Positions 1 through 64,000 of a stretch of 64,000 bases of DNA are shown in pieces. A program made the position numbers and the translations under genes. This stretch comes from Halobacteriales archaeon QS_8_69_26 (GTDB lineage: Archaea > Halobacteriota > Halobacteria > Halobacteriales > SW-7-71-33), in NCBI GenBank assembly GCA_003023195.1, contig PXRX01000046.1:1-64000 (forward strand). The letters run 5' to 3'. Numbering within the stretch: position 1 is the first letter of the stretch; each line of letters starts with the position of its first letter. The notes under the pieces are model-generated. The model saw only the letters and a program-made list of their open reading frames with translations, had not been told where the DNA came from and did no database searches.

Positions 1-2184
1 GTCGCCCTCGCGCTCGCGCTCGACGAGGACGTTGTTCATGATCCGGGCCATGGTGTCGTCGATGTCGAGGTGCTCGTTCCCGGTCACCTCCGAGATCTTC
101 TCGGCCATCTCGGGGAGGATCGTCGCCAGCTTGTTTTGCTTCTTCCGGCGCTGCTGGAGGGAGCGGCGCTTGTTCAGGTAGGACTTCAGGTCCCGTGCCG
201 CCTCCCGGATGGCGAGTTCGATCTCGCTCTCGATCTCGGGGACGTTCGCGACGGCGTCCTTCGACTCGCTGGTAAAGGGGACGTTCGTCGAGGCCACGTG
301 GACCATGATCACCACCGAGTCGGTGGGAATCCCGGAGCCGCCCGGCTGGTCCAGGCCGTAGTTGCGCCAGTTGATCCCCTTGACGACGTCGGTCGTCGCG
401 CAGGCGCCGCGCTGGTAGACCAGCGGAACGCGGTTGGCGAACCGCATCACCTCGGCCCCGCTGTCGCTCTCGAGGTCGCCGCCGTAGGCGATGCCCGCCT
501 CGACGATGAACGGGTCGCCCCCGGAGACGTCGGCCTCCCGGGTGCTGGCGGCGTAGAAGTCCGCCTCGTACCCCTTCCGGAGGCCGGCCTCGACGAGGTT
601 CGAGGTGATGGGTGAGAGGCAGTCCGTGGGGGGAGCCATGATGTCCGTCGCACGCATCGCCTCCAGGAGGTCGGAGGTGGCGTCCCGGTCGTCGACCAGT
701 TCGCGAACCTTCGGCGGGTCGTCGGGCGCCGTCTGCATCCGATCCCAGACGGCCTCGACCACGTTCTCCCGGGCCGTGTCGCCGAAGGCCACGTCGTCGC
801 GTTCCTCGACGCCGTCGGCCGCCCAGTCGACGTACTCGCGGAGTCGGTCGCGGGTGAGTCGGTCCCGCGGGTCGTCGTCGCCGTCGAACCGCGTGGCCAG
901 GCGGTCGGCCACGCGCTCGACCGTGGCGTCGTCCTTCCGGTCGGTCGTCGCGTCCCGGACGACGGGATAGAGGTCGGCCCTGCGCCGGTCGGCGGGGTCC
1001 TCGGCCCCGGTCAGCGTCCGCCAGGCGGCCTCGACGGCGTTCTCCCTGACGGTCGGACCGAACCGGGCGCCGAACTCCTCCTCGACGTCGTCCGCGGCCT
1101 CGTCGACCACCTCGGAGAGTTCGAAGTGGGCCACTTGTTCGCGGTCGTCGACCCCGTCGGCGACCCGTCGCGCGAAGGACTTGGTCGCGTTCGCCCCCTT
1201 GTTGGCCGTCGCGGCCCGGACCGCGACCGCGACGTCGGCGTCCTCGTGCGGTCCGGGCGCGGACCAGGTCATCGCCCGTCCGTAGTGGCGGTCCCGGAAC
1301 TCGTCGACCACCGAGGTCGCGGTCTTGCGTCCGACCCTCGTGAACTCCTCCTGGAGGAACCCGGACACCGAGTGGCTCGCGGTCTCCTCCAGCATCTTGC
1401 GCACGGTCCCGAGTTCGACGCCGTGGGGGTGGGGACGGATCTCGCTGGTCTCGGCCGGCAGGTCGGCGTCCTCGACGCGCTCGTACTTCATCGGCCGGTC
1501 GAGGCCGGGTTCCTGGAGTTCGATCCGCGCGTGCGGGTTGACGACCGCCGTGTGCTTCACGTAGTCGTGCAACTGAGAGCGCGCCCGCATGTTGGCCTCC
1601 ATCTCCATCTCGACCCGTGTGCCGTGCTTCGGACCGAGGTCGCTCTCGCCCGGCGCGAGTTCCCGTTCGGTCTTGATCTCCGGTTCGTTCTCGTCGGTGT
1701 CGATTATCAGCTCGAAGTACTGGGCACTGGTCGCGCCGTCGGTGCGGGAGGTGATCCGGACCGGCTTGCCGCTGGTCAACTGGGAGTACAGGACCGCCGC
1801 CGAGATCCCGATCCCCTGCTGGCCGCGGTTCTGTTCGCGGACGTGGAACCGCGACCCGTACAGCAACTTCCCGAACACCTTCGGGATCTGCTCTCTCGTG
1901 ATCCCCGGACCGTTGTCCTCGACGACGAGGCGGTAGTACTCCCCCTCCTCCGTTATCTCGACGTAGATGTCCGGGTGGATGTCCGCCTCCTCACAGGCGT
2001 CGAGCGAGTTGTCGACCCCTTCCTTCACCGCTGTCACCAGCGCCCGGGCCCCCGAGTCGAACCCGAGCATGTGCTTGTTCTTCTCGAAGAACTCGGCGAT
2101 GGAGATGGCGCGCTGGCTCTCGGCCAGCTCCTCGGCGATGCCGCTGTCCGGCCGTTCGCCGAGTTCCGACTGGTACGACGTCAT
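1..2184 (-). CDS. top6B: DNA topoisomerase VI subunit B (partial, 3' end outside window)
   Basis: This is the ATPase subunit of type IIB topoisomerase VI, which with Top6A passes one duplex through another to relax and decatenate DNA. The reading frame is open from the ATG at 2184 to the left edge (728 codons), so only a short C-terminal tail is missing. The N-terminus begins [12 protein letters not shown] and carries a GHKL ATPase: [10 protein letters not shown] (N box) near residue 55, VVEDNGPGI (G1 box) near residue 90, and GQQGIGISA (G2 box) near residue 125. The last visible residues ([13 protein letters not shown]) sit in the conserved C-terminal region. A TTTTAAA box about 25 bases upstream (near 2206-2212) suggests a leaderless transcript. 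It is divergent from gyrB, and top6A is expected just beyond the edge. Identification is secure from motifs and context. Confidence 0.95.
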
Positions 2185-2353
2185 ACGTCCAACGCCGTCC
2201 TTGAGGTTTAAAACCTGCACGGGAGCGTGGTGAAAGTGAATGTGGCCCGCCAGGTCCTCCGACCCGGCGCCCGCGGAGTGCCGATCGCCGGGGGACCCCG
2301 GTAGCACTTATAAACCGACGGTCGTCCGACGCGAGTAACTGCCGCACGTACGG

Positions 2354-2401
2354 TTTAAGTTAGTCGCCGTCGATTTAAGTCATCCCGCGAGCAGTTTAAG
2401 T
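2354..2401 (+). repeat. Three TTTAAGT direct repeats at 20-21 bp spacing
   Basis: Exact copies of TTTAAGT start at 2354, 2374 and 2395, i.e. about two helical turns apart, so all three face the same side of the DNA. They could be stacked TATA-like promoter elements or a cooperative binding array for a regulator of top6B or gyrB. Which of these is not decided by sequence alone. Confidence 0.6.
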
Positions 2402-2408
2402 AGAAGGG

Positions 2409-4550
<2,142 letters not shown>

Positions 4551-5036
4551 CGGTCCGCCCGGTCCCGGGACGTCTCGTTCTGATCTGCGGAACGTATTCT
4601 TCCGGTCCCGTTCGTCGGTTACCGACCCCTCCGGACGCCCCGATCTTTCGGTGGATCACATCTCCCGCGAATGCTTCAAGTGTGCATCCGTATTGATGCG
4701 TGATGGGCACTGATTTAAAACAAAACGGGAGTAAAATTCGTAGATCGCATCGTATAGAGTGAAGTGGAAATTAAATCAATAGGTGTTCATTTACGTAATG
4801 GACGATAGTTAAGAACTCGGGTAGCTCCGTAAGTGATCGATATTTTTGATATGATGGAGTATACAACACTCCAATCATATTTTAAAAACTATAAATTAGA
4901 TTGAAATTTTTAATTGATTGGATATTTGATATTTTTCAAAAAGTGGATCAGCAGGGCATTCATATAAATAAAAAATCGATAAAATGCATTTTTCGAAATA
5001 ACATATAAATAAAGCCACGCCAATTACTCGATATCG
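4551..5036. other. AT-rich island between gyrB and the wHTH gene
   Basis: From about 4700 to 5036 the base composition changes abruptly to AT-rich, with many AAATT, ATAAAT and TTTTT runs, while both flanks are strongly GC-rich. I see no supported gene here; a small minus-strand open frame (about 4896-5144) has no protein-like features. The right end supplies a clear promoter (TATAAATA, 5004-5011) for the gene at 5037. No origin-binding repeats or cdc6 gene are nearby. Such a patch may be imported DNA or a former insertion site. Confidence 0.6.
5004..5011 (+). promoter_or_regulatory. TATA box of the wHTH/NTase-like gene
   Basis: TATAAATA sits 26-33 bases before the ATG at 5037, the usual distance for a haloarchaeal leaderless transcript. 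gyrA downstream lacks an equally clear box, so this promoter may also drive gyrA. Confidence 0.6.
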
Positions 5037-5672
5037 ATGTTTCCGACCGGGTTGTTCGAGAGCCGAACGCAGCGACGGATCCTCAGGGTGCTCGCCGAGG
5101 GGAACCGCCAGTACACCATCCGGGAACTCGCGGAAGCGTGTCACCGGTCGCCGTCGACGGTGTCACGTGCACTGTCGGACGCCGACCGGTACCCGTTCCT
5201 CGACCGGTCGACCGTCCCGGGATCCAAGCAGTACGTCTACAGCCTCGACCCGGCCAGCGAGTACACCAGCGCGATCCGGGAGTTCTTCGCCGTCGAGCGT
5301 CGTCGGGAGCGCCACGACGGCACAGTCCCGGTCGGAGTCTGGAACCTCTTGGAGGACGTCACGGAGCGTCTGGAGGGCACCGTGGACGGCTTCGTGGAGG
5401 CCTACCTGTTCGGCCCCTACGCCACGGGGGACTACTACGTCGGCGGCGAGGTCGACCTGCTGGTGGTCGTCGACGGGTCGGTCGACGGCGCTGCAACGGC
5501 AGCGGAGTCGGTCCTGACTGACCTGGACACCGATCCCTCCGTCCGCGGTCACGTCACCGGGGCCGACCCCAGTGCCGTCGGCGAGGGACCGCTTTCGCCC
5601 GAGGTCACGGCGGACACGCCGGTCGATCCCACCGACCGGGTGATCCCGCTGTCGGGTGGTGCGTCGTCGTGA
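5037..5672 (+). CDS. Winged-helix protein with degenerate nucleotidyltransferase-like domain
   Basis: A 211-aa protein. Residues about 8-60 form a winged helix-turn-helix ([29 protein letters not shown]). Residues about 110-185 resemble the minimal nucleotidyltransferase fold: [14 protein letters not shown] followed by EVDLLVVV matches the usual FGSxARGxxxxxSDIDLLV pattern, but Ser is replaced by Pro and the first Asp by Glu. Related haloarchaeal proteins are usually called regulators or nucleotidyltransferase-domain proteins; no HEPN partner is adjacent. It is inserted between gyrB and gyrA, preceded by AT-rich DNA and a strong TATA box, and ends 139 bp before gyrA. DNA binding is likely. 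Catalysis is doubtful, and a role in controlling gyrA is only an inference from position. Confidence 0.75.
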
Positions 5673-5811
5673 CCGTCGTCGTCCCACGGGTTATCCGGGG
5701 GTACATCCCGGTGGGAACCTCCCGGACCGTCGCCGGAACGGTCGGGACGAACCGAAGACGACAACACCCTGCGGCCCCTCTGGAAGCCCAAGCGACCACC
5801 AGCGAGTTCAC

Positions 5812-8316
5812 ATGAGTTCCGAAATCCCGGATCCCTCCGACGACGTCGACGCGAGGCGCGTCGAGCGAGTGCGGATCGAGGACGAGATGGAGCAGAGCTA
5901 CATCGACTACGCGATGTCGGTCATCGCCGGCCGCGCCCTGCCGGACGTCCGCGACGGGCTGAAGCCGGTCCACCGGCGGATCCTCTACGCCATGCACGAG
6001 ATGGGGGTCACCAGTGGGTCCGGCCACCGGAAGTCGTCGTCCATCGTCGGGGAGACGATGGGTGACTACCACCCACACGGCGACGACGCCATCTACGACA
6101 CCCTCGTCCGGATGGCCCAGGACTTCTCGATGCGGTATCCGCTGGTCGACGGACAGGGGAACTTCGGGTCGCGGGACGGGGATCCCCCTGCAGCCATGCG
6201 GTACACCGAGGCGCGGATGGCCCCCATCGCCTCGGAGTTGCTCTCGGACATCGAGAAGGACACGGTCGACTTCTCCTCGAACTACGACGACCGCCTCCAG
6301 GAACCCGACGTCCTGCCGGCGGCGTTCCCGAACCTCCTCGTGAACGGCATCTCGGGCATCGCGGTCGGGATGTCGACGAACGTTCCCCCGCACAACCTCG
6401 GCGAGGTCATCGACGCCACCGTCCACCTCGCCGAGAACCCCGACTGCTCCGTGGTGGACCTGATGGAGTACGTCGAGGGTCCCGACTTCCCGACCGGGGC
6501 GAAGATCGTCGGTCGGGAACCGATCCGCAAGGCCTACGAGACCGGTCGGGGCCGGATCCGGATGCGGGCCGACTACGAAATCGAGGAACGGAACGACGGT
6601 CGGGACCGGATCGTCGTTACGGAACTGCCCTACCAGGAGAACAAGGCGCGGATCGTCGAACGGGTCGCCGACGACGTCAACGCCGGAGAGATCGAGGGGA
6701 TCGCCGACCTTCGCGACGAGTCCGACCGGAACGGCGTCAGGGTGGTCGTCGAACTCAAGCGCGGCGCGAACCCGGAAGTCGTCGAGAACCAGTTGCTCGA
6801 ACACCACCTGGAGCGGACCTTCGGGATGATAAACGTCGCCCTGGTCGACGGCCAGCCCCGGGTGCTGAACCTGAAGGAGACGCTCGAACACTACGTCGAG
6901 CACCGGAAGGAGGTCGTCCGGCGGCGCTCGGAGTACGAACTCGCCGAGGCGGAGGACCGCGCCCACATCCTCGAGGGCCGTCTGAAGGCGCTGCAGAACG
7001 CCGAGGACGTCGTCGAACTGATCCGGGGTGCCGAGAACCGTACCGACGCCAAGGAGGCGCTCAGAGAGGCGTACGACTTCTCCACGGACCAGGCGGACCA
7101 CATCGTCCGGATGCAACTCGGGAGCCTCACGGGCATGGAGGCCGACGAGGTCCGCGACGAGTACGAGAGCGTCCAGGTGACTATCGAGCGCCTGGAGGCG
7201 GTGCTCGCCGACGAGGAGGAACTCATGGACGTCGTCACGGACGAACTGCTGGCCATCAAGGAGGAGTACGACGACGAGCGCCGGACCGAAATCGTCGAGG
7301 GCGACGACCGGAGCCTCGACCGGGGCGACTTCATCGACGAACACGAGGTCGCCATCGTTCTCACGGAGGACGACTACATCAAGCGGATGCCCCTGGAGTG
7401 GTTCGACCCCCAGCACCGCGGTGGGAAAGGGATCATCGGGATCCGGCCCAAGGACGGCGACCGGGTCGCGCGGGTGTTCCGGGCCAACTCCCACGACGAC
7501 CTCCTCTGTTTCACCAACCAGGGGCAGGTCTACTGGATCAAGGCCTACGAGATTCCGGCGCCGGACTCCCGGAGTGCCCGGGGGACCAACGCCGTCAACC
7601 TGCTGGACCTGAACGACGGGGAGCGCGTGAACGCCGTCGTTGCCTGCGACGACCTCGACGGGGACGAGTGCATCACGACGGTCACCCGGAAGGGGTTCGT
7701 CAAGCGTACGGCCTGTGACGCCTTCGAGAACATCCTCTCGACCGGGATCATCGCCGCCAAACTCGACGACGACGACGAACTGGTCGACGTCGAGATTACG
7801 GACGGCGGCACGGACCTGGTGATCGCCACGAGCGGTGGCATGACCATCCGGTTCGACGAGACGGAGGCACGGGAGATGGGCCGGTCGGCACGCGGCGTCC
7901 GGGGGGTCGACCTCCAGGACGGCGACGAGGTGGTCGGACTCGTCGCCACCGACGACGACGACGAACGGGACCTCCTCACCGTGACACGGAACGGGTACGG
8001 CAAGCGGACGCCGCTGGCGGAGTACCGGCCCCAGTCCCGGTACGGGATGGGACTGGTCGACATCAAGACCGGCGACCGGAACGGTCCCGTCGCCTGCGTC
8101 AAGGCCGTCGAGGAGGAGGACCACCTGGTCGTGATGACTGCCGACGGACAGATAATGCGAACCCCTGCCGACGAGGTTTCGCGGGTCGGCCGGAACACGA
8201 TGGGCGTGACGGTCATGGACGTCGACGACGGGGACGCCGTCGTCAGCACCGACGTACTCCCGGGTGGCGAGACGGGCGGGGGAGGCGACGCCGACGACGC
8301 TCCGACCGAGGAGTGA
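5812..8316 (+). CDS. gyrA: DNA gyrase subunit A
   Basis: The DNA-cleaving and DNA-wrapping subunit of gyrase (834 aa). The ATG at 5812 gives [11 protein letters not shown] followed by the conserved [13 protein letters not shown] block; the open frame extends upstream to 5656 but lacks family similarity there. The catalytic tyrosine is Tyr131 (AAMRYTEAR). The GyrA box QHRGGKG at 534-540 and the repeated six-bladed C-terminal wrapping domain mark it as gyrase rather than topoisomerase IV. At the position of E. coli Ser83 in the quinolone-binding region it has Asp92 ([10 protein letters not shown]). The acidic C-terminal tail is typical for a haloarchaeon. Its own promoter is not obvious, so it may be read from upstream. 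Confidence 0.97.
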
Positions 8317-8689
8317 TCGGTCGGCGGACCGGGCCCCAGTCCAGGAGGGTCGGAACGATCGCGTCCCGGCGGAAACCATCATATAAAGGATATCTGGGGG
8401 TCGGGCTCGGCCGAGAACGACAAGGCGTTTTAAGTCGGCCCGATCCTGAGCATAAGTTATAGGATATAGTATTTTTTGCCGCGAACCGGCGTTAACCGAA
8501 CGTGTTCCCTGCCGGGAGGGATCCGCCCGGCGGTGGCTCGACGATCACACCTGATTGGATCCCGGAAGTAGCTGTTCAGTACTGCGATTCCAGCAGTAAT
8601 ATTGATGCTCTAAAACCGTTTTATCCGCGAACGTCGCCGGTAGATCCAAACCATTATTTGGGTCGAAGGTCATCCATTCTTCCAACAGT
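8317..8689. other. Intergenic region between gyrA and the giant surface protein gene
   Basis: No gene was recognised in these 373 bases. They contain several AT-rich promoter-like patches (about 8381-8394, 8427-8434 and 8457-8477) and a TTATTTG box at 8654-8660 about 30 bases before the mini-ORF at 8690. No tRNA-like or terminator-like structure stood out. Confidence 0.5.
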
Positions 8690-8785
8690 ATGAACGGGTT
8701 CAGTTTGTATTATTGTTGTTACGAAAACGTCGGGGTCGCACGGACGGGGTCCGTCGCGAGGGTCGAACGGGGGGCGAACCCGTGA
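8690..8785 (+). CDS. 31-aa upstream mini-ORF overlapping the giant gene start (GTGA)
   Basis: ATG at 8690 opens a 31-codon frame that ends in TGA at 8783-8785, overlapping the GTG start of the giant surface protein (8782) by the four bases GTGA. A TTATTTG box about 30 bases upstream would make the ATG the first codon of a nearly leaderless mRNA. The peptide has no recognisable family. It may be a leader for translational coupling, or chance. The same arrangement occurs before the RND gene at 58043. Confidence 0.35.
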   Translation: MNGFSLYYCCYENVGVARTGSVARVERGANP

Positions 8786-11700
8786 GGGGCGACGCCCGTC
8801 GGTTACTGGTCGTCGCCGTAGTCCTCGCGGTAGCACTGTCGTTCGCGGGGGGTGCCGGCCTCGTCTCGGGGTCGACGGCGAACGACAACGCCACGGCGGC
8901 AGCGCAACCCGACGAGGTTTACCAGGGTTGTGGACAGGGAACGGGTCAGGACGATTACAACGAGACGATCAATATTACCGAACCCGGGACCTACAAACTC
9001 GCAGAGGATTTCGAGGTCGTCAAAAACGTCGGGACCTGTATCAGCATCGAAGCTTCCGACGTGACTCTCAAGGGGAACGGTGCTACTCTCGGTTTCGATA
9101 ATCTGTTGGATAAGGACAATCAGATCGGCATCGCCGTGGGTAACGATTCGCGAGAAATAGAGAACGTCGTCGTTCAGAGCCTCTCGGTGAAGGGGAGCCT
9201 GGTTCAGGGCGTGGTCTGGGACAAAGGAATAATGGTCCGCCCAGGTGCCTCCGGCGTGGACGACCTGACGATCCGGGACGTGACGGTCCAGATGATCGAA
9301 GAGGAAGGGATCATCTTCGACGGTGTCACTGACGGCAGGATCGTCGATTCGGACGTCAATACTATCGCTATCGACACTACCGCTGACGGAATCACGCTCA
9401 AGAACGGGTGGGACAACACGATTTCCAACACCGATGTATACGATGTCACGAACAGTGGCGTCGGTATTTCGGTTGCCGACAACGACACGGTCATCGAGGA
9501 TTCGTCGGTCCGGAACACGGCCGGTAGAGGGATCGACGTCGCGGGAAGCGCTAACGACACGACCGTTCGTGATACGACCGTCAAGAACGCGGGGAGTGAC
9601 GGCAGTTCCGACGGAATCTTCTTCCAGGCCGACGATGTCAGCGTCGTCGGGGTCAACTCCTCGGAAAACGGCGGGCAGGGGGTCGACATCGAGGGCAAGA
9701 ACGGGACGGTCCTCGACAGCAATTTCTACGACAACGGACACAACGGCATCGACATCGCGGGGGACGACGCGACGGTCCGCAACGTCAGCGTCGTTCGCAG
9801 TCGCTCCGCCGACAGCGTCGTCGTCGCGGGCAAGGACGCGACCGTAGTCAGCGCTACCGTCACCGACGGTGTGAACAAAGGTATCGACATCGAGGCGTCC
9901 AACGCTACCGTCCGCGACACCGTCGTCTCCGGTCACTCTTCGAACTACGGGGTCGATGTCAGGTCGGACAAAGCGACGCTCCGGAACGTGACGGTTTCCA
10001 ACAACGACGACGGGGTTCGCCTGACCGGCGCTCCCGACTCCCTCGTCGCGAACAGCACGATAAAGAACAACAACGCCAACAACCTCTACGCGCAGTTAGA
10101 GGCCGTGGATGCGCCCAGAACGACCGTTCGTAACACCACGGTCCGGGCGAACAGTGATCACGGTATCTACTTCCCCAGTAACAATCAGGGGCCGGACAAC
10201 GTCACGGTCGAGGACAACGACGTCAGGGACGTCACGGGGGTAGGTATCCTGATCATCGACGGCGACGACGTGGTCGTCAGGGACAACGACGTCACCGACG
10301 TCGGCATCAACAACGACGGCAACGGTATCGAGGTTGAAGCAGGGGACGGACCGGTCGTCAAGGGGAACAACGTCACCAACGTCGGTAAAAACGGGATCCT
10401 CGTCGATCAGGCACCGAACGCGGAGATCGGAGGCAACGACATCACCGGGGCCGACAAGCACGGTATCTTCCTGAACCAGGGGACGGACCCGACGTTTACG
10501 GACAACTACGTGAACGGCACGGGGAACGACGGCATCCGGGTCGATCAGGGGGGAAGGGCGACGTTCGATGGGACCGAGGTCCGGAACGCGAGTATCGAGG
10601 GTATCCACTTCCTCGGTTCGTCGAACGTCAACGCGACCGGGACGACGCTCCGCGACAACGGTAACTGGGACATTTACGCCGACAGTAGTTCGAACAACGT
10701 CACCTTCAACGACGTCGACCTGGGATTCGAGAACGCGAACCGGCTGGACCTGAACGTCAGTTACGCGAAAGTGAAGCGGACCAGCGAAGGGAACCGGCCG
10801 GATCCCCGCGAGGCCAAAACTGACATCGGGATCTTCTTCAACGCTTCCGAGACGACCGGCGGTGCCATCCTGAACGTCACGTTGGAGTACGCCCAGAGTG
10901 TCGAGTCGCGTGTCGAGGAGCCGACGATGTCCTTCCAGGAATACCACACCGGAAGCGACGACACGGACTGGGTGAACCGGAGTTCCACGCTCGACACCGG
11001 CACGAATACCCTCGAAGCGGACATCGGGAACCTCTCCGACAACGAACGGCTCTACGCACCGCTCGCGGATCCGAACCGGACGGTCACCGACTGTCAGGTG
11101 ATCAGCGTCAGTGGTGTCTACCAGCTGGACAACGACATCAACGCCCCCTCGGAGTCCGGGGCCTGCATCGAGATCACGGCCTCGAACGTCATCTTCGAGG
11201 GGAACCACTACACGATCACCGGCGGGAACAAGAGCGGGAGCAAGGGCTTCCTGGTCGGCGCGAGCGACCAGCTTTCGAACGTGACCATCAGGAACGTCAC
11301 GGTCTCCACGTGGCGCGACGGCATCAGGTTCGATGGCTCGGCCGCGCCCGCCGTTGACGGGGGGAACGTCACGAACGTCACGGTCGTCGATTCCGGCCGG
11401 GACGGCATCGACATCTACACCAGCAGGGACATTACCGTCGAAGGGACCGAGGTTTCGAACAGCCGCCGTGACGGGATCCGGATCAACAACAAGGGTAGCA
11501 ACGTGATCCGGAACACCTCGGTGACGGGGAGCGGGACCTACGGCGTTGCCGTCTACCAGTCCGACGACAACGAACTGCGGAACGTCACCGTGGAGTCCGG
11601 CAGCGTCGGCGTCCGGATCTACGACAACGGGGCGGACCGAAACGAAGTCCACAACAGTACCGTTCGCGGCACCGACGACGGCATCCACGTCAACGGCGCC

Positions 11701-14700
11701 GACGGCACCGCGGTGAGAAACTCCACGGTCGAGAACGCGGACGTCGGCATCAACCTGACAGAGAACGCTGAAAACAACGTTTTCAACGACACGTCGGTCA
11801 CCGGGTACGCCGACTGGGCGGTCGTCGACGACTCCAGCGGGGCGGACAACCGGTTCAACAGGACGGACGTCGGCCTCGCCAACGGCAACCTCACGTTCAC
11901 GCCGGATGGGGTGAAAGTGAAGAAGGCAGACCGGACGCCGGCGCCCCCGGACGACCAGAACGACATCGACCTCTACATCAACGCCACGAACATCACCGAC
12001 TCGGCGAGCCTGGACCTGACGGTCAACTACGACCCCGGCGCCGCCAGCGACGTGAGCGAGTCGCGGCTTACGATCTGGCGCAACGCTACCGAGTGGTCCG
12101 AACTCGGCGGCACTGCCGACCCCGACCGTAACCAGGTGACGAACGAGGGCATCCAGGACTTCGGCGTGCTCGCACCGCTGGCCGAACGCGTGGTCACCGA
12201 GTGTGGGGTAATCGACGAGTCCGGGGGGTACCTCCTCGACTCGAACATCGTGAACGAGTCCACCGAGGTCTGTATCGAAATCACCGCCGACGACGTCACG
12301 CTGGACGGGCAGGGGAACCTGATCAACGGGACCAACGGCACGGAGAACTCGGTCGGTATCCTGGTGAGCAACGGTTCCTCGAACGTGAACGTCGAGAACG
12401 TCACGCTGGACGGCTGGGAGACGGCCGTCGGCGTCGGTGACGGTGGTTCGCCGACTGGCGTCACCGTCGAGAACGTGACGGTGCTCGCCGACCGGACCGC
12501 GGGCAGCAGAGTCACTGCCGGTATCGCCGCGACCGGCGGGTCGGACCTGACGGTCGGGAACAGCACCGTGTACAAGGTCGACCGCGGTATCGACGTCGAC
12601 GGGACCGGTTCGGTCACGCTGGAGAACAACACCGTCGAGAACGCCGAGGTCGGCGTCCGCCTCGCGGGCGCCGACTCGACGTACCGCGTGAACGGCACGA
12701 CCGTCGAGGTCGTCACCGAGGGAATCCGGGTCGTCGACTCCGGCAGTCTGACGTTCGAGAACACGACGGTGCGGGACGCCTCCGACTGGGCGGTCAACGC
12801 GACCAGGAGTTCCAACGTGGAGTTCACGAATCCCGACCTCGACCTGTCCAACGGGACCGCGTCGTTCACGCTGACCAACGTGAAGGTCGTCAAGGCCGAC
12901 GCGGCGGCGGTGGCGGACCCGCCGGGGACCGAGGGCGACATCGACCTGTTCCTGAACGCGACGACCGCGGACGGTTCCAGTCCCACCCTGGACCTGACGG
13001 TCAACTACGACCTCAGCGGGCGTCCCGACCTCATCGAGAACTCGACGGCCATCTGGCGCAACGACGGAGAAACGACCGGCGACTGGACCGAACTCGACAG
13101 CGACCTGGACCCCGCGAACGACACCGTCAGCCGGACGATCACGTCGATCGACCCGAGCGGTTCGACGGTCGGGCCGCTGGCGGCCAACCGGTCGATAGAC
13201 GAGTGCGGCGTCATCGACGACCCCGGCGAGTACGACCTCGTCGACCACATCAGCAACAGCGAGGCAGACGTGTGCATCGAAATCACGGCCTCGGACGTCA
13301 GGCTGAACGGTGGGGGTTACGAGGTCAACGGCACCAACGGCACGGACGGATCGATCGGCGTCTGGGTGAACGCCGCCGCCGTCGAGAACGTGACGGTCCA
13401 CGACCTGACGCTCGCCGGCTGGGAGACCGGGCTCGAGGCCGGCACCACTGGCGGCTCGCTGACCGGCGCGACGCTGAAGAACGTCGACGTCGTCCACCCC
13501 AACACGACCGACACCTCGACCGGCATCGAAGTGGTGGACGCGTCGAACGTGACCGTCCGGAACGCGATGGTCAGCAACTTCACGCGGGGGATCGTCCTGG
13601 ACAATGCCTCCGACAGCACGGTGGTCGGGAGCGACGTCGAGGACAGCGGGTCCGTCGGAGTCGAACTGACCAGTTCCCAGGGGACTCTCGTGAGGGGGAC
13701 GACCACCGTCGACGGTGCCGGTGACGGCATCGTCGTGACCGACTCGGCGAACGCAAAACTGGTCGACGACCGGGCGCTCAACAACTCCGACGACGGCATC
13801 GAAGTGAGCGGAACCGGCTCGGGCGTCAACCTGACGAACAACACCGTCGAGAACAACACCCACGGGGTCGCGCTCCGGTCGGTCTCCGGGGTGACGGCGG
13901 AGAACACCCGTGCCTGGAACAACACGGTGGGGATCCGGCTGGACGGCGCCGCCAACAACAGGTTCGCGAACGCGACGGTCCGGAACAACAGCGAGTGGGC
14001 GGTCGCGGCTACCCCGGACGGGAGCGGCACCGCAGCGAAGGGCAACGAGTTCGTGACCCCGGACCTGGCCCTGCCCAACGGCACGGTGACGTTCACCGCG
14101 ACCGACGTGAACGTCACGAAGGCCAACGCGTCGCTGGTGGCCGACCCGCCGGGGACCGAGGGCGACATCGACCTGTTCCTGAACGCGACGGCGACGTCCG
14201 CGAGTCCGAGCCTGGACCTGACGGTCGAGTACGACCTCTCCGGGCGCGACGACCTGGTCGAGCAGTCGGTCGCCATCTGGCGCAACGACGACGGGACGCC
14301 CGACACCTGGAACGAACTTGACAGCGATCTGAACACCTCGAACGACACGGTTTCCCGGGAAATTACGACCTTCGACGCGGGCGGTTCGACGTTCGGGCCG
14401 CTGGCGAGCAACCGGTCCATCGACGACTGTGGCGTCATCGACGACCCCGGCGAGTACGAACTGGTCGACGACATCACCGACGACGACGCGGAGACCTGCA
14501 TCGAGATTACGTCCTCGAACGTCTCCCTGCACGGGGGGTACCACCTCGTCGACGGCGTGAACGGCACGACCGACTCCCGGGGGATCTGGGTCAACGGGTC
14601 CAACCAGGAGAACGTGACCGTCGAGAACGTGTTCGTCGAGGGCTGGGCGACCGGCCTGCAGGTCGGCGTCGACAGTGGTACCTCGTTCGTGAACGGCACG

Positions 14701-17700
14701 GTCGCGAACGTCCGTGCGGTCGATCCGAACACGACCGACTCCGAGGGCGTCGTGCTGGTCGGCGTCGACGACGTCACGGTCACCAACGCCACGGTCGTCA
14801 ACGCCACCCGGGGTATCGTCGTCGACGACTCGCCGGATAGTACGGTCGAAGCTAGTTCGGTCCGGAACGCCTCGGACGTCGGTATCGACGTCTCGGGGTC
14901 GGGCGGGACCAACGTGACGGAGGCGTTCGTCAACGACTCCGGGACTGGGATCCGCCTCGCGAGTTCCTCGTCGTCGCGGCTGACCGACAACGAGGTCGTG
15001 AACAACAGCAATGACGGGATCCACGTCGAGAGTTCGACGGGCGTCACGGTGGAGCGCAACGACGCCGTGAACAACTCGGACGACGGGATCGAGATCGCGA
15101 GTTCCGGCAGCGCGTCCCTCCGGAAGAACACGGCACTGGACAACTCCGGGGCGGGCGTCAACCTCACCGCCAACTCCGACGACGCGGACCTCGTGGACAC
15201 GGTGGCGAGGAACAACACCGACGGCGTGCGCGTGGACGGTTCGACGGACCTCTTCGCCGAGAACGTCACGGTGACCGACAACGCGGACGGCGTGCGCCTC
15301 GCGGGCGCTCCCAGTAACTCGTTCGCGAACACCACCTTCAGGGACAACTCGGACTGGGCGATTCACGCCACGACCCGGGGCGGACAGCAGTCCAGCAACA
15401 ACGAGTTCGCGAGCCCGGACCTGGACCTGCCGAACGGGAACGCGTCGTTCACGCTGACCGACGTGAAACTCGCGAAGGCCAACGCGTCGCAGGTGGCCGA
15501 CTCGCCGGGGACCGAGGGCGACATCGACCTGTTCCTGAACGCGACGGACACGTCCGGCGCCGCGACCCTGGACCTGACGGTCGAATACGACCTCAGCGGG
15601 CGCGACGACCTGGTCGAGCAGTCGGTCGCCATCTGGCGCAACGACGAGGGGACGACCGCCAACTGGACCGACCTTGGCGGTGACCTCGACACGGACAACG
15701 ACACCGTCACGAAGGTGCTCACCACCTTCGACGACGTGTCGACGTTCGGGCCGCTTGCGGCAAACCGGTCGATCGACGACTGTGGCGTCATCGACGACCC
15801 CGGCGAGTACGAACTCGTCGACGACGTGACCGATGCGGACACCGACGTCTGTATCGAGATAACGGCCTCGAACGTCACCTTCGACGGCGGGAACTACGAA
15901 CTCAACGGCACCAACGGCACGGCCGGTTCGATCGGCGTCTGGGTGAACGCCTCGAACGACCGGAACGTGACGGTGACGGACCTGACGGTCGCCGGCTGGG
16001 AGACCGGGATGCAGGTCGGCTCGGCCGACGGGACCCTGACCAACGCGACGGTCGCCGACGTCCGGGCGGTCGCCTCCAACGGCTCCACCGTCAGCGAGGG
16101 CATCAACGTGACCGGCGCGGAGAACGCGACGGTGCGCGACGCGACGGTCCGGAACCAGACGCGCGGGATCGTATTTGACGACTCGACGGAGAGTACGGTC
16201 CGGAAAGCCACCGTCGAGAACGTCACCCTCGGCGTGCGCCTCGCTGGGTCCTCGGACCACGTGGTGAGTAACGTCACGGTCCGGAACGCGACCGACGCCG
16301 TCCAACTGGTCGATTCCGCGGACAACCTGTTCCGCAACACGACCGTCCGCGAGGTCACCGACTGGGTGGTCGACGCCAGTTCGAACAGTGCGCGCGGCGG
16401 GAACAACACCTTCCGGAGTCCGGACCTCGACCTGCCCAACGGGACGGTCGCCTTCGAGGTCGGCGACGCGAAGGTCACCACGGCGAACGCGTCCCGGGTG
16501 GCGGAGGCGCCGGGCCTCGAGGACGACATCGACCTGTTCCTCAACGCCACCGGATCGGGCTACCTGAACCTGACGGTCAACTACGACATCGACGGCGAAC
16601 CCACGCTCATCGAGGACTCGGTCCAGCTCTGGCGGAACGACAACGGGACCACCGAGGGCTGGACGGACCTCCCGAGCGACCTGGACACCGGCGACGACAC
16701 GGTGTCCGAAAACGTCACCGACCTCTCCGGCCCGGTGCGGACGGTCGGACCGCTGGCGACCAACCGGTCGATCGACTCGTGTGGCGAGATTACCGCACCC
16801 GGCGAGTACGAGGTGGTCGCCGACGTCACCGACGCCGAGGCGCCGGCCTGTCTCGAGGTGACCGCCTCGAACGTGAGCGTCGACGGCGGGTACCACGTCT
16901 TCGACGGCGTGAACGGCACTCCCGGGTCCCGGGGTGTCTGGGTCCACGACTCCAGCGGGCTGTCGAACGTGACGGTGACGGCGCTGACGACGACCGGCTG
17001 GGAGACCGGGGTCACGTTCAACGACACCACCGAGAACGGGACGCTCGAAGACGTGCTGGTCCCCGACGACAACGCGACGGTCGCGACCGGGATCGAACTG
17101 GGCGACGGGACCAACGTGACGGTCCGGAACGCCACGGTGGACAACGCGACCACCGGTATCGTGCTCGACGGCGTTACCGAGGGCGCGGTCGTCGACAGCG
17201 CGGTCAACGGCTCCGGGACCGGCGTCGCACTCCGGGGCGGGTCGAACAACAGCCTCGTCCGGACGAACGTGACGAACGCGAGCGGCGCCGGTGTGTCCCT
17301 GGCGGGGTCGGACGACAACGTGGTCGACAACACGACGGTCGCGAACACCTCCGACGGGGTCCGGCTCAGCAGTTCCTCGGACACCCTGTTCGCGAACGTG
17401 ACGATACACGCCAGCGCCGACTGGGCCGTCGTCGCCGAGTCCGGGTCCACCAACGCGACGTTCGACCATCCGAGGCTGGGCCTGCCCAACGGCACCGCGA
17501 ACTTCACGTTGAGCAACGTGAAGCTCCGTACCGTCGACCAGGACGACGCGCCCCAGACCCCGATCACCCAGGACGGTATCGGGATGTTCCTCAACGCGAC
17601 GAACACCACCAGCGAGGGTCAGTTCAACCTGACCGTCAGCTACGAACAGAGCGTCGAGGGGGACATCGTCGAGGACACCCTCGCTATCTGGCGGTACGAC

Positions 17701-20700
17701 GAGGCCGCCGACGACTGGACCGAACTCGACAGTGCCCTCGACACGGGCGACAACACGGTGTCCCGGAACATCTCCGGGTTCTCGGTGTTCGCACCGCTCG
17801 CGACGAACCGGACCATCACGGAGTGTGGGGTCATCGACAAGGAAGGACCGTGGGATATCGGCACGGACATCGTCAACGATTCGGTCGACCCCTGTATCCG
17901 GATCACTGCGTCGAACGCCACCCTCGACGGGCAGGGACACGTCATCAGCGGCAACCGCTCCGACTCCACGCTCGCTGGCCGCACGGGGATCCTGGTCAAC
18001 GACTCGGACCAGGTCACGAACGTCACGGTCGAGAACGTCGTGCTCACCAGCTGGTCCGAGGGGATCCGGTTCGGTGGTACCGAGAGCACCGGCGTGGACG
18101 TCGACGGCGTCACGGTGCGCAACGTCAACGCGACCGCCAGCGGACTCCCGGACGTCGGCGAGGGCCTCGAAACCGGCGTTCGCATCGTCGACTCGAAGAA
18201 CGCGACCCTGCAGGACGTGACCGTCGGGGGTAATGCCTCGCTGGTCGTCACCGACGGCATCGCCCTCGAGGGCGTCACCAACGCGACCGTCGCCGGCGGT
18301 GACGTCTCCGCCGCCGAGACCGGGATATCGGTCCGCGCCGGGTCCGACCGGGTCGACGTCGAGAACAACAGGGTGAGCAACGCCACCGTGGCGGGCGTCC
18401 GGGTCACCGGAAGTTCCACTGCGGTCGTGGTCGACGACAACGACGTCACGCACAGCGCCGATGGGATCGTCCTCGCGACGACGGCGACGGCCACGAACAA
18501 CACCCTGCTGTTCAACGACGCCGGGATCGTCCTCGACAGCGATTCGAACACGGTCCGGGACAACGTCTACGAGAACAACACCGAGGGCCTCGCGGTGCAG
18601 GGCCGGTTCAACGACGTCGAGAACGACACGTTCCGGAACAACACCAAGGGGGTACGGCTGTCGGCCTCGGACAACGAGTTCCGGAACCTGACCGTCCGGA
18701 ACAGCACTGACTGGTCGGTGGTCACCGACGACACCGTCCCGTCGCTGGTCGGCAACAACACCTTCGTGACCGCCGACTTCGACTTCCAGTACGGGACGGT
18801 GACGTTCACGGCCGGCGACGTCAACGTCAACCGGACCGCCGACGGGGACCGGCCCAGCATCGACTCGATCCCGGAGGCCAAGAAGGACGTCGACGTCTAC
18901 CTCAACGTCACCAGGGTCTCCAGCGCGGGGTACCTCAACCTCTCGGTCGACTACGTCCGCAGGAGTCCGCCCGAGATCGAAGACGAGACCCTGGCGGCCT
19001 GGCGGCACGACGGCACCTGGGACAACCGGAGCGGTGACGTCAACGAGACCACCCAGGTGATGCGCAAGAACCTCACCGCGGCGGCGAACGACTTCGGCGG
19101 CGGGGGCTCCGTGGTCATCGCGGCGCTGGCCGACCCGGCGGCGCCGGACTTCCGGGTCCGGATCAACGCGACCAACTCGCCGGTCAACGAGACCAAGACC
19201 CTGCAGGTGAGGGTCGACGTCACCAACACCGGCGACCTCGGCGGAACCCAGACCATCGCGCTGTCGCACAACGAGACTGCGGGTACCACCGAGGAGGAGA
19301 CCAGAACCCTGGATCCCGACGAGAGCGCAACCCTGAACCTGACCTGGGACACCAACCGCGGCGACTTCGGCGACTACGTGGCGAACGTCACCACCGAGAA
19401 CGACTCGGCCACCCGGAACGTCACGATCCTTCGGTTGCCGAACTTCACCGTAACCGACGTGGAGTCCGATTCGCCGGTCATCGAGGGCGAGACCCTCACG
19501 GTGAACGCGACGGTCGAGAACGTCGGTGATTCCCCGCAGACCCAGACGGTCAACATGACCATCGACGGGGAACCGAACGGTAGCGATACCGTCTCCCTCG
19601 ATCCGGGGGAGAGCAGGGATATCGAATTCACGTGGGACCCCACCGATGGCGATGACGGCAACTACACCGCCACGATACACAGCGCCAACGACTCCGGGGA
19701 CACGAACGTCCGGGTGCTGGACGCCCCCGACTTCCAGGTGACGATCAACGAGACCAACGACCCGGTCGTCGAGACGAACAACTTCACCGTGGAGGCCGTC
19801 ATCAACAACACGGGCGAGGTGAACGACACGCAGACCATCGAGATGGTCATCGAGGACAATGTCTCCAACAATGTCGTCGAGACCGTCTCGAAGACCGTGA
19901 GCGTGAACGGCGGCGCGGAGAAGACGATCCACCTGAACTGGTCGACCGTGCGTGGCGACGACGGCAACTACACGGCCAACGTCAGCTCCGAGAACGACCG
20001 GGAGGACGCCGGCGTGCAGGTGCTACGGGCGCCGAACTTCACGGTGACCGTCGTCAACGTCACCACGCCGGTGATAGAGGGCGAGAACGTCACGGCCACG
20101 GCCGACATCGAGAACACGGGCGAGGTCAACGACACCCAGACGGTCGAACTGGAGGTGAGCGACGGCATCGGTCCCCAGGACGAGCACGTGGACCTGACGC
20201 TGGGCCCCAACGAGGAGCAGCGGATCAACCTCACGTGGGAGACCGACCGTGGCCAGGACGGCAACTACACCCTCACCGTCACCAGCGCCAACGACTCCGA
20301 CGACGGAGACGTCTGGGTCAAGGACGACACGAACTTCCAGGTGAGCATCGACGGGACGAACTCCCCGGTCGTCGAGGGCGAGACGATGGACGTCGACGTC
20401 ACCGTCACGAACACCGGCGAGGTGCCGGGCGAACAGACGGTGGAGCTGACGATCCCCGGTGGCGGTACGGTGCGTGACGCCCGGACGGTCCAGCTCGACC
20501 CCAGTGAGCAGGCCTCGTTCACGCTCAACTGGTCGACGGATCCCACCGACGGCGACACCTACGTGGCCGAGGTCGCGAGCGCCAACGACTCCGCCCAGGA
20601 GGAGGTGACGGTCCAGACGCCCGCGAGCTTCCAGATCGCCGAAGTTGACACCAATGCCCCGGTGCTCGAATCGGAGACGATGGAGTTCGTCCTGCTCGTC

Positions 20701-23283
20701 CAGAACCAGGGTGACCTCCCCGATACGCAGCGCGTGAACTTCACGGTGAACGGGTCCGTCGTCGACAGCACGACTCTGACCCTGGATGGCGGTGGGCAGT
20801 CACTCGTCACCCTGACGTGGGATACTGAAACCGGTGACGCGGGCGAGTACATCGCGACCTTCGATACGGACAACGACAGCCGCCAGCGGAACGTGTCGGT
20901 GCTGGCACCCGGCGCGTTCACCGTCGACGTCGAGTCGACGACCTCGCCGGTCGTCGAGGGCGAACCGTTGAACGTCACGGTGACGGTCACGAACACCGGC
21001 GACACGCAGGACTCACAGACACTTTCGGTGGAGGTCGGCGGAGACGTCGTCGACTTCACGGAGGTCAGTCTGGCCGGTGGCGAGTCCGAGGTGTACGAAC
21101 TCACCTGGCAGACGGAGGGCGGTGACGCCGGGAACTACCAGGCGAACGTCACCACCGAGAACGACACTGCCCGGACGGACGTGCGGGTGGACAGTCCGTC
21201 GGCGTTCACCGCCACCGTCGAGGATACCAACGCGCCGATCCTGGAGGGCGAGACCCTCCGGGTGAACGCGACGGTCGAGAACATCGGCGACGTCGAGGGG
21301 ACCGAGACCGTCGCGCTGGTCGTCGACGGCGAGGAACGTGCCTCCCGCAACCTCACCCTGGGCGGCGGCGAGAACGAGACGATAACGCTGTCGTGGACGA
21401 CCGAGGAAGGCGACGGCGGTAAGTACGACGCCGAGGTCCGGTCCGGTCCCAACGGCGACAACACGACCGTGACCATCCAGCGCCCCGCCGAACTGGCGGT
21501 CCAGATCCAGGAGGTCGAGTCGCCGGTCGTCGAGGGCGAGGAGATGGCCGTCGTCGCGTCCATCGAGAACGTCGGTGACATCCCGGTCTCGCGCACGGTC
21601 GTGCTGTCGGTGGGCGGCCAGGAGCGGTACACCCAGGACCTGACGTTCTCCGGCGGTGAGGAGCGTACCATCCGGCTCCCGTGGGAAACCGGCGAGGGCG
21701 ACGCGGGCAACTACACGGCGACGGTCTCCATCGGCGGTCAGTCCGCCTCCGAGGAGGTCCGCGTGCTCGCCCCCGCGACGTTCGAGGTGAGCGTCGATAC
21801 CGTCTCCTCGTCGGTCGACCTCGGACAGAACGTCTCCACGACGGTCATCGTCGAGAACGTCGGCGACCTGGCGGGGAACAAGACGGTGACGCTGTCGGTC
21901 GGGGACGCCGTCCGGAGCGAGGAGACGGTTTCCCTCGACCCCGGCGGGGAAGAACGGATCGTCCTGACCTGGGCGACGACCGATAGCGACGAGGGCCAGT
22001 ACGCGGCACTCGTCGAATCGCCCGACGACAGCGAGGCCTTCGACGTGAGTGTCGGACAGTCCGGTAACAATGGCACTCGCCCGCCGAAACCCAACGAGCT
22101 ACCGACGGTCACCATCGGATACGGTCCCGAATCGCCGGGTCCGGGCCAGACCGTCGACTTCAGGGCGAACGCCGAGGACCCCGACGGGACCATCGAGGCC
22201 TACCAGTGGCGGATCGATGGCGAACCCGTCTCCCGGAGCGGTTCGTTCTCGACCACCTTCGAGCAGAGCGGCACGTACACGGTCAAGGTCGTGGTGACCG
22301 ACAACCGCGGTGACAACGCCGAGGCCAAGACGGTCGTGGTGGTCAACGAGGCGCCGACCGCGGAGATAACGGACGCCCCCGACACCGTCAGGGAGGGCCA
22401 GACCGTCACCTTCGCCGGGACCGGGAGCGACCCCGACGGCGACGTCGTCAGCTACACCTGGAAGGTCGACGGCGAGGTCGTCGGTAGCTCCCAGAACCTG
22501 GAGTACACCTTCCAGGAGGGCGGGACCCACCAGGTGACGCTCGAAGTGACCGACGACGCCGGCGAGACCACCGCGACGACGGTGAGCGTCGAGGTCACCG
22601 GAAACGTCCCGCCGTCGGTCGACATCTCCGGCCCGACGCAGGTCGAGACCGGCGAGACGGCCGAGTTCTCGGCCCTGGCGACCGACTCGGACGGTCAGGT
22701 CACCGACTACCGGTGGTTCGTCGACGATACCATCGTCTCCGACGCCGAGAGCATCGAGTTGACGTTCGAAGAGCCCGGCAAACAGGAGGTCAGGGTGGTC
22801 GTCAGTGACGCCGACGGTGCCGAGGCCGAGGCCACCGTGACGGTGTTCGTCAACGAGCCACCGGAGGTCGACATCGAGACGAACGTCTCCAACGAGACGG
22901 TGGGCGTCAACGAGTCCATCAGCTTCGACGTCGACCCCCAGGAGGACCTCGGCGAGAACGTCACCTACGAGTGGCGGGTCGACGGCGAGGTGGTCGACAC
23001 CGGCGAGACCTTCGACTACACGTTCGAGGACGACGGCAGCTACGACGTGACGCTCGTGGCCACCGACGAGAACGGGTCGACCGCCACGGAAACCCGGGAG
23101 ATCCTGGTCGAGGGCCAGCAACAGACCGAGTCCGGTAGCGGCGACGAGCTGGACATCGCTGGCGCCCAGGACGCCATCGTGCCGATACTGGTCGTGCTCG
23201 GGTTCCTGACGCTACTGGGCGTGTACATCTACGTCCGGTTCCGGCAGGTAACCGGCGGCGGCGAGTCCGACTCCGGTAACTGA
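8782..23283 (+). CDS. Giant modular cell-surface protein (beta-helix / CARDB / PKD, C-terminal anchor)
   Basis: A giant exported protein of 4,833 aa. The GTG at 8782 gives a good Sec-type signal (MRGDARRLLVVAVVLAVAL...); a TTG at 8713 would add 23 residues with no signal-like character. Residues about 45-3450 are eight parallel beta-helix modules (NosD/PbH1-like). Each starts with a two-cysteine segment (CGVIDDPGEY...CIEITASNV) and most end in a beta-sandwich-like stretch (GDIDLFLNAT...AIWRND...FGPLA). Residues about 3454-4424 are ten CARDB-like repeats (SPVVEGE...VTNTGE...GNYTA). Residues about 4440-4778 are four PKD domains. Residues 4799-4820 form one transmembrane helix with a short tail, so the bulk is outside the cell. 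N-glycosylation sequons are very dense. It has no PGF-CTERM motif. Likely roles are adhesion, surface coat or carbohydrate binding; no catalytic site was recognised. Confidence 0.93.
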   Translation: MRGDARRLLVVAVVLAVALSFAGGAGLVSGSTANDNATAAAQPDEVYQGCGQGTGQDDYNETINITEPGTYKLAEDFEVVKNVGTCISIEASDVTLKGNGATLGFDNLLDKDNQIGIAVGNDSREIENVVVQSLSVKGSLVQGVVWDKGIMVRPGASGVDDLTIRDVTVQMIEEEGIIFDGVTDGRIVDSDVNTIAIDTTADGITLKNGWDNTISNTDVYDVTNSGVGISVADNDTVIEDSSVRNTAGRGIDVAGSANDTTVRDTTVKNAGSDGSSDGIFFQADDVSVVGVNSSENGGQGVDIEGKNGTVLDSNFYDNGHNGIDIAGDDATVRNVSVVRSRSADSVVVAGKDATVVSATVTDGVNKGIDIEASNATVRDTVVSGHSSNYGVDVRSDKATLRNVTVSNNDDGVRLTGAPDSLVANSTIKNNNANNLYAQLEAVDAPRTTVRNTTVRANSDHGIYFPSNNQGPDNVTVEDNDVRDVTGVGILIIDGDDVVVRDNDVTDVGINNDGNGIEVEAGDGPVVKGNNVTNVGKNGILVDQAPNAEIGGNDITGADKHGIFLNQGTDPTFTDNYVNGTGNDGIRVDQGGRATFDGTEVRNASIEGIHFLGSSNVNATGTTLRDNGNWDIYADSSSNNVTFNDVDLGFENANRLDLNVSYAKVKRTSEGNRPDPREAKTDIGIFFNASETTGGAILNVTLEYAQSVESRVEEPTMSFQEYHTGSDDTDWVNRSSTLDTGTNTLEADIGNLSDNERLYAPLADPNRTVTDCQVISVSGVYQLDNDINAPSESGACIEITASNVIFEGNHYTITGGNKSGSKGFLVGASDQLSNVTIRNVTVSTWRDGIRFDGSAAPAVDGGNVTNVTVVDSGRDGIDIYTSRDITVEGTEVSNSRRDGIRINNKGSNVIRNTSVTGSGTYGVAVYQSDDNELRNVTVESGSVGVRIYDNGADRNEVHNSTVRGTDDGIHVNGADGTAVRNSTVENADVGINLTENAENNVFNDTSVTGYADWAVVDDSSGADNRFNRTDVGLANGNLTFTPDGVKVKKADRTPAPPDDQNDIDLYINATNITDSASLDLTVNYDPGAASDVSESRLTIWRNATEWSELGGTADPDRNQVTNEGIQDFGVLAPLAERVVTECGVIDESGGYLLDSNIVNESTEVCIEITADDVTLDGQGNLINGTNGTENSVGILVSNGSSNVNVENVTLDGWETAVGVGDGGSPTGVTVENVTVLADRTAGSRVTAGIAATGGSDLTVGNSTVYKVDRGIDVDGTGSVTLENNTVENAEVGVRLAGADSTYRVNGTTVEVVTEGIRVVDSGSLTFENTTVRDASDWAVNATRSSNVEFTNPDLDLSNGTASFTLTNVKVVKADAAAVADPPGTEGDIDLFLNATTADGSSPTLDLTVNYDLSGRPDLIENSTAIWRNDGETTGDWTELDSDLDPANDTVSRTITSIDPSGSTVGPLAANRSIDECGVIDDPGEYDLVDHISNSEADVCIEITASDVRLNGGGYEVNGTNGTDGSIGVWVNAAAVENVTVHDLTLAGWETGLEAGTTGGSLTGATLKNVDVVHPNTTDTSTGIEVVDASNVTVRNAMVSNFTRGIVLDNASDSTVVGSDVEDSGSVGVELTSSQGTLVRGTTTVDGAGDGIVVTDSANAKLVDDRALNNSDDGIEVSGTGSGVNLTNNTVENNTHGVALRSVSGVTAENTRAWNNTVGIRLDGAANNRFANATVRNNSEWAVAATPDGSGTAAKGNEFVTPDLALPNGTVTFTATDVNVTKANASLVADPPGTEGDIDLFLNATATSASPSLDLTVEYDLSGRDDLVEQSVAIWRNDDGTPDTWNELDSDLNTSNDTVSREITTFDAGGSTFGPLASNRSIDDCGVIDDPGEYELVDDITDDDAETCIEITSSNVSLHGGYHLVDGVNGTTDSRGIWVNGSNQENVTVENVFVEGWATGLQVGVDSGTSFVNGTVANVRAVDPNTTDSEGVVLVGVDDVTVTNATVVNATRGIVVDDSPDSTVEASSVRNASDVGIDVSGSGGTNVTEAFVNDSGTGIRLASSSSSRLTDNEVVNNSNDGIHVESSTGVTVERNDAVNNSDDGIEIASSGSASLRKNTALDNSGAGVNLTANSDDADLVDTVARNNTDGVRVDGSTDLFAENVTVTDNADGVRLAGAPSNSFANTTFRDNSDWAIHATTRGGQQSSNNEFASPDLDLPNGNASFTLTDVKLAKANASQVADSPGTEGDIDLFLNATDTSGAATLDLTVEYDLSGRDDLVEQSVAIWRNDEGTTANWTDLGGDLDTDNDTVTKVLTTFDDVSTFGPLAANRSIDDCGVIDDPGEYELVDDVTDADTDVCIEITASNVTFDGGNYELNGTNGTAGSIGVWVNASNDRNVTVTDLTVAGWETGMQVGSADGTLTNATVADVRAVASNGSTVSEGINVTGAENATVRDATVRNQTRGIVFDDSTESTVRKATVENVTLGVRLAGSSDHVVSNVTVRNATDAVQLVDSADNLFRNTTVREVTDWVVDASSNSARGGNNTFRSPDLDLPNGTVAFEVGDAKVTTANASRVAEAPGLEDDIDLFLNATGSGYLNLTVNYDIDGEPTLIEDSVQLWRNDNGTTEGWTDLPSDLDTGDDTVSENVTDLSGPVRTVGPLATNRSIDSCGEITAPGEYEVVADVTDAEAPACLEVTASNVSVDGGYHVFDGVNGTPGSRGVWVHDSSGLSNVTVTALTTTGWETGVTFNDTTENGTLEDVLVPDDNATVATGIELGDGTNVTVRNATVDNATTGIVLDGVTEGAVVDSAVNGSGTGVALRGGSNNSLVRTNVTNASGAGVSLAGSDDNVVDNTTVANTSDGVRLSSSSDTLFANVTIHASADWAVVAESGSTNATFDHPRLGLPNGTANFTLSNVKLRTVDQDDAPQTPITQDGIGMFLNATNTTSEGQFNLTVSYEQSVEGDIVEDTLAIWRYDEAADDWTELDSALDTGDNTVSRNISGFSVFAPLATNRTITECGVIDKEGPWDIGTDIVNDSVDPCIRITASNATLDGQGHVISGNRSDSTLAGRTGILVNDSDQVTNVTVENVVLTSWSEGIRFGGTESTGVDVDGVTVRNVNATASGLPDVGEGLETGVRIVDSKNATLQDVTVGGNASLVVTDGIALEGVTNATVAGGDVSAAETGISVRAGSDRVDVENNRVSNATVAGVRVTGSSTAVVVDDNDVTHSADGIVLATTATATNNTLLFNDAGIVLDSDSNTVRDNVYENNTEGLAVQGRFNDVENDTFRNNTKGVRLSASDNEFRNLTVRNSTDWSVVTDDTVPSLVGNNTFVTADFDFQYGTVTFTAGDVNVNRTADGDRPSIDSIPEAKKDVDVYLNVTRVSSAGYLNLSVDYVRRSPPEIEDETLAAWRHDGTWDNRSGDVNETTQVMRKNLTAAANDFGGGGSVVIAALADPAAPDFRVRINATNSPVNETKTLQVRVDVTNTGDLGGTQTIALSHNETAGTTEEETRTLDPDESATLNLTWDTNRGDFGDYVANVTTENDSATRNVTILRLPNFTVTDVESDSPVIEGETLTVNATVENVGDSPQTQTVNMTIDGEPNGSDTVSLDPGESRDIEFTWDPTDGDDGNYTATIHSANDSGDTNVRVLDAPDFQVTINETNDPVVETNNFTVEAVINNTGEVNDTQTIEMVIEDNVSNNVVETVSKTVSVNGGAEKTIHLNWSTVRGDDGNYTANVSSENDREDAGVQVLRAPNFTVTVVNVTTPVIEGENVTATADIENTGEVNDTQTVELEVSDGIGPQDEHVDLTLGPNEEQRINLTWETDRGQDGNYTLTVTSANDSDDGDVWVKDDTNFQVSIDGTNSPVVEGETMDVDVTVTNTGEVPGEQTVELTIPGGGTVRDARTVQLDPSEQASFTLNWSTDPTDGDTYVAEVASANDSAQEEVTVQTPASFQIAEVDTNAPVLESETMEFVLLVQNQGDLPDTQRVNFTVNGSVVDSTTLTLDGGGQSLVTLTWDTETGDAGEYIATFDTDNDSRQRNVSVLAPGAFTVDVESTTSPVVEGEPLNVTVTVTNTGDTQDSQTLSVEVGGDVVDFTEVSLAGGESEVYELTWQTEGGDAGNYQANVTTENDTARTDVRVDSPSAFTATVEDTNAPILEGETLRVNATVENIGDVEGTETVALVVDGEERASRNLTLGGGENETITLSWTTEEGDGGKYDAEVRSGPNGDNTTVTIQRPAELAVQIQEVESPVVEGEEMAVVASIENVGDIPVSRTVVLSVGGQERYTQDLTFSGGEERTIRLPWETGEGDAGNYTATVSIGGQSASEEVRVLAPATFEVSVDTVSSSVDLGQNVSTTVIVENVGDLAGNKTVTLSVGDAVRSEETVSLDPGGEERIVLTWATTDSDEGQYAALVESPDDSEAFDVSVGQSGNNGTRPPKPNELPTVTIGYGPESPGPGQTVDFRANAEDPDGTIEAYQWRIDGEPVSRSGSFSTTFEQSGTYTVKVVVTDNRGDNAEAKTVVVVNEAPTAEITDAPDTVREGQTVTFAGTGSDPDGDVVSYTWKVDGEVVGSSQNLEYTFQEGGTHQVTLEVTDDAGETTATTVSVEVTGNVPPSVDISGPTQVETGETAEFSALATDSDGQVTDYRWFVDDTIVSDAESIELTFEEPGKQEVRVVVSDADGAEAEATVTVFVNEPPEVDIETNVSNETVGVNESISFDVDPQEDLGENVTYEWRVDGEVVDTGETFDYTFEDDGSYDVTLVATDENGSTATETREILVEGQQQTESGSGDELDIAGAQDAIVPILVVLGFLTLLGVYIYVRFRQVTGGGESDSGN
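8914..19128 (+). repeat. Eight beta-helix modules within the giant protein gene
   Basis: Module starts were placed at 8914, 11062, 12178, 13177, 14401, 15754, 16753 and 17797 from the recurring LAxNRxIxxCGVID boundary. Lengths are about 716, 372, 333, 408, 451, 333, 348 and 444 residues, so modules differ by whole beta-helix turns. The heads of modules 4, 5 and 6 are nearly identical at the DNA level, which points to recent duplication or gene conversion. Confidence 0.8.
19141..22052 (+). repeat. Ten CARDB-like repeats within the giant protein gene
   Basis: Ten repeats of about 97 residues share the pattern F-x-V...SPVVEGE...V-x-NTGD...DPGE...L-x-W...GDDGNYTA...NDS. CARDB domains are Ig-like adhesion folds that often serve as stalks in archaeal surface proteins. 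Here they link the beta-helix part to the PKD domains. Confidence 0.8.
22099..23115 (+). repeat. Four PKD domains within the giant protein gene
   Basis: Four copies of about 85 residues each contain the PKD hallmark (DPDG...Y-x-WxxDGE...YTFxxxGxYxVxLxVTDxxG). They sit next to the C-terminal transmembrane helix encoded at about 23176-23241 and probably form the cell-proximal stalk. Confidence 0.8.
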
Positions 23284-23342
23284 TCGGGGCCGGACAACCC
23301 CACGCTTCTCGGATCGGTTCACCCTCCCGCAGTCCGTTCCCG

Positions 23343-23444
23343 CGCTCCCGGGCGTGGTCCATTAACCCTGCGCTCCCGGGCGTGGTCCATTAACCCTGCG
23401 CTCCCGGGCGTGATCCATTACCCTGCGCTCCTGGGCACCGTCCA
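23343..23444. repeat. 28-bp tandem repeat, about 3.6 copies
   Basis: The unit CGCTCCCGGGCGTGGTCCAT followed by TAACCCTG starts at 23343 and 23371. A third copy (one base changed, one deleted) starts at 23399, and a partial diverged copy at 23426. It lies 60 bp after the giant gene stop. The rest of the 433-base gap up to 23717 shows no gene. Confidence 0.85.
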
Positions 23445-23716
23445 CTTCTACGCAATCGGTCGCGCTCCGTTCCCGCGTTTCCGACTGCGCTCGGTGCCCT
23501 TCCTGGCGGTGACGGTTCCCCGTAGCAATTCGCGTTGGACCGTCGCCCGGGCCGAACCGGGACCGTCGACGGACGACATTCCCGGCGGATCGACGGCCCC
23601 CGAACCATCGGCCGGCAACAGCCCCCGGACGGTCGGCAAACGGTGGCGGTTCCGGTCCGGTGTCACGCCGATCCGGCGTCGGGTGGGTCCTGCCGGTCGC
23701 TCCGTGCTGGACCGCG

Positions 23717-24379
23717 TCAGGGTGCGTGGCCGTTCCCGTCGGCCCCGGTGTCGGTCGCGGTCCCGTCCGTGGGGTTCTCGCCGTTCCCCGGGTCGCCCGG
23801 ATCGACGTTCGCGACGGCCTTCCACCGTGGCTGGTCGTCCCCTCCGACGGCGGCCTTCGACCGAGCTACCCCCGCGGCGAGGGCCCGTTCCAGCGCCTCG
23901 GGGCGCTTCGTGCCGACCATCAGGTTCGGTTCCTCGTCCCCACGGTCTATCCTGACGCCCGTTCCGCTGGTGACGACGTAGGCCCACTCGCCGGGCGTGC
24001 GGCGGATCCCGATACCGCCGTAGTCCCGGAACGCCCGGAACTCCACCCGCTCGTGGTCCAGGACGTCCTCGAAGGGGACGTGGCGGGGCGAACGCTGGAG
24101 GGGAGAGAGTTGCAGGGAGAGGCCGTCCTCGCGCACCTCCGTGTGGAGGCCGGCCCGGTAGGTCCCGACGACCCCGACGACCGGGAGGGCGAGGAGGACC
24201 GCCGAGACGACCGGTCCGGGTCGCTGGACCAGCACCGTCACGACCGCGAACACGGAGACGGCTCCGACGAACGCCCAGAGCCAGTGCTGTCGGAACCGCT
24301 GGACCTCCTCGAACGACCAGGGGGGGTTGCCGTCCGGCCCTCCGTCGTCTGGCCTCCGGTCCGGTCCGTCGTCTGCCAT
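23717..24379 (-). CDS. Two-helix membrane protein, DUF6141-like
   Basis: A 220-aa protein with two adjacent hydrophobic segments (about 32-50 and 55-73) after the motif FEEVQRFRQHWLW, then a soluble domain with EVREDGLSLQLSPLQ and RDYGGIGIRR, and an acidic C-terminal tail. This pattern recalls haloarchaeal DUF6141-type proteins, small inner-membrane proteins with a PH-like soluble part, but the family name is from memory. The ATG at 24379 (MADDGPD) is preferred over an upstream GTG at 24388. It is on the same strand as the arginase gene upstream (149 bp gap with hairpin-forming repeats), so it is probably transcribed separately. Function unknown. Confidence 0.75.
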   Translation of the reverse strand: MADDGPDRRPDDGGPDGNPPWSFEEVQRFRQHWLWAFVGAVSVFAVVTVLVQRPGPVVSAVLLALPVVGVVGTYRAGLHTEVREDGLSLQLSPLQRSPRHVPFEDVLDHERVEFRAFRDYGGIGIRRTPGEWAYVVTSGTGVRIDRGDEEPNLMVGTKRPEALERALAAGVARSKAAVGGDDQPRWKAVANVDPGDPGNGENPTDGTATDTGADGNGHAP

Positions 24380-24433
24380 TCGTGACACCTACGTCCGGGG
24401 GGTTCAGTTGCCTTTCGGTCGCTGCCGTCCCCC

Positions 24434-24483
24434 CGCCGGCCGATCCGGCCGTCCCCCCCGCCGGCCGATCCGGCCGTCCCCCC
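24434..24483. repeat. Two 25-bp direct repeats with hairpin potential
   Basis: CGCCGGCCGATCCGGCCGTC plus a C-run occurs twice, at 24434 and 24459. Each copy can fold with a GCCGG/CCGGC stem. They lie just after the arginase gene stop on the minus strand and could act as a terminator for it. Confidence 0.5.
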
Positions 24484-24527
24484 GGCGTGATCGCCGGGCG
24501 GTTCCGGGACCGTCCGAGTCCCGGCGA

Positions 24528-25448
24528 CTACAGGATCCGCTTGCCGAGGGCGCTGGCGGCGAGTTCCGTCGCCAGTTCGGCGGTCTCGTTGTGCGAGTCG
24601 AGGATCGGGTTCACCTCGACTATCTCCATCGACCGGAGGACGTCGAGGCGCTCGTCGAACTCGCCGACGTTCTCCATGGCGGCGTGTGCCTCGCGGTAGG
24701 AGACGCCGCCGCGGACTGGCGTACCGACCCCGGGAGCCTCGTTGGGGTCGAGGAAGTCCATGTCCAGCGAGACGTGGAGGCCGTCGACGCCGGCGGTGGC
24801 GACCTCCAGGGCCTCCCTCGTCACGTCGACGATCCCTCGCTCGTCGACCTCTGGCATCGGCAGGACGGTCACGTCGCTGTCGACCAGCGCGGGTCGCTCG
24901 GTGTCGTCGAGACTCCGGAGGCCGACGATGACGACGTTCTCGGCGCTCAGGCCCGGCGCCTGCGCCCACTCCACGTCCTCGAACGCCCCGACGCCGAGGG
25001 CGGCCGCCAGGGGCATTCCGTGGACGTTCCCGCTGGGACTCGTCACCGGCGTGTTGAAGTCGGCGTGGGCGTCGAACCACACCGCACCGACGTCGGCGTC
25101 CTGCGAGGCCCCCCGGAGGGTCCCCATCGCGATCGAGTGGTCGCCCCCGAGGACCAGCGGGAACCGGCCGTCCCCGACCGCGGCCTCCACCTCCTCGGCG
25201 AGCCGGGTGCAGACGTCCTCGTTCTGTCGCAGGTACCGGGCGTTCCACCCCTCCGGGAGGTCGTTCTCGACGTCGATCTGTTCGGTACCACGGGCGAGGA
25301 GGTCGCCGGCGTCCTCCGTGTCGATGCCCATCTCTCCGAGGGTGTCATCCAGGCCGGCGTACCGGATCGCCGACGGTCCCATGTCCACCCCGCGTCGGTT
25401 CGCCCCGTAGTCGGTCGGTGCGCCGATGATCCTGACCGGGTCGTCCAT
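24528..25448 (-). CDS. rocF: Arginase
   Basis: A 306-aa ureohydrolase that hydrolyses arginine to ornithine and urea. It has the whole binuclear manganese site: GGDHS (His104), DAHAD (Asp126, His128, Asp130) and SLDMDFLDP (Asp229, Asp231). Arginase is favoured over agmatinase because of the N-terminal IIGAPTDYGANRRGVDMGPS, the SGNVHGMP substrate loop near 139-148 and EIVEVNPILD near 275-284, which carries the guanidino-binding Glu278. It starts at ATG 25448 and is divergent from the thiolase gene, with about 155 bp between starts. Cytoplasmic arginine catabolism is the likely role. Confidence 0.92.
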   Translation of the reverse strand: MDDPVRIIGAPTDYGANRRGVDMGPSAIRYAGLDDTLGEMGIDTEDAGDLLARGTEQIDVENDLPEGWNARYLRQNEDVCTRLAEEVEAAVGDGRFPLVLGGDHSIAMGTLRGASQDADVGAVWFDAHADFNTPVTSPSGNVHGMPLAAALGVGAFEDVEWAQAPGLSAENVVIVGLRSLDDTERPALVDSDVTVLPMPEVDERGIVDVTREALEVATAGVDGLHVSLDMDFLDPNEAPGVGTPVRGGVSYREAHAAMENVGEFDERLDVLRSMEIVEVNPILDSHNETAELATELAASALGKRIL

Positions 25449-25604
25449 GGCCGGCCCTACCGCGGCGGGGTAGTAAAGTCACCCGTCATCGGGGCGGAGG
25501 AGGAACGGTGATCACCGTACCAGGGCGCGGACGGGGACTGCGTTCGCCGTCGCCGAACCGGTGTCGCCGGAACCGTTAGGTGGATGGATCGCCCAACAAC
25601 TGGT

Positions 25605-26759
25605 ATGCGAGAGCCCGTCATCGTCGACGCAGTGCGCACGCCGTTCGGGGACAAGGACGGGGCGTTCCGGGACACCCACCCGCAGGACCTGGCGGCCGAA
25701 CCGCTCACCGCCCTGGAGGAGCGCGTCGGGTTCGACCCCGACGTCGTGGACGACGTGGTCTACGGCTGTGTCACCCCCAAGGGCGACCAGGGGTTCAACA
25801 TCGGCCGGATCGCCCCCCTCGTCGCGGGGTGGGGCGACGGCGTCCCCGGCGTCCAGTTGAACCGCCAGTGCGGGTCGGGCCAGCAGGCGGTCAACTTCGC
25901 GGCCGCGACCGTCGCGTCTGGGCAACAGGACGTGGTCGTCGCGGGCGGCGTCGAGCACATGACCCGCGAGCCGATCCTCAGCGACTTCGAGGGCGGCACG
26001 ATGTCGGAGACGTACTTCGAGCACTTCGACGAGATGGTCCAGCAGGGCGAGAGCGCCGAGCGCATCGCCGAGAAGTGGGACCTCACCCGCGAGGACGTCG
26101 ACGAGATAGCGGTCGAGTCCCAGCGCCGCTGGAAGGAGGCCTGGGACGACGGCCGCTACGACTCCCAGATCACCCCGGTCGAGACGGAACTCGACGACGA
26201 GGCGATCACCGTCGAGGAGGACGGCCACCCGCGGCCGGACTCGACGGTCGAGTCGCTGTCGAAGATCCCGCTGGCCTTCCGGGCGGAGGGCGACGGCGTC
26301 ATCCACGCCGGCAACTCCTCCGGCATCGTCGACGGCGCCGCGGCGACCCTGGTGACGAGCAGAGAGACCGCCGAGGAGCACGGCTGGGAGCCGATGGCAC
26401 GGATCGTCGAGACCCAGGTGGTAGGAGTCGACCCCGTGATGATGCTCACCGGACCGATCCCGGCGACCGAGCAGGTCCTGGAGCGGGCTGACCTGACCGT
26501 CGACGACGTCGACCTGTTCGAGGTGAACGAGGCGTTCGCCTCCGTCGTCGCGGCGTGGCTGGAGGAGACCGGCGCGCCGTGGGCGCGGACCAACGTCAAC
26601 GGCGGCGCGATAGCGCACGGACACCCCCTCGGCGCGACCGGCGGGGCCCTGTTCACCAAGCTGGTCCACGAACTCGAACGGACGGGCAGCGACCGGGCGC
26701 TCTCGACGATGTGCATCGGGTTCGGACAGGGGATCGCGACGCTGATCGAACGGGTCTAG
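25605..26759 (+). CDS. Acetyl-CoA C-acyltransferase (thiolase)
   Basis: A 384-aa thiolase that catalyses thiolytic cleavage of 3-ketoacyl-CoA or the reverse condensation of acyl-CoAs. The nucleophilic Cys89 is in NRQCGSGQQA. The base His340 lies in NGGAIAHGHPLGATG and the second catalytic Cys370 in STMCIGFGQG. The ATG at 25605 gives MREPVIVDAVRTPFG, the standard family start; an upstream in-frame start at 25584 adds seven unconserved residues. Sequence cannot decide between beta-oxidation (FadA-like) and acetoacetyl-CoA synthesis. No other fatty-acid genes are adjacent, and the PadR-type regulator gene downstream is convergent. Confidence 0.93.
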   Translation: MREPVIVDAVRTPFGDKDGAFRDTHPQDLAAEPLTALEERVGFDPDVVDDVVYGCVTPKGDQGFNIGRIAPLVAGWGDGVPGVQLNRQCGSGQQAVNFAAATVASGQQDVVVAGGVEHMTREPILSDFEGGTMSETYFEHFDEMVQQGESAERIAEKWDLTREDVDEIAVESQRRWKEAWDDGRYDSQITPVETELDDEAITVEEDGHPRPDSTVESLSKIPLAFRAEGDGVIHAGNSSGIVDGAAATLVTSRETAEEHGWEPMARIVETQVVGVDPVMMLTGPIPATEQVLERADLTVDDVDLFEVNEAFASVVAAWLEETGAPWARTNVNGGAIAHGHPLGATGGALFTKLVHELERTGSDRALSTMCIGFGQGIATLIERV

Positions 26760-26797
26760 CGCCGCCCGGAACTCCTCTCCACCGGCCCCCTGGCCTC

Positions 26798-27094
26798 TCA
26801 GGTCGGGACCGCTCCGGCGCGACCCTCCAGGTGGCGCTGTTCCCACTGGCGTCTGTCCTCTATCTCCCGGCGGCCCCTGCGCGTGAGGGTGTAGTAGTTG
26901 GACCGCTCGTTGTGCTTGCCCTTGTCGACCAGGCCCTTCGTCACTAGCTTGTCGAGGTTCGGGTACAGGCGGCCGTGGTGGACCTCGTCGTCGTAGTACT
27001 TCTGGAGTTCGTCGCGGATCTCCAGTCCCTTCGGGGTCTCCAGTCCCCCGACGACGAACAGCAGGTCGCGCTGGAACGCTGTGAGGTCGTGCAT
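26798..27094 (-). CDS. PadR family transcriptional regulator
   Basis: A 98-aa winged-helix protein of the PadR family: DLTAFQRDLLFVVGGL, GLEIRDELQKYY and the wing motif HGRLYPNLDKLVTKGLV, followed by YYTLTRRGRREI. It is the short archaeal type without a long C-terminal dimerisation helix. A TGTA-ATAA-TACA dyad at 27107-27118 lies between its TATA-like box and start codon, so autorepression is likely. Ligand and other targets are unknown. It is convergent with the thiolase gene and divergent from the PH-SHOCT gene. Confidence 0.9.
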   Translation of the reverse strand: MHDLTAFQRDLLFVVGGLETPKGLEIRDELQKYYDDEVHHGRLYPNLDKLVTKGLVDKGKHNERSNYYTLTRRGRREIEDRRQWEQRHLEGRAGAVPT

Positions 27095-27106
27095 ATTCTA
27101 GCTCAT

Positions 27107-27118
27107 TGTAATAATACA
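27107..27118 (-). promoter_or_regulatory. Putative PadR operator (TGTA-N4-TACA dyad)
   Basis: The 12-bp palindrome TGTAATAATACA sits 13-24 bases upstream of the padR-like ATG, just downstream of an AT-rich TATA-like element (27121-27128). PadR proteins commonly bind short dyads of this kind, and bound protein here would block transcription initiation. Confidence 0.5.
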
Positions 27119-27278
27119 GGATAATTAAGCCTGTCGCGCGGGGACAGGATCCGCCCGTGGGCGCAGGGGTCCCCGTCGCCGTCCGGTCAGTGGGCCGTTC
27201 GGCCGGATTTCGCCGGTCTCGACCCTGGAACGGCCGTACTTTTTATTAGTTTTCCGACGACACGTGGATGGTACAAGG

Positions 27279-28355
27279 ATGGATCCCGAGAGGTTCGGCG
27301 GGGGTGAGCGGCGGCACCGCCAGCGCGCGCAGCGACTGGCGGCGGCGGCGGACCACGACTCGGTCACGGAGGACCTGCTCGCGGGTGGGGGCCGGTTCTC
27401 GGGGACGTTCTACCTGTACGACGCCCCGGCGGTCGCGTACCTCGACGAAGACGAGGGGCCTCGCTTCGCGCTGTTCAACCACATGAAGGGCGTCGACGGC
27501 TTCGACGGTGGCGACGGCCCGGACCGGAACGGTATCACGCTCGTCCTGGTGACCGGACGGCGGGTCCTCGTGCTGGTCGGCCGGGAGGAGGGCGACCGGA
27601 CGCTCTCGCTCCACTACGACGTGATAACGGGGGTCGACTACGAGGCGGGGGAGCTCCACCACCGGATCGGCGTGGCCACCGCCGAGGACGAGTACACCCT
27701 GTGGATCAGCCGCCAGTTCGACGAGGCCGACCTGGAACGCGCGGTATCGTTCGTCCGGGACCGGATGGTCGACCCCGACGTCATCGTCGAACGCGCGGAC
27801 GCCGAGTCCGGTGCCGCCCCCGGGGAGGGGTCGGTGGCGAGCGACGGCGGCCCCGCCGGCGACCCCGTGGCAGAGGCCCCGGACGAGGGGTGGGCCGCGG
27901 TTCCGTCGGACGACGATCCGGCCCAGTCGGCGAACGACGGTCCCCCCCGGTCGACGGACGACGGTCCCGCCGACGCCGACCCGGAGGGATCCGGTGGCCC
28001 GGCGGCCCCCGACGTCACCGGATCCGGCGACTCGACGGGCACCGGCGGGTCCGGCGACCCGGCCGACTTCGGTGGGTCCGGCGACCCGGCCGACACCGAT
28101 GGAACCGACGGAGCGGACACCGACACCGATGGAACCGACGGAGCGGACACCGACGCCGATGGAATCGACGGAGTGGACACCGACGCCGGTGAATCCGACG
28201 AGGGGATGACTGCCGGCGGATCCGGCGGGAGTGGGACCGACGACGAGGCCGATCCTCTCGCCCGGATCGAAAAGTTGCACTCGCTGAAGGAGGCCGGAGC
28301 CATCACGGAAGCGGAGTACGAGGAGAAGAAGGCGGAGTTACTCGACCGGGTCTGA
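27279..28355 (+). CDS. PH-like domain and SHOCT domain protein with acidic repeat linker
   Basis: A 358-aa soluble protein. Residues about 1-165 form a bacterial-PH/YokE-like domain (FLYDAPAV-type strand, ITLVLVTGRRVLVLVG, LHYDVITGVDYEAGEL). Residues about 175-315 are a low-complexity Asp/Gly/Pro linker containing three decapeptide copies (DTDGTDGADT type). The last 35 residues are a SHOCT domain (DPLARIEKLHSLKEAGAITE). The ATG at 27279 fits a TTTATTA box at 27241-27247; an in-frame GTG at 27264 is the alternative. Proteins of this kind often sit at membranes or scaffold partners, but the precise role is unknown. Confidence 0.82.
   Translation: MDPERFGGGERRHRQRAQRLAAAADHDSVTEDLLAGGGRFSGTFYLYDAPAVAYLDEDEGPRFALFNHMKGVDGFDGGDGPDRNGITLVLVTGRRVLVLVGREEGDRTLSLHYDVITGVDYEAGELHHRIGVATAEDEYTLWISRQFDEADLERAVSFVRDRMVDPDVIVERADAESGAAPGEGSVASDGGPAGDPVAEAPDEGWAAVPSDDDPAQSANDGPPRSTDDGPADADPEGSGGPAAPDVTGSGDSTGTGGSGDPADFGGSGDPADTDGTDGADTDTDGTDGADTDADGIDGVDTDAGESDEGMTAGGSGGSGTDDEADPLARIEKLHSLKEAGAITEAEYEEKKAELLDRV
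28091..28200 (+). repeat. 30-bp in-frame tandem repeat, three copies plus a partial one
   Basis: Units start at 28091, 28121 and 28151, with a partial fourth at 28181. The first two are identical over 30 bases, which suggests recent slippage or unequal crossing-over. They encode the decapeptide DTDGTDGADT in the PH-SHOCT linker, so copy number can vary without a frameshift. Confidence 0.85.
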
Positions 28356-28395
28356 TCCAGGGCCCCTCGTCGATCCGTCGCGGAGCGACCGGCGA

Positions 28396-28836
28396 TCAGG
28401 CGTGTTCCTCGACGTAGTCCAGGGCCGCGGCGGCGGAGTCGACGGCGTGGACGTACTCCACGTCGTGGGTCGAGAGGCCGGCGACGGGCCGCCCGTAGAC
28501 GGCGGCGAGGGCTATCTCCGAGAGCGTCCCCGGTCCGCCGTCCACCGCGACGACGCCGTCGCCGTTGAGGGCCACCATCGCGTTGCGGCCGTGGCCCAGC
28601 CCGGTGGCGACCGCCGTGTCGACGTACCTGTTGGCCGCGGTGCGGTCCCTCCCGGGAAGGATCCCGACGGTGTGGCCGTCGGCCTCGCTGGCGCCCCGGC
28701 AGGCCGCCCGCATCGCTCCCCCGAGTCCGCCACAGACGAGTTCGTGGTCCCGGTCCGCTATCTCGCGGCCGACCGCCTCGGCGACGGCAGCCTCCCGGTC
28801 GGTGACGGTACTCCCGCCGACGACGCTGACGCGCAT
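28396..28836 (-). CDS. TIGR00725/LOG-like Rossmann-fold protein
   Basis: A 146-aa protein with GGSTV near the N-terminus, CGGLGGAM...ACRGA, the turn TVGILPG and GHGRNAMVA...VAVDGGPGTLSE. This is the lysine-decarboxylase-like/LOG fold of the TIGR00725 group. Full LOG phosphoribohydrolases use PGGxGTxxE; here it is DGGPGTLSE, so the activity may differ. It lies 49 bp downstream of the CapA-like gene on the same strand and may be in its transcript. The start is ATG 28836. Biochemical role unknown. Confidence 0.8.
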   Translation of the reverse strand: MRVSVVGGSTVTDREAAVAEAVGREIADRDHELVCGGLGGAMRAACRGASEADGHTVGILPGRDRTAANRYVDTAVATGLGHGRNAMVALNGDGVVAVDGGPGTLSEIALAAVYGRPVAGLSTHDVEYVHAVDSAAAALDYVEEHA

Positions 28837-28885
28837 GGCACCGACCTGTCGCCCGGATCCCTTCAGTCTTGGCTCGGATCCCGAC

Positions 28886-29893
28886 TCAATCCGCGAGGTC
28901 GAGGACGAGTTCCCGGCCGTCCCGCTCGAAGGCCTCGGCGGAACCGAATGGCTCCGAGCGCTCGCGCATCGTCTCGCAGCACCACTCGACGCACCGGTCG
29001 TCGGGTCGATGGACGGCGCAGTCGGCGATCTGTATCGGTACGAGCCGGAGTTCCAGGGGCCGGCCGTCGGGCGTGACCTCCATCTCGAAGAGGAACGAGC
29101 GGTCGTTCCGGAAGTCCTCGTCGACGGCGTAGTCGTCGACGAAGTCGCCCGCGTCGTGGAGGATCGTTCTGCCGTCGTAGACCTCGACGCCCTGGAAGAC
29201 GTGGGCGCTGTGGCCGTGGACGACGTCGACTCCGGACTCCGCGAGCCACTGGGCGAAGGCCCGCCGCTCCGGGTCGGGTTCGGCGACCATGTTCGGCCCG
29301 AGGTGGACGGACGCGACGAGGAGGGCCGGGTCGGATTCCCTGGCCGCGTCCAGGGCCCGGGTGACCGTCTCCCGGCTCTCCCGGTCGCTGAGGTCGGCCT
29401 CCACCCGGGCGACGCCCGGCGACGAGGGCCCGGCGGCGTACTCGGGGATGTTGTCCGTGAACGCGACGGCGGCGACCGTCAGGTCCCCGACCTCGAAGAC
29501 CGCCGGCCGGGCCGCCTCGCGCATCGTCTCGCCCGCCCCGGCGTGAGCGATCCCTGCCTCGTCGAGCGTCTCCAGGGTGTCCCGGAGCGCCACCTCGCCG
29601 TAGTCCATCAGGTGGTTGTTCGCGAGGCAGGCGAAGTCGACGCCGGCGGCCGCAAGCGCCTCGGTCGCCCAGTCGGGGCTCGCACGGAAGTGAAAGGGTC
29701 TGTAGGTCTCCGACCACTTCTCCCCCCGGGTCGAGAGACAGCACTCCAGGTTGACCAGCAGTCCGTCCAGCGACCGCAACCGGTCGAGCAGGTCCCCCCA
29801 CACCGCCTCGGGGTCCCGGGTGGTCGCGCGCCGGTCGACGTTCCGCCCCAACATGACGTCCCCAACCAGACCGATCCGCACGCTCCGGGCCAT
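28886..29893 (-). CDS. CapA family metallophosphoesterase-like protein
   Basis: A 335-aa member of the CapA (PGA_cap) family, which shares the calcineurin-like metallophosphoesterase fold. Visible motifs are GLVGDVMLGRNVD, VNLECCLS, CLANNHLMDYG, and the C-terminal VHGHSAHVFQGVEVY with a following ILHDAGDFVDDY. In bacteria CapA is tied to poly-gamma-glutamate synthesis, but there are no capB/capC genes here and no signal peptide, so a cytoplasmic hydrolase role is just as likely. The start is ATG 29893, with the promoter region shared divergently with the DHH gene. Confidence 0.87.
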   Translation of the reverse strand: MARSVRIGLVGDVMLGRNVDRRATTRDPEAVWGDLLDRLRSLDGLLVNLECCLSTRGEKWSETYRPFHFRASPDWATEALAAAGVDFACLANNHLMDYGEVALRDTLETLDEAGIAHAGAGETMREAARPAVFEVGDLTVAAVAFTDNIPEYAAGPSSPGVARVEADLSDRESRETVTRALDAARESDPALLVASVHLGPNMVAEPDPERRAFAQWLAESGVDVVHGHSAHVFQGVEVYDGRTILHDAGDFVDDYAVDEDFRNDRSFLFEMEVTPDGRPLELRLVPIQIADCAVHRPDDRCVEWCCETMRERSEPFGSAEAFERDGRELVLDLAD

Positions 29894-30011
29894 CGAACGA
29901 GTATGATGGCCGACACGCCAAAAAGTTGTGGAATTGATACACGTCCAGTTTCCGCCGACCGGAGTGAACGGTTTCGACAGTCGTTTAGGCGAGCGTCCGG
30001 TTCCGATCTGT

Positions 30012-32078
30012 ATGGACTGGATTACGCACGAAGAAGACGTCTGGTTCGAGTTCCGGGGGAATTCCCCCGACCAGCTCGAGCCGGACCGGTACTATCGAGG
30101 AACGGTAGACGGGTTCGCAGACTTCGGGGTGTTCGTCGACATCGGCGACTCCGTGACGGGGTTGCTCCACGAGAGCGAACTGGAGACGCGACTGGAGTCC
30201 CTCGACTGGGACCCCGGCGACGAGGTGTTCGTCCAGGTGAAGACCGTCCGGGACAACGGCAACGTCGACCTCGGGTGGTCGATCCGACAGTCCGCCGACG
30301 AGTTCCGCGGGTCGCGGATCCACGACCCCGGCGCGGACGAACCGGTCCGCGAACGCGAGGGCGACTCCGGCGGGGGGAGCGACGACGAGTTCACGCCCAG
30401 CGTCAGGACCGTCTCGGGCGAGAGCGAGGCCGACGGCTCCCGGTACGCCGGCGGATCCGGCCAAGCGGCGGACGCTTCGGACGGGTCGGCCACCACGGCG
30501 GAGGACGACGGGGGGAGTGCCGACCGGCGGCGGGTCGAGGACCCGCTGGCGGAACTGGACCGGGTCACCGTCGAGTCGCTGTCCGACCGGGTGGGGGACC
30601 TGGTTCTGATCGAGGGCGTGGTCGCCGAGGCACGCCAGACGGCCGGGCCGACGGTCTTCGAGGTCCGCGACGAGACGGCGACCGTCGACTGCGCGGCCTT
30701 CGAGGCCGCCGGGGTGCGTGCCTACCCCGAAGTCGAGGCCGACGACGCGGTGCGACTCGTCGGCGAGGTGGAACTGCGCCACGGCGAACTCCAGGTCGAG
30801 ACCGAGACCCTGGAAGCCCCGGACGGCGACGACGCCCGGGCGGTCGAGGACCGCCTGGAGGCGGCCATCGAGTCCGAGGCCCGCCCGCCCGACGTCGACC
30901 CCCTCGCCGACCACCCCGCGGTCGAGGCCGTCGACGAGGACGTCGACGACGCGGCGACCGCCATCCGGCGCGCCGTGGCGGCCGCGCGGCCGGTGGTCGT
31001 CCGCCACAGCGCCACCGCCGACGGCTACGCCGGCGGGGCGGCCATCGAGCGCGCGGTCCTGCCGCTGGTCCGCGAGGAACACCCCGAGGCCGACGCCGAG
31101 TACCACTTCTTCGAGCGCCGGCCCCTGGAGGGCGACGTCTACGACATGGACGACGCCACCAACGACGTCACCGACATGCTGGAGGCCCGCGAGCGCCACG
31201 GCGAGGGCATCCCCCTGGTGGTGCTGGTCGACGCCGGCGGGACCCGCGAGTCGGCGGCGGGCTACGGCCTGCTCGACGTCTACGGCGCCGACCGGGTCGC
31301 CATCGACGGCGGGCGTCCGGACCCCGAGGTCACCGAGGAGGTCGACACCCTGGTCAGCCCCGCACTCGCCGAGGCCGGCGAGACGTCCGCGACCGCGCTG
31401 GCGGCCGAGGTTGCCCTGCGGGTCAACCCCGAGGTCAGGTCGGACCTGGTCCACCTCCCCGCACTCTCGTACTGGGTCGACCGTCCCGCCGCCTACGGCG
31501 ACCTGGCGGCCGACTCGGGCTACGACGACGACCGCATCGACCGCCTGCGCGAGGCGCTGGCGTTCGAGGCCTACTACCAGTCCTACGAGGACAAGCGCGA
31601 GATCGTCGCCGACCTGCTGTTCCCCGACGGGGAGGTCGACGTGGACGTCGACGCCGACGACTTCGCGACCCACCTCTCCGGGCAGTTCCGCGAGCGACTG
31701 GAGGCCGAACTGGAGACGGCGACCCGGAACCTCGGCATCCGCGAGGCCCGGGGGATCAGCTTCGCCGTGCTCGACACCGAGGCCTACACCCACCGGTTCG
31801 ACTTCCCGCCGACGGAACTGTTGCTCGACGAACTGCACCGCCGCCAGCGCGAGGACTACGACCGCCTGGTGACCATCGGCCTGGACGAGGACACCCTCTA
31901 CCTGCGGTCGACCGAGTCGGTCGACGTCCGCGCGGTCGGTGACGCGGCCGCCGAGGACGCCGAGGACGCCGGGGTCACCGTCGTCGGCGGCCGCGACGGC
32001 CGGGTCGAGTTCCTCAAGGGCGAGCGCGACGCCGTCTTGGAGGCCGTCGTGGCGGCCGTCGCCGAACGGCTCGACTGA
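30012..32078 (+). CDS. S1/OB-fold and RecJ-like DHH phosphoesterase family protein with degenerate DHH motif
   Basis: A 688-aa protein. Residues about 27-93 are an S1 RNA-binding domain (YRGTVDGFADFGVFVDIG). A Gly/Ser/acidic linker follows, then an OB fold at about 194-270 and a RecJ-type DHH phosphoesterase region from about 325. The expected first motif (DADG) reads HSATADGYAGG at 332-342, and the DHH signature itself reads AIDGGRPD (Asp432-Gly-Gly), so the metal site is incomplete. Haloarchaea carry several RecJ-like proteins, some of which are inactive partners comparable to Cdc45, and this looks like one of those. The ATG at 30012 is preferred because a GTTTAGG box lies about 28 bases upstream; an upstream in-frame start at 29928 is unsupported. 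The last codons are copied into downstream tandem repeats. Confidence 0.85.
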   Translation: MDWITHEEDVWFEFRGNSPDQLEPDRYYRGTVDGFADFGVFVDIGDSVTGLLHESELETRLESLDWDPGDEVFVQVKTVRDNGNVDLGWSIRQSADEFRGSRIHDPGADEPVREREGDSGGGSDDEFTPSVRTVSGESEADGSRYAGGSGQAADASDGSATTAEDDGGSADRRRVEDPLAELDRVTVESLSDRVGDLVLIEGVVAEARQTAGPTVFEVRDETATVDCAAFEAAGVRAYPEVEADDAVRLVGEVELRHGELQVETETLEAPDGDDARAVEDRLEAAIESEARPPDVDPLADHPAVEAVDEDVDDAATAIRRAVAAARPVVVRHSATADGYAGGAAIERAVLPLVREEHPEADAEYHFFERRPLEGDVYDMDDATNDVTDMLEARERHGEGIPLVVLVDAGGTRESAAGYGLLDVYGADRVAIDGGRPDPEVTEEVDTLVSPALAEAGETSATALAAEVALRVNPEVRSDLVHLPALSYWVDRPAAYGDLAADSGYDDDRIDRLREALAFEAYYQSYEDKREIVADLLFPDGEVDVDVDADDFATHLSGQFRERLEAELETATRNLGIREARGISFAVLDTEAYTHRFDFPPTELLLDELHRRQREDYDRLVTIGLDEDTLYLRSTESVDVRAVGDAAAEDAEDAGVTVVGGRDGRVEFLKGERDAVLEAVVAAVAERLD

Positions 32079-32222
32079 TCCCCGTCGCCGAACGGCTCGA
32101 CTGGTCCCCGTCGCCGAACGGCTCGACTGATCGCCGTCGCCAGACGGTTCGACTAGTCCCCGTCACCGAACGGCTCGACTGATCGCCGTCGCCAGACGGT
32201 TCGACTGGTCCCCGTCGGCCGG
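32056..32222. repeat. 26-bp tandem repeat derived from the end of the DHH gene, six copies plus a partial one
   Basis: Units start at 32056, 32082, 32108, 32134, 32160 and 32186, with a fragment from 32212. The first unit contains the last sense codons and the TGA stop of the RecJ-like gene; later units repeat this coding text (CGTCGCCGAACGGCTCGACT) outside the gene with a few substitutions. Units 4 and 6 share CAGACGGTT, so duplication of pairs is likely. Confidence 0.9.
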
Positions 32223-32241
32223 TCCGATCCCCGGTCGGTGC

Positions 32242-32312
32242 CGGCCGCCGGCCCGGTCCTGCGCCGATATCGGCCGCCGGCCCGGTCCTGCGCCGATACC
32301 GGCCGCCGGTCG
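32242..32312. repeat. 29-bp tandem repeat, about 2.4 copies
   Basis: CGGCCGCCGGCCCGGTCCTG followed by CGCCGATAT begins at 32242 and 32271, with a partial copy at 32300. It directly follows the 26-bp array, so the whole 300-base gap before the next gene is repeat-rich and holds no gene. Confidence 0.8.
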
Positions 32313-32378
32313 GATCCCGGCCGGTGGACCACCGTCTCCTGCCGACCCGCCGCCTAAGTTTCCGGAGCCCCTACGCCG

Positions 32379-33458
32379 GTGAACGTGACCGAGGACCGGT
32401 CGATCGGCGTCGACTGGGTGCGCATCGCGGAGGGAGCGGCGGTGACGGTACTGCTGGTCGTGCTGTTCACCGTCGCGGTCGGTCCATCGCGCGTGGAGGC
32501 GGTGGTGGCCCGTGCCAACCACGCCCTGGTCCTCGTGACCCTGGCCGCCGCCGTCCTGTGGTTGCTCGCCTGGGGCGAGACGCTGTACCTGCTACTCGAG
32601 ATCCACTGGCCCGACCTGGACGCCACCAGGTTCCGCGTGGCCTTTCTCGGGGGGATGGGTGCCCGGGGTCTGGTGCCCGGCGGGTCGGTCAGCGGTCCGG
32701 CAGTGATGGCCTACGTCGTCGCCACCTCCACCGACGCCGAGACCGAGGGCGGGGTCGCCATGGCGTACCTCGCGGAGTTCATCTACTGGCTGGCGTCGGT
32801 CCTCGTCCTCGTCGTCGGGTTCGTGGGGGTCCTCGCGTACGGGTCGACGACCGGGGAGGTCTACACGGTCGTCCTGTCGGTCCTCGGGGTCCTGACCGTC
32901 GGAGCCCTGGGGGTGGGACTCGCCGTCCATCGCCCGCCCCTCGTCGAGTGGCCCGTGCGCCGGGGTGCGGCGGCGGTCAGGGGGACCGTCGGCCGCCGGA
33001 TCCCCCGTGTCGAGGCGGCCCTCTCGCCCGAGGCGGTCGACGAACGGCTCGACCGGTTCCTCGGGTCGTTCGCCACCCTCGCGGAGCGACCGCGGGAGGC
33101 GCTCCCGGCGTTCGGGGCGGCGCTGCTGGGGTGGGTCGCCAACGTGTTCGTCCTGGCGGCCGCGCTCGCTGCGCTGGAGGTCCAGGTCCCGACGTACGTC
33201 GTCCTGTTCGTGGTGCCGGTCGCGGGCTTCGCCCGGGTCGTCTCCCTGCTCCCCGGCGGGGTCGGCGGCGTCGGCCCGGTGATGGGATCCCTGCTCGTTC
33301 TGCTCGCGGAGGTCGAGGTGGCCGCCGCCGGGGCCGCCGTGTTGCTCTACCGGCTCGCGACGTTCTGGTTCCGGCTGGGGATCGGCGGGGCCTGCCTGCT
33401 CGGACTCGGACTCGTCCAGGTCCCCGTTCCGGAACGGGCGGAGGCCGACGCCGAGTGA
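32379..33458 (+). CDS. Lysylphosphatidylglycerol synthase-like (UPF0104) membrane protein
   Basis: A 359-aa polytopic membrane protein with about eight hydrophobic helices. Characteristic motifs are LGGMGARGLVPGGSVSGPAV (near 94-113), AYLAEFIYWLASVLVLVVGF, and the C-terminal LLPGGVGGVGPVMGSLLVLL, which match the flippase-like transmembrane domain of the UPF0104/LPG_synthase_TM family. The catalytic aminoacyl-transferase domain of MprF is absent, so only a lipid-flipping or transport role is plausible. The start is a GTG at 32379. It is convergent with the M42 peptidase gene. Confidence 0.87.
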   Translation: MNVTEDRSIGVDWVRIAEGAAVTVLLVVLFTVAVGPSRVEAVVARANHALVLVTLAAAVLWLLAWGETLYLLLEIHWPDLDATRFRVAFLGGMGARGLVPGGSVSGPAVMAYVVATSTDAETEGGVAMAYLAEFIYWLASVLVLVVGFVGVLAYGSTTGEVYTVVLSVLGVLTVGALGVGLAVHRPPLVEWPVRRGAAAVRGTVGRRIPRVEAALSPEAVDERLDRFLGSFATLAERPREALPAFGAALLGWVANVFVLAAALAALEVQVPTYVVLFVVPVAGFARVVSLLPGGVGGVGPVMGSLLVLLAEVEVAAAGAAVLLYRLATFWFRLGIGGACLLGLGLVQVPVPERAEADAE

Positions 33459-33500
33459 TCCCGGCCCCTGTATCGGCCCGCGGATCGGAACCTGCCGACC

Positions 33501-34553
33501 TCAGATCTCGACGCCGAAGGACTCGTAGTCCGCGGCCCGGTCGGCGAACGCGCCCATCAGGTCGGCCACGTCGACCAGGTCCTCGGTGTCGACGACCTCG
33601 ACGGGGGTGTGCATGTAGCGGTTCGGGAGTCCGACGTTCAGCGAGGGGATGCCCGAGCGCTGGGTGTAGAAGGCGTCGGCGTCGGTGCCGGTCCGCAGGC
33701 CGGCGGCCTGCAACTGGTAGTCGATGTCGGCCTCGTCGGCGGCGGTCCGGACCGCCTCGACCAGCGCGGGGTTGTTGGTCGACCCGCGGGCGATCACCGG
33801 TCCCTCGCCGAGTTCGATGTCCCCGCCCTTGTTGCCGGGCGCGCCGGCGTAGTCGGTGGCGTGGGTGACGTCGACCGCGATGGCCGCGTCGGGGGCGAGT
33901 TCGTAGCCGGCCATCCGTGCGCCCTTGAGGCCGACCTCCTCCTGGACGGTCGAGACGGCGTAGACCGTCGCCTCGACGCCGGAATCGGCGGCCCGGCGGA
34001 GCGCCTCGGCGGCCACCCAGGTCCCGACCCGGTTGTCCATCCCGCGTGCGGCCATCTTCGTCCCCTCAAGGTCCTGGACCGTCGAGGAGAAGGTGATGGG
34101 GTCCCCGACCTCGACCAGTTCCCGGGCCTCGTCGCCGTCCTCGACGCCGATGTCGATCCGCTGGTCCTCGACGTCGTCGTACTCGCCGTCGCCCTCCCGG
34201 AGGTGGATCGCCGTCTGGCCGATCACGCCGGGGACCGGGTCGTCGCCGTGGATCGTGACGTGCTGTCCCTTGGAGACGGTCTTGTCCGATCCGCCGATCC
34301 GCCCGAAGTGGACGAACCCCTCCTCGTCTATCTTCCGGACGATGAACCCGATCTCGTCGGCGTGACCGGTCACCGCGACCGCCGGCTCGCCGCCCTCGTA
34401 GACGGCGATGGCGTTGCCGTACTCGTCGGTGCGCACGTCGTCGGCGAACGCCTCGACGTAGTCGACCCAGACTCGCTGGCCGCGTGCCTCGTAGCCCGAG
34501 GGACTCGGTGTCGTGAGCAGGTCCTCCAGAAACTCGCGTCGTGGGGCCTCCAT
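33501..34553 (-). CDS. M42 family metallopeptidase (TET/glucanase-M type aminopeptidase)
   Basis: A 350-aa cytosolic aminopeptidase of the M42 family, whose archaeal members form tetrahedral dodecamers that degrade short peptides. Zinc ligands and catalytic residues are visible: the His in AVTGHADEIG, the Asp in GMDNRVG, the adjacent Glu pair in VQEEVGLKGA, the Asp in AVDVTHATD, and the C-terminal His in RYMHTPVEVV. The ATG at 34553 (MEAPRREFLEDLLTTPSPSGYE) is the family-typical start; an in-frame start at 34613 adds 20 unconserved residues. It is divergent from the small anchored protein gene at 34637. Confidence 0.92.
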   Translation of the reverse strand: MEAPRREFLEDLLTTPSPSGYEARGQRVWVDYVEAFADDVRTDEYGNAIAVYEGGEPAVAVTGHADEIGFIVRKIDEEGFVHFGRIGGSDKTVSKGQHVTIHGDDPVPGVIGQTAIHLREGDGEYDDVEDQRIDIGVEDGDEARELVEVGDPITFSSTVQDLEGTKMAARGMDNRVGTWVAAEALRRAADSGVEATVYAVSTVQEEVGLKGARMAGYELAPDAAIAVDVTHATDYAGAPGNKGGDIELGEGPVIARGSTNNPALVEAVRTAADEADIDYQLQAAGLRTGTDADAFYTQRSGIPSLNVGLPNRYMHTPVEVVDTEDLVDVADLMGAFADRAADYESFGVEI

Positions 34554-34636
34554 ACCGCCGTTCTCGGGGTCGATCCCCAAGAAAGCCCCGTTCCGGACAC
34601 GCGACCACCACAACCCTCAAGTGAACTCTCGGCGGA

Positions 34637-34951
34637 ATGACTGGTATGGGCGACAAGAAGTTGATCCTGTTCGAACTCCACCTGGACGGCGACCTGCAGA
34701 TCGGTCCCAAGACCGTCTCGCGGCCCGGATCCGGGAGGCTGTCGGGGCTCCTCGGCGACGAGGGCGAGGAAGACGACGAAGCGGCGGCCGAACCGTTCTC
34801 GGAGGGTGGCGGCGGGGGCCTTCCCGTCCGTCGCGTCCTGGGGTTGGCGGTTGCACTCGCGGGACTGGCCGGCATGGCCGTCGCCGTCGGGCACCTCCTC
34901 GGCGGGGACGAGGACGTCGAGGAGGACGTCGAGGTCGGTCTCGAGGAGTGA
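34637..34951 (+). CDS. Small conserved haloarchaeal protein with one C-terminal membrane helix
   Basis: A 104-aa acidic protein: a conserved-looking N-terminus (KKLILFELHLDGDLQIGPK), an acidic and glycine-rich linker, a hydrophobic helix (RRVLGLAVALAGLAGMAVAVGHLL) near 66-89 and an acidic tail. A second ATG at 34646 is also plausible. Same-strand neighbours are not tightly coupled, with a 98-bp gap before the zincin gene. Codon use and protein character look genuine. Function unknown. Confidence 0.7.
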   Translation: MTGMGDKKLILFELHLDGDLQIGPKTVSRPGSGRLSGLLGDEGEEDDEAAAEPFSEGGGGGLPVRRVLGLAVALAGLAGMAVAVGHLLGGDEDVEEDVEVGLEE

Positions 34952-35049
34952 TCCCCGTCGCCGCCGAACGGGACCCGGCTCTGTCACCGCCGTCGATTCG
35001 GGCGATCCGGTGACGGAAGGGTTTTGTCGCCCGAGTGCCAACGGGACGC

Positions 35050-36036
35050 ATGAATCTCTACCGTAGCGTCCGGGCGGTCGCCTCGGCATCCGGCGACGGC
35101 GTCGTCGACTGGGGTGCCGCCGCAGAGGCCGCCAAGGGGGCGACGAACCCCGGCAGTCTCGACGTCTCCGACGAGGAGCGAGCGGGGTACGCGACCGACG
35201 TCCGGGACGCCCGGGACCGGGTCGGCGAGGTGGCCGGCTTCGAGTTCGAGTTGCCCGACCAGATAGAGGTCCAGCACCGCCACCACTGGATCGACGCCAA
35301 CGTCGACACCTTCGAGCGGTTGATGGGACCGCTGGCCGACCGGATGGGCCTGTTCCCCGGGGTCGCGCGCGTGATGAACACGGGGTCGACGTCGGTGGCG
35401 CTCGGGTTCCTGGCACGGCACGTCCTCGGGCAGTACGACCCCCTGTTGCTCGCGGAGGCCGACCCCGCCGACCACGGCCTCTACTTCGTGCGCCCGAACA
35501 TCGTCCGGGTGTCGAAGGAACTCTCCGTCGACTACGACCGGTTCCGGCGGTGGATCGCCTTCCACGAGGTCACCCACGCCGCCGAGTTCGCGGCCGCGCC
35601 CTGGCTTCCGGACCACCTGGAGGCGAGCCTGGAGGAGGCCATCGAGAACCTCTCCGACGGGTCGCCCTGGGGGATGAACCTGGGTGGGCTGGACACGACG
35701 ATGACCGCAGTCGAGGGGTACGCCGAGTTGCTGATGGACCGGGCGTTCGACGACGAGTACGCCGACCTGCGCCGGAAACTCGAACGCCGCCGCCAGGGGG
35801 GAAGCCCGTTCTCGAAGCTGATCCGCCGGTTGCTGGGTCTGGACCTCAAGCGCCGCCAGTACGAGCGCGGGAAGGAGTTCTTCGAGGCCGTCGCGGACGC
35901 GCGCGGCGTCGAGGCCGCGGCCGCCGTCTGGGAGTCCCCCGAGAACCTCCCGACCGACGGCGAGATAGCGGACCCCCAGGCCTGGATCGCGCGGGTCGAT
36001 CCGACCCCGGGGTTCTCCGGACCGTCGCGGTACTAG
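35050..36036 (+). CDS. Zinc-dependent metalloprotease (zincin, F420-biosynthesis-associated family)
   Basis: A 328-aa protein with the zincin motif HEVTHAAEF near residue 175 and a downstream Glu in TAVEGYAELLMD as the likely third zinc ligand. The length and the N-terminal pattern (HWIDANVDTFERLMGPLADRM) match the DUF2342/zincin_2 group, sometimes called coenzyme F420 biosynthesis-associated protein because of its neighbourhood in actinobacteria. No F420 genes are adjacent here, so that link is not supported by context. The ATG at 35050 follows a plausible promoter; an in-frame start at 35035 adds five residues. No signal peptide. Confidence 0.87.
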   Translation: MNLYRSVRAVASASGDGVVDWGAAAEAAKGATNPGSLDVSDEERAGYATDVRDARDRVGEVAGFEFELPDQIEVQHRHHWIDANVDTFERLMGPLADRMGLFPGVARVMNTGSTSVALGFLARHVLGQYDPLLLAEADPADHGLYFVRPNIVRVSKELSVDYDRFRRWIAFHEVTHAAEFAAAPWLPDHLEASLEEAIENLSDGSPWGMNLGGLDTTMTAVEGYAELLMDRAFDDEYADLRRKLERRRQGGSPFSKLIRRLLGLDLKRRQYERGKEFFEAVADARGVEAAAAVWESPENLPTDGEIADPQAWIARVDPTPGFSGPSRY

Positions 36037-36088
36037 GATACGGTCAGTTCTCGCGGTTCGCGCCCCCCCCCTCGATCCTGTCGACGCC

Positions 36089-36319
36089 TCACTCCGTCCG
36101 TCCCCCGCTGAGGGCGTCGGTACCGATCCACCAGATGTACCACGCCAGCACGCCGCCCACCAGCGCTCCGCCGAGCGCCCCGGCGGCGACAAGGGGGAGG
36201 TCCCCACCGGCCTGAAGGGCCACCAGTGCCCCCGACGCGGCCACCAGGAGGACGACCCCGACCTTGAGCCGTCGCGAGAACGACCGCTTGTCCTCGTCGG
36301 TGATGGACGGTCCGGCCAC
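36089..36319 (-). CDS. Small two-helix membrane protein
   Basis: A 76-aa protein with two hydrophobic helices (VGVVLLVAASGALVALQAG and LVAAGALGGALVGGVLAWYIW) and a basic N-terminal segment. It starts with GTG at 36319, one base after the stop of the NTF2-like gene upstream (36321), so the two are almost certainly cotranscribed and translationally coupled. No family recognised. Confidence 0.7.
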   Translation of the reverse strand: MAGPSITDEDKRSFSRRLKVGVVLLVAASGALVALQAGGDLPLVAAGALGGALVGGVLAWYIWWIGTDALSGGRTE

Positions 36320-36320
36320 C

Positions 36321-36815
36321 TCAGGGACTCCCCGCGCCGGAATCGTCGGCGTCGGTTCCGGAGTCGTCGGTGTCGGTCCCGTCCAGGTTCGTCCCGAACC
36401 CCGCCGGTGCCCCGGTCTCGGGGTCGTGTGCGACGCTGACGTGGAGTTCCACGAACACCCACTCCTCGCCGCGGTCGACCAGTGCCCCCGTCCAGCGGGT
36501 GTCGAACGAGAGCGGGTCGTCCTCGTGGGTCCAGGCCATCCCGACCAGGTCGGAGAACCACCCGGTCTCGCCCCGCCGGCCGGCCCTGAGGCGGTGGCTC
36601 TCGACCGTCCAGTCCCTCGTCACCCGGGTCTGCTCCCGGAGGGCCTCGGCCGTCGCACCGTACCCCAGGAGGGTCTCACCGATCCCGACCTTGGCAGTCG
36701 CGGGCGACTCCTCGAAGTACGGGTACAGCGGTTCGCCCCGCCGGAGGGCCTCGTAGTAGTCCCGGACCGTCGCCGCGACCGGTTCGGGGTCGTCGGCCCG
36801 GTGCTCGTCGCTCAT
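36321..36815 (-). CDS. NTF2-like (SnoaL-type) domain protein
   Basis: A 164-aa protein. Residues about 10-140 fit the NTF2/SnoaL_3 cone fold: VRDYYEALRRGEPLYPYF at the N-terminus, then LGYGATAEALREQTR, and the C-terminal strand WVFVELHVSVAHD. The last 25 residues are an acidic Asp/Gly/Thr tail. Members of this superfamily range from enzymes to ligand-binding proteins, and substrate cannot be inferred. It is the first gene of a two-gene unit with the small membrane protein at 36089. Confidence 0.8.
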   Translation of the reverse strand: MSDEHRADDPEPVAATVRDYYEALRRGEPLYPYFEESPATAKVGIGETLLGYGATAEALREQTRVTRDWTVESHRLRAGRRGETGWFSDLVGMAWTHEDDPLSFDTRWTGALVDRGEEWVFVELHVSVAHDPETGAPAGFGTNLDGTDTDDSGTDADDSGAGSP

Positions 36816-36920
36816 GGTCGATCCGAGGAACGGCGCGCGCTTGAACCTGCTGGACTCGGAGCAAGGATCCGGGTGGGCGGTCGCCGGAGTGATCGGCGGA
36901 TCCCGTGGTGACCGGGTCCC

Positions 36921-37469
36921 TCAGTGGAACCCGCGGCCGACCGAGTCGCCCTCCACCAGTTCCTCGAACTCCGCCTCCAGGACCTCCTGGGCCTCCTCGT
37001 AGGTGGTCGCCAGTTCGTCCAGCCCCTCGGGCCGCTCGTCGAACTCGTAGTCGATGGGGCCGAACGCCGGCGAGTCCATCGCGTCCATCACGTCGTCGAA
37101 CAGGTCCGTCGGCTCCGTCGGGACGTCGGCGTGGGCCTCCAGGACGGCCTCGACGTCCCCGGCGATGTCTTCGGCCTCGTCCTCGTCCTCGGGCGGCGAC
37201 TGGACCGCGAACCGCCCGGACTCGCGGTCGGGGAGCACCGGCTCTATCCCGTCGTCGACCCGTCGGGCGACCTTCGTGCCAACGCCGCGGACCTCGAACG
37301 GGTTCTTTGCGTAGGTCTTCAGCTGGTAGACCCCCACCGAGGGGTGGGTGAGGTACATGTCCTCGCCGACCCCGGACTCGCGGTCCCCCGCGATCGCTCG
37401 CCAGTCGTCGGGGTCCGCGCCGGACTCGGCGACGTCCTCGACGATGTCCTTCCAGTCGCGCACGCGCAT
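36921..37469 (-). CDS. Conserved haloarchaeal hypothetical protein
   Basis: A 182-aa acidic soluble protein beginning MRVRDWKDIVEDVAESGADP with the motif YLTHPSVGVYQLKTYAKNPF near 51-70 and GVGTKVARRVDDGI near 74-87. No known domain is recognised with confidence. The ATG at 37469 is preferred; the open frame extends further upstream without similarity-like character. The C-terminal half is a mostly helical acidic region. It is followed downstream on the same strand by the NTF2-like gene (105 bp gap). Function unknown. Confidence 0.75.
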   Translation of the reverse strand: MRVRDWKDIVEDVAESGADPDDWRAIAGDRESGVGEDMYLTHPSVGVYQLKTYAKNPFEVRGVGTKVARRVDDGIEPVLPDRESGRFAVQSPPEDEDEAEDIAGDVEAVLEAHADVPTEPTDLFDDVMDAMDSPAFGPIDYEFDERPEGLDELATTYEEAQEVLEAEFEELVEGDSVGRGFH

Positions 37470-37559
37470 GCCCGGACAAGGGGGGTCGAGGCTTTTCAAC
37501 GTGCCGGCTACGGATCCGGTTGCAGTGACGGATCGACCGCCGGGGGGAACGCGGCCCAC

Positions 37560-38009
37560 TCACTCGGCAGTGGCCGACCGGACCGTCACCCCGACCGCCA
37601 GGACGAACACGGACAGGTCGCGGACCGCGACGGCCGCGCCCGCACCGGTCTGGACCCACAGGATCCCCAGGTCGACCAGTGTCCCCAGCATCGAGACGGC
37701 CACGACGGCGGCCGCGAGCGTGGTGTAGTACCCCGCTATCAGCGCGAGGCCGAACGGGAGTTCGCTGACCCCGAACGCGACCATCGTCCACTCGACGGAG
37801 ACGGGCCACCGGTCGGCGAACAGGGGCGCGAGGTAGACGCCCCAGTCGTCCGGCGCGACGAGTTTGTGCAGGCCCGCAGCCAGGATGACGACGCCGAGGC
37901 CGACCCGGAGTACGTCGTCGGCCGGCGCCACCCGCCCGAGGGCCGCCGCCGCCCGGTCGATCCGTCCCGAAACGCCGTCGTGGGATCCGGGGTCCGGCTC
38001 CTCGTTCAT
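37560..38009 (-). CDS. DoxX-like membrane protein
   Basis: A 149-aa protein with four hydrophobic helices after a short acidic N-terminus. It carries the DoxX/DoxD pattern: RVGLGVVILAAGLHKLVAPDDW, a second helix with FGVSELPFGLALIAGY, and ALAAAVVAVSMLGTL-like helix 3. DoxX proteins are small quinone-linked or redox-associated membrane proteins. A 20-bp palindrome (38066-38085) lies 56 bp upstream of its ATG, so it is probably regulated, and the same palindrome precedes the aldo/keto reductase gene at 55306. It is divergent from dna2. Confidence 0.85.
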   Translation of the reverse strand: MNEEPDPGSHDGVSGRIDRAAAALGRVAPADDVLRVGLGVVILAAGLHKLVAPDDWGVYLAPLFADRWPVSVEWTMVAFGVSELPFGLALIAGYYTTLAAAVVAVSMLGTLVDLGILWVQTGAGAAVAVRDLSVFVLAVGVTVRSATAE

Positions 38010-38065
38010 GGTCCCGGTTGGAGCGGATCCGACAAGAATGCCGGCCCGCCGTCCCCGACGGACAG

Positions 38066-38085
38066 TTACAGTAAATTTACCGTAA
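38066..38085. promoter_or_regulatory. Palindromic operator TTACAGTA-N4-TACCGTAA
   Basis: The half-sites TTACAGTA (38066-38073) and TACCGTAA (38078-38085) are inverted repeats with one mismatch, separated by AATT. The site is 56 bp before the DoxX-like gene and about 118 bp before dna2. The same 8-4-8 design occurs at 55356-55375. A dimeric winged-helix regulator is the likely ligand. Confidence 0.65.
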
Positions 38086-38203
38086 GTCGGCGGACGGCTC
38101 TGCTCCGACCACCACCTGCCCCGGACGTGATGGCCCGGGGATCGGGCGCTCCCCGACTGTGACGACCGACAGGGTTTTTCACGCCGGGCCGCTGGCTCAC
38201 CCC

Positions 38204-40954
38204 GTGAACCTTCGGGGCACCGTCGTGGATCCGGGCGAGGTGCGGACCGTCGAGACGTCGGGCGGTCCCCGTGACCTGGCGGAGGTGCTCGTACGTCCCG
38301 GAGAGGAAGCCGACGAGGGGCGGGCGGGCGGTGACGAGTCCGGGGCGGACCGGGTCGGTGGCGAGGATCCGGTCCAGGTGACCCTCTGGGGGAAGTGGAC
38401 GGAGACGGTCGAGTGGCTGGCCGAGGGCATGGAGTTGCTGGTGACCGACGTCGAGGAGAGCGAGTACCGGGGGGAGACGGAGTACGCGACGACGCCGGAG
38501 TCGTGGGTCGTCGTCGAACCCGACTTCCTCGCGGACGTGACCGACGTGCGGTCGTGGGTCCAGTGTCCCCGGATGTACTACCTCAACAAGCTGACGGGGG
38601 TGCCGCTGAACTACCCCGTGGTCCTCGGGACGCTGGTCCACGAGGTGTTCGGCGACCTGCTCCGGGGCCGGGACCTGGGGGCGGCCATCGACGACCAGGT
38701 GGCCGAGGCAGGGCTGGACCTGGGGATGCTCGGCCGGGACGCACAGTCCGTCCGGGCGGACGTCCGCGAACACGCGAGTGCGATCGACGGCTGGTTGCGC
38801 CAGGGGACGCTCACGGGCGAGGACGGCTGGCGGTCCGAGCAGACCCTGCTGAGCGAGACGTTCGGACTGAAGGGTCGGGCCGACGCGGTCCGCCGCGGGA
38901 TGCCCGTCGAGTTGAAGACGGGCAAGAACACCTCCCGGGAGCCGCGGTTTCACGACAAGGTCCAGGCGGCCTGCTACGCCCTCCTGTTGCGCGAGCGGGG
39001 GGTCCCGGTCGACACCGCCATCCTCCTCTACACGAAGAACGCCACGCTCGACCGCGGTGAGGCCTCCGGCGACCTCGCGCCCGCCAAGGAGTTCTCGGTG
39101 GGACGGGGCCTCCTCGAGTTCGTCCTGCGCGCGCGTAACGAGATAGCCGCCACCGAGTTCGACGCCGACGTGCCGACCGGGTACGAGGCCGACGCAGTCT
39201 GCGAGTACTGCTTCGAGCAGGACACCTGCCGGGTCGTTTCGGGGCGGCTGGACCAGGAGTCCAAGGCCGGTCGGATCGGGGTCGCCATCCCCGGGGAGGA
39301 GCGGTCGTACTTCGACCGGGTCTACCGACTGATCGAGGAGGAGCGTGCGGCCACCCACCGCGAGTACGCGAAGCTCTGGGAGCAGTCACCCGAGGAACGG
39401 GCCGACGCCGACCGCGCGCTGGTGGGCCTGGACCCCGCGGACCGCCGCGAGGTCCCCGACGGCCGGTGGGAACTGACCGCCCGTCGGCCGGCCGGCGGGT
39501 CGGGCGACGGGAGCGCGACCGGCGGTGAGGATCCGTCCCCGGCAGTGTCGAAGATCCGTGAGGGCGACGTGGTGCTGGCGAGCGACGGCGACCCGGTCGA
39601 GGGTCACGCCGAACTCGCCCGGGTCGAGCGCCTGACCGCCGGCGAGGTGGTCGTGACGGCCGAGGAGCCCCTGGACCTGCGGCGCCTGGACGTCTACCCC
39701 TCCGAGTTCGGGTGCGACCGGATGCTGACGGCGCTGCACGACGCGCTCCTGAAGGGCGACGAGCGCCGCAAGGACGTGCTGTTCGACCGGGCGGACCCCG
39801 CCTTTCGCGAGGTGGAGGAGACGTTCGTCGACAACAACGACGCCCAGGACCGGGCTGTCCGGCGGGCGGTGGGTGCAGAGGACCTGGCGCTGATCCACGG
39901 GCCGCCGGGGACCGGCAAGACCTACACCATCGCCCGCACCGTCCGGGCCCTGGTCGAGCGTGGCGACCGGGTCCTGGTCTCGGCCTTTACCAACCGGGCG
40001 GTCGACACCGTCCTGGAGGCGTTGCGGGACCAGGGGTTCGACGAGTTCGTCCGCGTCGGGACGGAGTCGGGCGTGGGCGAGGCGATGCAGGACGCCCGCC
40101 TCTCCGAGCGTGGCGACCCGGAGGAACTGGCCGGGACGCTCCGGGAGGCGCCGGTCGTGGCGGCCACCACCGCCGGTTGCGGGTCGCGGGTGATGCGCGA
40201 GACGGAGTTCGACGTCGCGGTCGTCGACGAGGCGGCACAGCTCACGGAACCGGAGACGCTGGCGGCGATAAACCGCGCCGACCGGTTCGTCCTCGTCGGG
40301 GACCACCGACAGCTCCCGCCCGTGGTCCGGGCCGAGAACGACCTCTCGCGGTCGCTGTTCGAGCGACTGGTCGAGGCCCACCCGGACGCGGGGGTCACCC
40401 TCGACCGCCAGTACCGGATGGCCCAGCGGATCCAGGCCTTCCCGTCCCGGGAGTTCTACGGCGGGACCCTCCGACCCGCGACCGGCGAGGTCGCCGGGCG
40501 CCACCTCTCGGACCTGCCGGGGGTCGACCCCGCCGGGCTCCCGGCGTACCTCGACGACCGCGTCGTCTTCCTCGACGTCGAGGGCGACGACGACCCCCAC
40601 ACGGACGCCCGGGAGGCCGACCGGGTCGCCGACGTGGTCGACGACCTCCTCGCGGCCGGGGTCGACCCCGACGACGTCGGGGTGATCGCACCATTCCGGG
40701 CGCAGGTCGCCGAGACCTCCCGCCGGGTCGACGTGACCGTCGACACCGTCGACCGGTTCCAGGGGTCGAGCCAGGAGGTCATCGTCGTCTCCTTCGTCGC
40801 CACCGACGACCTCGGGGGACCGATCTTCGAGGACTACCGGCGGGTCAACGTCGCGCTCACCCGCGCGAAGCGGTCGCTGGTGCTCGTGGGCGACCGGAAC
40901 GCCCTCCGGACCGACCCGGTCTACCGGCGGATGGTGGAGTGGGCCGAGAACTGA
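38204..40954 (+). CDS. dna2: Archaeal Dna2-type nuclease-helicase
   Basis: A 916-aa protein combining an N-terminal OB-like region, a Cas4/RecB-type PD-(D/E)XK nuclease and a C-terminal SF1 helicase, the layout of archaeal Dna2 (Okazaki flap and end processing). The nuclease shows HEVFGDLL, Asp227 in GRADAV and Glu236-x-Lys238 in ELKTGK. Four cysteines (121, 333, 336, 342; C-Xn-C-X2-C-X5-C) should hold an iron-sulfur cluster. The helicase has GPPGTGKT at 566-573, DEAA at 675-678, GDHRQLPP, QYRMAQRI and VALTRAK. The GTG at 38204 is preferred because a GTTTTTC box about 26 bases upstream implies a leaderless transcript; an in-frame GTG at 38159 is the alternative start. Confidence 0.92.
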   Translation: MNLRGTVVDPGEVRTVETSGGPRDLAEVLVRPGEEADEGRAGGDESGADRVGGEDPVQVTLWGKWTETVEWLAEGMELLVTDVEESEYRGETEYATTPESWVVVEPDFLADVTDVRSWVQCPRMYYLNKLTGVPLNYPVVLGTLVHEVFGDLLRGRDLGAAIDDQVAEAGLDLGMLGRDAQSVRADVREHASAIDGWLRQGTLTGEDGWRSEQTLLSETFGLKGRADAVRRGMPVELKTGKNTSREPRFHDKVQAACYALLLRERGVPVDTAILLYTKNATLDRGEASGDLAPAKEFSVGRGLLEFVLRARNEIAATEFDADVPTGYEADAVCEYCFEQDTCRVVSGRLDQESKAGRIGVAIPGEERSYFDRVYRLIEEERAATHREYAKLWEQSPEERADADRALVGLDPADRREVPDGRWELTARRPAGGSGDGSATGGEDPSPAVSKIREGDVVLASDGDPVEGHAELARVERLTAGEVVVTAEEPLDLRRLDVYPSEFGCDRMLTALHDALLKGDERRKDVLFDRADPAFREVEETFVDNNDAQDRAVRRAVGAEDLALIHGPPGTGKTYTIARTVRALVERGDRVLVSAFTNRAVDTVLEALRDQGFDEFVRVGTESGVGEAMQDARLSERGDPEELAGTLREAPVVAATTAGCGSRVMRETEFDVAVVDEAAQLTEPETLAAINRADRFVLVGDHRQLPPVVRAENDLSRSLFERLVEAHPDAGVTLDRQYRMAQRIQAFPSREFYGGTLRPATGEVAGRHLSDLPGVDPAGLPAYLDDRVVFLDVEGDDDPHTDAREADRVADVVDDLLAAGVDPDDVGVIAPFRAQVAETSRRVDVTVDTVDRFQGSSQEVIVVSFVATDDLGGPIFEDYRRVNVALTRAKRSLVLVGDRNALRTDPVYRRMVEWAEN

Positions 40955-41470
40955 CTCCCGAAACAGTTGGGTACTACGACTATGTCCGGCGAGCACCTGT
41001 TCTGAGGCGCTGTCGGTCGGCCTGACCGTGCCCCTGGGCCACGACAGCCGTCCCTGCCCGCGCACCGGCCCGACCGACGCCGCAGACCCCGGACGGCGTG
41101 CCGCGGTCGGCGCGCGACTCACCGGATCCCTTCCGCGACCGCGTTCATCGCGGGCATCCACCTCCCGCTCTCTCCGTGCAGGGGCGCACCGGCCGTCGAC
41201 CCGGCCGGTGAGGTTCGCTCCCGGGACCGATCGTCCCGGCGGTCGTCCGGGTGTCAGGTCTCCGTAATTTCGTCGTCGGTTCGGCCCTACCCGTTCCCGG
41301 ATAACGGCGGGTGTGGACGGGACTGTCCTGGCTCCTCCGGGACCGCCGACGGGGGCGTCGGCGACCGTATGATCACCGGCCGAGGGCGCACCGACAGAAC
41401 GCGGATCCACGTTAGGGGAACGTAATGGATAAGTGCGCACAACCGTAGGCTCAAACGAGATGGGATTTCG
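40955..41470. other. Intergenic region upstream of the cox operon
   Basis: No convincing gene lies in these 516 bases; open frames on both strands look like GC-rich chance frames. Near the right end, GGATAAGT (about 41427-41434) is a plausible TATA element for coxB, about 40 bases before its ATG, giving a short leader. Confidence 0.5.
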
Positions 41471-42244
41471 ATGATCGGGTACGCTTCCCTACTATCAGTT
41501 CCATTACAACAACTGGTGCCGCGGGGGACCCGGGTGACGGTGTTCCAGAACATCTTCTGGGTGTTTCTGGTGCTCGGTACCCTGGTGGGCATCGTCGTCA
41601 TCGGGTACATGTTCTGGAACGCCTACCGGTACCGTGACGGCAACGGGAAGGACTACGACGACGGGGACCTGCCCCAGTTGGGCGAGATACCGAAGGACGG
41701 CGGGAAGGGCCGGAAGCTCTTCCTCTCGTTCGGACTGAGCGCGATCATCGTGATCTCGCTCATCGTCTGGACCTACGGGACCCTCCTGTTCGTCGAAGGG
41801 CAGGACACCGGACAACCCTCGTCCGACGTCGGGGTCGAGAACAAGGACCCGGTCGTCGTCGACACGACGGGCTACCGGTTCAACTGGTCCTTCGAGTACG
41901 AGAACGGCAAGGAAACCAACGGTCGGCTGGTGGTCCCCGAGGGTCGGGTGGTACAGTTACGTGTGACCTCGGACGACGTGTTCCACAACCTCGGGATACC
42001 GAAGTACAGGGTCAAGACCGACGCCATCCCTGGCGAGACCACGCGGTCCTGGTTCGTCGCCGAGGACCCCGGACGGTACCGCATCATCTGCTACGAGCTG
42101 TGCGGGCAGGGGCACTCCGGGATGATCGCGTACATCCACGTCGTCCCCCAGGAGGAGTACGAGCAGTTCATCAACAACGAGTCGAGTCTGAGCGAGATAT
42201 CCGCGTCCGACGACGAGTCGGGGCGGCTCGCGGCGGCGAGGTGA
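41471..42244 (+). CDS. coxB: Cytochrome c oxidase subunit II
   Basis: A 257-aa membrane protein. Two transmembrane helices (about 27-47 and 80-105) anchor an extracytoplasmic cupredoxin domain that holds the binuclear CuA centre. The ligands are visible: the His in DDVFHNLGIPKYRVK and the cluster CYELCGQGHSGM (two Cys, Glu, His, Met). It accepts electrons from a blue-copper or cytochrome donor and passes them to subunit I. No cytochrome c domain is fused. It is the first gene of a three-gene operon, 10 bp before coxAC. The start is ATG 41471; a nearby ATG at 41460 is out of frame. Confidence 0.95.
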   Translation: MIGYASLLSVPLQQLVPRGTRVTVFQNIFWVFLVLGTLVGIVVIGYMFWNAYRYRDGNGKDYDDGDLPQLGEIPKDGGKGRKLFLSFGLSAIIVISLIVWTYGTLLFVEGQDTGQPSSDVGVENKDPVVVDTTGYRFNWSFEYENGKETNGRLVVPEGRVVQLRVTSDDVFHNLGIPKYRVKTDAIPGETTRSWFVAEDPGRYRIICYELCGQGHSGMIAYIHVVPQEEYEQFINNESSLSEISASDDESGRLAAAR

Positions 42245-42254
42245 CCACGAAACA

Positions 42255-44852
42255 ATGAGCGACAACGACCAACCCAGAACCGCGACCGACGGCGGCACCG
42301 CCGACGCGGAGGCGTCCGCCGAGGTGACCGAGGAGCTACCCGCCCCCGGCGTCGGGGAGACCGAGGACCACGAGGAACACGCGCTCCCGTCGCTGGGGTC
42401 GGTGAAGCGGTGGTTCGTCACGACCAACCACAAGGACGTCGGCATCCTCTACATCGTCACGTCGCTGTTCTTCCTGGTGTTCGGCGGCACCCTGGCGCTG
42501 TTGATGCGGATCCAGCTCTGGCAGCCGCGGGCGGCCGCCGGCGGTCCGCTCGACGCGCTGGCGTACAACCAGGCGGTGTCGGCCCACGGGCTGATCATGG
42601 TCTTCTGGTTCATCTCGCCCTTTGCCTTCGGGCTGGCGAACTACCTGGTGCCCCTCCAGATCGGTGCCAAGGACCTCTCGTTCCCCCGGCTGAACGCCGT
42701 GAGCTACTGGCTCTACCTCTTCTCGGGCCTGCTCTTCGGCATCAGCTTCTTCCAGGGCGGCACGTTCGCCGGCGGCTGGACGATGTACGCGCCGCTGAAC
42801 GTGCCCAAGTACATGCCCACCGCCATCGGGTCGACGATGGCCGTGCTGGCGCTCGCGCTGTTCGTCGCCTCGGTCACCGTCTCGTCGGTGAACTTCCTCA
42901 CCACGATGTACCGGATGCGGGCCGAGGGACTGAAGATGCGCAAGCTCCCGGTGTTCAGTTCCTCCATCCTGCTGACGGTCTGGATGATGCTGTTCGCCTT
43001 CGCCGCCTTGCTGGCGGCGCTGCTCATCCTCACCTCCGACCACGTCCTCGGGACCCAGTACTTCCTCTCCCCGGAGGGCGGGTCCCTGCTGTGGACCCAC
43101 CTGTTCTGGTTCTTCGGCCACCCCGAGGTCTACATCGTGTTCTTCCCCGCGCTGGGCGTGATGGCCGAGGTGTTCCAGACGTTCACCGGCCGGCGCCTCG
43201 TCGGGCGCAAGTGGTTCATCGCCTCGATGGTGCTGGTCGCACTCCAGAGCTTCATCGTCTGGATGCACCACATGTTCCTGACCGCCATCAACCTCGAAGT
43301 CAAGACGCTGTTCATGGCGACGACCATCGGCATCTCCCTGCCGTTCGACCTGATGGTGTTCTCGCTCATCTACACGATGATCAAGGGCCGGATCCGGTTC
43401 ACGACGCCGTTCCTCTTTAGCTTCGGTGCCCTGGTGCTGTTCATCATCGGCGGCATCACGGGCGTGTTCCTGGGTGCGGTCGTCCTCGACTACGAGATGC
43501 GGGGCACCTACTGGGTGGTCGCGCACTTCCACTACGTGATGGTCGGCGGTGCGACCGCCCTGTTCGGCGGCCTCTACTACTGGTACCCGAAGATGACCGG
43601 GAAGATGTACGACCAGTTACTCGGGAAGGTCCACTTCGTCATGTACTTCGTGGGCTTCAACCTGCTGTACTTCCCGATGTTCGTCGTCTGGGAGACGCCC
43701 CGCCGCGTCTTCAACTACAACCCCGCGTTCACCCCCTGGCACCAGGCGGCCACCATCGGCGGGTTCCTCCTGGGAGCCTCGTTCCTGGTGATGTTCTACA
43801 ACCTCTTCGTGAGCCTCCGGACCGGCGAGGACGTCGGCGACAACCCCTGGGCCTACGCCACCTCGGCCGAGTGGGCCGTCTCCTCGCCGCCGCCCCTGGA
43901 GAACTTCCCGGGCATCCCGTCCTACCGCGGCGGGACGCTGTCGTTCCTCGACGACGTCGTCCCGGCCTCCGAGGTCGAGACCGACGGCGGCCAGGAGGCC
44001 ATCGAGGCCGACGGCGGCGAGGTGGTCGAACCGGACGGCGTCTACGCCACCCACGACCACGGACACGACAGCCACGCCAGCATCTGGCCGTTCGGGATCT
44101 CCCTGGGGATGTTCCTGACGTTCCTCGGGATCGCCGGGCTGCGGCCGCCGGATAGCACCGACCTCGTCGCCCCGGGCGCCGCCGACCCGGTTCTGGTCGG
44201 GGTCGGCGGCGTCGGCCTCGTGGTGCTCGGGGTCAGCCTGTTCGCGATGGCCCGCGAGCCGTTCTACACCAGCGAGGCGCCCATCGCCGAGCGCTGGCCC
44301 TACGCCCACGTCGAGAAGGTGAAACTCGGCGTGTGGATGTTCCTCGGGTCGGACGTCATCCTGTTCGGGGCGTTCATCGGCTCGTACGTCTTCATGCGGT
44401 TCAACGCCGGCTGGGTCGAGGGCTGGCACGTGTTCATCGAGAACCCCATCCCGGGGCTGATGAACACCTACCTGCTGCTGACGAGTTCGTTCTCGGTCGT
44501 GCTGGCGATGGTCGCCGCCCGGAAGCGCAACACGCCGGGCGTCATCGCCAGCCTGCTGACCACGTTCATGCTGGGGGTCGGCTTCCTGATCAACAAGTAC
44601 ATCGAGTGGAGCCACCTGTTCCACGAGGGCCACACCCCCTCGGCCGGCATCGAAGAGTCGACGTTCTTCCTCACCACCGGCCTCCACGCCCTGCACGTCA
44701 TCTCGGGGCTGGTCATCCTGCTGTACCTCGCGTGGCGCGCCTGGGGTGGTGCCTACCTCGGCGAGGACGAACCCATCGAGTACTTCGGGCTGTACTGGCA
44801 CTTCGTGGACATCGTGTGGCTGTTCCTGTTCCCCCTGTTCTACATCCTGTGA
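42255..44852 (+). CDS. coxAC: Cytochrome c oxidase subunit I+III fusion
   Basis: An 865-aa fusion of the heme-copper catalytic subunit with subunit III. Subunit I (about 50-555) shows the heme a ligand in AVSAHGLIMVF, the CuB His-Tyr element in FGHPEVYIVFF, the CuB pair in VWMHHMFLT, and the heme a/a3 histidines in WVVAHFHYVMVGG. The GHPEV form is that of A1-type oxidases with the D-channel Glu. After an acidic linker containing HDHGHDSH (about 585-610), subunit III (about 675-865) has EKVKLGVWMFLGSDVILFGAF and a C-terminal YWHFVDIVWLFLFPLFY. It reduces O2 to water with proton pumping in the cytoplasmic membrane. It is flanked by coxB and the small subunit gene with 9-10 bp gaps. Confidence 0.95.
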   Translation: MSDNDQPRTATDGGTADAEASAEVTEELPAPGVGETEDHEEHALPSLGSVKRWFVTTNHKDVGILYIVTSLFFLVFGGTLALLMRIQLWQPRAAAGGPLDALAYNQAVSAHGLIMVFWFISPFAFGLANYLVPLQIGAKDLSFPRLNAVSYWLYLFSGLLFGISFFQGGTFAGGWTMYAPLNVPKYMPTAIGSTMAVLALALFVASVTVSSVNFLTTMYRMRAEGLKMRKLPVFSSSILLTVWMMLFAFAALLAALLILTSDHVLGTQYFLSPEGGSLLWTHLFWFFGHPEVYIVFFPALGVMAEVFQTFTGRRLVGRKWFIASMVLVALQSFIVWMHHMFLTAINLEVKTLFMATTIGISLPFDLMVFSLIYTMIKGRIRFTTPFLFSFGALVLFIIGGITGVFLGAVVLDYEMRGTYWVVAHFHYVMVGGATALFGGLYYWYPKMTGKMYDQLLGKVHFVMYFVGFNLLYFPMFVVWETPRRVFNYNPAFTPWHQAATIGGFLLGASFLVMFYNLFVSLRTGEDVGDNPWAYATSAEWAVSSPPPLENFPGIPSYRGGTLSFLDDVVPASEVETDGGQEAIEADGGEVVEPDGVYATHDHGHDSHASIWPFGISLGMFLTFLGIAGLRPPDSTDLVAPGAADPVLVGVGGVGLVVLGVSLFAMAREPFYTSEAPIAERWPYAHVEKVKLGVWMFLGSDVILFGAFIGSYVFMRFNAGWVEGWHVFIENPIPGLMNTYLLLTSSFSVVLAMVAARKRNTPGVIASLLTTFMLGVGFLINKYIEWSHLFHEGHTPSAGIEESTFFLTTGLHALHVISGLVILLYLAWRAWGGAYLGEDEPIEYFGLYWHFVDIVWLFLFPLFYIL

Positions 44853-44861
44853 GGTGATAGA

Positions 44862-45134
44862 ATGTCTGACACAAAACTCTACACGATAATATACGTGGTC
44901 CTGTTCGTGTTCGCGACGGTCCAGGTCGCCGTCGAGTTCGCCGGCGTCCTCGAACCCGAGACCTACATGATCGGGCTGACGGCGATCATGATACTCTCGC
45001 TGATCAAGGCAGTGCTCGTCGCCGGCTACTACCAGCACCTCCGGTTCGAACCCCGTGGCCTGACCTACCTCATGCTGGGCGGTCTCGCGGGCGTCATCGC
45101 GCTGACCACCGCTGCGGCCTACTCCATCACGTGA
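44862..45134 (+). CDS. coxD: Cytochrome c oxidase subunit IV-like small subunit
   Basis: A 90-aa membrane protein with three helices (about 7-26, 34-55 and 66-88) and the motif LIKAVLVAGYYQHLRFE, typical of the prokaryotic subunit IV family (CtaF/CyoD-like). It begins 9 bp after coxAC and is the last gene of the cox operon. Such subunits help stability and assembly of the oxidase rather than catalysis. The gene symbol is by position and similarity only. A nested inverted repeat follows 3 bp after its stop. Confidence 0.85.
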   Translation: MSDTKLYTIIYVVLFVFATVQVAVEFAGVLEPETYMIGLTAIMILSLIKAVLVAGYYQHLRFEPRGLTYLMLGGLAGVIALTTAAAYSIT

Positions 45135-45137
45135 ACC

Positions 45138-45214
45138 GCCTCGGGGTCAAGTGGTTCGAGACGCGGAGCGTCTCGTCATCACGGAAATCGAAGATTTCCG
45201 TACGACCCCGAGGC
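45138..45214. repeat. Nested inverted repeat forming a three-way junction
   Basis: The outer arms GCCTCGGGGTC (45138-45148) and GACCCCGAGGC (45204-45214) pair over 11 bp. Inside lie two perfect hairpins: CGAGACGC/GCGTCTCG (45157-45164, 45168-45175; loop GGA) and ACGGAAATC/GATTTCCGT (45181-45189, 45193-45201; loop GAA). It begins three bases after the coxD stop. It could be a strong terminator or RNA end structure, or the end of an IS200/IS605-like or palindrome-associated element, since no transposase gene is adjacent. Confidence 0.8.
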
Positions 45215-45738
45215 ACTCGGCCTGTCCCGCCTGTAGACCGGCGGTCATCCCGATTCTCGGCTGTCTTCCCCTTGGTTCCGGTCCGTCGTCCTTCTGGTTC
45301 TCCTCTGCAACGATCCGTCTGTTCACGCCGACCGTCCGTCACAACGGTCCAGTGTCGACGAACGCTGGACGGTGTCGACACGCGATCCAGTCCCGAGGCG
45401 GACCGGCGGCCTCACGGTGCTGCCGGCGCCGGGATCGCTTCCTCCGGCCACTGGCCCGAGGTTCACTCCGGGTCGGGACCAGTCGGTCGCTAGACGCTCC
45501 CGCCGTCGGACTGGCACCGGGACCCTCCAGGGTTCCGCCCGTCCGACCCCCGCGGTCGGAAGCGGCCCCTTGTGACGACGCGTCGGCCCCGGAGGCGACC
45601 CGCCTTCGGCGACCGGATCCCGTCGTCGTATGGCACCGAGGACCGTCGAGTCGACTGGCAGAAGGTGAACCGCTCGGTGTGGACGGGTTCCGCCGGTCCG
45701 ATCGTCGGATACGAACTGGGACGGCGTCGCCGGTCGTC
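45215..45738. other. Gene-free region after the cox operon
   Basis: About 520 bases with no supported gene. Overlapping open frames exist on both strands, but none shows a haloarchaeal protein signature or a clear start and promoter. Composition is GC-rich like the surroundings. It may be the remnant of a decayed gene or element next to the three-way junction repeat. Confidence 0.4.
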
Positions 45739-46176
45739 TCAGATCCAGCCCATCAACTGGCCGCTGATGACGGCGAGGACGAGGAGGCCGAGGAGGAGGA
45801 GGCCGAGTGCGACGCCTCTCGCGCTCGCGCCGCCACGTTCCCGGACGGAGAAGTACGTGCCGAGGAAGACGAACAGGACGAGCAACCCGCCGAGGATGCC
45901 GAGGACGGCCGACCTGAGCAGGCCGGGATCCACCGCGACGAACTCGCCGCCGGCCAGTAGCACCGCGCCGAAGCCGAGGGCGAGTGTGACGACGAGGAAG
46001 CCGACCATCCAGGCGTCCAGGCTGTGGGCGAGGCTGGAGGCCGTCCTGGCGACCGCACCCCGTCTCGGGGGAGTCGGGTCGTCCTTCCACTTGCGCATGC
46101 GCAACACCGCCGCGACGATGGCGACCAGGAACAGCGCCATCACCAGTCCGGTCGCGTAGAGGGGAAATTCGGCCAT
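45739..46176 (-). CDS. Four-helix membrane protein of unknown function
   Basis: A 145-aa protein with four hydrophobic helices: about 8-25 (ATGLVMALFLVAIVAAVL), 55-76, 86-106 and 119-143. A charged cytoplasmic loop (RMRKWKDDPTPPRRG) follows helix 1. The start ATG at 46176 follows the Lhr-type helicase gene (ending 46263) on the same strand after 86 bp. No family name is recognised; similar small membrane proteins are common in haloarchaea. Confidence 0.75.
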   Translation of the reverse strand: MAEFPLYATGLVMALFLVAIVAAVLRMRKWKDDPTPPRRGAVARTASSLAHSLDAWMVGFLVVTLALGFGAVLLAGGEFVAVDPGLLRSAVLGILGGLLVLFVFLGTYFSVRERGGASARGVALGLLLLGLLVLAVISGQLMGWI

Positions 46177-46262
46177 GCGTGTATCCCGTTCCTTGTCGGC
46201 GTTTCCGCCCGTCGGTCAAAAAAGGCTCCGTTTGTGCTCGCCCACCGGACCTCCCGGTCGCG

Positions 46263-49061
46263 CTACCGGTCGGTCCCGGATCCCGCCGCCGACTCTCCCC
46301 CGGCGTCCCCGTCGCCGTGGCTCCCCGCGTGCGGGTCGTCGATTTCGGCGAGGACTCGCTCGTGGAACTCCCGGAGGGCGGCGCTCTCGTCCTCGGCGAG
46401 GACGACGTCCGAGGCCATCAGCGTCGCCAGGCCGAAGGCCAGCGGCGTCGGGGAGTCGACGGTCCGCGCGCTCACCTCGACGTCGCCGGCGTCGATCCGC
46501 GAGCAGAGCCACCGGATCCCCGCCAGGTCGAGTTTGTCCTCGATTATCTCGCGGTATGTCTCCTCGACGACGGCGAACTCCTCCAGGTCCTCGGCGAACC
46601 CGAGGAGCATCTCGCTGGAGACCTGCTGTTCGCTCGCGGTCTTCTCGTGGCCCTTGTACCGCTTCAGGATCATCAGCGAGCGGGTGGCGTTGATCCGGAA
46701 GTACCGCTGGAGGAGGTCGGTGTCCGAGATGGCGTCCCGGAGCAGTCCCCTGAGTTCCCCGGGGTCGAGTTCGCGGAGGATGCCGGCGACGTCGACCTTC
46801 CGGTTGAGCGGCATCGAGAGGCTGAACCCGTTGTCGGCGACGGCCACCGTGACGCCCGTCGTGGCCTCCTGGGCGCACCGGTAGGCCAGCACCCGCGAGA
46901 GGCCGTCGTTGAACCGGCGGCCGAAGGGGGCGTGGACGTAGTAGTGGCGCTCGTAGTTCTCGCGGTCGCGCTCCTGTTCGACGACGACCCGGCGGTCGGT
47001 GGCGACGCCGCCTGCGCCGACGTACCGGACCTGGCGGTCGAACATCCGCGCGACTGCCCGGGCGGTGTCGTCGTCGACGGGGAACTCCCGCAGCCACGCC
47101 CGGACCCCTGCCGGGCCGTCCCGGTCGAGTCGGTCCAGCAGTTCCCCCTGGAAGCGGGCTATCTCCCGGCCCAGGTCGAACGAGAGGGGCAGGCGCTCGG
47201 AGAACCACGAGGGGACGGTCGGTCGACTGCTCGTCGGGTCCACGTACACTTTCGTCCCCCGGCGGAACTTGTACTCGTAGCGGTCGCCCCCGAGGACGAA
47301 CACGTCGCCGGGTTCGAGGGTGTCCAGGTAGTCCTCGTCCAGGTCGCCCACCCACTCGTCGCCGGCGCGGGTGAACACGTCGCAGGTGAACGAGTCCGGG
47401 ATCGTCCCGATGTTGGTCATGTATATCATCCGGGCGAGCCGACCCCGCTTGCCGACCAGGGGCTCGCCGACGTCGAACTCGGGGTAGTGGTACTCTCCAT
47501 CGGGCGGGTCGTTCTCGTCGCGCCAGACCTTCGCGTAGACGTCCCGGTCCTCCATGCCCTCGTAGCCGGCGGTGAGGTAGCGCATGAGCGACTCGAACTC
47601 GCCGTCGGTGTAGTCGCGGTAGGGCCAGGCCCGCCCGAGGACCGCCCGCACCTCGCGTTCCGGCCGGATCCGGTTTATCGCCATCCCGTAGACGTGCTGG
47701 GTGGCGACGTCCTGGGCGCGTTCGGGCATCGAGACGCTGTCGACGAACCCCTCCTCGGCCTTCTTCAGCATGACCGTACACTCTATCAACTCGTCGCGGT
47801 CCAGTGCGATCACCCGTCCCGTAACTGTCTGGCCGACGCGGTGGCCCGCCCGCCCGACTCGCTGGAGGAGGGCCGCGACGGACTTCGGACTTCCCACCTG
47901 CACGACCAGGTCGACGTGGGGCATGTCGATGCCCAGTTCCAGGCTGGTCGAGGAGGTGACCACGTCCAGGTCGCCGCGCTTGAGTTGCTCCTCGACGGCC
48001 TGGCGGCTTGACTTCCCCAGACTGCCGTGGTGACAGCCCGAGTTGTCCTCGTCGTAGCGGCCGGGGAACCGCTCGCGGAGGTTGTGCAGGACCCGTTCTG
48101 CCCCCGACCGGGTGTTCGTGAACACCAGGGTGTTGGTGTGCTCGCGGACCAGGTCGTCCAGTTCCCGGTAGAACCGCTCCTGGACGGCCTCGCGCGGGGT
48201 GTTGATCAGGTCGTCGGTCGGGCAGTGGAGTTCCAGGTCGAACTCGCGGGCGAAGCGTGCGTCGACCACCTCGCAGGGTCGAGGGTCGCCGCCGGGTTCC
48301 GCCAGACCGACCAGGAAGTTCGCCACCTCGTCGAGCGGTTCGATGGTGGCCGAACACCCGATCCGGGTCGGCGACGTCTCGGCCATCTCCTCCAGGCGTT
48401 CCAGGCTCACCGACAGGTGGGTGCCCCGCTTGCCCTCGGCCAGCGAGTGTATCTCGTCGACGACGACGTACTCCACCGTCCGGAGCTTCTCCTTGAACTT
48501 CGGGGAGTTGAGCAGGATGGCCAGCGTCTCCGGGGTGGTGTTGAGGACGTGTGGCGTCTCCTCCAGCATCCGCTGGCGGTCGGCCGAGTCGGTGTCGCCG
48601 TGACGGATAGCGTGCCGGACCTCGACGGGGTCGCCCCCGTCGGCCTCGATGCGGTCCGCGATGCCCGTCAGGGGGAGTTCGAGGTTCCGGTGGATGTCGT
48701 TGGCCAGGGACTTCAGCGGCGAGACGTAGAGGCAGTACACCGAGTTCTCCAGCCCCTCCGATCGCTGGCGGGCGAACAGTTCGTTGATGATCGCACAGAA
48801 ACTCGCGAGCGTCTTGCCCGACCCCGTCGGGGCCGCGACGAGGGCGTTCTCGCCCCCGTGGATCAGCGGGATCGCACCCTCCTGTGGCGGCGTGAACAGG
48901 CCGTCGTTCTCGGGGACGAACTCGCCGAACTGGTCGACCCACCACTCCTGGACCGGGGGCTCCAGCAACTCGAGGACGTCGCCGTCCTCGACGGTCACCG
49001 CGTCGGGGTCGTAGTCCGGGTCCAGATCCGATAGCAGGTCCCGGACCCTGCCGCTTGCCAT
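46263..49061 (-). CDS. lhr: Lhr-type ATP-dependent helicase
   Basis: A 932-aa superfamily 2 helicase of the archaeal Lhr group, linked to DNA repair and recombination intermediates. Motifs in order: FTPPQEGAIPLIHGGE (Q motif), APTGSGKT (77-84), SPLKSLANDI (Ia), DEIH (202-205), SATIEPLDEV (III), FTNTRSGAERV (IV), SSTSLELGID (V) and QRVGRAGHRVG (VI). The long C-terminal half contains the winged-helix and Lhr-specific core (YRDYTDGEFESLMRYL, GDRYEYKFRRG). The ATG at 49061 gives MASGRVRDLLSDL. The C-terminal tail is an acidic Gly/Ser-rich stretch. It is divergent from the MBL-fold gene. Confidence 0.93.
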   Translation of the reverse strand: MASGRVRDLLSDLDPDYDPDAVTVEDGDVLELLEPPVQEWWVDQFGEFVPENDGLFTPPQEGAIPLIHGGENALVAAPTGSGKTLASFCAIINELFARQRSEGLENSVYCLYVSPLKSLANDIHRNLELPLTGIADRIEADGGDPVEVRHAIRHGDTDSADRQRMLEETPHVLNTTPETLAILLNSPKFKEKLRTVEYVVVDEIHSLAEGKRGTHLSVSLERLEEMAETSPTRIGCSATIEPLDEVANFLVGLAEPGGDPRPCEVVDARFAREFDLELHCPTDDLINTPREAVQERFYRELDDLVREHTNTLVFTNTRSGAERVLHNLRERFPGRYDEDNSGCHHGSLGKSSRQAVEEQLKRGDLDVVTSSTSLELGIDMPHVDLVVQVGSPKSVAALLQRVGRAGHRVGQTVTGRVIALDRDELIECTVMLKKAEEGFVDSVSMPERAQDVATQHVYGMAINRIRPEREVRAVLGRAWPYRDYTDGEFESLMRYLTAGYEGMEDRDVYAKVWRDENDPPDGEYHYPEFDVGEPLVGKRGRLARMIYMTNIGTIPDSFTCDVFTRAGDEWVGDLDEDYLDTLEPGDVFVLGGDRYEYKFRRGTKVYVDPTSSRPTVPSWFSERLPLSFDLGREIARFQGELLDRLDRDGPAGVRAWLREFPVDDDTARAVARMFDRQVRYVGAGGVATDRRVVVEQERDRENYERHYYVHAPFGRRFNDGLSRVLAYRCAQEATTGVTVAVADNGFSLSMPLNRKVDVAGILRELDPGELRGLLRDAISDTDLLQRYFRINATRSLMILKRYKGHEKTASEQQVSSEMLLGFAEDLEEFAVVEETYREIIEDKLDLAGIRWLCSRIDAGDVEVSARTVDSPTPLAFGLATLMASDVVLAEDESAALREFHERVLAEIDDPHAGSHGDGDAGGESAAGSGTDR

Positions 49062-49221
49062 CGATTATCCGGTGGGCCTCCGGCGGTAAGTGGCTTCCGG
49101 AGGGGGAACCCCTCCTCACGACCGGGGACCGGGATCGACCCCCTCAGCCGGGCGGTTCTCGGGTCTCTGCCCGTCGGGCGAGTCCGCCAGCGTTAGTGTC
49201 CCCGGACCCACGGATCCGGGT

Positions 49222-50019
49222 ATGCGGATCACCTTCCTCGGAACGGGATCGGCGATGCCGACCGGCGAGCGTGCACAGACCGGGATCCTGCTGGAGGGCG
49301 GCGATCGGCCCCTCCTGATCGATTGCGGGAGCGGCGTCCTGAACAACCTGGCCCGGACCGACGTCGGCTACGAGGGCGTCTCGACGGTGCTGCTCACCCA
49401 CCACCACCTCGACCACGTCTCGGACCTGCTGGCGCTGTTGAAGGCCCGGTGGCTGGCCGGCGAGGACCACCTCGAGGTGGTCGGTCCCCGGGGGACCGAG
49501 GATCTCGTGGAGGGCCTCCTCGGGGTCCACGACTACCTCCAGGGGCGGGTCGACCCGTCGATCCGCGAGGTGGAACCGACGGACGGGGGCGACGTCGACC
49601 GCGAGGCGTTCGAGGTGGCCGGCTACGAGGTCCGGGCACTGGAGACGCGTCACTCGATGTACTGCCTGGCGTACCGGCTATCGATCCCCGGGGAGCGCGA
49701 ACCGGACCGGGACCCGCCGGCGTTCGCGTTCAGCGGTGACACCGAGGCGTTCGAGGAACTGGTCGAGTTCGCCGACGGGTCGGCGGTGCTGGCCCACGAC
49801 TGTTCGTTCCCGGACGGGGTCGACGTGGACAACCACCCGACGCCCTCCGAACTCGGCCGGGTCCTCGCCGGGGCCGACGCCGAACTCGGGCGGGTCTACC
49901 TCACGCACTGCTACCCGCACACCGAGGGCCGCCACGACGGGATGCTGGCGTCGATAGCGGAGCACTACGACGGTGACGTGCGCTTCGCAGCGGACGTGCG
50001 GAGCCTCACCGTCGAGTGA
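49222..50019 (+). CDS. MBL-fold metallohydrolase, RNase Z-like
   Basis: A 265-aa metallo-beta-lactamase-fold protein. It begins MRITFLGTGSAMPTGERAQTG, typical of the RNase Z/ElaC side of the superfamily. The zinc motif THHHLDHVSDLLAL (HxHxDH) is at about 58-63, and later ligands are RHSMY, FSGDTEAFEEL and the C-terminal THCYPH. It is shorter than tRNase Z and lacks an obvious exosite arm, so it may be a phosphodiesterase or another hydrolase rather than the tRNA 3'-processing enzyme. The ATG at 49222 is family-typical; upstream in-frame starts lack similarity. Confidence 0.88.
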   Translation: MRITFLGTGSAMPTGERAQTGILLEGGDRPLLIDCGSGVLNNLARTDVGYEGVSTVLLTHHHLDHVSDLLALLKARWLAGEDHLEVVGPRGTEDLVEGLLGVHDYLQGRVDPSIREVEPTDGGDVDREAFEVAGYEVRALETRHSMYCLAYRLSIPGEREPDRDPPAFAFSGDTEAFEELVEFADGSAVLAHDCSFPDGVDVDNHPTPSELGRVLAGADAELGRVYLTHCYPHTEGRHDGMLASIAEHYDGDVRFAADVRSLTVE

Positions 50020-50059
50020 CCCGTCCGCCGACCCAGGGGGGGGGGCGCGGAACGACGGG

Positions 50060-52714
50060 TCACCCACTCGTGGCCCACGCCTGGATGATCGCCCGGAGTT
50101 CCTCGGTGGTGTACTCGCCCTTGGCCCACTTGCCGATGGCGTCCCCGAGTTCGTCCGTGTCGATGTCGCCGTCGTCGTCCTTGTCCGCCTCGTCGACGGG
50201 GTCCTCCGGGTCGGGGTCCGTGTCGGAGTCGGATTCCAGCCCCTCGAAGACGTACGCCGACCCGGACCCCGGGCCGTTGGGGTCCTCGTCGCGCCAGGCC
50301 CCGACCAGCCCCCTGTCGCCGTCGAGGTCGACGTCGGTGCCGAAGTTGTCGCCCTCGTCGCCGTCGTCAGCGGCCAGTTTGGCCGCCCGGGTCCACCCCT
50401 CGTCGGTCCGTTCGAAGACGTACGCCGAGCCCGCTCCGTCGCCGTTGGGGTCGTCGTCGTTCCAGGCACCGACGAGCGCGACGTCGCCGTCGACGGCCGT
50501 CCGGACGCCGAAGAGGTCCTCGCCGCTCCCGTCGTCGTCGGTTAGCTTCGCCGCCTGGGTCCACTCGCCGTCGGACCGCTCGAAGACGTAGGCCGCGCCG
50601 GCGTTCTCCTCGTCGGACGCGTCGTGCGTGGGGGATCCGACGAGGGCGGTGTCGCCGTCCAGGGAGACGGCGAAGAAGGTGTCGCCCGCCTCGCCGTCAC
50701 CGGCGACGAGTTTGTCCCCCTGGGCCCACTCCCCGTCGGACCGCTCGAAGACGTAGGCCGCGCCCGCGTCCTCGCCGTTGGGGTCCTCGTCCCTGTAGGC
50801 CCCGAGGAGGGCGGTGTCGCCGTCAATTGCGACCAGGGTCCCCAGCTCGTCGCCCTCGTCCCCGTCGTCGGCGACGAGCTTGTCCCGCTGTGTCCACTCG
50901 CCGTCGGAGCGGTCGAAGACGTAGGCCGCCCCGGCGTTCTCGCCGTGGGGATCGCCGTGACCGCTGGCCCCGACGAGGGCGGTGTCGCCCTCCAGTGCGA
51001 CCGAGATCCCGAAGAGGTCCTCGCCGCTCCCGTCGTCGGCGGTTAGCTTCGCCGTCTGGGTCCACTCGCCGTCGGTCCGCTCGAAGGCGTACGCGGCGCC
51101 GGCGTCCTGGCCGTCGGGGCCGTCGTGGAGGTAGGCCCCGACGAGGGCGGTGTCGCCGTCCAGGGCGACGGACTGTCCGAACCCGTCGAGGCTGTCGCCG
51201 TCGTCCGCGGCGAGTTTCGCCTGCTGGGTCCAGGTTCCTCCCTCGTTCACGAACACGTACGCGGACCCGCCGCCGGGGCCGTTCGGGTCGTCGTCGCGGA
51301 CGGCCCCGACGAGGGCGGTGTCGCCGTCGAGGGCGACCTTCCAGCCGAACCGGTCGCCCGTGTCGCTCTCGTCGACGGACAGCGTCTCCTCCCGGGTCCA
51401 CCCGTCCCCGGACCGTCCGAAGACGTGTGCCGCCCCCGCGTCCTCCCCCTCCTCGTCGACGCGGGGCGCGCCGGCGGCGAGGGCGTCCCCGTCCAGGCCG
51501 ACGGCCCACCCGAAGAAGTCGTTCTCCTCCCCGTCGTCGTCGACGAGTCGGGCTCCCTGGCCCCACCCGTCGTCGGACCGCTCGAAGACGTAGGCCGCGC
51601 CCGCGTTCCCGTCGTGCCCGTACGCCCCCAGGACTGCCGTGTCGCCGTCCAGGGAGAGCGACCTGCCGAAGAAGTACTCGTCGTCCCCGTCCGCCGGGGC
51701 GAGTTTGTCCTGCTGGGTCCATCCCCCGTCTCCCCCCTCGAAGACGTAGGCCGACCCGGCGCTGGACCCGTTGGGATCCTCGTCGGTGGGGGCCCCGACG
51801 AGGGCGGTGCCGGCGTCCAGTTCGACGGCGTTGCCGAACCCGTCGGACGCGTCGGCGTCCCCGGCGACGAGTTTCGCCGCCTGGGACCACGCCCCGCCGG
51901 ACCGGTCGAAGACGTACGCCGAGCCCGCACCGACCTCGAACCCCACGGTGTCGGTGTCTGCCCCGACGAGAGCGGTGTCGCCCGCCACCGCCACCGCCGA
52001 TCCGAACCTGTTGCCGGGGGTGCCGTCCTCGGCGGCGAGTTCCGCCGTCCGGCTCCACCCGTCGTCACCGCTCTCGAAGATGTACGCCGACCCCCGGGTC
52101 TCCTCGTCGGCGAACCTGGCCCCGGGGGCCCCGACGAGGGCGAGGCCGCCGTCGAGTGCGACCGCCGTCCCGAACTGGTCGGCCGGATTCCCGCCGTCGG
52201 CGACGAGTTTCGCGGCCTGGGTCCAGCCGTCACCGGACCGTTCGAAGACGTACGCGGAGCCGGCGTCCTCGCCGTTGGGGTCCTCGTCCGCGATGGCCCC
52301 GACGAGGGCGGTGTCGCCGTCGAGGGCGACGGACCAGCCGAACAGGTCACCGGTGTTGCCGTCGTCGGCGACCAGTTTCGCCTCCCGGCTCCACCCCTCC
52401 CCGGTCCGCTCGAAGACGTACGCCGCGCCCGCGCCCTCCCCGTTCGGGACGTCCTCGGTCCGCGCCCCGACGAGCAACGTGTCCCCGTCGAGTGCGACCG
52501 ACGACCCGAACAGTCCGCCCGGATCCGGGTCGTCGCTCTCGGCGGCGAGTTTGGCCGTCTGGGTGGGCGAGAGCGTCGCCGGCGCTCCCACGGAACCGTC
52601 GGCAACCGCCGGGGTTGCGCCCCCGACGCCCGCGATGCCCGCCGCGCCCGCGGCACCGGTCCACCGGAGGAACCGTCGCCGGGAGGGTCCCGCGGTCGGG
52701 TGCTCGTCGGTCAT
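50060..52714 (-). CDS. Tat-exported FG-GAP repeat protein with dockerin-like tail
   Basis: An 884-aa secreted protein. The N-terminus has a twin-arginine signal (PSRRRFLRWTGAAGAAG...), so it is exported folded, as is common in haloarchaea. Residues about 60-815 are 14 repeats of about 54 residues (DLFGWSVALDGDTALVGA...GSAYVFERSGDGWTQAAKL), an FG-GAP-like pattern; 14 could build two seven-bladed beta-propellers. The last ~60 residues contain DKDDDGDIDTDELGDAI and EYTTEELRAIIQAWATSG, a dockerin/EF-hand-like module. No membrane anchor is present. Surface interaction or polymer binding is likely; no catalytic residues recognised. Confidence 0.88.
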   Translation of the reverse strand: MTDEHPTAGPSRRRFLRWTGAAGAAGIAGVGGATPAVADGSVGAPATLSPTQTAKLAAESDDPDPGGLFGSSVALDGDTLLVGARTEDVPNGEGAGAAYVFERTGEGWSREAKLVADDGNTGDLFGWSVALDGDTALVGAIADEDPNGEDAGSAYVFERSGDGWTQAAKLVADGGNPADQFGTAVALDGGLALVGAPGARFADEETRGSAYIFESGDDGWSRTAELAAEDGTPGNRFGSAVAVAGDTALVGADTDTVGFEVGAGSAYVFDRSGGAWSQAAKLVAGDADASDGFGNAVELDAGTALVGAPTDEDPNGSSAGSAYVFEGGDGGWTQQDKLAPADGDDEYFFGRSLSLDGDTAVLGAYGHDGNAGAAYVFERSDDGWGQGARLVDDDGEENDFFGWAVGLDGDALAAGAPRVDEEGEDAGAAHVFGRSGDGWTREETLSVDESDTGDRFGWKVALDGDTALVGAVRDDDPNGPGGGSAYVFVNEGGTWTQQAKLAADDGDSLDGFGQSVALDGDTALVGAYLHDGPDGQDAGAAYAFERTDGEWTQTAKLTADDGSGEDLFGISVALEGDTALVGASGHGDPHGENAGAAYVFDRSDGEWTQRDKLVADDGDEGDELGTLVAIDGDTALLGAYRDEDPNGEDAGAAYVFERSDGEWAQGDKLVAGDGEAGDTFFAVSLDGDTALVGSPTHDASDEENAGAAYVFERSDGEWTQAAKLTDDDGSGEDLFGVRTAVDGDVALVGAWNDDDPNGDGAGSAYVFERTDEGWTRAAKLAADDGDEGDNFGTDVDLDGDRGLVGAWRDEDPNGPGSGSAYVFEGLESDSDTDPDPEDPVDEADKDDDGDIDTDELGDAIGKWAKGEYTTEELRAIIQAWATSG

Positions 52715-52992
52715 GCGTTACCCTCCCGTCCGTCGACGGTCCCGTGGTCGTTGTACGCCATCGTGTTGGCCACCTTACCTTCGGTCCAGTTATTAATTTT
52801 GGGAATTAGAGCGAGGATCTTTCTCCACCCCGTCTCGGTGAAAACGGCCACCGGTGTCGCGCCGTGGGTCGAGGGGGCCCGTCTCCCGGGACTGGGAGGG
52901 CGACCCGGGACTGCCGGTCCCGTCGCGCGGTCGTCCGGCGACGGATCGCCGCCACCACAGGACGTTTCCGTGCCGGCCGTCCGGATCCGACC

Positions 52993-54420
52993 ATGGCGAC
53001 GGACGACGCCCCGGACTACGCCCTCGGGTACGAATCCGTCGGGACGGAACACTCCGGGGTGTACCTGCCGGTGGCGGGATCGTTCCCGGGGTGGCTCTCG
53101 GGGACGTTCGTCCGCAACGGTCCCGGCAAGTTCGAGGCCGGCGGGACGGCGTTCGAGCACTGGTTCGACGGCCTCGCGATGCTCCGGCGGTTCGGGTTCG
53201 ACGACGGCGTTACCTACGCCAACCGCTTCCTCCGGACCGAGGCCTACCGCGAGGCCGCCGCCGGCCGGGTCGACGCCGCGGGGTTCGCGGCCACCCCGGA
53301 CCGCGGTCCGCTGGATCGGATCCGCGACGCCCTCTCGCTTTCCCCCACCGACAACGCCAACGCGGACGTCGTCCGGATCGACGGGCGGTACGTCGCCCTG
53401 ACCGAGTCGCCGCGGGCCGTCGCGTTCGACCCCGACACGCTGGCGACCCGGGGCCGGTTCGAGTGGGCCGACGACCTCCCGGTCGGTCACACCACCCCGC
53501 ACCTCCGGCGGGACCGCGAGGGCGGGGTGTGGGGCTACCTGACGACGTTCTTCCCCCGGGCCGCCTACCGGCTGTTCCGGGTTCCACCCGGGACGCGCCG
53601 GCGCGAACCCGTCGCGACCGTGCCGGTCGACGAACCGGCCTACATGCACAGTTTCGGCCTGACCGCCCGGTACGCGGTGCTGGTCGAACAGCCGTACGTG
53701 GTCGCGCCCTGGCGACTGCTGACCCCCGGGGACGAACCGTTCGTTCGGCGCTACGAGTGGAAGCCACAGCGACGGACCCGCTTCCTGGTCGTCGACCGCG
53801 CGTCGGGGGAACTCGCCGCCGAGCCACGGGTCCCGCCCTTCTTCACCTTCCACGTCGTGAACGCCTTCGAGGACGGCGGGGACGTCGTCCTCGACTGCGT
53901 CGCCTGGGACACCCCCTCGGTGCTCAACGGCACGTTTCTGGACCGCCTCCGATCGCCCGGCGGGTCGGGCGGCGGCGGGGAGTTGCGCCGCTACCGCGTG
54001 CCACTCGACGGCCGGTCCCCGGAGTACGAGGTCCTGGCCGAGGGGGTCGCGCTCCCCCGGTGCGACGGCGCGCGCGAGGCCCGCCGCCACCGGTACGTCT
54101 ACGCACAGGACGCCGCGGCGTCGGGACCCCCCCGCGGGATCGTCAAGGTAGACGCCGAGACGGGGGAGGAACGGACCTGGCGCGACCCGGACGCCTACGC
54201 GAGCGAACCGGTGTTCGTCCCGCGCCCGGACCGGGCCGACCCCCCGGACCCGGCGGCGGAGGACGACGGCGTTCTCCTCGTCGAACTGCTCGTCCCGGGG
54301 GAGGACCGCGCGGCGGTCGCCGCCCTGGACGCGGAGACGATGGAAGAACTCGGACGGGCCCCGACCCCGGACCCGATCCCGTTCGGGTTCCACGGGCAGT
54401 TCTACCGCGACGGGGCGTGA
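52993..54420 (+). CDS. Carotenoid oxygenase (RPE65/CCD family)
   Basis: A 475-aa carotenoid cleavage oxygenase, a seven-bladed propeller with a non-heme iron held by four histidines. Family signatures are visible: SGTFVRNGPGKFEAGG near 34-50, HWFDGLAMLRRF, GHTTPH near 165-170, YMHSFGLTARYAVLVEQP, FFTFHVVNAFEDG and the C-terminal FGFHGQFYRDG. In haloarchaea such enzymes may make retinal or other apocarotenoids, but substrate cannot be read from sequence, and the Brp/Blh retinal-forming family is unrelated. The ATG at 52993 is preferred over an earlier in-frame start at 52864. No neighbouring carotenoid or opsin genes. Confidence 0.9.
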   Translation: MATDDAPDYALGYESVGTEHSGVYLPVAGSFPGWLSGTFVRNGPGKFEAGGTAFEHWFDGLAMLRRFGFDDGVTYANRFLRTEAYREAAAGRVDAAGFAATPDRGPLDRIRDALSLSPTDNANADVVRIDGRYVALTESPRAVAFDPDTLATRGRFEWADDLPVGHTTPHLRRDREGGVWGYLTTFFPRAAYRLFRVPPGTRRREPVATVPVDEPAYMHSFGLTARYAVLVEQPYVVAPWRLLTPGDEPFVRRYEWKPQRRTRFLVVDRASGELAAEPRVPPFFTFHVVNAFEDGGDVVLDCVAWDTPSVLNGTFLDRLRSPGGSGGGGELRRYRVPLDGRSPEYEVLAEGVALPRCDGAREARRHRYVYAQDAAASGPPRGIVKVDAETGEERTWRDPDAYASEPVFVPRPDRADPPDPAAEDDGVLLVELLVPGEDRAAVAALDAETMEELGRAPTPDPIPFGFHGQFYRDGA

Positions 54421-54454
54421 GAGGCGCCGGGGACGGTCCGGTCCGGCACTCTCG

Positions 54455-55306
54455 TCAGTCCTGCCGGGGCCAGACCGGGTCGATCGGAGCCTCCAGGTAC
54501 TCCACCTCCTCGTCGCTCAACTCGACGGCCACGGCTTCGAGGTCGTCCTCCAGTTGCTCGACCGACTTCGGGCCGACGATCGGTGCGGTGACGACGTCCT
54601 TGTGGAGGAGCCACACCAGGCTGACGGCGACGGGCGAGGTGTCCTTCTCGTCGGCGAGGTCCCGCACCACGTCCAGGACGTCCCAGTGGGCGTCGGGGAA
54701 CCGCTCGGTGACGGGGTCGTCGCCGTCCTCGGCCAGGCGACCCTCGCCGCCCGCCTCGCGGTCGTACTTGCCGGCCAGGAAGCCGCCGGCCAGGGGCGAC
54801 CACGGGATGACGCCGATCCCCTGGTCCTCGCAGACGGGGAGGAGGTTCTGCTCCTCGTGGCGCCGCACCAGCGAGTACTCGGGTTGCTGGCAGACGAACC
54901 GCTCGTAGTTGTTCACGTCGGCCTCGTAGAGGGCCTTCGTGAACTTCCAGGCCGGCATCGTCGAGGCCCCGACGTAGTGGACCAGTCCCTCCCCGACCAG
55001 GTGGTCCAGCGCCGACAGCGTCTCCGTGGTGGGCGCGTCGTCGTCCCACCGGTGGATCTGGTAGAGGTCGACGTAGTCGGTGCCTAGGCGGTCCAGGGAG
55101 GCGCGGGCCTGTTCCAGAACGTGCTTCCGGGAGAGGCCCGACCCGTTCTGCCGGTCGGCCATCTCGCCGCGGACCGTGGTGGCGACGACGAGTTCGTCGC
55201 ACATCCCGTCGATGGCCTCGCCGACGGTTCGCTCGGACCCCCCGCGGGAGTAGACGTTCGCGGTATCGAGGAAGTCGATCCCCCGGTCGATCGCGGTGCG
55301 GATCAC
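54455..55306 (-). CDS. Aldo/keto reductase, N-terminally truncated and lacking the catalytic Lys
   Basis: A 283-aa frame covering most of an aldo/keto reductase. It opens at MIRTAIDRGIDFLDTANVYS, so the first beta-hairpin and strand (about 45-50 residues) are missing. Reading the frame upstream from the GTG at 55306 gives a short unrelated segment and then TAA at 55367-55369 inside the palindrome, so no intact start exists further up. Of the Asp-Tyr-Lys-His tetrad, Asp (FLDTAN), Tyr (NVYS) and His (YQIHRW) remain, but the Lys position reads ATTV (Thr44, ACG; one base from AAG). The rest, including the NADP-binding VGPKSVEQL region, is intact. It is probably inactive or repurposed, although an operator-like palindrome lies 49 bp upstream. 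Confidence 0.75.
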   Translation of the reverse strand: MIRTAIDRGIDFLDTANVYSRGGSERTVGEAIDGMCDELVVATTVRGEMADRQNGSGLSRKHVLEQARASLDRLGTDYVDLYQIHRWDDDAPTTETLSALDHLVGEGLVHYVGASTMPAWKFTKALYEADVNNYERFVCQQPEYSLVRRHEEQNLLPVCEDQGIGVIPWSPLAGGFLAGKYDREAGGEGRLAEDGDDPVTERFPDAHWDVLDVVRDLADEKDTSPVAVSLVWLLHKDVVTAPIVGPKSVEQLEDDLEAVAVELSDEEVEYLEAPIDPVWPRQD

Positions 55307-55355
55307 GTCGACCCGACCGACCGGTCGAATCGAAGCCGCGACGGTGTCGAGGCGT

Positions 55356-55375
55356 TTACAGTACGGTTACTGTAA
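55356..55375. promoter_or_regulatory. Palindromic operator TTACAGTA-N4-TACTGTAA
   Basis: Perfect 8-bp inverted repeats TTACAGTA (55356-55363) and TACTGTAA (55368-55375) with spacer CGGT. It lies 49 bp upstream of the truncated aldo/keto reductase start and matches the 38066-38085 site in half-site sequence, spacing and distance to the start codon. Confidence 0.7.
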
Positions 55376-55478
55376 CCCGTCGGGTCGACCGTTGCCGCGG
55401 ATCGGGCCGACCCCTCGACCGGCGGGTCCGTCCGGTCCCTGCGACCGGCGTCCGCCCGAAACCGGCGGTCCGACCGCC

Positions 55479-57410
55479 TCAGGGACTGGGCGAGAGTTCC
55501 ACGCCCTCGACGTCGTCGTCCGGGTCGAACCCGAACACGCGGCCGTAGAAGTCGAGTTCGGCCTCGAGGGCCCGTCGGATCGACTCCGACCGGCGGAAGC
55601 CGTGCTGTTCGCCCTCGAACTCGACGTAGGCGTGGGGGACGCCGTTCTCGTCGAGGGCGTCGGTCATCCGTTCGGACTGTTCGGGCGGGACGACGGGGTC
55701 GTCCGAGCCCTGCAGGAGCAACAGCGGAGCCCCGATCCGGTCGGCGTGGTGCAACGGCGAACGATCGCGGTAGCGGTCCTCCGCCTCGGGGTAGGGCCCG
55801 ACCAGGGAGTCGAGGTAGCGGGACTCGAACTTGTGGGTGTGTTCGGCCAGGGCGACCAGGTCCGACACCCCGTAGTAGGAGGTCCCGGCGTCGAAGTCGT
55901 CGTGGAACGCCAGGGCGGCCAGGACGGCGAAGCCCCCGGCCGAGCCACCGCGGATCGCCGTCCGGTCGGGGTCGCCGAGTTCCTCGCCAGCGTCGCGGGC
56001 GGCGTGGGCGCAGTCGGCGACGTCCACCTCGCCCCACTCGCCCTTCAGGCGGTCGCGGTACTCCCGGCCGTAGCCGGTCGACCCGCGGTAGTTCACGTCG
56101 AGTACCCCGATCCCGCGGGTGGTCCAGAACTGGGTCTCCAGGTCGAAGGTGGGGTGGGTCTGGCTGGTCGGCCCGCCGTGGACGGTGACGACCACCGGCG
56201 GGTCGTCGTCCATCGGCGCGGTGACGTCGGGGTTGTGCGGCGGGTAGTAGAAGGCGTGTGCGATCTCGTCGTCCCCGGTGGCGAAGTCGACCGCCCGTGG
56301 CCGGGAGACGTAGATGGGGTCGAGGTCCACGTCGGACGACCACCGCAGGACGGTCGGCTCCTCGCCGGGCGTCCACCGTACCAGGCGGCTCGGCCGGTCG
56401 AAGCTCCCGGCGAGCATCGCCGCCGCCTCGCCGTCGGAGACCAGGTACGTCCGTTTCGCGGCGCCGAAGGGGAGGTCCGGGTAGCGCAGTTCCCAGGGGG
56501 TCTCACCGTCCCACCCCGCCCGGTCGCCGTCGGGCGGGGAGAGCACCGCGAGGCTCCCTTCCCCGGACTCGACGACCAGGACGGCGATCTCGCCGTCGGG
56601 GAGGAACGCGTACGTCGAGAGGCCGAACACCCACTGGGGGACGCCGAACTCGGCGCTGGCCCGGTAGAGCGGGTCGGGGTCACCGCCGTCGGTGTCGACC
56701 CTGTAGAGGTTCCACCACCCGGTCCGGTCCGAGACGGCGTAGAGGTTTCCGTCGGGCCCCCACTCGGGCTGGAAGACCGACTCGGCGGTCCCGCCCATGA
56801 CCGTCCGCTCGTCGGCCAGGGCTCCGTCATCGGCCACGCTCGCGACGTGCAGGGTCGTCCCGTCCCAGGGCATCGACGGGTGGTCCCATGTCGTCCAGGC
56901 GATCCGTTCGCCGTCGGGGGACAGCCTGGGGAACGAGTAGAAGTCGTGACCCTCGGCGACCACCCGCGGGTCGCCGTCGCCGTCGGCGGGGAGGACGACC
57001 AGGGCGTTCTCCGGTTCGCCGTCCCCAGCCGGGTCGTGACGCTCCCGGACGCAGTAGATCCGTTCGCCGTCCGGGCTCACGTCCACGTCGGCGTAGCGCA
57101 GTCCCTTCTCGACGTCGGGGTCCGGTGTCACGGGTTCGGGGTCGCCGTCCCGTTCCTGGCGGTAGAGGCGCTGGTCCCCGAAGTTGGCGTACCAGACGAC
57201 CCCGTCGTGGACCGCGAAGTCGCCCCCGCCGTACTCGTGGACGAGCGTCCGGACGTCGACGGACTCGCCGGTCCAGTCCGAGCGGTTCCCCTCCCCGTCG
57301 GCGTGGACGACGACCCCCCGGCCGTCCTCGACACCGGGGAGGGCCACGTTCCGAACCGCCTGGCGTCCTCCGTCATAAACGTGACACAGTGCGTCGGGCT
57401 CCCCCTTCAA
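55479..57410 (-). CDS. S9 family peptidase (prolyl-oligopeptidase type) with disrupted 5' end
   Basis: A serine peptidase: beta-propeller N-terminal part and alpha/beta-hydrolase C-terminal part with catalytic Ser in GGSAGGF, Asp in GSDDPVVPPEQS and His in GEQHGF. The longest frame (643 aa) begins at a TTG (57410) with residues unlike the family. In the neighbouring frame an ATG at 57376 starts MTEDARRFGTWPSPVS, which resembles the usual N-terminus, but that frame leaves homology after about 16 residues, exactly where the main frame enters EDGRGVVVHADGEG. The simplest reading is an out-of-frame deletion of roughly 25-35 codons near the start. Translation may still begin inside the main frame; otherwise it is a pseudogene. 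Confidence 0.8.
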   Translation of the reverse strand: MKGEPDALCHVYDGGRQAVRNVALPGVEDGRGVVVHADGEGNRSDWTGESVDVRTLVHEYGGGDFAVHDGVVWYANFGDQRLYRQERDGDPEPVTPDPDVEKGLRYADVDVSPDGERIYCVRERHDPAGDGEPENALVVLPADGDGDPRVVAEGHDFYSFPRLSPDGERIAWTTWDHPSMPWDGTTLHVASVADDGALADERTVMGGTAESVFQPEWGPDGNLYAVSDRTGWWNLYRVDTDGGDPDPLYRASAEFGVPQWVFGLSTYAFLPDGEIAVLVVESGEGSLAVLSPPDGDRAGWDGETPWELRYPDLPFGAAKRTYLVSDGEAAAMLAGSFDRPSRLVRWTPGEEPTVLRWSSDVDLDPIYVSRPRAVDFATGDDEIAHAFYYPPHNPDVTAPMDDDPPVVVTVHGGPTSQTHPTFDLETQFWTTRGIGVLDVNYRGSTGYGREYRDRLKGEWGEVDVADCAHAARDAGEELGDPDRTAIRGGSAGGFAVLAALAFHDDFDAGTSYYGVSDLVALAEHTHKFESRYLDSLVGPYPEAEDRYRDRSPLHHADRIGAPLLLLQGSDDPVVPPEQSERMTDALDENGVPHAYVEFEGEQHGFRRSESIRRALEAELDFYGRVFGFDPDDDVEGVELSPSP

Positions 57411-57558
57411 CGTGGCGTCGCGTCCGACGGGGGTCGGACCCGGTGATTGTGATCTGATATGTGTCAGATGTGACTGGTGTCGGAGAGCCTACCCTCTCCG
57501 GGCCGGTGACGACGACCCCCCGGTGTCGCCCCCGTCCGGCCGCCTCGCTCGTCGGGAG

Positions 57559-57711
57559 TCAGGCGATCTCGTAGCTCACGAGGTCGCTCTCGGGTCCGCA
57601 GTGCGGACAGGATTCCTCCGTCGCGTCGACGGTCGTGCCACAGCGACGGCACTCCCGCACCACATCCGTTGCGGTCCCCCCGAACAGCGCCGAGACGGCA
57701 TCAGGTAACAT
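57559..57711 (-). CDS. Small zinc-ribbon protein
   Basis: A 50-aa protein with two CxxC-type knuckles (CRRCGTTVDA and SCPHCG) forming a zinc ribbon, preceded by MLPDAVSALFGG. Haloarchaea encode many such CPxCG-related microproteins, some of which affect stress responses or motility, but the targets are mostly unknown. The ATG at 57711 is preferred; in-frame starts up to 57762 are less protein-like. It stands alone between the S9 peptidase and RND genes. Confidence 0.8.
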   Translation of the reverse strand: MLPDAVSALFGGTATDVVRECRRCGTTVDATEESCPHCGPESDLVSYEIA

Positions 57712-58001
57712 CTGACAACCCCTTCCGAACGTTGCTAACGACGTCATCACGTATAGAACCAACGGCTCTCGCGCCGGAAAATATAACTGGAGTGTACCGG
57801 TTCCGGGTCGTCGCGGCCCGGTCGTGCGGTCTCTTCGTGTGGCTGTGCTGATCGATACCTGTCTCCTGGGTCCGGAGATCGCCCGACTCCGCCGGCCTCG
57901 CGGAAAAATTTCGCCGGCGACCGGAACGGGAAAATCCGTCGCAAAGCGGCACCGTTAAGTGCGACGTGTGCTGTTAGTAGGATAGTAACAACATCTCTGC
58001 C
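57712..58001. other. Intergenic region upstream of the RND transporter
   Basis: No supported gene. It carries divergent promoter elements, including TTAAGTG (about 57955-57961) and TTAGTAG (57974-57980), the latter 22-28 bases before the ATG of the mini-ORF at 58002. AT content is higher than in the flanks. Confidence 0.4.
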
Positions 58002-58046
58002 ATGACGACGAGCCACCGATCCGCCGACGGGAGGGGTCGCCGGTGA
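58002..58046 (+). CDS. 14-aa upstream mini-ORF overlapping the RND gene start (GTGA)
   Basis: ATG at 58002 encodes MTTSHRSADGRGRR and stops at TGA 58044-58046, overlapping the GTG start of the RND gene in GTGA. With TTAGTAG 22-28 bases upstream, the mRNA would begin at or next to this ATG. The leader would let ribosomes loaded on a leaderless mRNA reach the GTG start by coupling. Confidence 0.35.
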   Translation: MTTSHRSADGRGRR

Positions 58047-61000
58047 ACCCCGGCGAGTGGATCACGACGGCCGTGACCGAGTACAGCAAGTCGGTCGTGC
58101 TGGCGTTGCTGATCGTCACCGCCTTGATCGGCCTGGGCGTCGGCGAAATCGACCAGTCCTCCTCGACCGACCAGTTCGAGAGCGACACGCCCGAGTCGCG
58201 GGCGCTGGACTACGTCGAGCAGAACTTCTCGCGGGGGGACGAGAACGTGACGACGGTCCAGGTCATCGTGCGCAACCGCGAGGGGAACGTGCTCACGCGC
58301 GAGTCACTGTTGCGGTCGTTGCGCTACCAGAAGTCGATCCGCGAGGACCCGCGGATCGCGGAGACACTCACCGAGGAGAACCCGGTGATCGGCGTCTCGA
58401 ACATCGTCGCCATCACCGCGATCCGGCTCGACCAGTTCGGGAACCTCTCCGAACGGGCGGAGGAACTCCGGGCGCGCAACGAGTCGCTGACCGAACGCCG
58501 CCGACAACTGGAGCAGGACCAGCAGGCCCTCCAGGAGCGCTCCCGCGAACTGAACGCGACGGCCGAACGGCTCCGGGGTGGACTCGACGAGGTACGGGCA
58601 CTACAGGCCCAGTACGACCGGTTGAACGCCTCGTTCGCCGCCGATGAGATCGACGAGGATACCTACCGGGAGCAGGCCGCCGGGATAGAGGCCGACATGC
58701 AGGCCGCGGTCGCGGACGCGAGCGAGGGACTCGACGAGGAGCAGCGGGGAACCTACGTCCGCGCCGTCGGCCAGGTCCGGGTGCTCCAGACCGAGCTCTC
58801 TGCGCTGAACGCCTCCCTGGCGAACGGGAACATCACGGAGGCGACCTACCGCGAGCGCGCCGGCGAGGTCCAGCAGGGCTTCGAGGAGGCCTACCGCCTC
58901 GGGACGCGGGGCGTCCTCGCCGACGAGTTCGAGGCGCTGGAGGAGGACGCGGCCGAACTCGAACGGCGCGGCGAGGAACTCCGGGCCGACGGCCAGGCCC
59001 TCCGGGAGGACTTCGAGCGCCTCCAGGAGCGCCAGCGGGAACTCGCCGAGGCCGGTCAGCCGCCCCTCGACGAACAGATAGCGAGGCTGGAGTCGATGGA
59101 CGACGACGAGGTCCGCGAGATAGTGACGGCGGTGCTCTCCGAGGAGGGCGCTTCGTCGCTGTTCGAGGGTCCGGCCACGGGCGGTAACGGGGGCGACGGC
59201 GGCGGGTTCGGCGCCGGGGCGAACGACGACTTCGCCTTCCGGCTGATGGAGACGGGCTACACGCCGGGATCCCCGGAGGCGAACGCCCGGGTGATGCTCG
59301 TCCGGCAGTCGACCGACGGCGGCCCCGTCCAGGGCGGTCCGGGCGGTCCCGGCGACGACATCGTCGACGCCCAGCTAGCGATGGAGGATCTCGGGACCAG
59401 CGAGGGCGGCGAGGAGTACCTCGTGTTCGGCTTCGGGAAGATAAGCGACGAGATCCAGCGCTCCCAGAACGACAGCCTGAAACTGATCTCGCCGCTCGCA
59501 CTGGTGTTCGTCCTGGTCACCCTGCTCATCGCCTACCGGGACCCGCTGGACATCCTGCTGGGCTTCCTCGGCATCGCGGCGGTCCTGGTCTGGGCCTTCG
59601 GCGCGATGGGCTGGATGGGAATCACGTTCAACCAGATCATGGTGGCGGTGCCGGTCCTGTTGATCGGCCTCTCCATCGACTACGCCATCCACATCTTCAT
59701 GCGCCACCGCGAGCAACGGACCGAGACCGGCGAGGGGACGCGGGGGTCGATGCGCATCGCCATGGCCGGCGTCGGCGTGGCGCTCCTGTGGGTCACCGCG
59801 ACGACGGTCATCGGCTTCATGTCGAACGTGATCAGTCCCCTGCCGCCCATCAGGGACTTCGGGGTCGTCTCCTCGGTCGGCATCGTCGGCGCCCTCGTCG
59901 TCTTCGGGGCGCTGATCCCGGCGATGAAGGTCGAACTCGACGCCCTGCTGGAGTCGTTCGGCCTCGACCGGAAGAAGCGGGCGTTCGGCACGGGTGGCGG
60001 CGCCCTCGCCCGGGCGCTCTCGGTCGGGGCGGTGGCGGCCCGGCGTGCCCCCGTCGTGGTGATCGTCCTGGCACTGCTGGTGACCACGGTCGGGGTCTAC
60101 GGCGGGAGCCAGGTCGACACCTCGTTCTCCCAGGAGGACTTCCTCGCGGAGGACCCGCCGGCGTGGATGGACGAGTTGCCCGAAGCGATCCGGCCCTCGG
60201 ACTACAGTGCGAAGGCCGAACTCGACTACGTCAACAGCAACTTCCGGCGCGAGGACTCCCAGGTCCAGGTGCTGATACGCGGGGATATTACCACGCCGGA
60301 GGCGATGGAGCGGATGGAACGGGCCGACAGGCGTGCCGCCGAGAGCGACGTCACGATCCGGCTCTCGAACGGCGAGGCCTCCATGGAGAGTCCCCTGCGG
60401 ACGATGCGGTCGGTTGCCGCACGGAACGAGTCGTTCAACGCCACCGTCACCGAGGCCGACACCGACGGCGACGGCGTCCCCGACCGGAACGTCAGGGCGG
60501 TCTACGACGCACTGTTCGAGGTCGCCCCGGACCGCGCCGCGAACGTGATCCAGCGCGAGGACGGCGAGTACGTCGCCGCCCGGATGGTCGTCGGGACGAA
60601 GGGCGGCAAGTCGACGACCGAAATCACCGAGGAGACCCGCGGCTTCGCGAGCGAATTCGACGGCGACGGCCTCCGGGCCCAGGCCACCGGGTCCCAGGTG
60701 GTCAACGAGGTCGTCCAGCAGGACCTGTTCGACAGCGTCATCCAGTCGCTGATCATCTCGATGGCCGCCGTCTTCCTGTTCCTGATGATCGCCTACCGGA
60801 TCACCGACGGCTCGGCCACGCTGGGGGCGGTCACCCTGTTGCCGGTCCTGTTCTCGGTGGCGTGGATCCTCGGGACGATGTTCCTGCTGGGGGTGCCGTT
60901 CAACGTCCTCACCGGGACCATCACCAGCCTCACCATCGGCCTGGGGGTGGCCTACTCCATCCACATCAGCGAGCGGTACCGCCTGGAACTCGAACGCCAG

Positions 61001-62860
61001 GGCAACGTCACCGACGCGATGCGGACCGCCGTCACCGGCACCGGCGGGGCGCTACTGGGGTCGGCCGCCACGACCGTCGGCGGCTTTGGCACCCTCATGA
61101 TCGCCATCCTCCCGCCGCTCCAGCAGTTCGGGCTGATAACCGCCCTGACCATCGTCTACGCGTTCCTGGGGAGCGTGCTGGTGTTGCCCTCCCTGCTCGT
61201 GGTCTGGACCCGCCGGGTCGAACCGGAGGTCCCGACCGACCCCGAGGCAGAGCGGATCGCGGGCGGCCCCGAGGCCCAGTCCGAGGTCATCGGGGACGAC
61301 GAGACGGGATCGACGCCGGACGACGGGGACTCGCCGTCCGGAACGCCGGACGACGGGGTCACCTCGACCGACGCCGACGACGCTTCGACCGACGACGAGG
61401 CCGACGAGGTGACGCCGCCCGATCCGGTCTTCGGGGACCTGGACGAGGCCATCGACGACGACTCGCCCGCCGACCCGGGAGCCGACGCCGGGGACGGCAC
61501 TGACGCCGACCGCGAGGACGGAGTCGGGGCCGACGCCGGGACCGACGGCGACGACCGGGCCGGGACCGACGCGGGGTCGACCGACGGGCCGGATCCGGCC
61601 TCGGACATCGGCCTGGACACCGACGGTACCGCCGAGGAAATCGACTTCGGGTTCGACGAGGACGACCCCGGCATCGGGGCCGACCCCGACGCCGACGACC
61701 CGGGGATCCCGGCCGGGGACGACGGGGCAGGTCCGGCGGACGACGCGGCCGAACCGGCGGACGACGGAGCCGGGCCGTCCGACGACGGGTCGGAACCGGG
61801 TGACGACGCGGACGAGTTCCAGCCGTTCGGCGGCCAGGCGAAGTCCGTTCCGGACGCGACGGACGAGGATCCGCCGGAGTACGGACCGTTCCCCGAGGAG
61901 TCCGGTGACGGGGCCGACACCGACTCCCCGGAGGTGGATCGGGCCGACGAGGAGTCGGCGAACACGACGGACGCGGCGTTCCCGGACGCCGGTCCCGCGG
62001 GGGAGGAGGCCGACGCCGACGCCACCGGTGAGGCCGCCCACGGGGAAGTGCAGGACCGGACCGCCGGTCACGACGCCAGTCCCGTTGCGGGTTCGACCGA
62101 TGACGGGTCGTCCGCCGATCGGGAACCGGTGACTGCCCCGGACGACCGGGCCGCACCCGCCCCGGCGGCCGGCACCGGGACCGACGGTCGGTCGGACGCG
62201 GCGGGGTCGCCGGCCGACCCCGTCCGGCGGGTCCAGCCCCGGGCCCCGGTGCCGGGCGAGCGGATCCGGGTGGGGATCAGGGTGCCCGGCCTGGCGGGGC
62301 GGGCGATGCTGGTCGAACGGCTCCCGTCGCCGCAGGCGGGCATCGTGGCGCTGGAGCCGGAGCCCCTCAACTACGCCCGGGTCGACGACGTGGTCTACGC
62401 CCTCTGGGAGTTCGACGCACCGACCCCGGTCGAACTGGAGTACCTGGTCCCGGTCCCCGAGGACGCCGCGCCGGGCCAGGAGTTCGTCTTCGAGGGCCGG
62501 GTCGAGACCGACCGCGGCGAGGTGGCCGTCGGCGGCACCGGCCGCGTCGGCGTCATTACGGAACTGGAAGCCCGCGCCCTCGACGGCGGCCGGATCACCC
62601 TGGCCGACCTGCAGGTCGCCGGTCGTCGGGCCGCGGACGGCGACCTCCCGACCGACCGCCTGGAGTGGCTCTACCGCCAGTGGCTGGCCGGCGACGACGC
62701 CCCCGTCGGCCCCTCGCCGGTCGAGTTCGACCCGTCGAGCCGTCGCTCCGACGGTCGCGGGGGCGAGGCCATCGAGGACGACCGTCGATCCGTCGACGGC
62801 GCCGACCACCGCCGCGGCGACGGGGGTGGACCGGCACGGAGGGACGGCGATGGACGCTGA
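58043..62860 (+). CDS. RND superfamily (MMPL-type) transporter with acidic linker and surface-type C-terminal extension
   Basis: A 1,605-aa membrane protein. TM1 (15-31) is followed by a long coiled coil (about 135-350) in the first exported loop. RND half one has helices near 479-560 and 573-630, with the proton-relay pair Asp546-Tyr547 (GLSIDYAIH). Half two (about 669-1056) has GLGVAYSIH, where Asp is replaced by Ala970. Residues about 1064-1393 are an acidic Asp/Gly-rich linker. Residues about 1394-1505 look like the beta-sandwich of secreted haloarchaeal proteins (PVPGERIRVGIRVPGLAG), and 1508-1552 resemble a degenerate dockerin (GRITLADLQVAGRRAADGD). Likely export of lipids or hydrophobic compounds. 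It overlaps the TrmB-type regulator gene by 11 bp. The start is GTG 58043. Confidence 0.9.
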   Translation: MNPGEWITTAVTEYSKSVVLALLIVTALIGLGVGEIDQSSSTDQFESDTPESRALDYVEQNFSRGDENVTTVQVIVRNREGNVLTRESLLRSLRYQKSIREDPRIAETLTEENPVIGVSNIVAITAIRLDQFGNLSERAEELRARNESLTERRRQLEQDQQALQERSRELNATAERLRGGLDEVRALQAQYDRLNASFAADEIDEDTYREQAAGIEADMQAAVADASEGLDEEQRGTYVRAVGQVRVLQTELSALNASLANGNITEATYRERAGEVQQGFEEAYRLGTRGVLADEFEALEEDAAELERRGEELRADGQALREDFERLQERQRELAEAGQPPLDEQIARLESMDDDEVREIVTAVLSEEGASSLFEGPATGGNGGDGGGFGAGANDDFAFRLMETGYTPGSPEANARVMLVRQSTDGGPVQGGPGGPGDDIVDAQLAMEDLGTSEGGEEYLVFGFGKISDEIQRSQNDSLKLISPLALVFVLVTLLIAYRDPLDILLGFLGIAAVLVWAFGAMGWMGITFNQIMVAVPVLLIGLSIDYAIHIFMRHREQRTETGEGTRGSMRIAMAGVGVALLWVTATTVIGFMSNVISPLPPIRDFGVVSSVGIVGALVVFGALIPAMKVELDALLESFGLDRKKRAFGTGGGALARALSVGAVAARRAPVVVIVLALLVTTVGVYGGSQVDTSFSQEDFLAEDPPAWMDELPEAIRPSDYSAKAELDYVNSNFRREDSQVQVLIRGDITTPEAMERMERADRRAAESDVTIRLSNGEASMESPLRTMRSVAARNESFNATVTEADTDGDGVPDRNVRAVYDALFEVAPDRAANVIQREDGEYVAARMVVGTKGGKSTTEITEETRGFASEFDGDGLRAQATGSQVVNEVVQQDLFDSVIQSLIISMAAVFLFLMIAYRITDGSATLGAVTLLPVLFSVAWILGTMFLLGVPFNVLTGTITSLTIGLGVAYSIHISERYRLELERQGNVTDAMRTAVTGTGGALLGSAATTVGGFGTLMIAILPPLQQFGLITALTIVYAFLGSVLVLPSLLVVWTRRVEPEVPTDPEAERIAGGPEAQSEVIGDDETGSTPDDGDSPSGTPDDGVTSTDADDASTDDEADEVTPPDPVFGDLDEAIDDDSPADPGADAGDGTDADREDGVGADAGTDGDDRAGTDAGSTDGPDPASDIGLDTDGTAEEIDFGFDEDDPGIGADPDADDPGIPAGDDGAGPADDAAEPADDGAGPSDDGSEPGDDADEFQPFGGQAKSVPDATDEDPPEYGPFPEESGDGADTDSPEVDRADEESANTTDAAFPDAGPAGEEADADATGEAAHGEVQDRTAGHDASPVAGSTDDGSSADREPVTAPDDRAAPAPAAGTGTDGRSDAAGSPADPVRRVQPRAPVPGERIRVGIRVPGLAGRAMLVERLPSPQAGIVALEPEPLNYARVDDVVYALWEFDAPTPVELEYLVPVPEDAAPGQEFVFEGRVETDRGEVAVGGTGRVGVITELEARALDGGRITLADLQVAGRRAADGDLPTDRLEWLYRQWLAGDDAPVGPSPVEFDPSSRRSDGRGGEAIEDDRRSVDGADHRRGDGGGPARRDGDGR

Positions 62861-63620
62861 GGACGTGACCGAGGAGGAGGCCGTCGAGGCCTTCGAGCGC
62901 CTGGGACTGACGGGCTACCAGGCGAAGGTGTTCATCGCGCTCCACCGCCTGGGGTCGGGGACGGCCCGGGACATCTCCCGGGTGACCGACGTTCCCCGCT
63001 CGCAGGTCTACAGCGCCGCCGACACCCTCGCGGACAAGGGGCTGGTGGGGATCCAGCAGTCCAGTCCGATCCGCTACCGCCCGGTGAGCCTGGAGGCGGC
63101 CCAGTCGACGCTCCGCGAACGGTTCGAGCGCGAAACCGACCGCGCCTTCGAGTTCGTCGACTCCGTCAGGGGCGAGGGCGACGGCGAGGAACGCGAGGAA
63201 CTGTGGACCCTCCGGGGCCGGGACGCCGTCTCGGACCGCGTCGCCGAACTCGTCGGCGAGGCCGACCGTCGGATCGTCTACGGGACGGGTCACGCCGACC
63301 ACCTGACCGAGGACCTCGTCGGGACGCTGTCCCGGCGAGCGGAGGAGGGACTGGACGCCGTCCTGGTCACCGAGTCGGAGGCCGTCCGGGAGGCCTTCTC
63401 GGGAAACGAGGGGATCCTCACCGTCCGGATGCCGCCCAAGCAGGCCGAGAACGACCGGACCGGCCGGGTCCTCATCGTCGACGACGACGTCATCTTGCTG
63501 TCGGTCGTCGATCCCGGCGACTCCTCGGCCGAGGGCGAAACGGCCGTCTGGAGCGCCCACACCACCTTCGCCGAAGTCCTCGTCCAGTTGGTAGAGGCGA
63601 GTATCGAATCCCCCGAGTGA
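62850..63620 (+). CDS. TrmB-type transcriptional regulator
   Basis: A 256-aa regulator. The N-terminal winged helix (about 5-75: AVEAFERLGLTGYQAKVFIAL, TARDISRVTDVPRSQVYSA, LADKGLVGIQ) is of TrmB type. The rest is a PLD-like sensor region (LWTLRGRDAVSDRVAELVGEA...DDDVILLSVVD) without the maltose-binding C-terminal domain of classical TrmB. The ATG at 62850 overlaps the end of the RND gene by 11 bp, so the two are cotranscribed and the regulator probably controls the transporter operon. An upstream in-frame ATG at 62826 is possible but less likely. Confidence 0.88.
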   Translation: MDAEDVTEEEAVEAFERLGLTGYQAKVFIALHRLGSGTARDISRVTDVPRSQVYSAADTLADKGLVGIQQSSPIRYRPVSLEAAQSTLRERFERETDRAFEFVDSVRGEGDGEEREELWTLRGRDAVSDRVAELVGEADRRIVYGTGHADHLTEDLVGTLSRRAEEGLDAVLVTESEAVREAFSGNEGILTVRMPPKQAENDRTGRVLIVDDDVILLSVVDPGDSSAEGETAVWSAHTTFAEVLVQLVEASIESPE

Positions 63621-63627
63621 CCGGTCG

Positions 63628-64000
63628 TCAGTCGATCGGGTACCGGAGCAGGGCGGCGACGCCCCCGAGGTTCGATAGCTGGCGGCCTGGGTCGAACTCC
63701 TTCGAGAACACCGTCACGTCGCCGCCCTGTTGCTCGACGGTGCGGATCAGGTCGTCGGGGTCGACGGCCGGTTCCGCGTCGGCCTCCGCGGTACCGTCAC
63801 CTTCTCCCCCCGACGATCCGCTGCCGGCGGACCCGCCGCCGGACGATCCCTCGCCGATCGCCTCTTCCTCGGCGGTCAATCCGCCGTCGCCGGATCCTCC
63901 CGACTCCGCCTCGCGTTCGGCGCGGAACTCCTCGGGGGTGATCCGTTCGCGGCCGTTTCGCCCCTCGTCCTCGTCGCTCCCGCTCTCGTCGGCCCCGTCG
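63628..64000 (-). CDS. Partial haloarchaeal hypothetical protein (5' end outside window)
   Basis: The frame is open on the minus strand from the stop at 63628 to the right edge, giving the last 123 residues. It contains [11 protein letters not shown], a Gly/Ser/Glu-rich low-complexity segment and a conserved-looking C-terminus ([20 protein letters not shown], then ALLRYPID). A TTG at 63879 could start a short protein, but continuity of acidic haloarchaeal-type sequence across it argues for a longer one. It is convergent with the TrmB-type gene, 7 bp between stops. Family not recognised. Confidence 0.65.

Follow-up and report, generated by a model that had tools for sequence, protein, structure and literature searches.

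Giant surface proteins are prominent in halophilic archaea yet poorly understood. A 64,000-nucleotide stretch of a haloarchaeal draft genome (the window) encodes one with eight beta-helix modules, raising the questions of how such a protein is built, how its repeated modules arose, what role they may serve at the cell surface, and whether the assemblage corresponds to any system already described.

The gene and its genomic setting

A single uninterrupted open frame occupies positions 8713-23283 on the plus strand of the window, which lies on contig C46 of a draft assembly of 3.29 Mb (46 contigs; 87% complete). Because a GTG codon at 8782 immediately precedes a predicted signal peptide, we place the start there, giving 4,833 codons and a protein of ~505 kDa with a pI of 4.05. 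An initial annotation of the sequence had given these coordinates, a length of about 4,830 residues, and eight beta-helix, ten CARDB-like and four PKD domains, all of which are borne out by the open frame, profile searches and Pfam; its description of the size as "4.8-kb-codon" had the magnitude right, the unit being a slip for 4.8 thousand codons. Codon usage is uniform along the gene, with third-position G+C (GC3) of 0.83-0.93 from end to end, in line with that of the adjacent genes. We discounted a minus-strand ORF opposite the gene (10096-19932; 3,278 residues) as a shadow that the coding frame casts at high GC.

The gene resides in a housekeeping region, as its neighbors indicate: upstream lie the topoisomerase VI B subunit (minus strand), gyrB, a small winged-helix protein and gyrA (gyrB and gyrA being named by reading their translations), and downstream an unknown protein followed by an arginase-family enzyme and a thiolase. 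No obvious partner in secretion, sugar metabolism or metal handling occurs among these neighboring genes. The encoded GyrB shows at most 78% identity to named haloarchaea, so the host is a haloarchaeon with no close named relative among those matches. Elsewhere in the window, an 884-residue, cysteine-free protein (50060-52714, minus strand) with 14 FG-GAP_2 stretches (703 bits) is possibly another surface protein, of beta-propeller-like type, and an RPE65/carotenoid oxygenase family protein (52864-54420, plus strand; 357.7 bits) is plausibly, from its family assignment, a retinal-forming enzyme.

Domain order and membrane anchor

Profile searches and hydropathy analysis reveal a simple linear order of eight cap-plus-sandwich modules, ten CARDB domains, four PKD domains and a C-terminal transmembrane (TM) segment, with Pfam matches over the whole protein to Beta_helix (9e-149), NosD (1.6e-102), CARDB (1.6e-31) and PKD_4 (1.3e-37). 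The features are as follows (window positions; aa, amino acid residues):

8380..8781, plus strand: AT-rich intergenic stretch 3' of gyrA, read in the sequence; probable promoter region
8782..23283, plus strand: whole gene, 4,833 aa; single open frame, GC3 0.83-0.93 throughout
8782..8880, plus strand: predicted Sec-type signal peptide, aa 1-33, without lipobox Cys; hydrophobic stretch aa 3-31, the first Cys of the protein being aa 50
8905..11055, plus strand: module 1, aa 42-758; two-Cys cap (C50, C86), long beta-helix, sandwich (Pfam, profile search)
11056..12171, plus strand: module 2, aa 759-1130, Cys 771 and 795 (Cys positions, profile search)
12172..13170, plus strand: module 3, aa 1131-1463, Cys 1141 and 1164 (Cys positions, profile search)
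13171..14394, plus strand: module 4, aa 1464-1871, Cys 1475 and 1498 (AlphaFold2 model)
14395..15747, plus strand: module 5, aa 1872-2322, Cys 1883 and 1906; closest to module 4 (56-57% identity, tree)
15748..16746, plus strand: module 6, aa 2323-2655, Cys 2334 and 2357 (Cys positions, profile search)
16747..17790, plus strand: module 7, aa 2656-3003, Cys 2667 and 2690 (Cys positions, profile search)
17791..19137, plus strand: module 8, aa 3004-3452, Cys 3015 and 3038 (Cys positions, profile search)
19144..22062, plus strand: ten CARDB domains, aa 3455-4427, ~96 aa each (Pfam; repeat alignment; ten matches with their own profile)
22090..23115, plus strand: four PKD domains, aa 4437-4778 (Pfam PKD_4, four stretches; own profile)
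23167..23241, plus strand: predicted C-terminal TM helix, ~aa 4796-4820, followed by a 13-residue tail (hydropathy; no PGF-CTERM match)

Only two hydrophobic stretches of TM length occur in the whole protein (~aa 3-31 and aa 4790-4821), corresponding to the signal peptide and the C-terminal anchor that the initial annotation had also recognized. The anchor is a plain TM segment: the last 80 residues contain no PGF and Pfam returned no PGF-CTERM match, so that the protein lacks the signature of an archaeosortase substrate. The same genome carries other PGF-CTERM proteins and two ArtA-type archaeosortase genes (exosort_PGF; G000 contig C1:61685-62554, L060, and contig C12:4701-5534, L061), both scoring far above cut-off in profile searches. 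The use of a plain anchor despite the presence of archaeosortase is a distinctive point of this protein.

Anatomy and predicted fold of the module

Each module comprises a short cap with two cysteines, a right-handed beta-helix, and a sandwich of ~115 residues whose last strand (ending FGPLA or FAPLA) leads directly to the following cap. Module 1 (717 residues) has roughly double the length of the others. The protein's 16 cysteines all lie in the caps, two per module, at a spacing of 23-24 residues except in module 1, where the first Cys is displaced and the spacing is 36. Among 62 distinct caps in the loci collected, 56 have both cysteines, three have neither, and two are cut by the end of the locus; the remaining cap is that of module 1 itself, where a single Cys is apparent and its partner is displaced upstream. 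This joint presence or absence is the expectation for a disulfide, which the cap cysteines probably form; as two of the three Cys-free caps are related, the independent events are few.

An AlphaFold2 model of module 4, computed from an alignment of 16 modules, showed a beta-helix followed by a sandwich (mean pLDDT 91.1, pTM 0.89), and searches of the PDB with this model (Foldseek) retrieved AlgE alginate epimerases, NosD, phage tailspikes and PfbA. Membership in the right-handed beta-helix superfamily is likewise indicated by PF13229 (490 bits; cut-off 25.9), with which the predicted structure agrees. Together, signal peptide, single C-terminal TM segment, Pfam matches and modeled fold uphold the proposal of a surface protein with beta-helix modules, and the single-module structure prediction suggested as a check gave the anticipated result. 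The sandwich modeled alone reached a pLDDT of 90.8; for it, the PDB yielded a single significant match, to the ankyrin ZU5 region (E 7e-4, TM 0.56, 13% identity). Searches of Pfam with the sandwich returned no match worth naming and none to ZU5, and the PGF-pre-PGF domain (TIGR04213) matched only two of 19 sandwiches, with a best E of 0.0085, which does not place the sandwich in that family. Autoproteolysis of the ZU5-UPA type was considered and dropped, since no Phe-Ser is conserved toward the end of the sandwich. This ZU5-like sandwich, which lacks a Pfam model and recurs in many haloarchaeal surface proteins, would merit a family entry.

In an alignment of modules 2-8 the invariant residues are Gly, hydrophobics, Trp, Tyr, Cys, Asn, Thr, Pro and Arg, residues of a structural kind; none is Asp, Glu, His or Lys. 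The modules also lack the DPH motif of alginate epimerases, and modules 2-8 show no conserved catalytic Asp/His/Tyr set like that of those enzymes. The lack of invariant Asp, Glu, His and Lys and of DPH makes a shared catalytic site unlikely. That the eight beta-helices are catalytic, making the protein a polysaccharide-processing enzyme (lyase, epimerase or hydrolase) held at the cell surface, is accordingly improbable in our estimation, even though mannuronan C5-epimerases, GH87, polygalacturonases and tailspike depolymerases rank among the best PDB matches by fold and sequence; structural comparison with the enzymes gives TM-scores of ~0.4-0.55. An unusual active site may be formed in some modules only, the module fold resembling that of polysaccharide-active enzymes. 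A role in copper or other metal handling, like that of NosD in nitrous-oxide reductase maturation, could be read from the strong Pfam NosD score and from NosD among the PDB matches, but we consider it extremely unlikely: the Pfam model acts as a general beta-helix repeat model, the specific NCBIfam NosD subfamily model (TIGR04247) scores 165 bits against a cut-off of 300, which leaves the protein outside that subfamily, and nos genes are absent among the annotated neighbors.

Duplication history and soundness of the assembly

To trace the origin of the row, a tree was built from 175 columns of cap and sandwich and 50 rows that included modules of other proteins; in several cases two of these rows represent one sequence, taken from overlapping loci or files. 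The eight modules of the window formed one clade (bootstrap 88), indicating that the duplication surmised earlier took place within this lineage. Modules 4 and 5 are closest to each other, joined next by 3, 6 and 7, with 8, 2 and 1 outside; this closeness of the middle modules is what would be expected if tandem duplications had recurred in the central part of the row. Since the sandwich was found nowhere else in the same genome (an 87% complete draft), the expansion is confined to the giant gene as far as the draft shows.

A repetitive gene in a 46-contig draft could also reflect repeats collapsed or expanded during assembly or annotation and joined into a false frame, a refuting possibility already raised by the initial annotation. 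Identity between modules does not exceed ~57%, and no exact DNA repeat is longer than 51 bp; this divergence argues against either recent or artefactual expansion. Together with the uniform codon use, the complete domain order and the presence of both ends of the protein, it makes such an artefact very unlikely.

Sequon excess and probable glycosylation

The sequence contains 220 N-x-S/T sequons, compared with 77 +/- 8 in shuffled sequences and 71 occurrences of the reversed motif, in keeping with the very high density first noticed. Observed and expected numbers were 169 and 60.5 in the modules, 44 and 14.5 in the CARDB region, and 5 and 2.5 in the PKD region, which adds little to the excess. 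All other tested ORFs of the window summed to 26 sequons against 24 expected, with no excess as a group; the only one among them with a clear excess was a 1,605-residue MMPL/Patched-type membrane protein (58043-62860, plus strand), which lacks cysteine and has 13 sequons where 3.6 are expected. We considered whether the excess is a by-product of the beta-helix consensus and rejected this explanation, given the enrichment of the CARDB region as well. Moreover, relatives with the same folds gave observed/expected values of 34/39, 32/33, 36/31 and up to 71/25 (nearly threefold); several thus have little or no excess, and the fold alone does not force one.

In the model of module 4, the sequon Asn lies outside predicted strands in 16 of 21 cases, and a gene for the STT3/AglB oligosaccharyltransferase is present in the genome. 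Glycoproteomics of Haloferax has shown N-glycosylation of a NosD-type protein and of large proteins secreted by haloarchaea (PMC8241124). From these sequence features, the giant protein is probably N-glycosylated.

Distribution of the module and giant relatives

The cap profile matched 141 of 295 sampled haloarchaeal genomes of the order, spanning 55 of 88 genera, usually with one cap per protein. A whole-module profile, whose signal is partly general beta-helix, extended the matches to genomes from many further families of the phylum. The one other genome sampled from the host's family (63% complete) gave no match, and no relatives of module 5 were found in viral contigs.

Giant proteins in several other genera combine cap, helix, sandwich, CARDB and PKD parts in permuted orders and numbers; several have one cap with long CARDB arrays, and many end in a PGF-type C-terminus. 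Among the few hundred genomes sampled, the most caps found in one frame elsewhere was three, and with sampling on this scale larger multi-cap proteins may exist. One such relative (L023; G024 contig 53; same order, other family; 2,529 residues) shares three cap/beta-helix/sandwich modules with six cysteines for its three caps, CARDB domains, a signal peptide and a C-terminal anchor, but has only those three modules, places CARDB between them, ends in a PGF-type C-terminus and, unlike the giant, shows hardly any sequon excess (30 against 23 expected). Five others (L050, L051, L052, L055 and L056, from genomes G174, G086 and G268) carry two or three caps with helix and sandwich, CARDB arrays and in some cases PKD domains, but in permuted order and numbers, L055 ending in a PGF-type C-terminus. 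Single modules occur in Natribaculum luteum WP_246975478.1 (PKD domain-containing; 1,585 residues), which shares the Cys cap, beta-helix, PKD and a sandwich-like stretch after the helix, and in Halocatena salina WP_247995614.1 (NosD domain-containing; 398 residues), which shares the Cys cap and beta-helix. In contrast to the fused row of the giant, one contig of another genome (G127 contig 11, 5978-75778) has the same module multiplied into four separate genes with a single Cys cap each. At a further locus (L031:2464-6105, minus strand), a Cys-capped beta-helix and sandwich are fused to DUF7282 and a 5'-nucleotidase/metallophosphoesterase, showing that surface enzymes, too, carry the module as an accessory domain.

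We define a group of haloarchaeal beta-helix/CARDB/PKD giants by (i) at least one two-Cys cap with beta-helix and sandwich, (ii) a CARDB and/or PKD array, and (iii) a signal peptide with a C-terminal anchor. The window protein has all three, and within this setting its eight uninterrupted modules in a row are distinctive. Tentatively, the cap, beta-helix and ZU5-like sandwich might constitute an undescribed, self-contained unit from which archaeal surface proteins are built, widespread in haloarchaea and here duplicated in tandem into the longest uninterrupted row seen, with module number setting the reach or avidity of a glycoprotein fiber.

A proposed role at the cell surface

Fold, topology and the lack of a conserved active site point to an adhesin or coat protein as the most likely role. 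In our favored reading, which we hold to be probable, the product is a Sec-exported, membrane-anchored and heavily N-glycosylated giant whose stalk and module row act as a non-enzymatic, multivalent adhesin or coat protein. The fourteen Ig-like domains next to the membrane (ten CARDB, four PKD) would form the stalk, lifting the row of eight modules outward past the S-layer. Each module would be a non-enzymatic right-handed beta-helix with a disulfide-stapled N-terminal cap and a ZU5-like C-terminal sandwich joined to the next cap. Repeated from module to module, the faces of the helices, with their glycans, could then make many weak contacts with polysaccharide, neighboring cells or surfaces, hence the multivalency envisaged, and the row would have grown through tandem duplication within the lineage.

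The repeat unit of the giant is clean and its predicted fold confident; with a disulfide open to testing, a strong signal for glycosylation and a history of duplication that can be traced, single modules should be amenable to expression and testing.

Comparison with known giant surface proteins

Full-text searches, covering mainly literature outside subscription journals, found no literature describing this domain combination. Halomucin of Haloquadratum (9,159 residues) has been read as a hydrated coat against desiccation, and a group of smaller homologues, Hmu2 (1,350-3,072 residues), carries beta-helix domains (PMC1544339, PMC4535781). Compared through their published descriptions only, Hmu1 and Hmu2 of Haloquadratum walsbyi are likewise giant, acidic, secreted haloarchaeal proteins, and the low pI, ~505 kDa mass and abundant sequons of the window protein would suit a similar capsule component, serving mainly as a hydrated, negatively charged glycoprotein coat with specific binding secondary. 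We judge this possible but on balance doubtful, since halomucin is read as mucin-like on the strength of compositionally biased domains, which set Hmu1 apart by description, whereas the architecture of the giant is modular and ordered and includes a membrane anchor. SPEARE giants of nanohaloarchaea combine a signal peptide, a huge Ig-like ectodomain and a C-terminal TM segment (PMC6642349, PMC10266531) but possess a large cytoplasmic VirB4/TraG-like ATPase domain where the window protein has only its short tail, which places it outside that group. Going by published descriptions, neither halomucins nor SPEARE giants match its architecture. For the adhesin or coat reading, a parallel is PfbA of Streptococcus pneumoniae (4mr0; Foldseek E 3e-6), a surface adhesin that is, like the modules, a right-handed beta-helix, but a bacterial one with a single helix and 10% identity.

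To the initial annotation, this order and size were not familiar as those of a described system. This stands for the exact architecture of eight, ten and four domains, unmatched in the samples searched, but not for its components, the module being common and permuted giants occurring in other genera. The architecture is not a new kind: its parts are common in relatives, and the protein is a striking member of an ordinary family.
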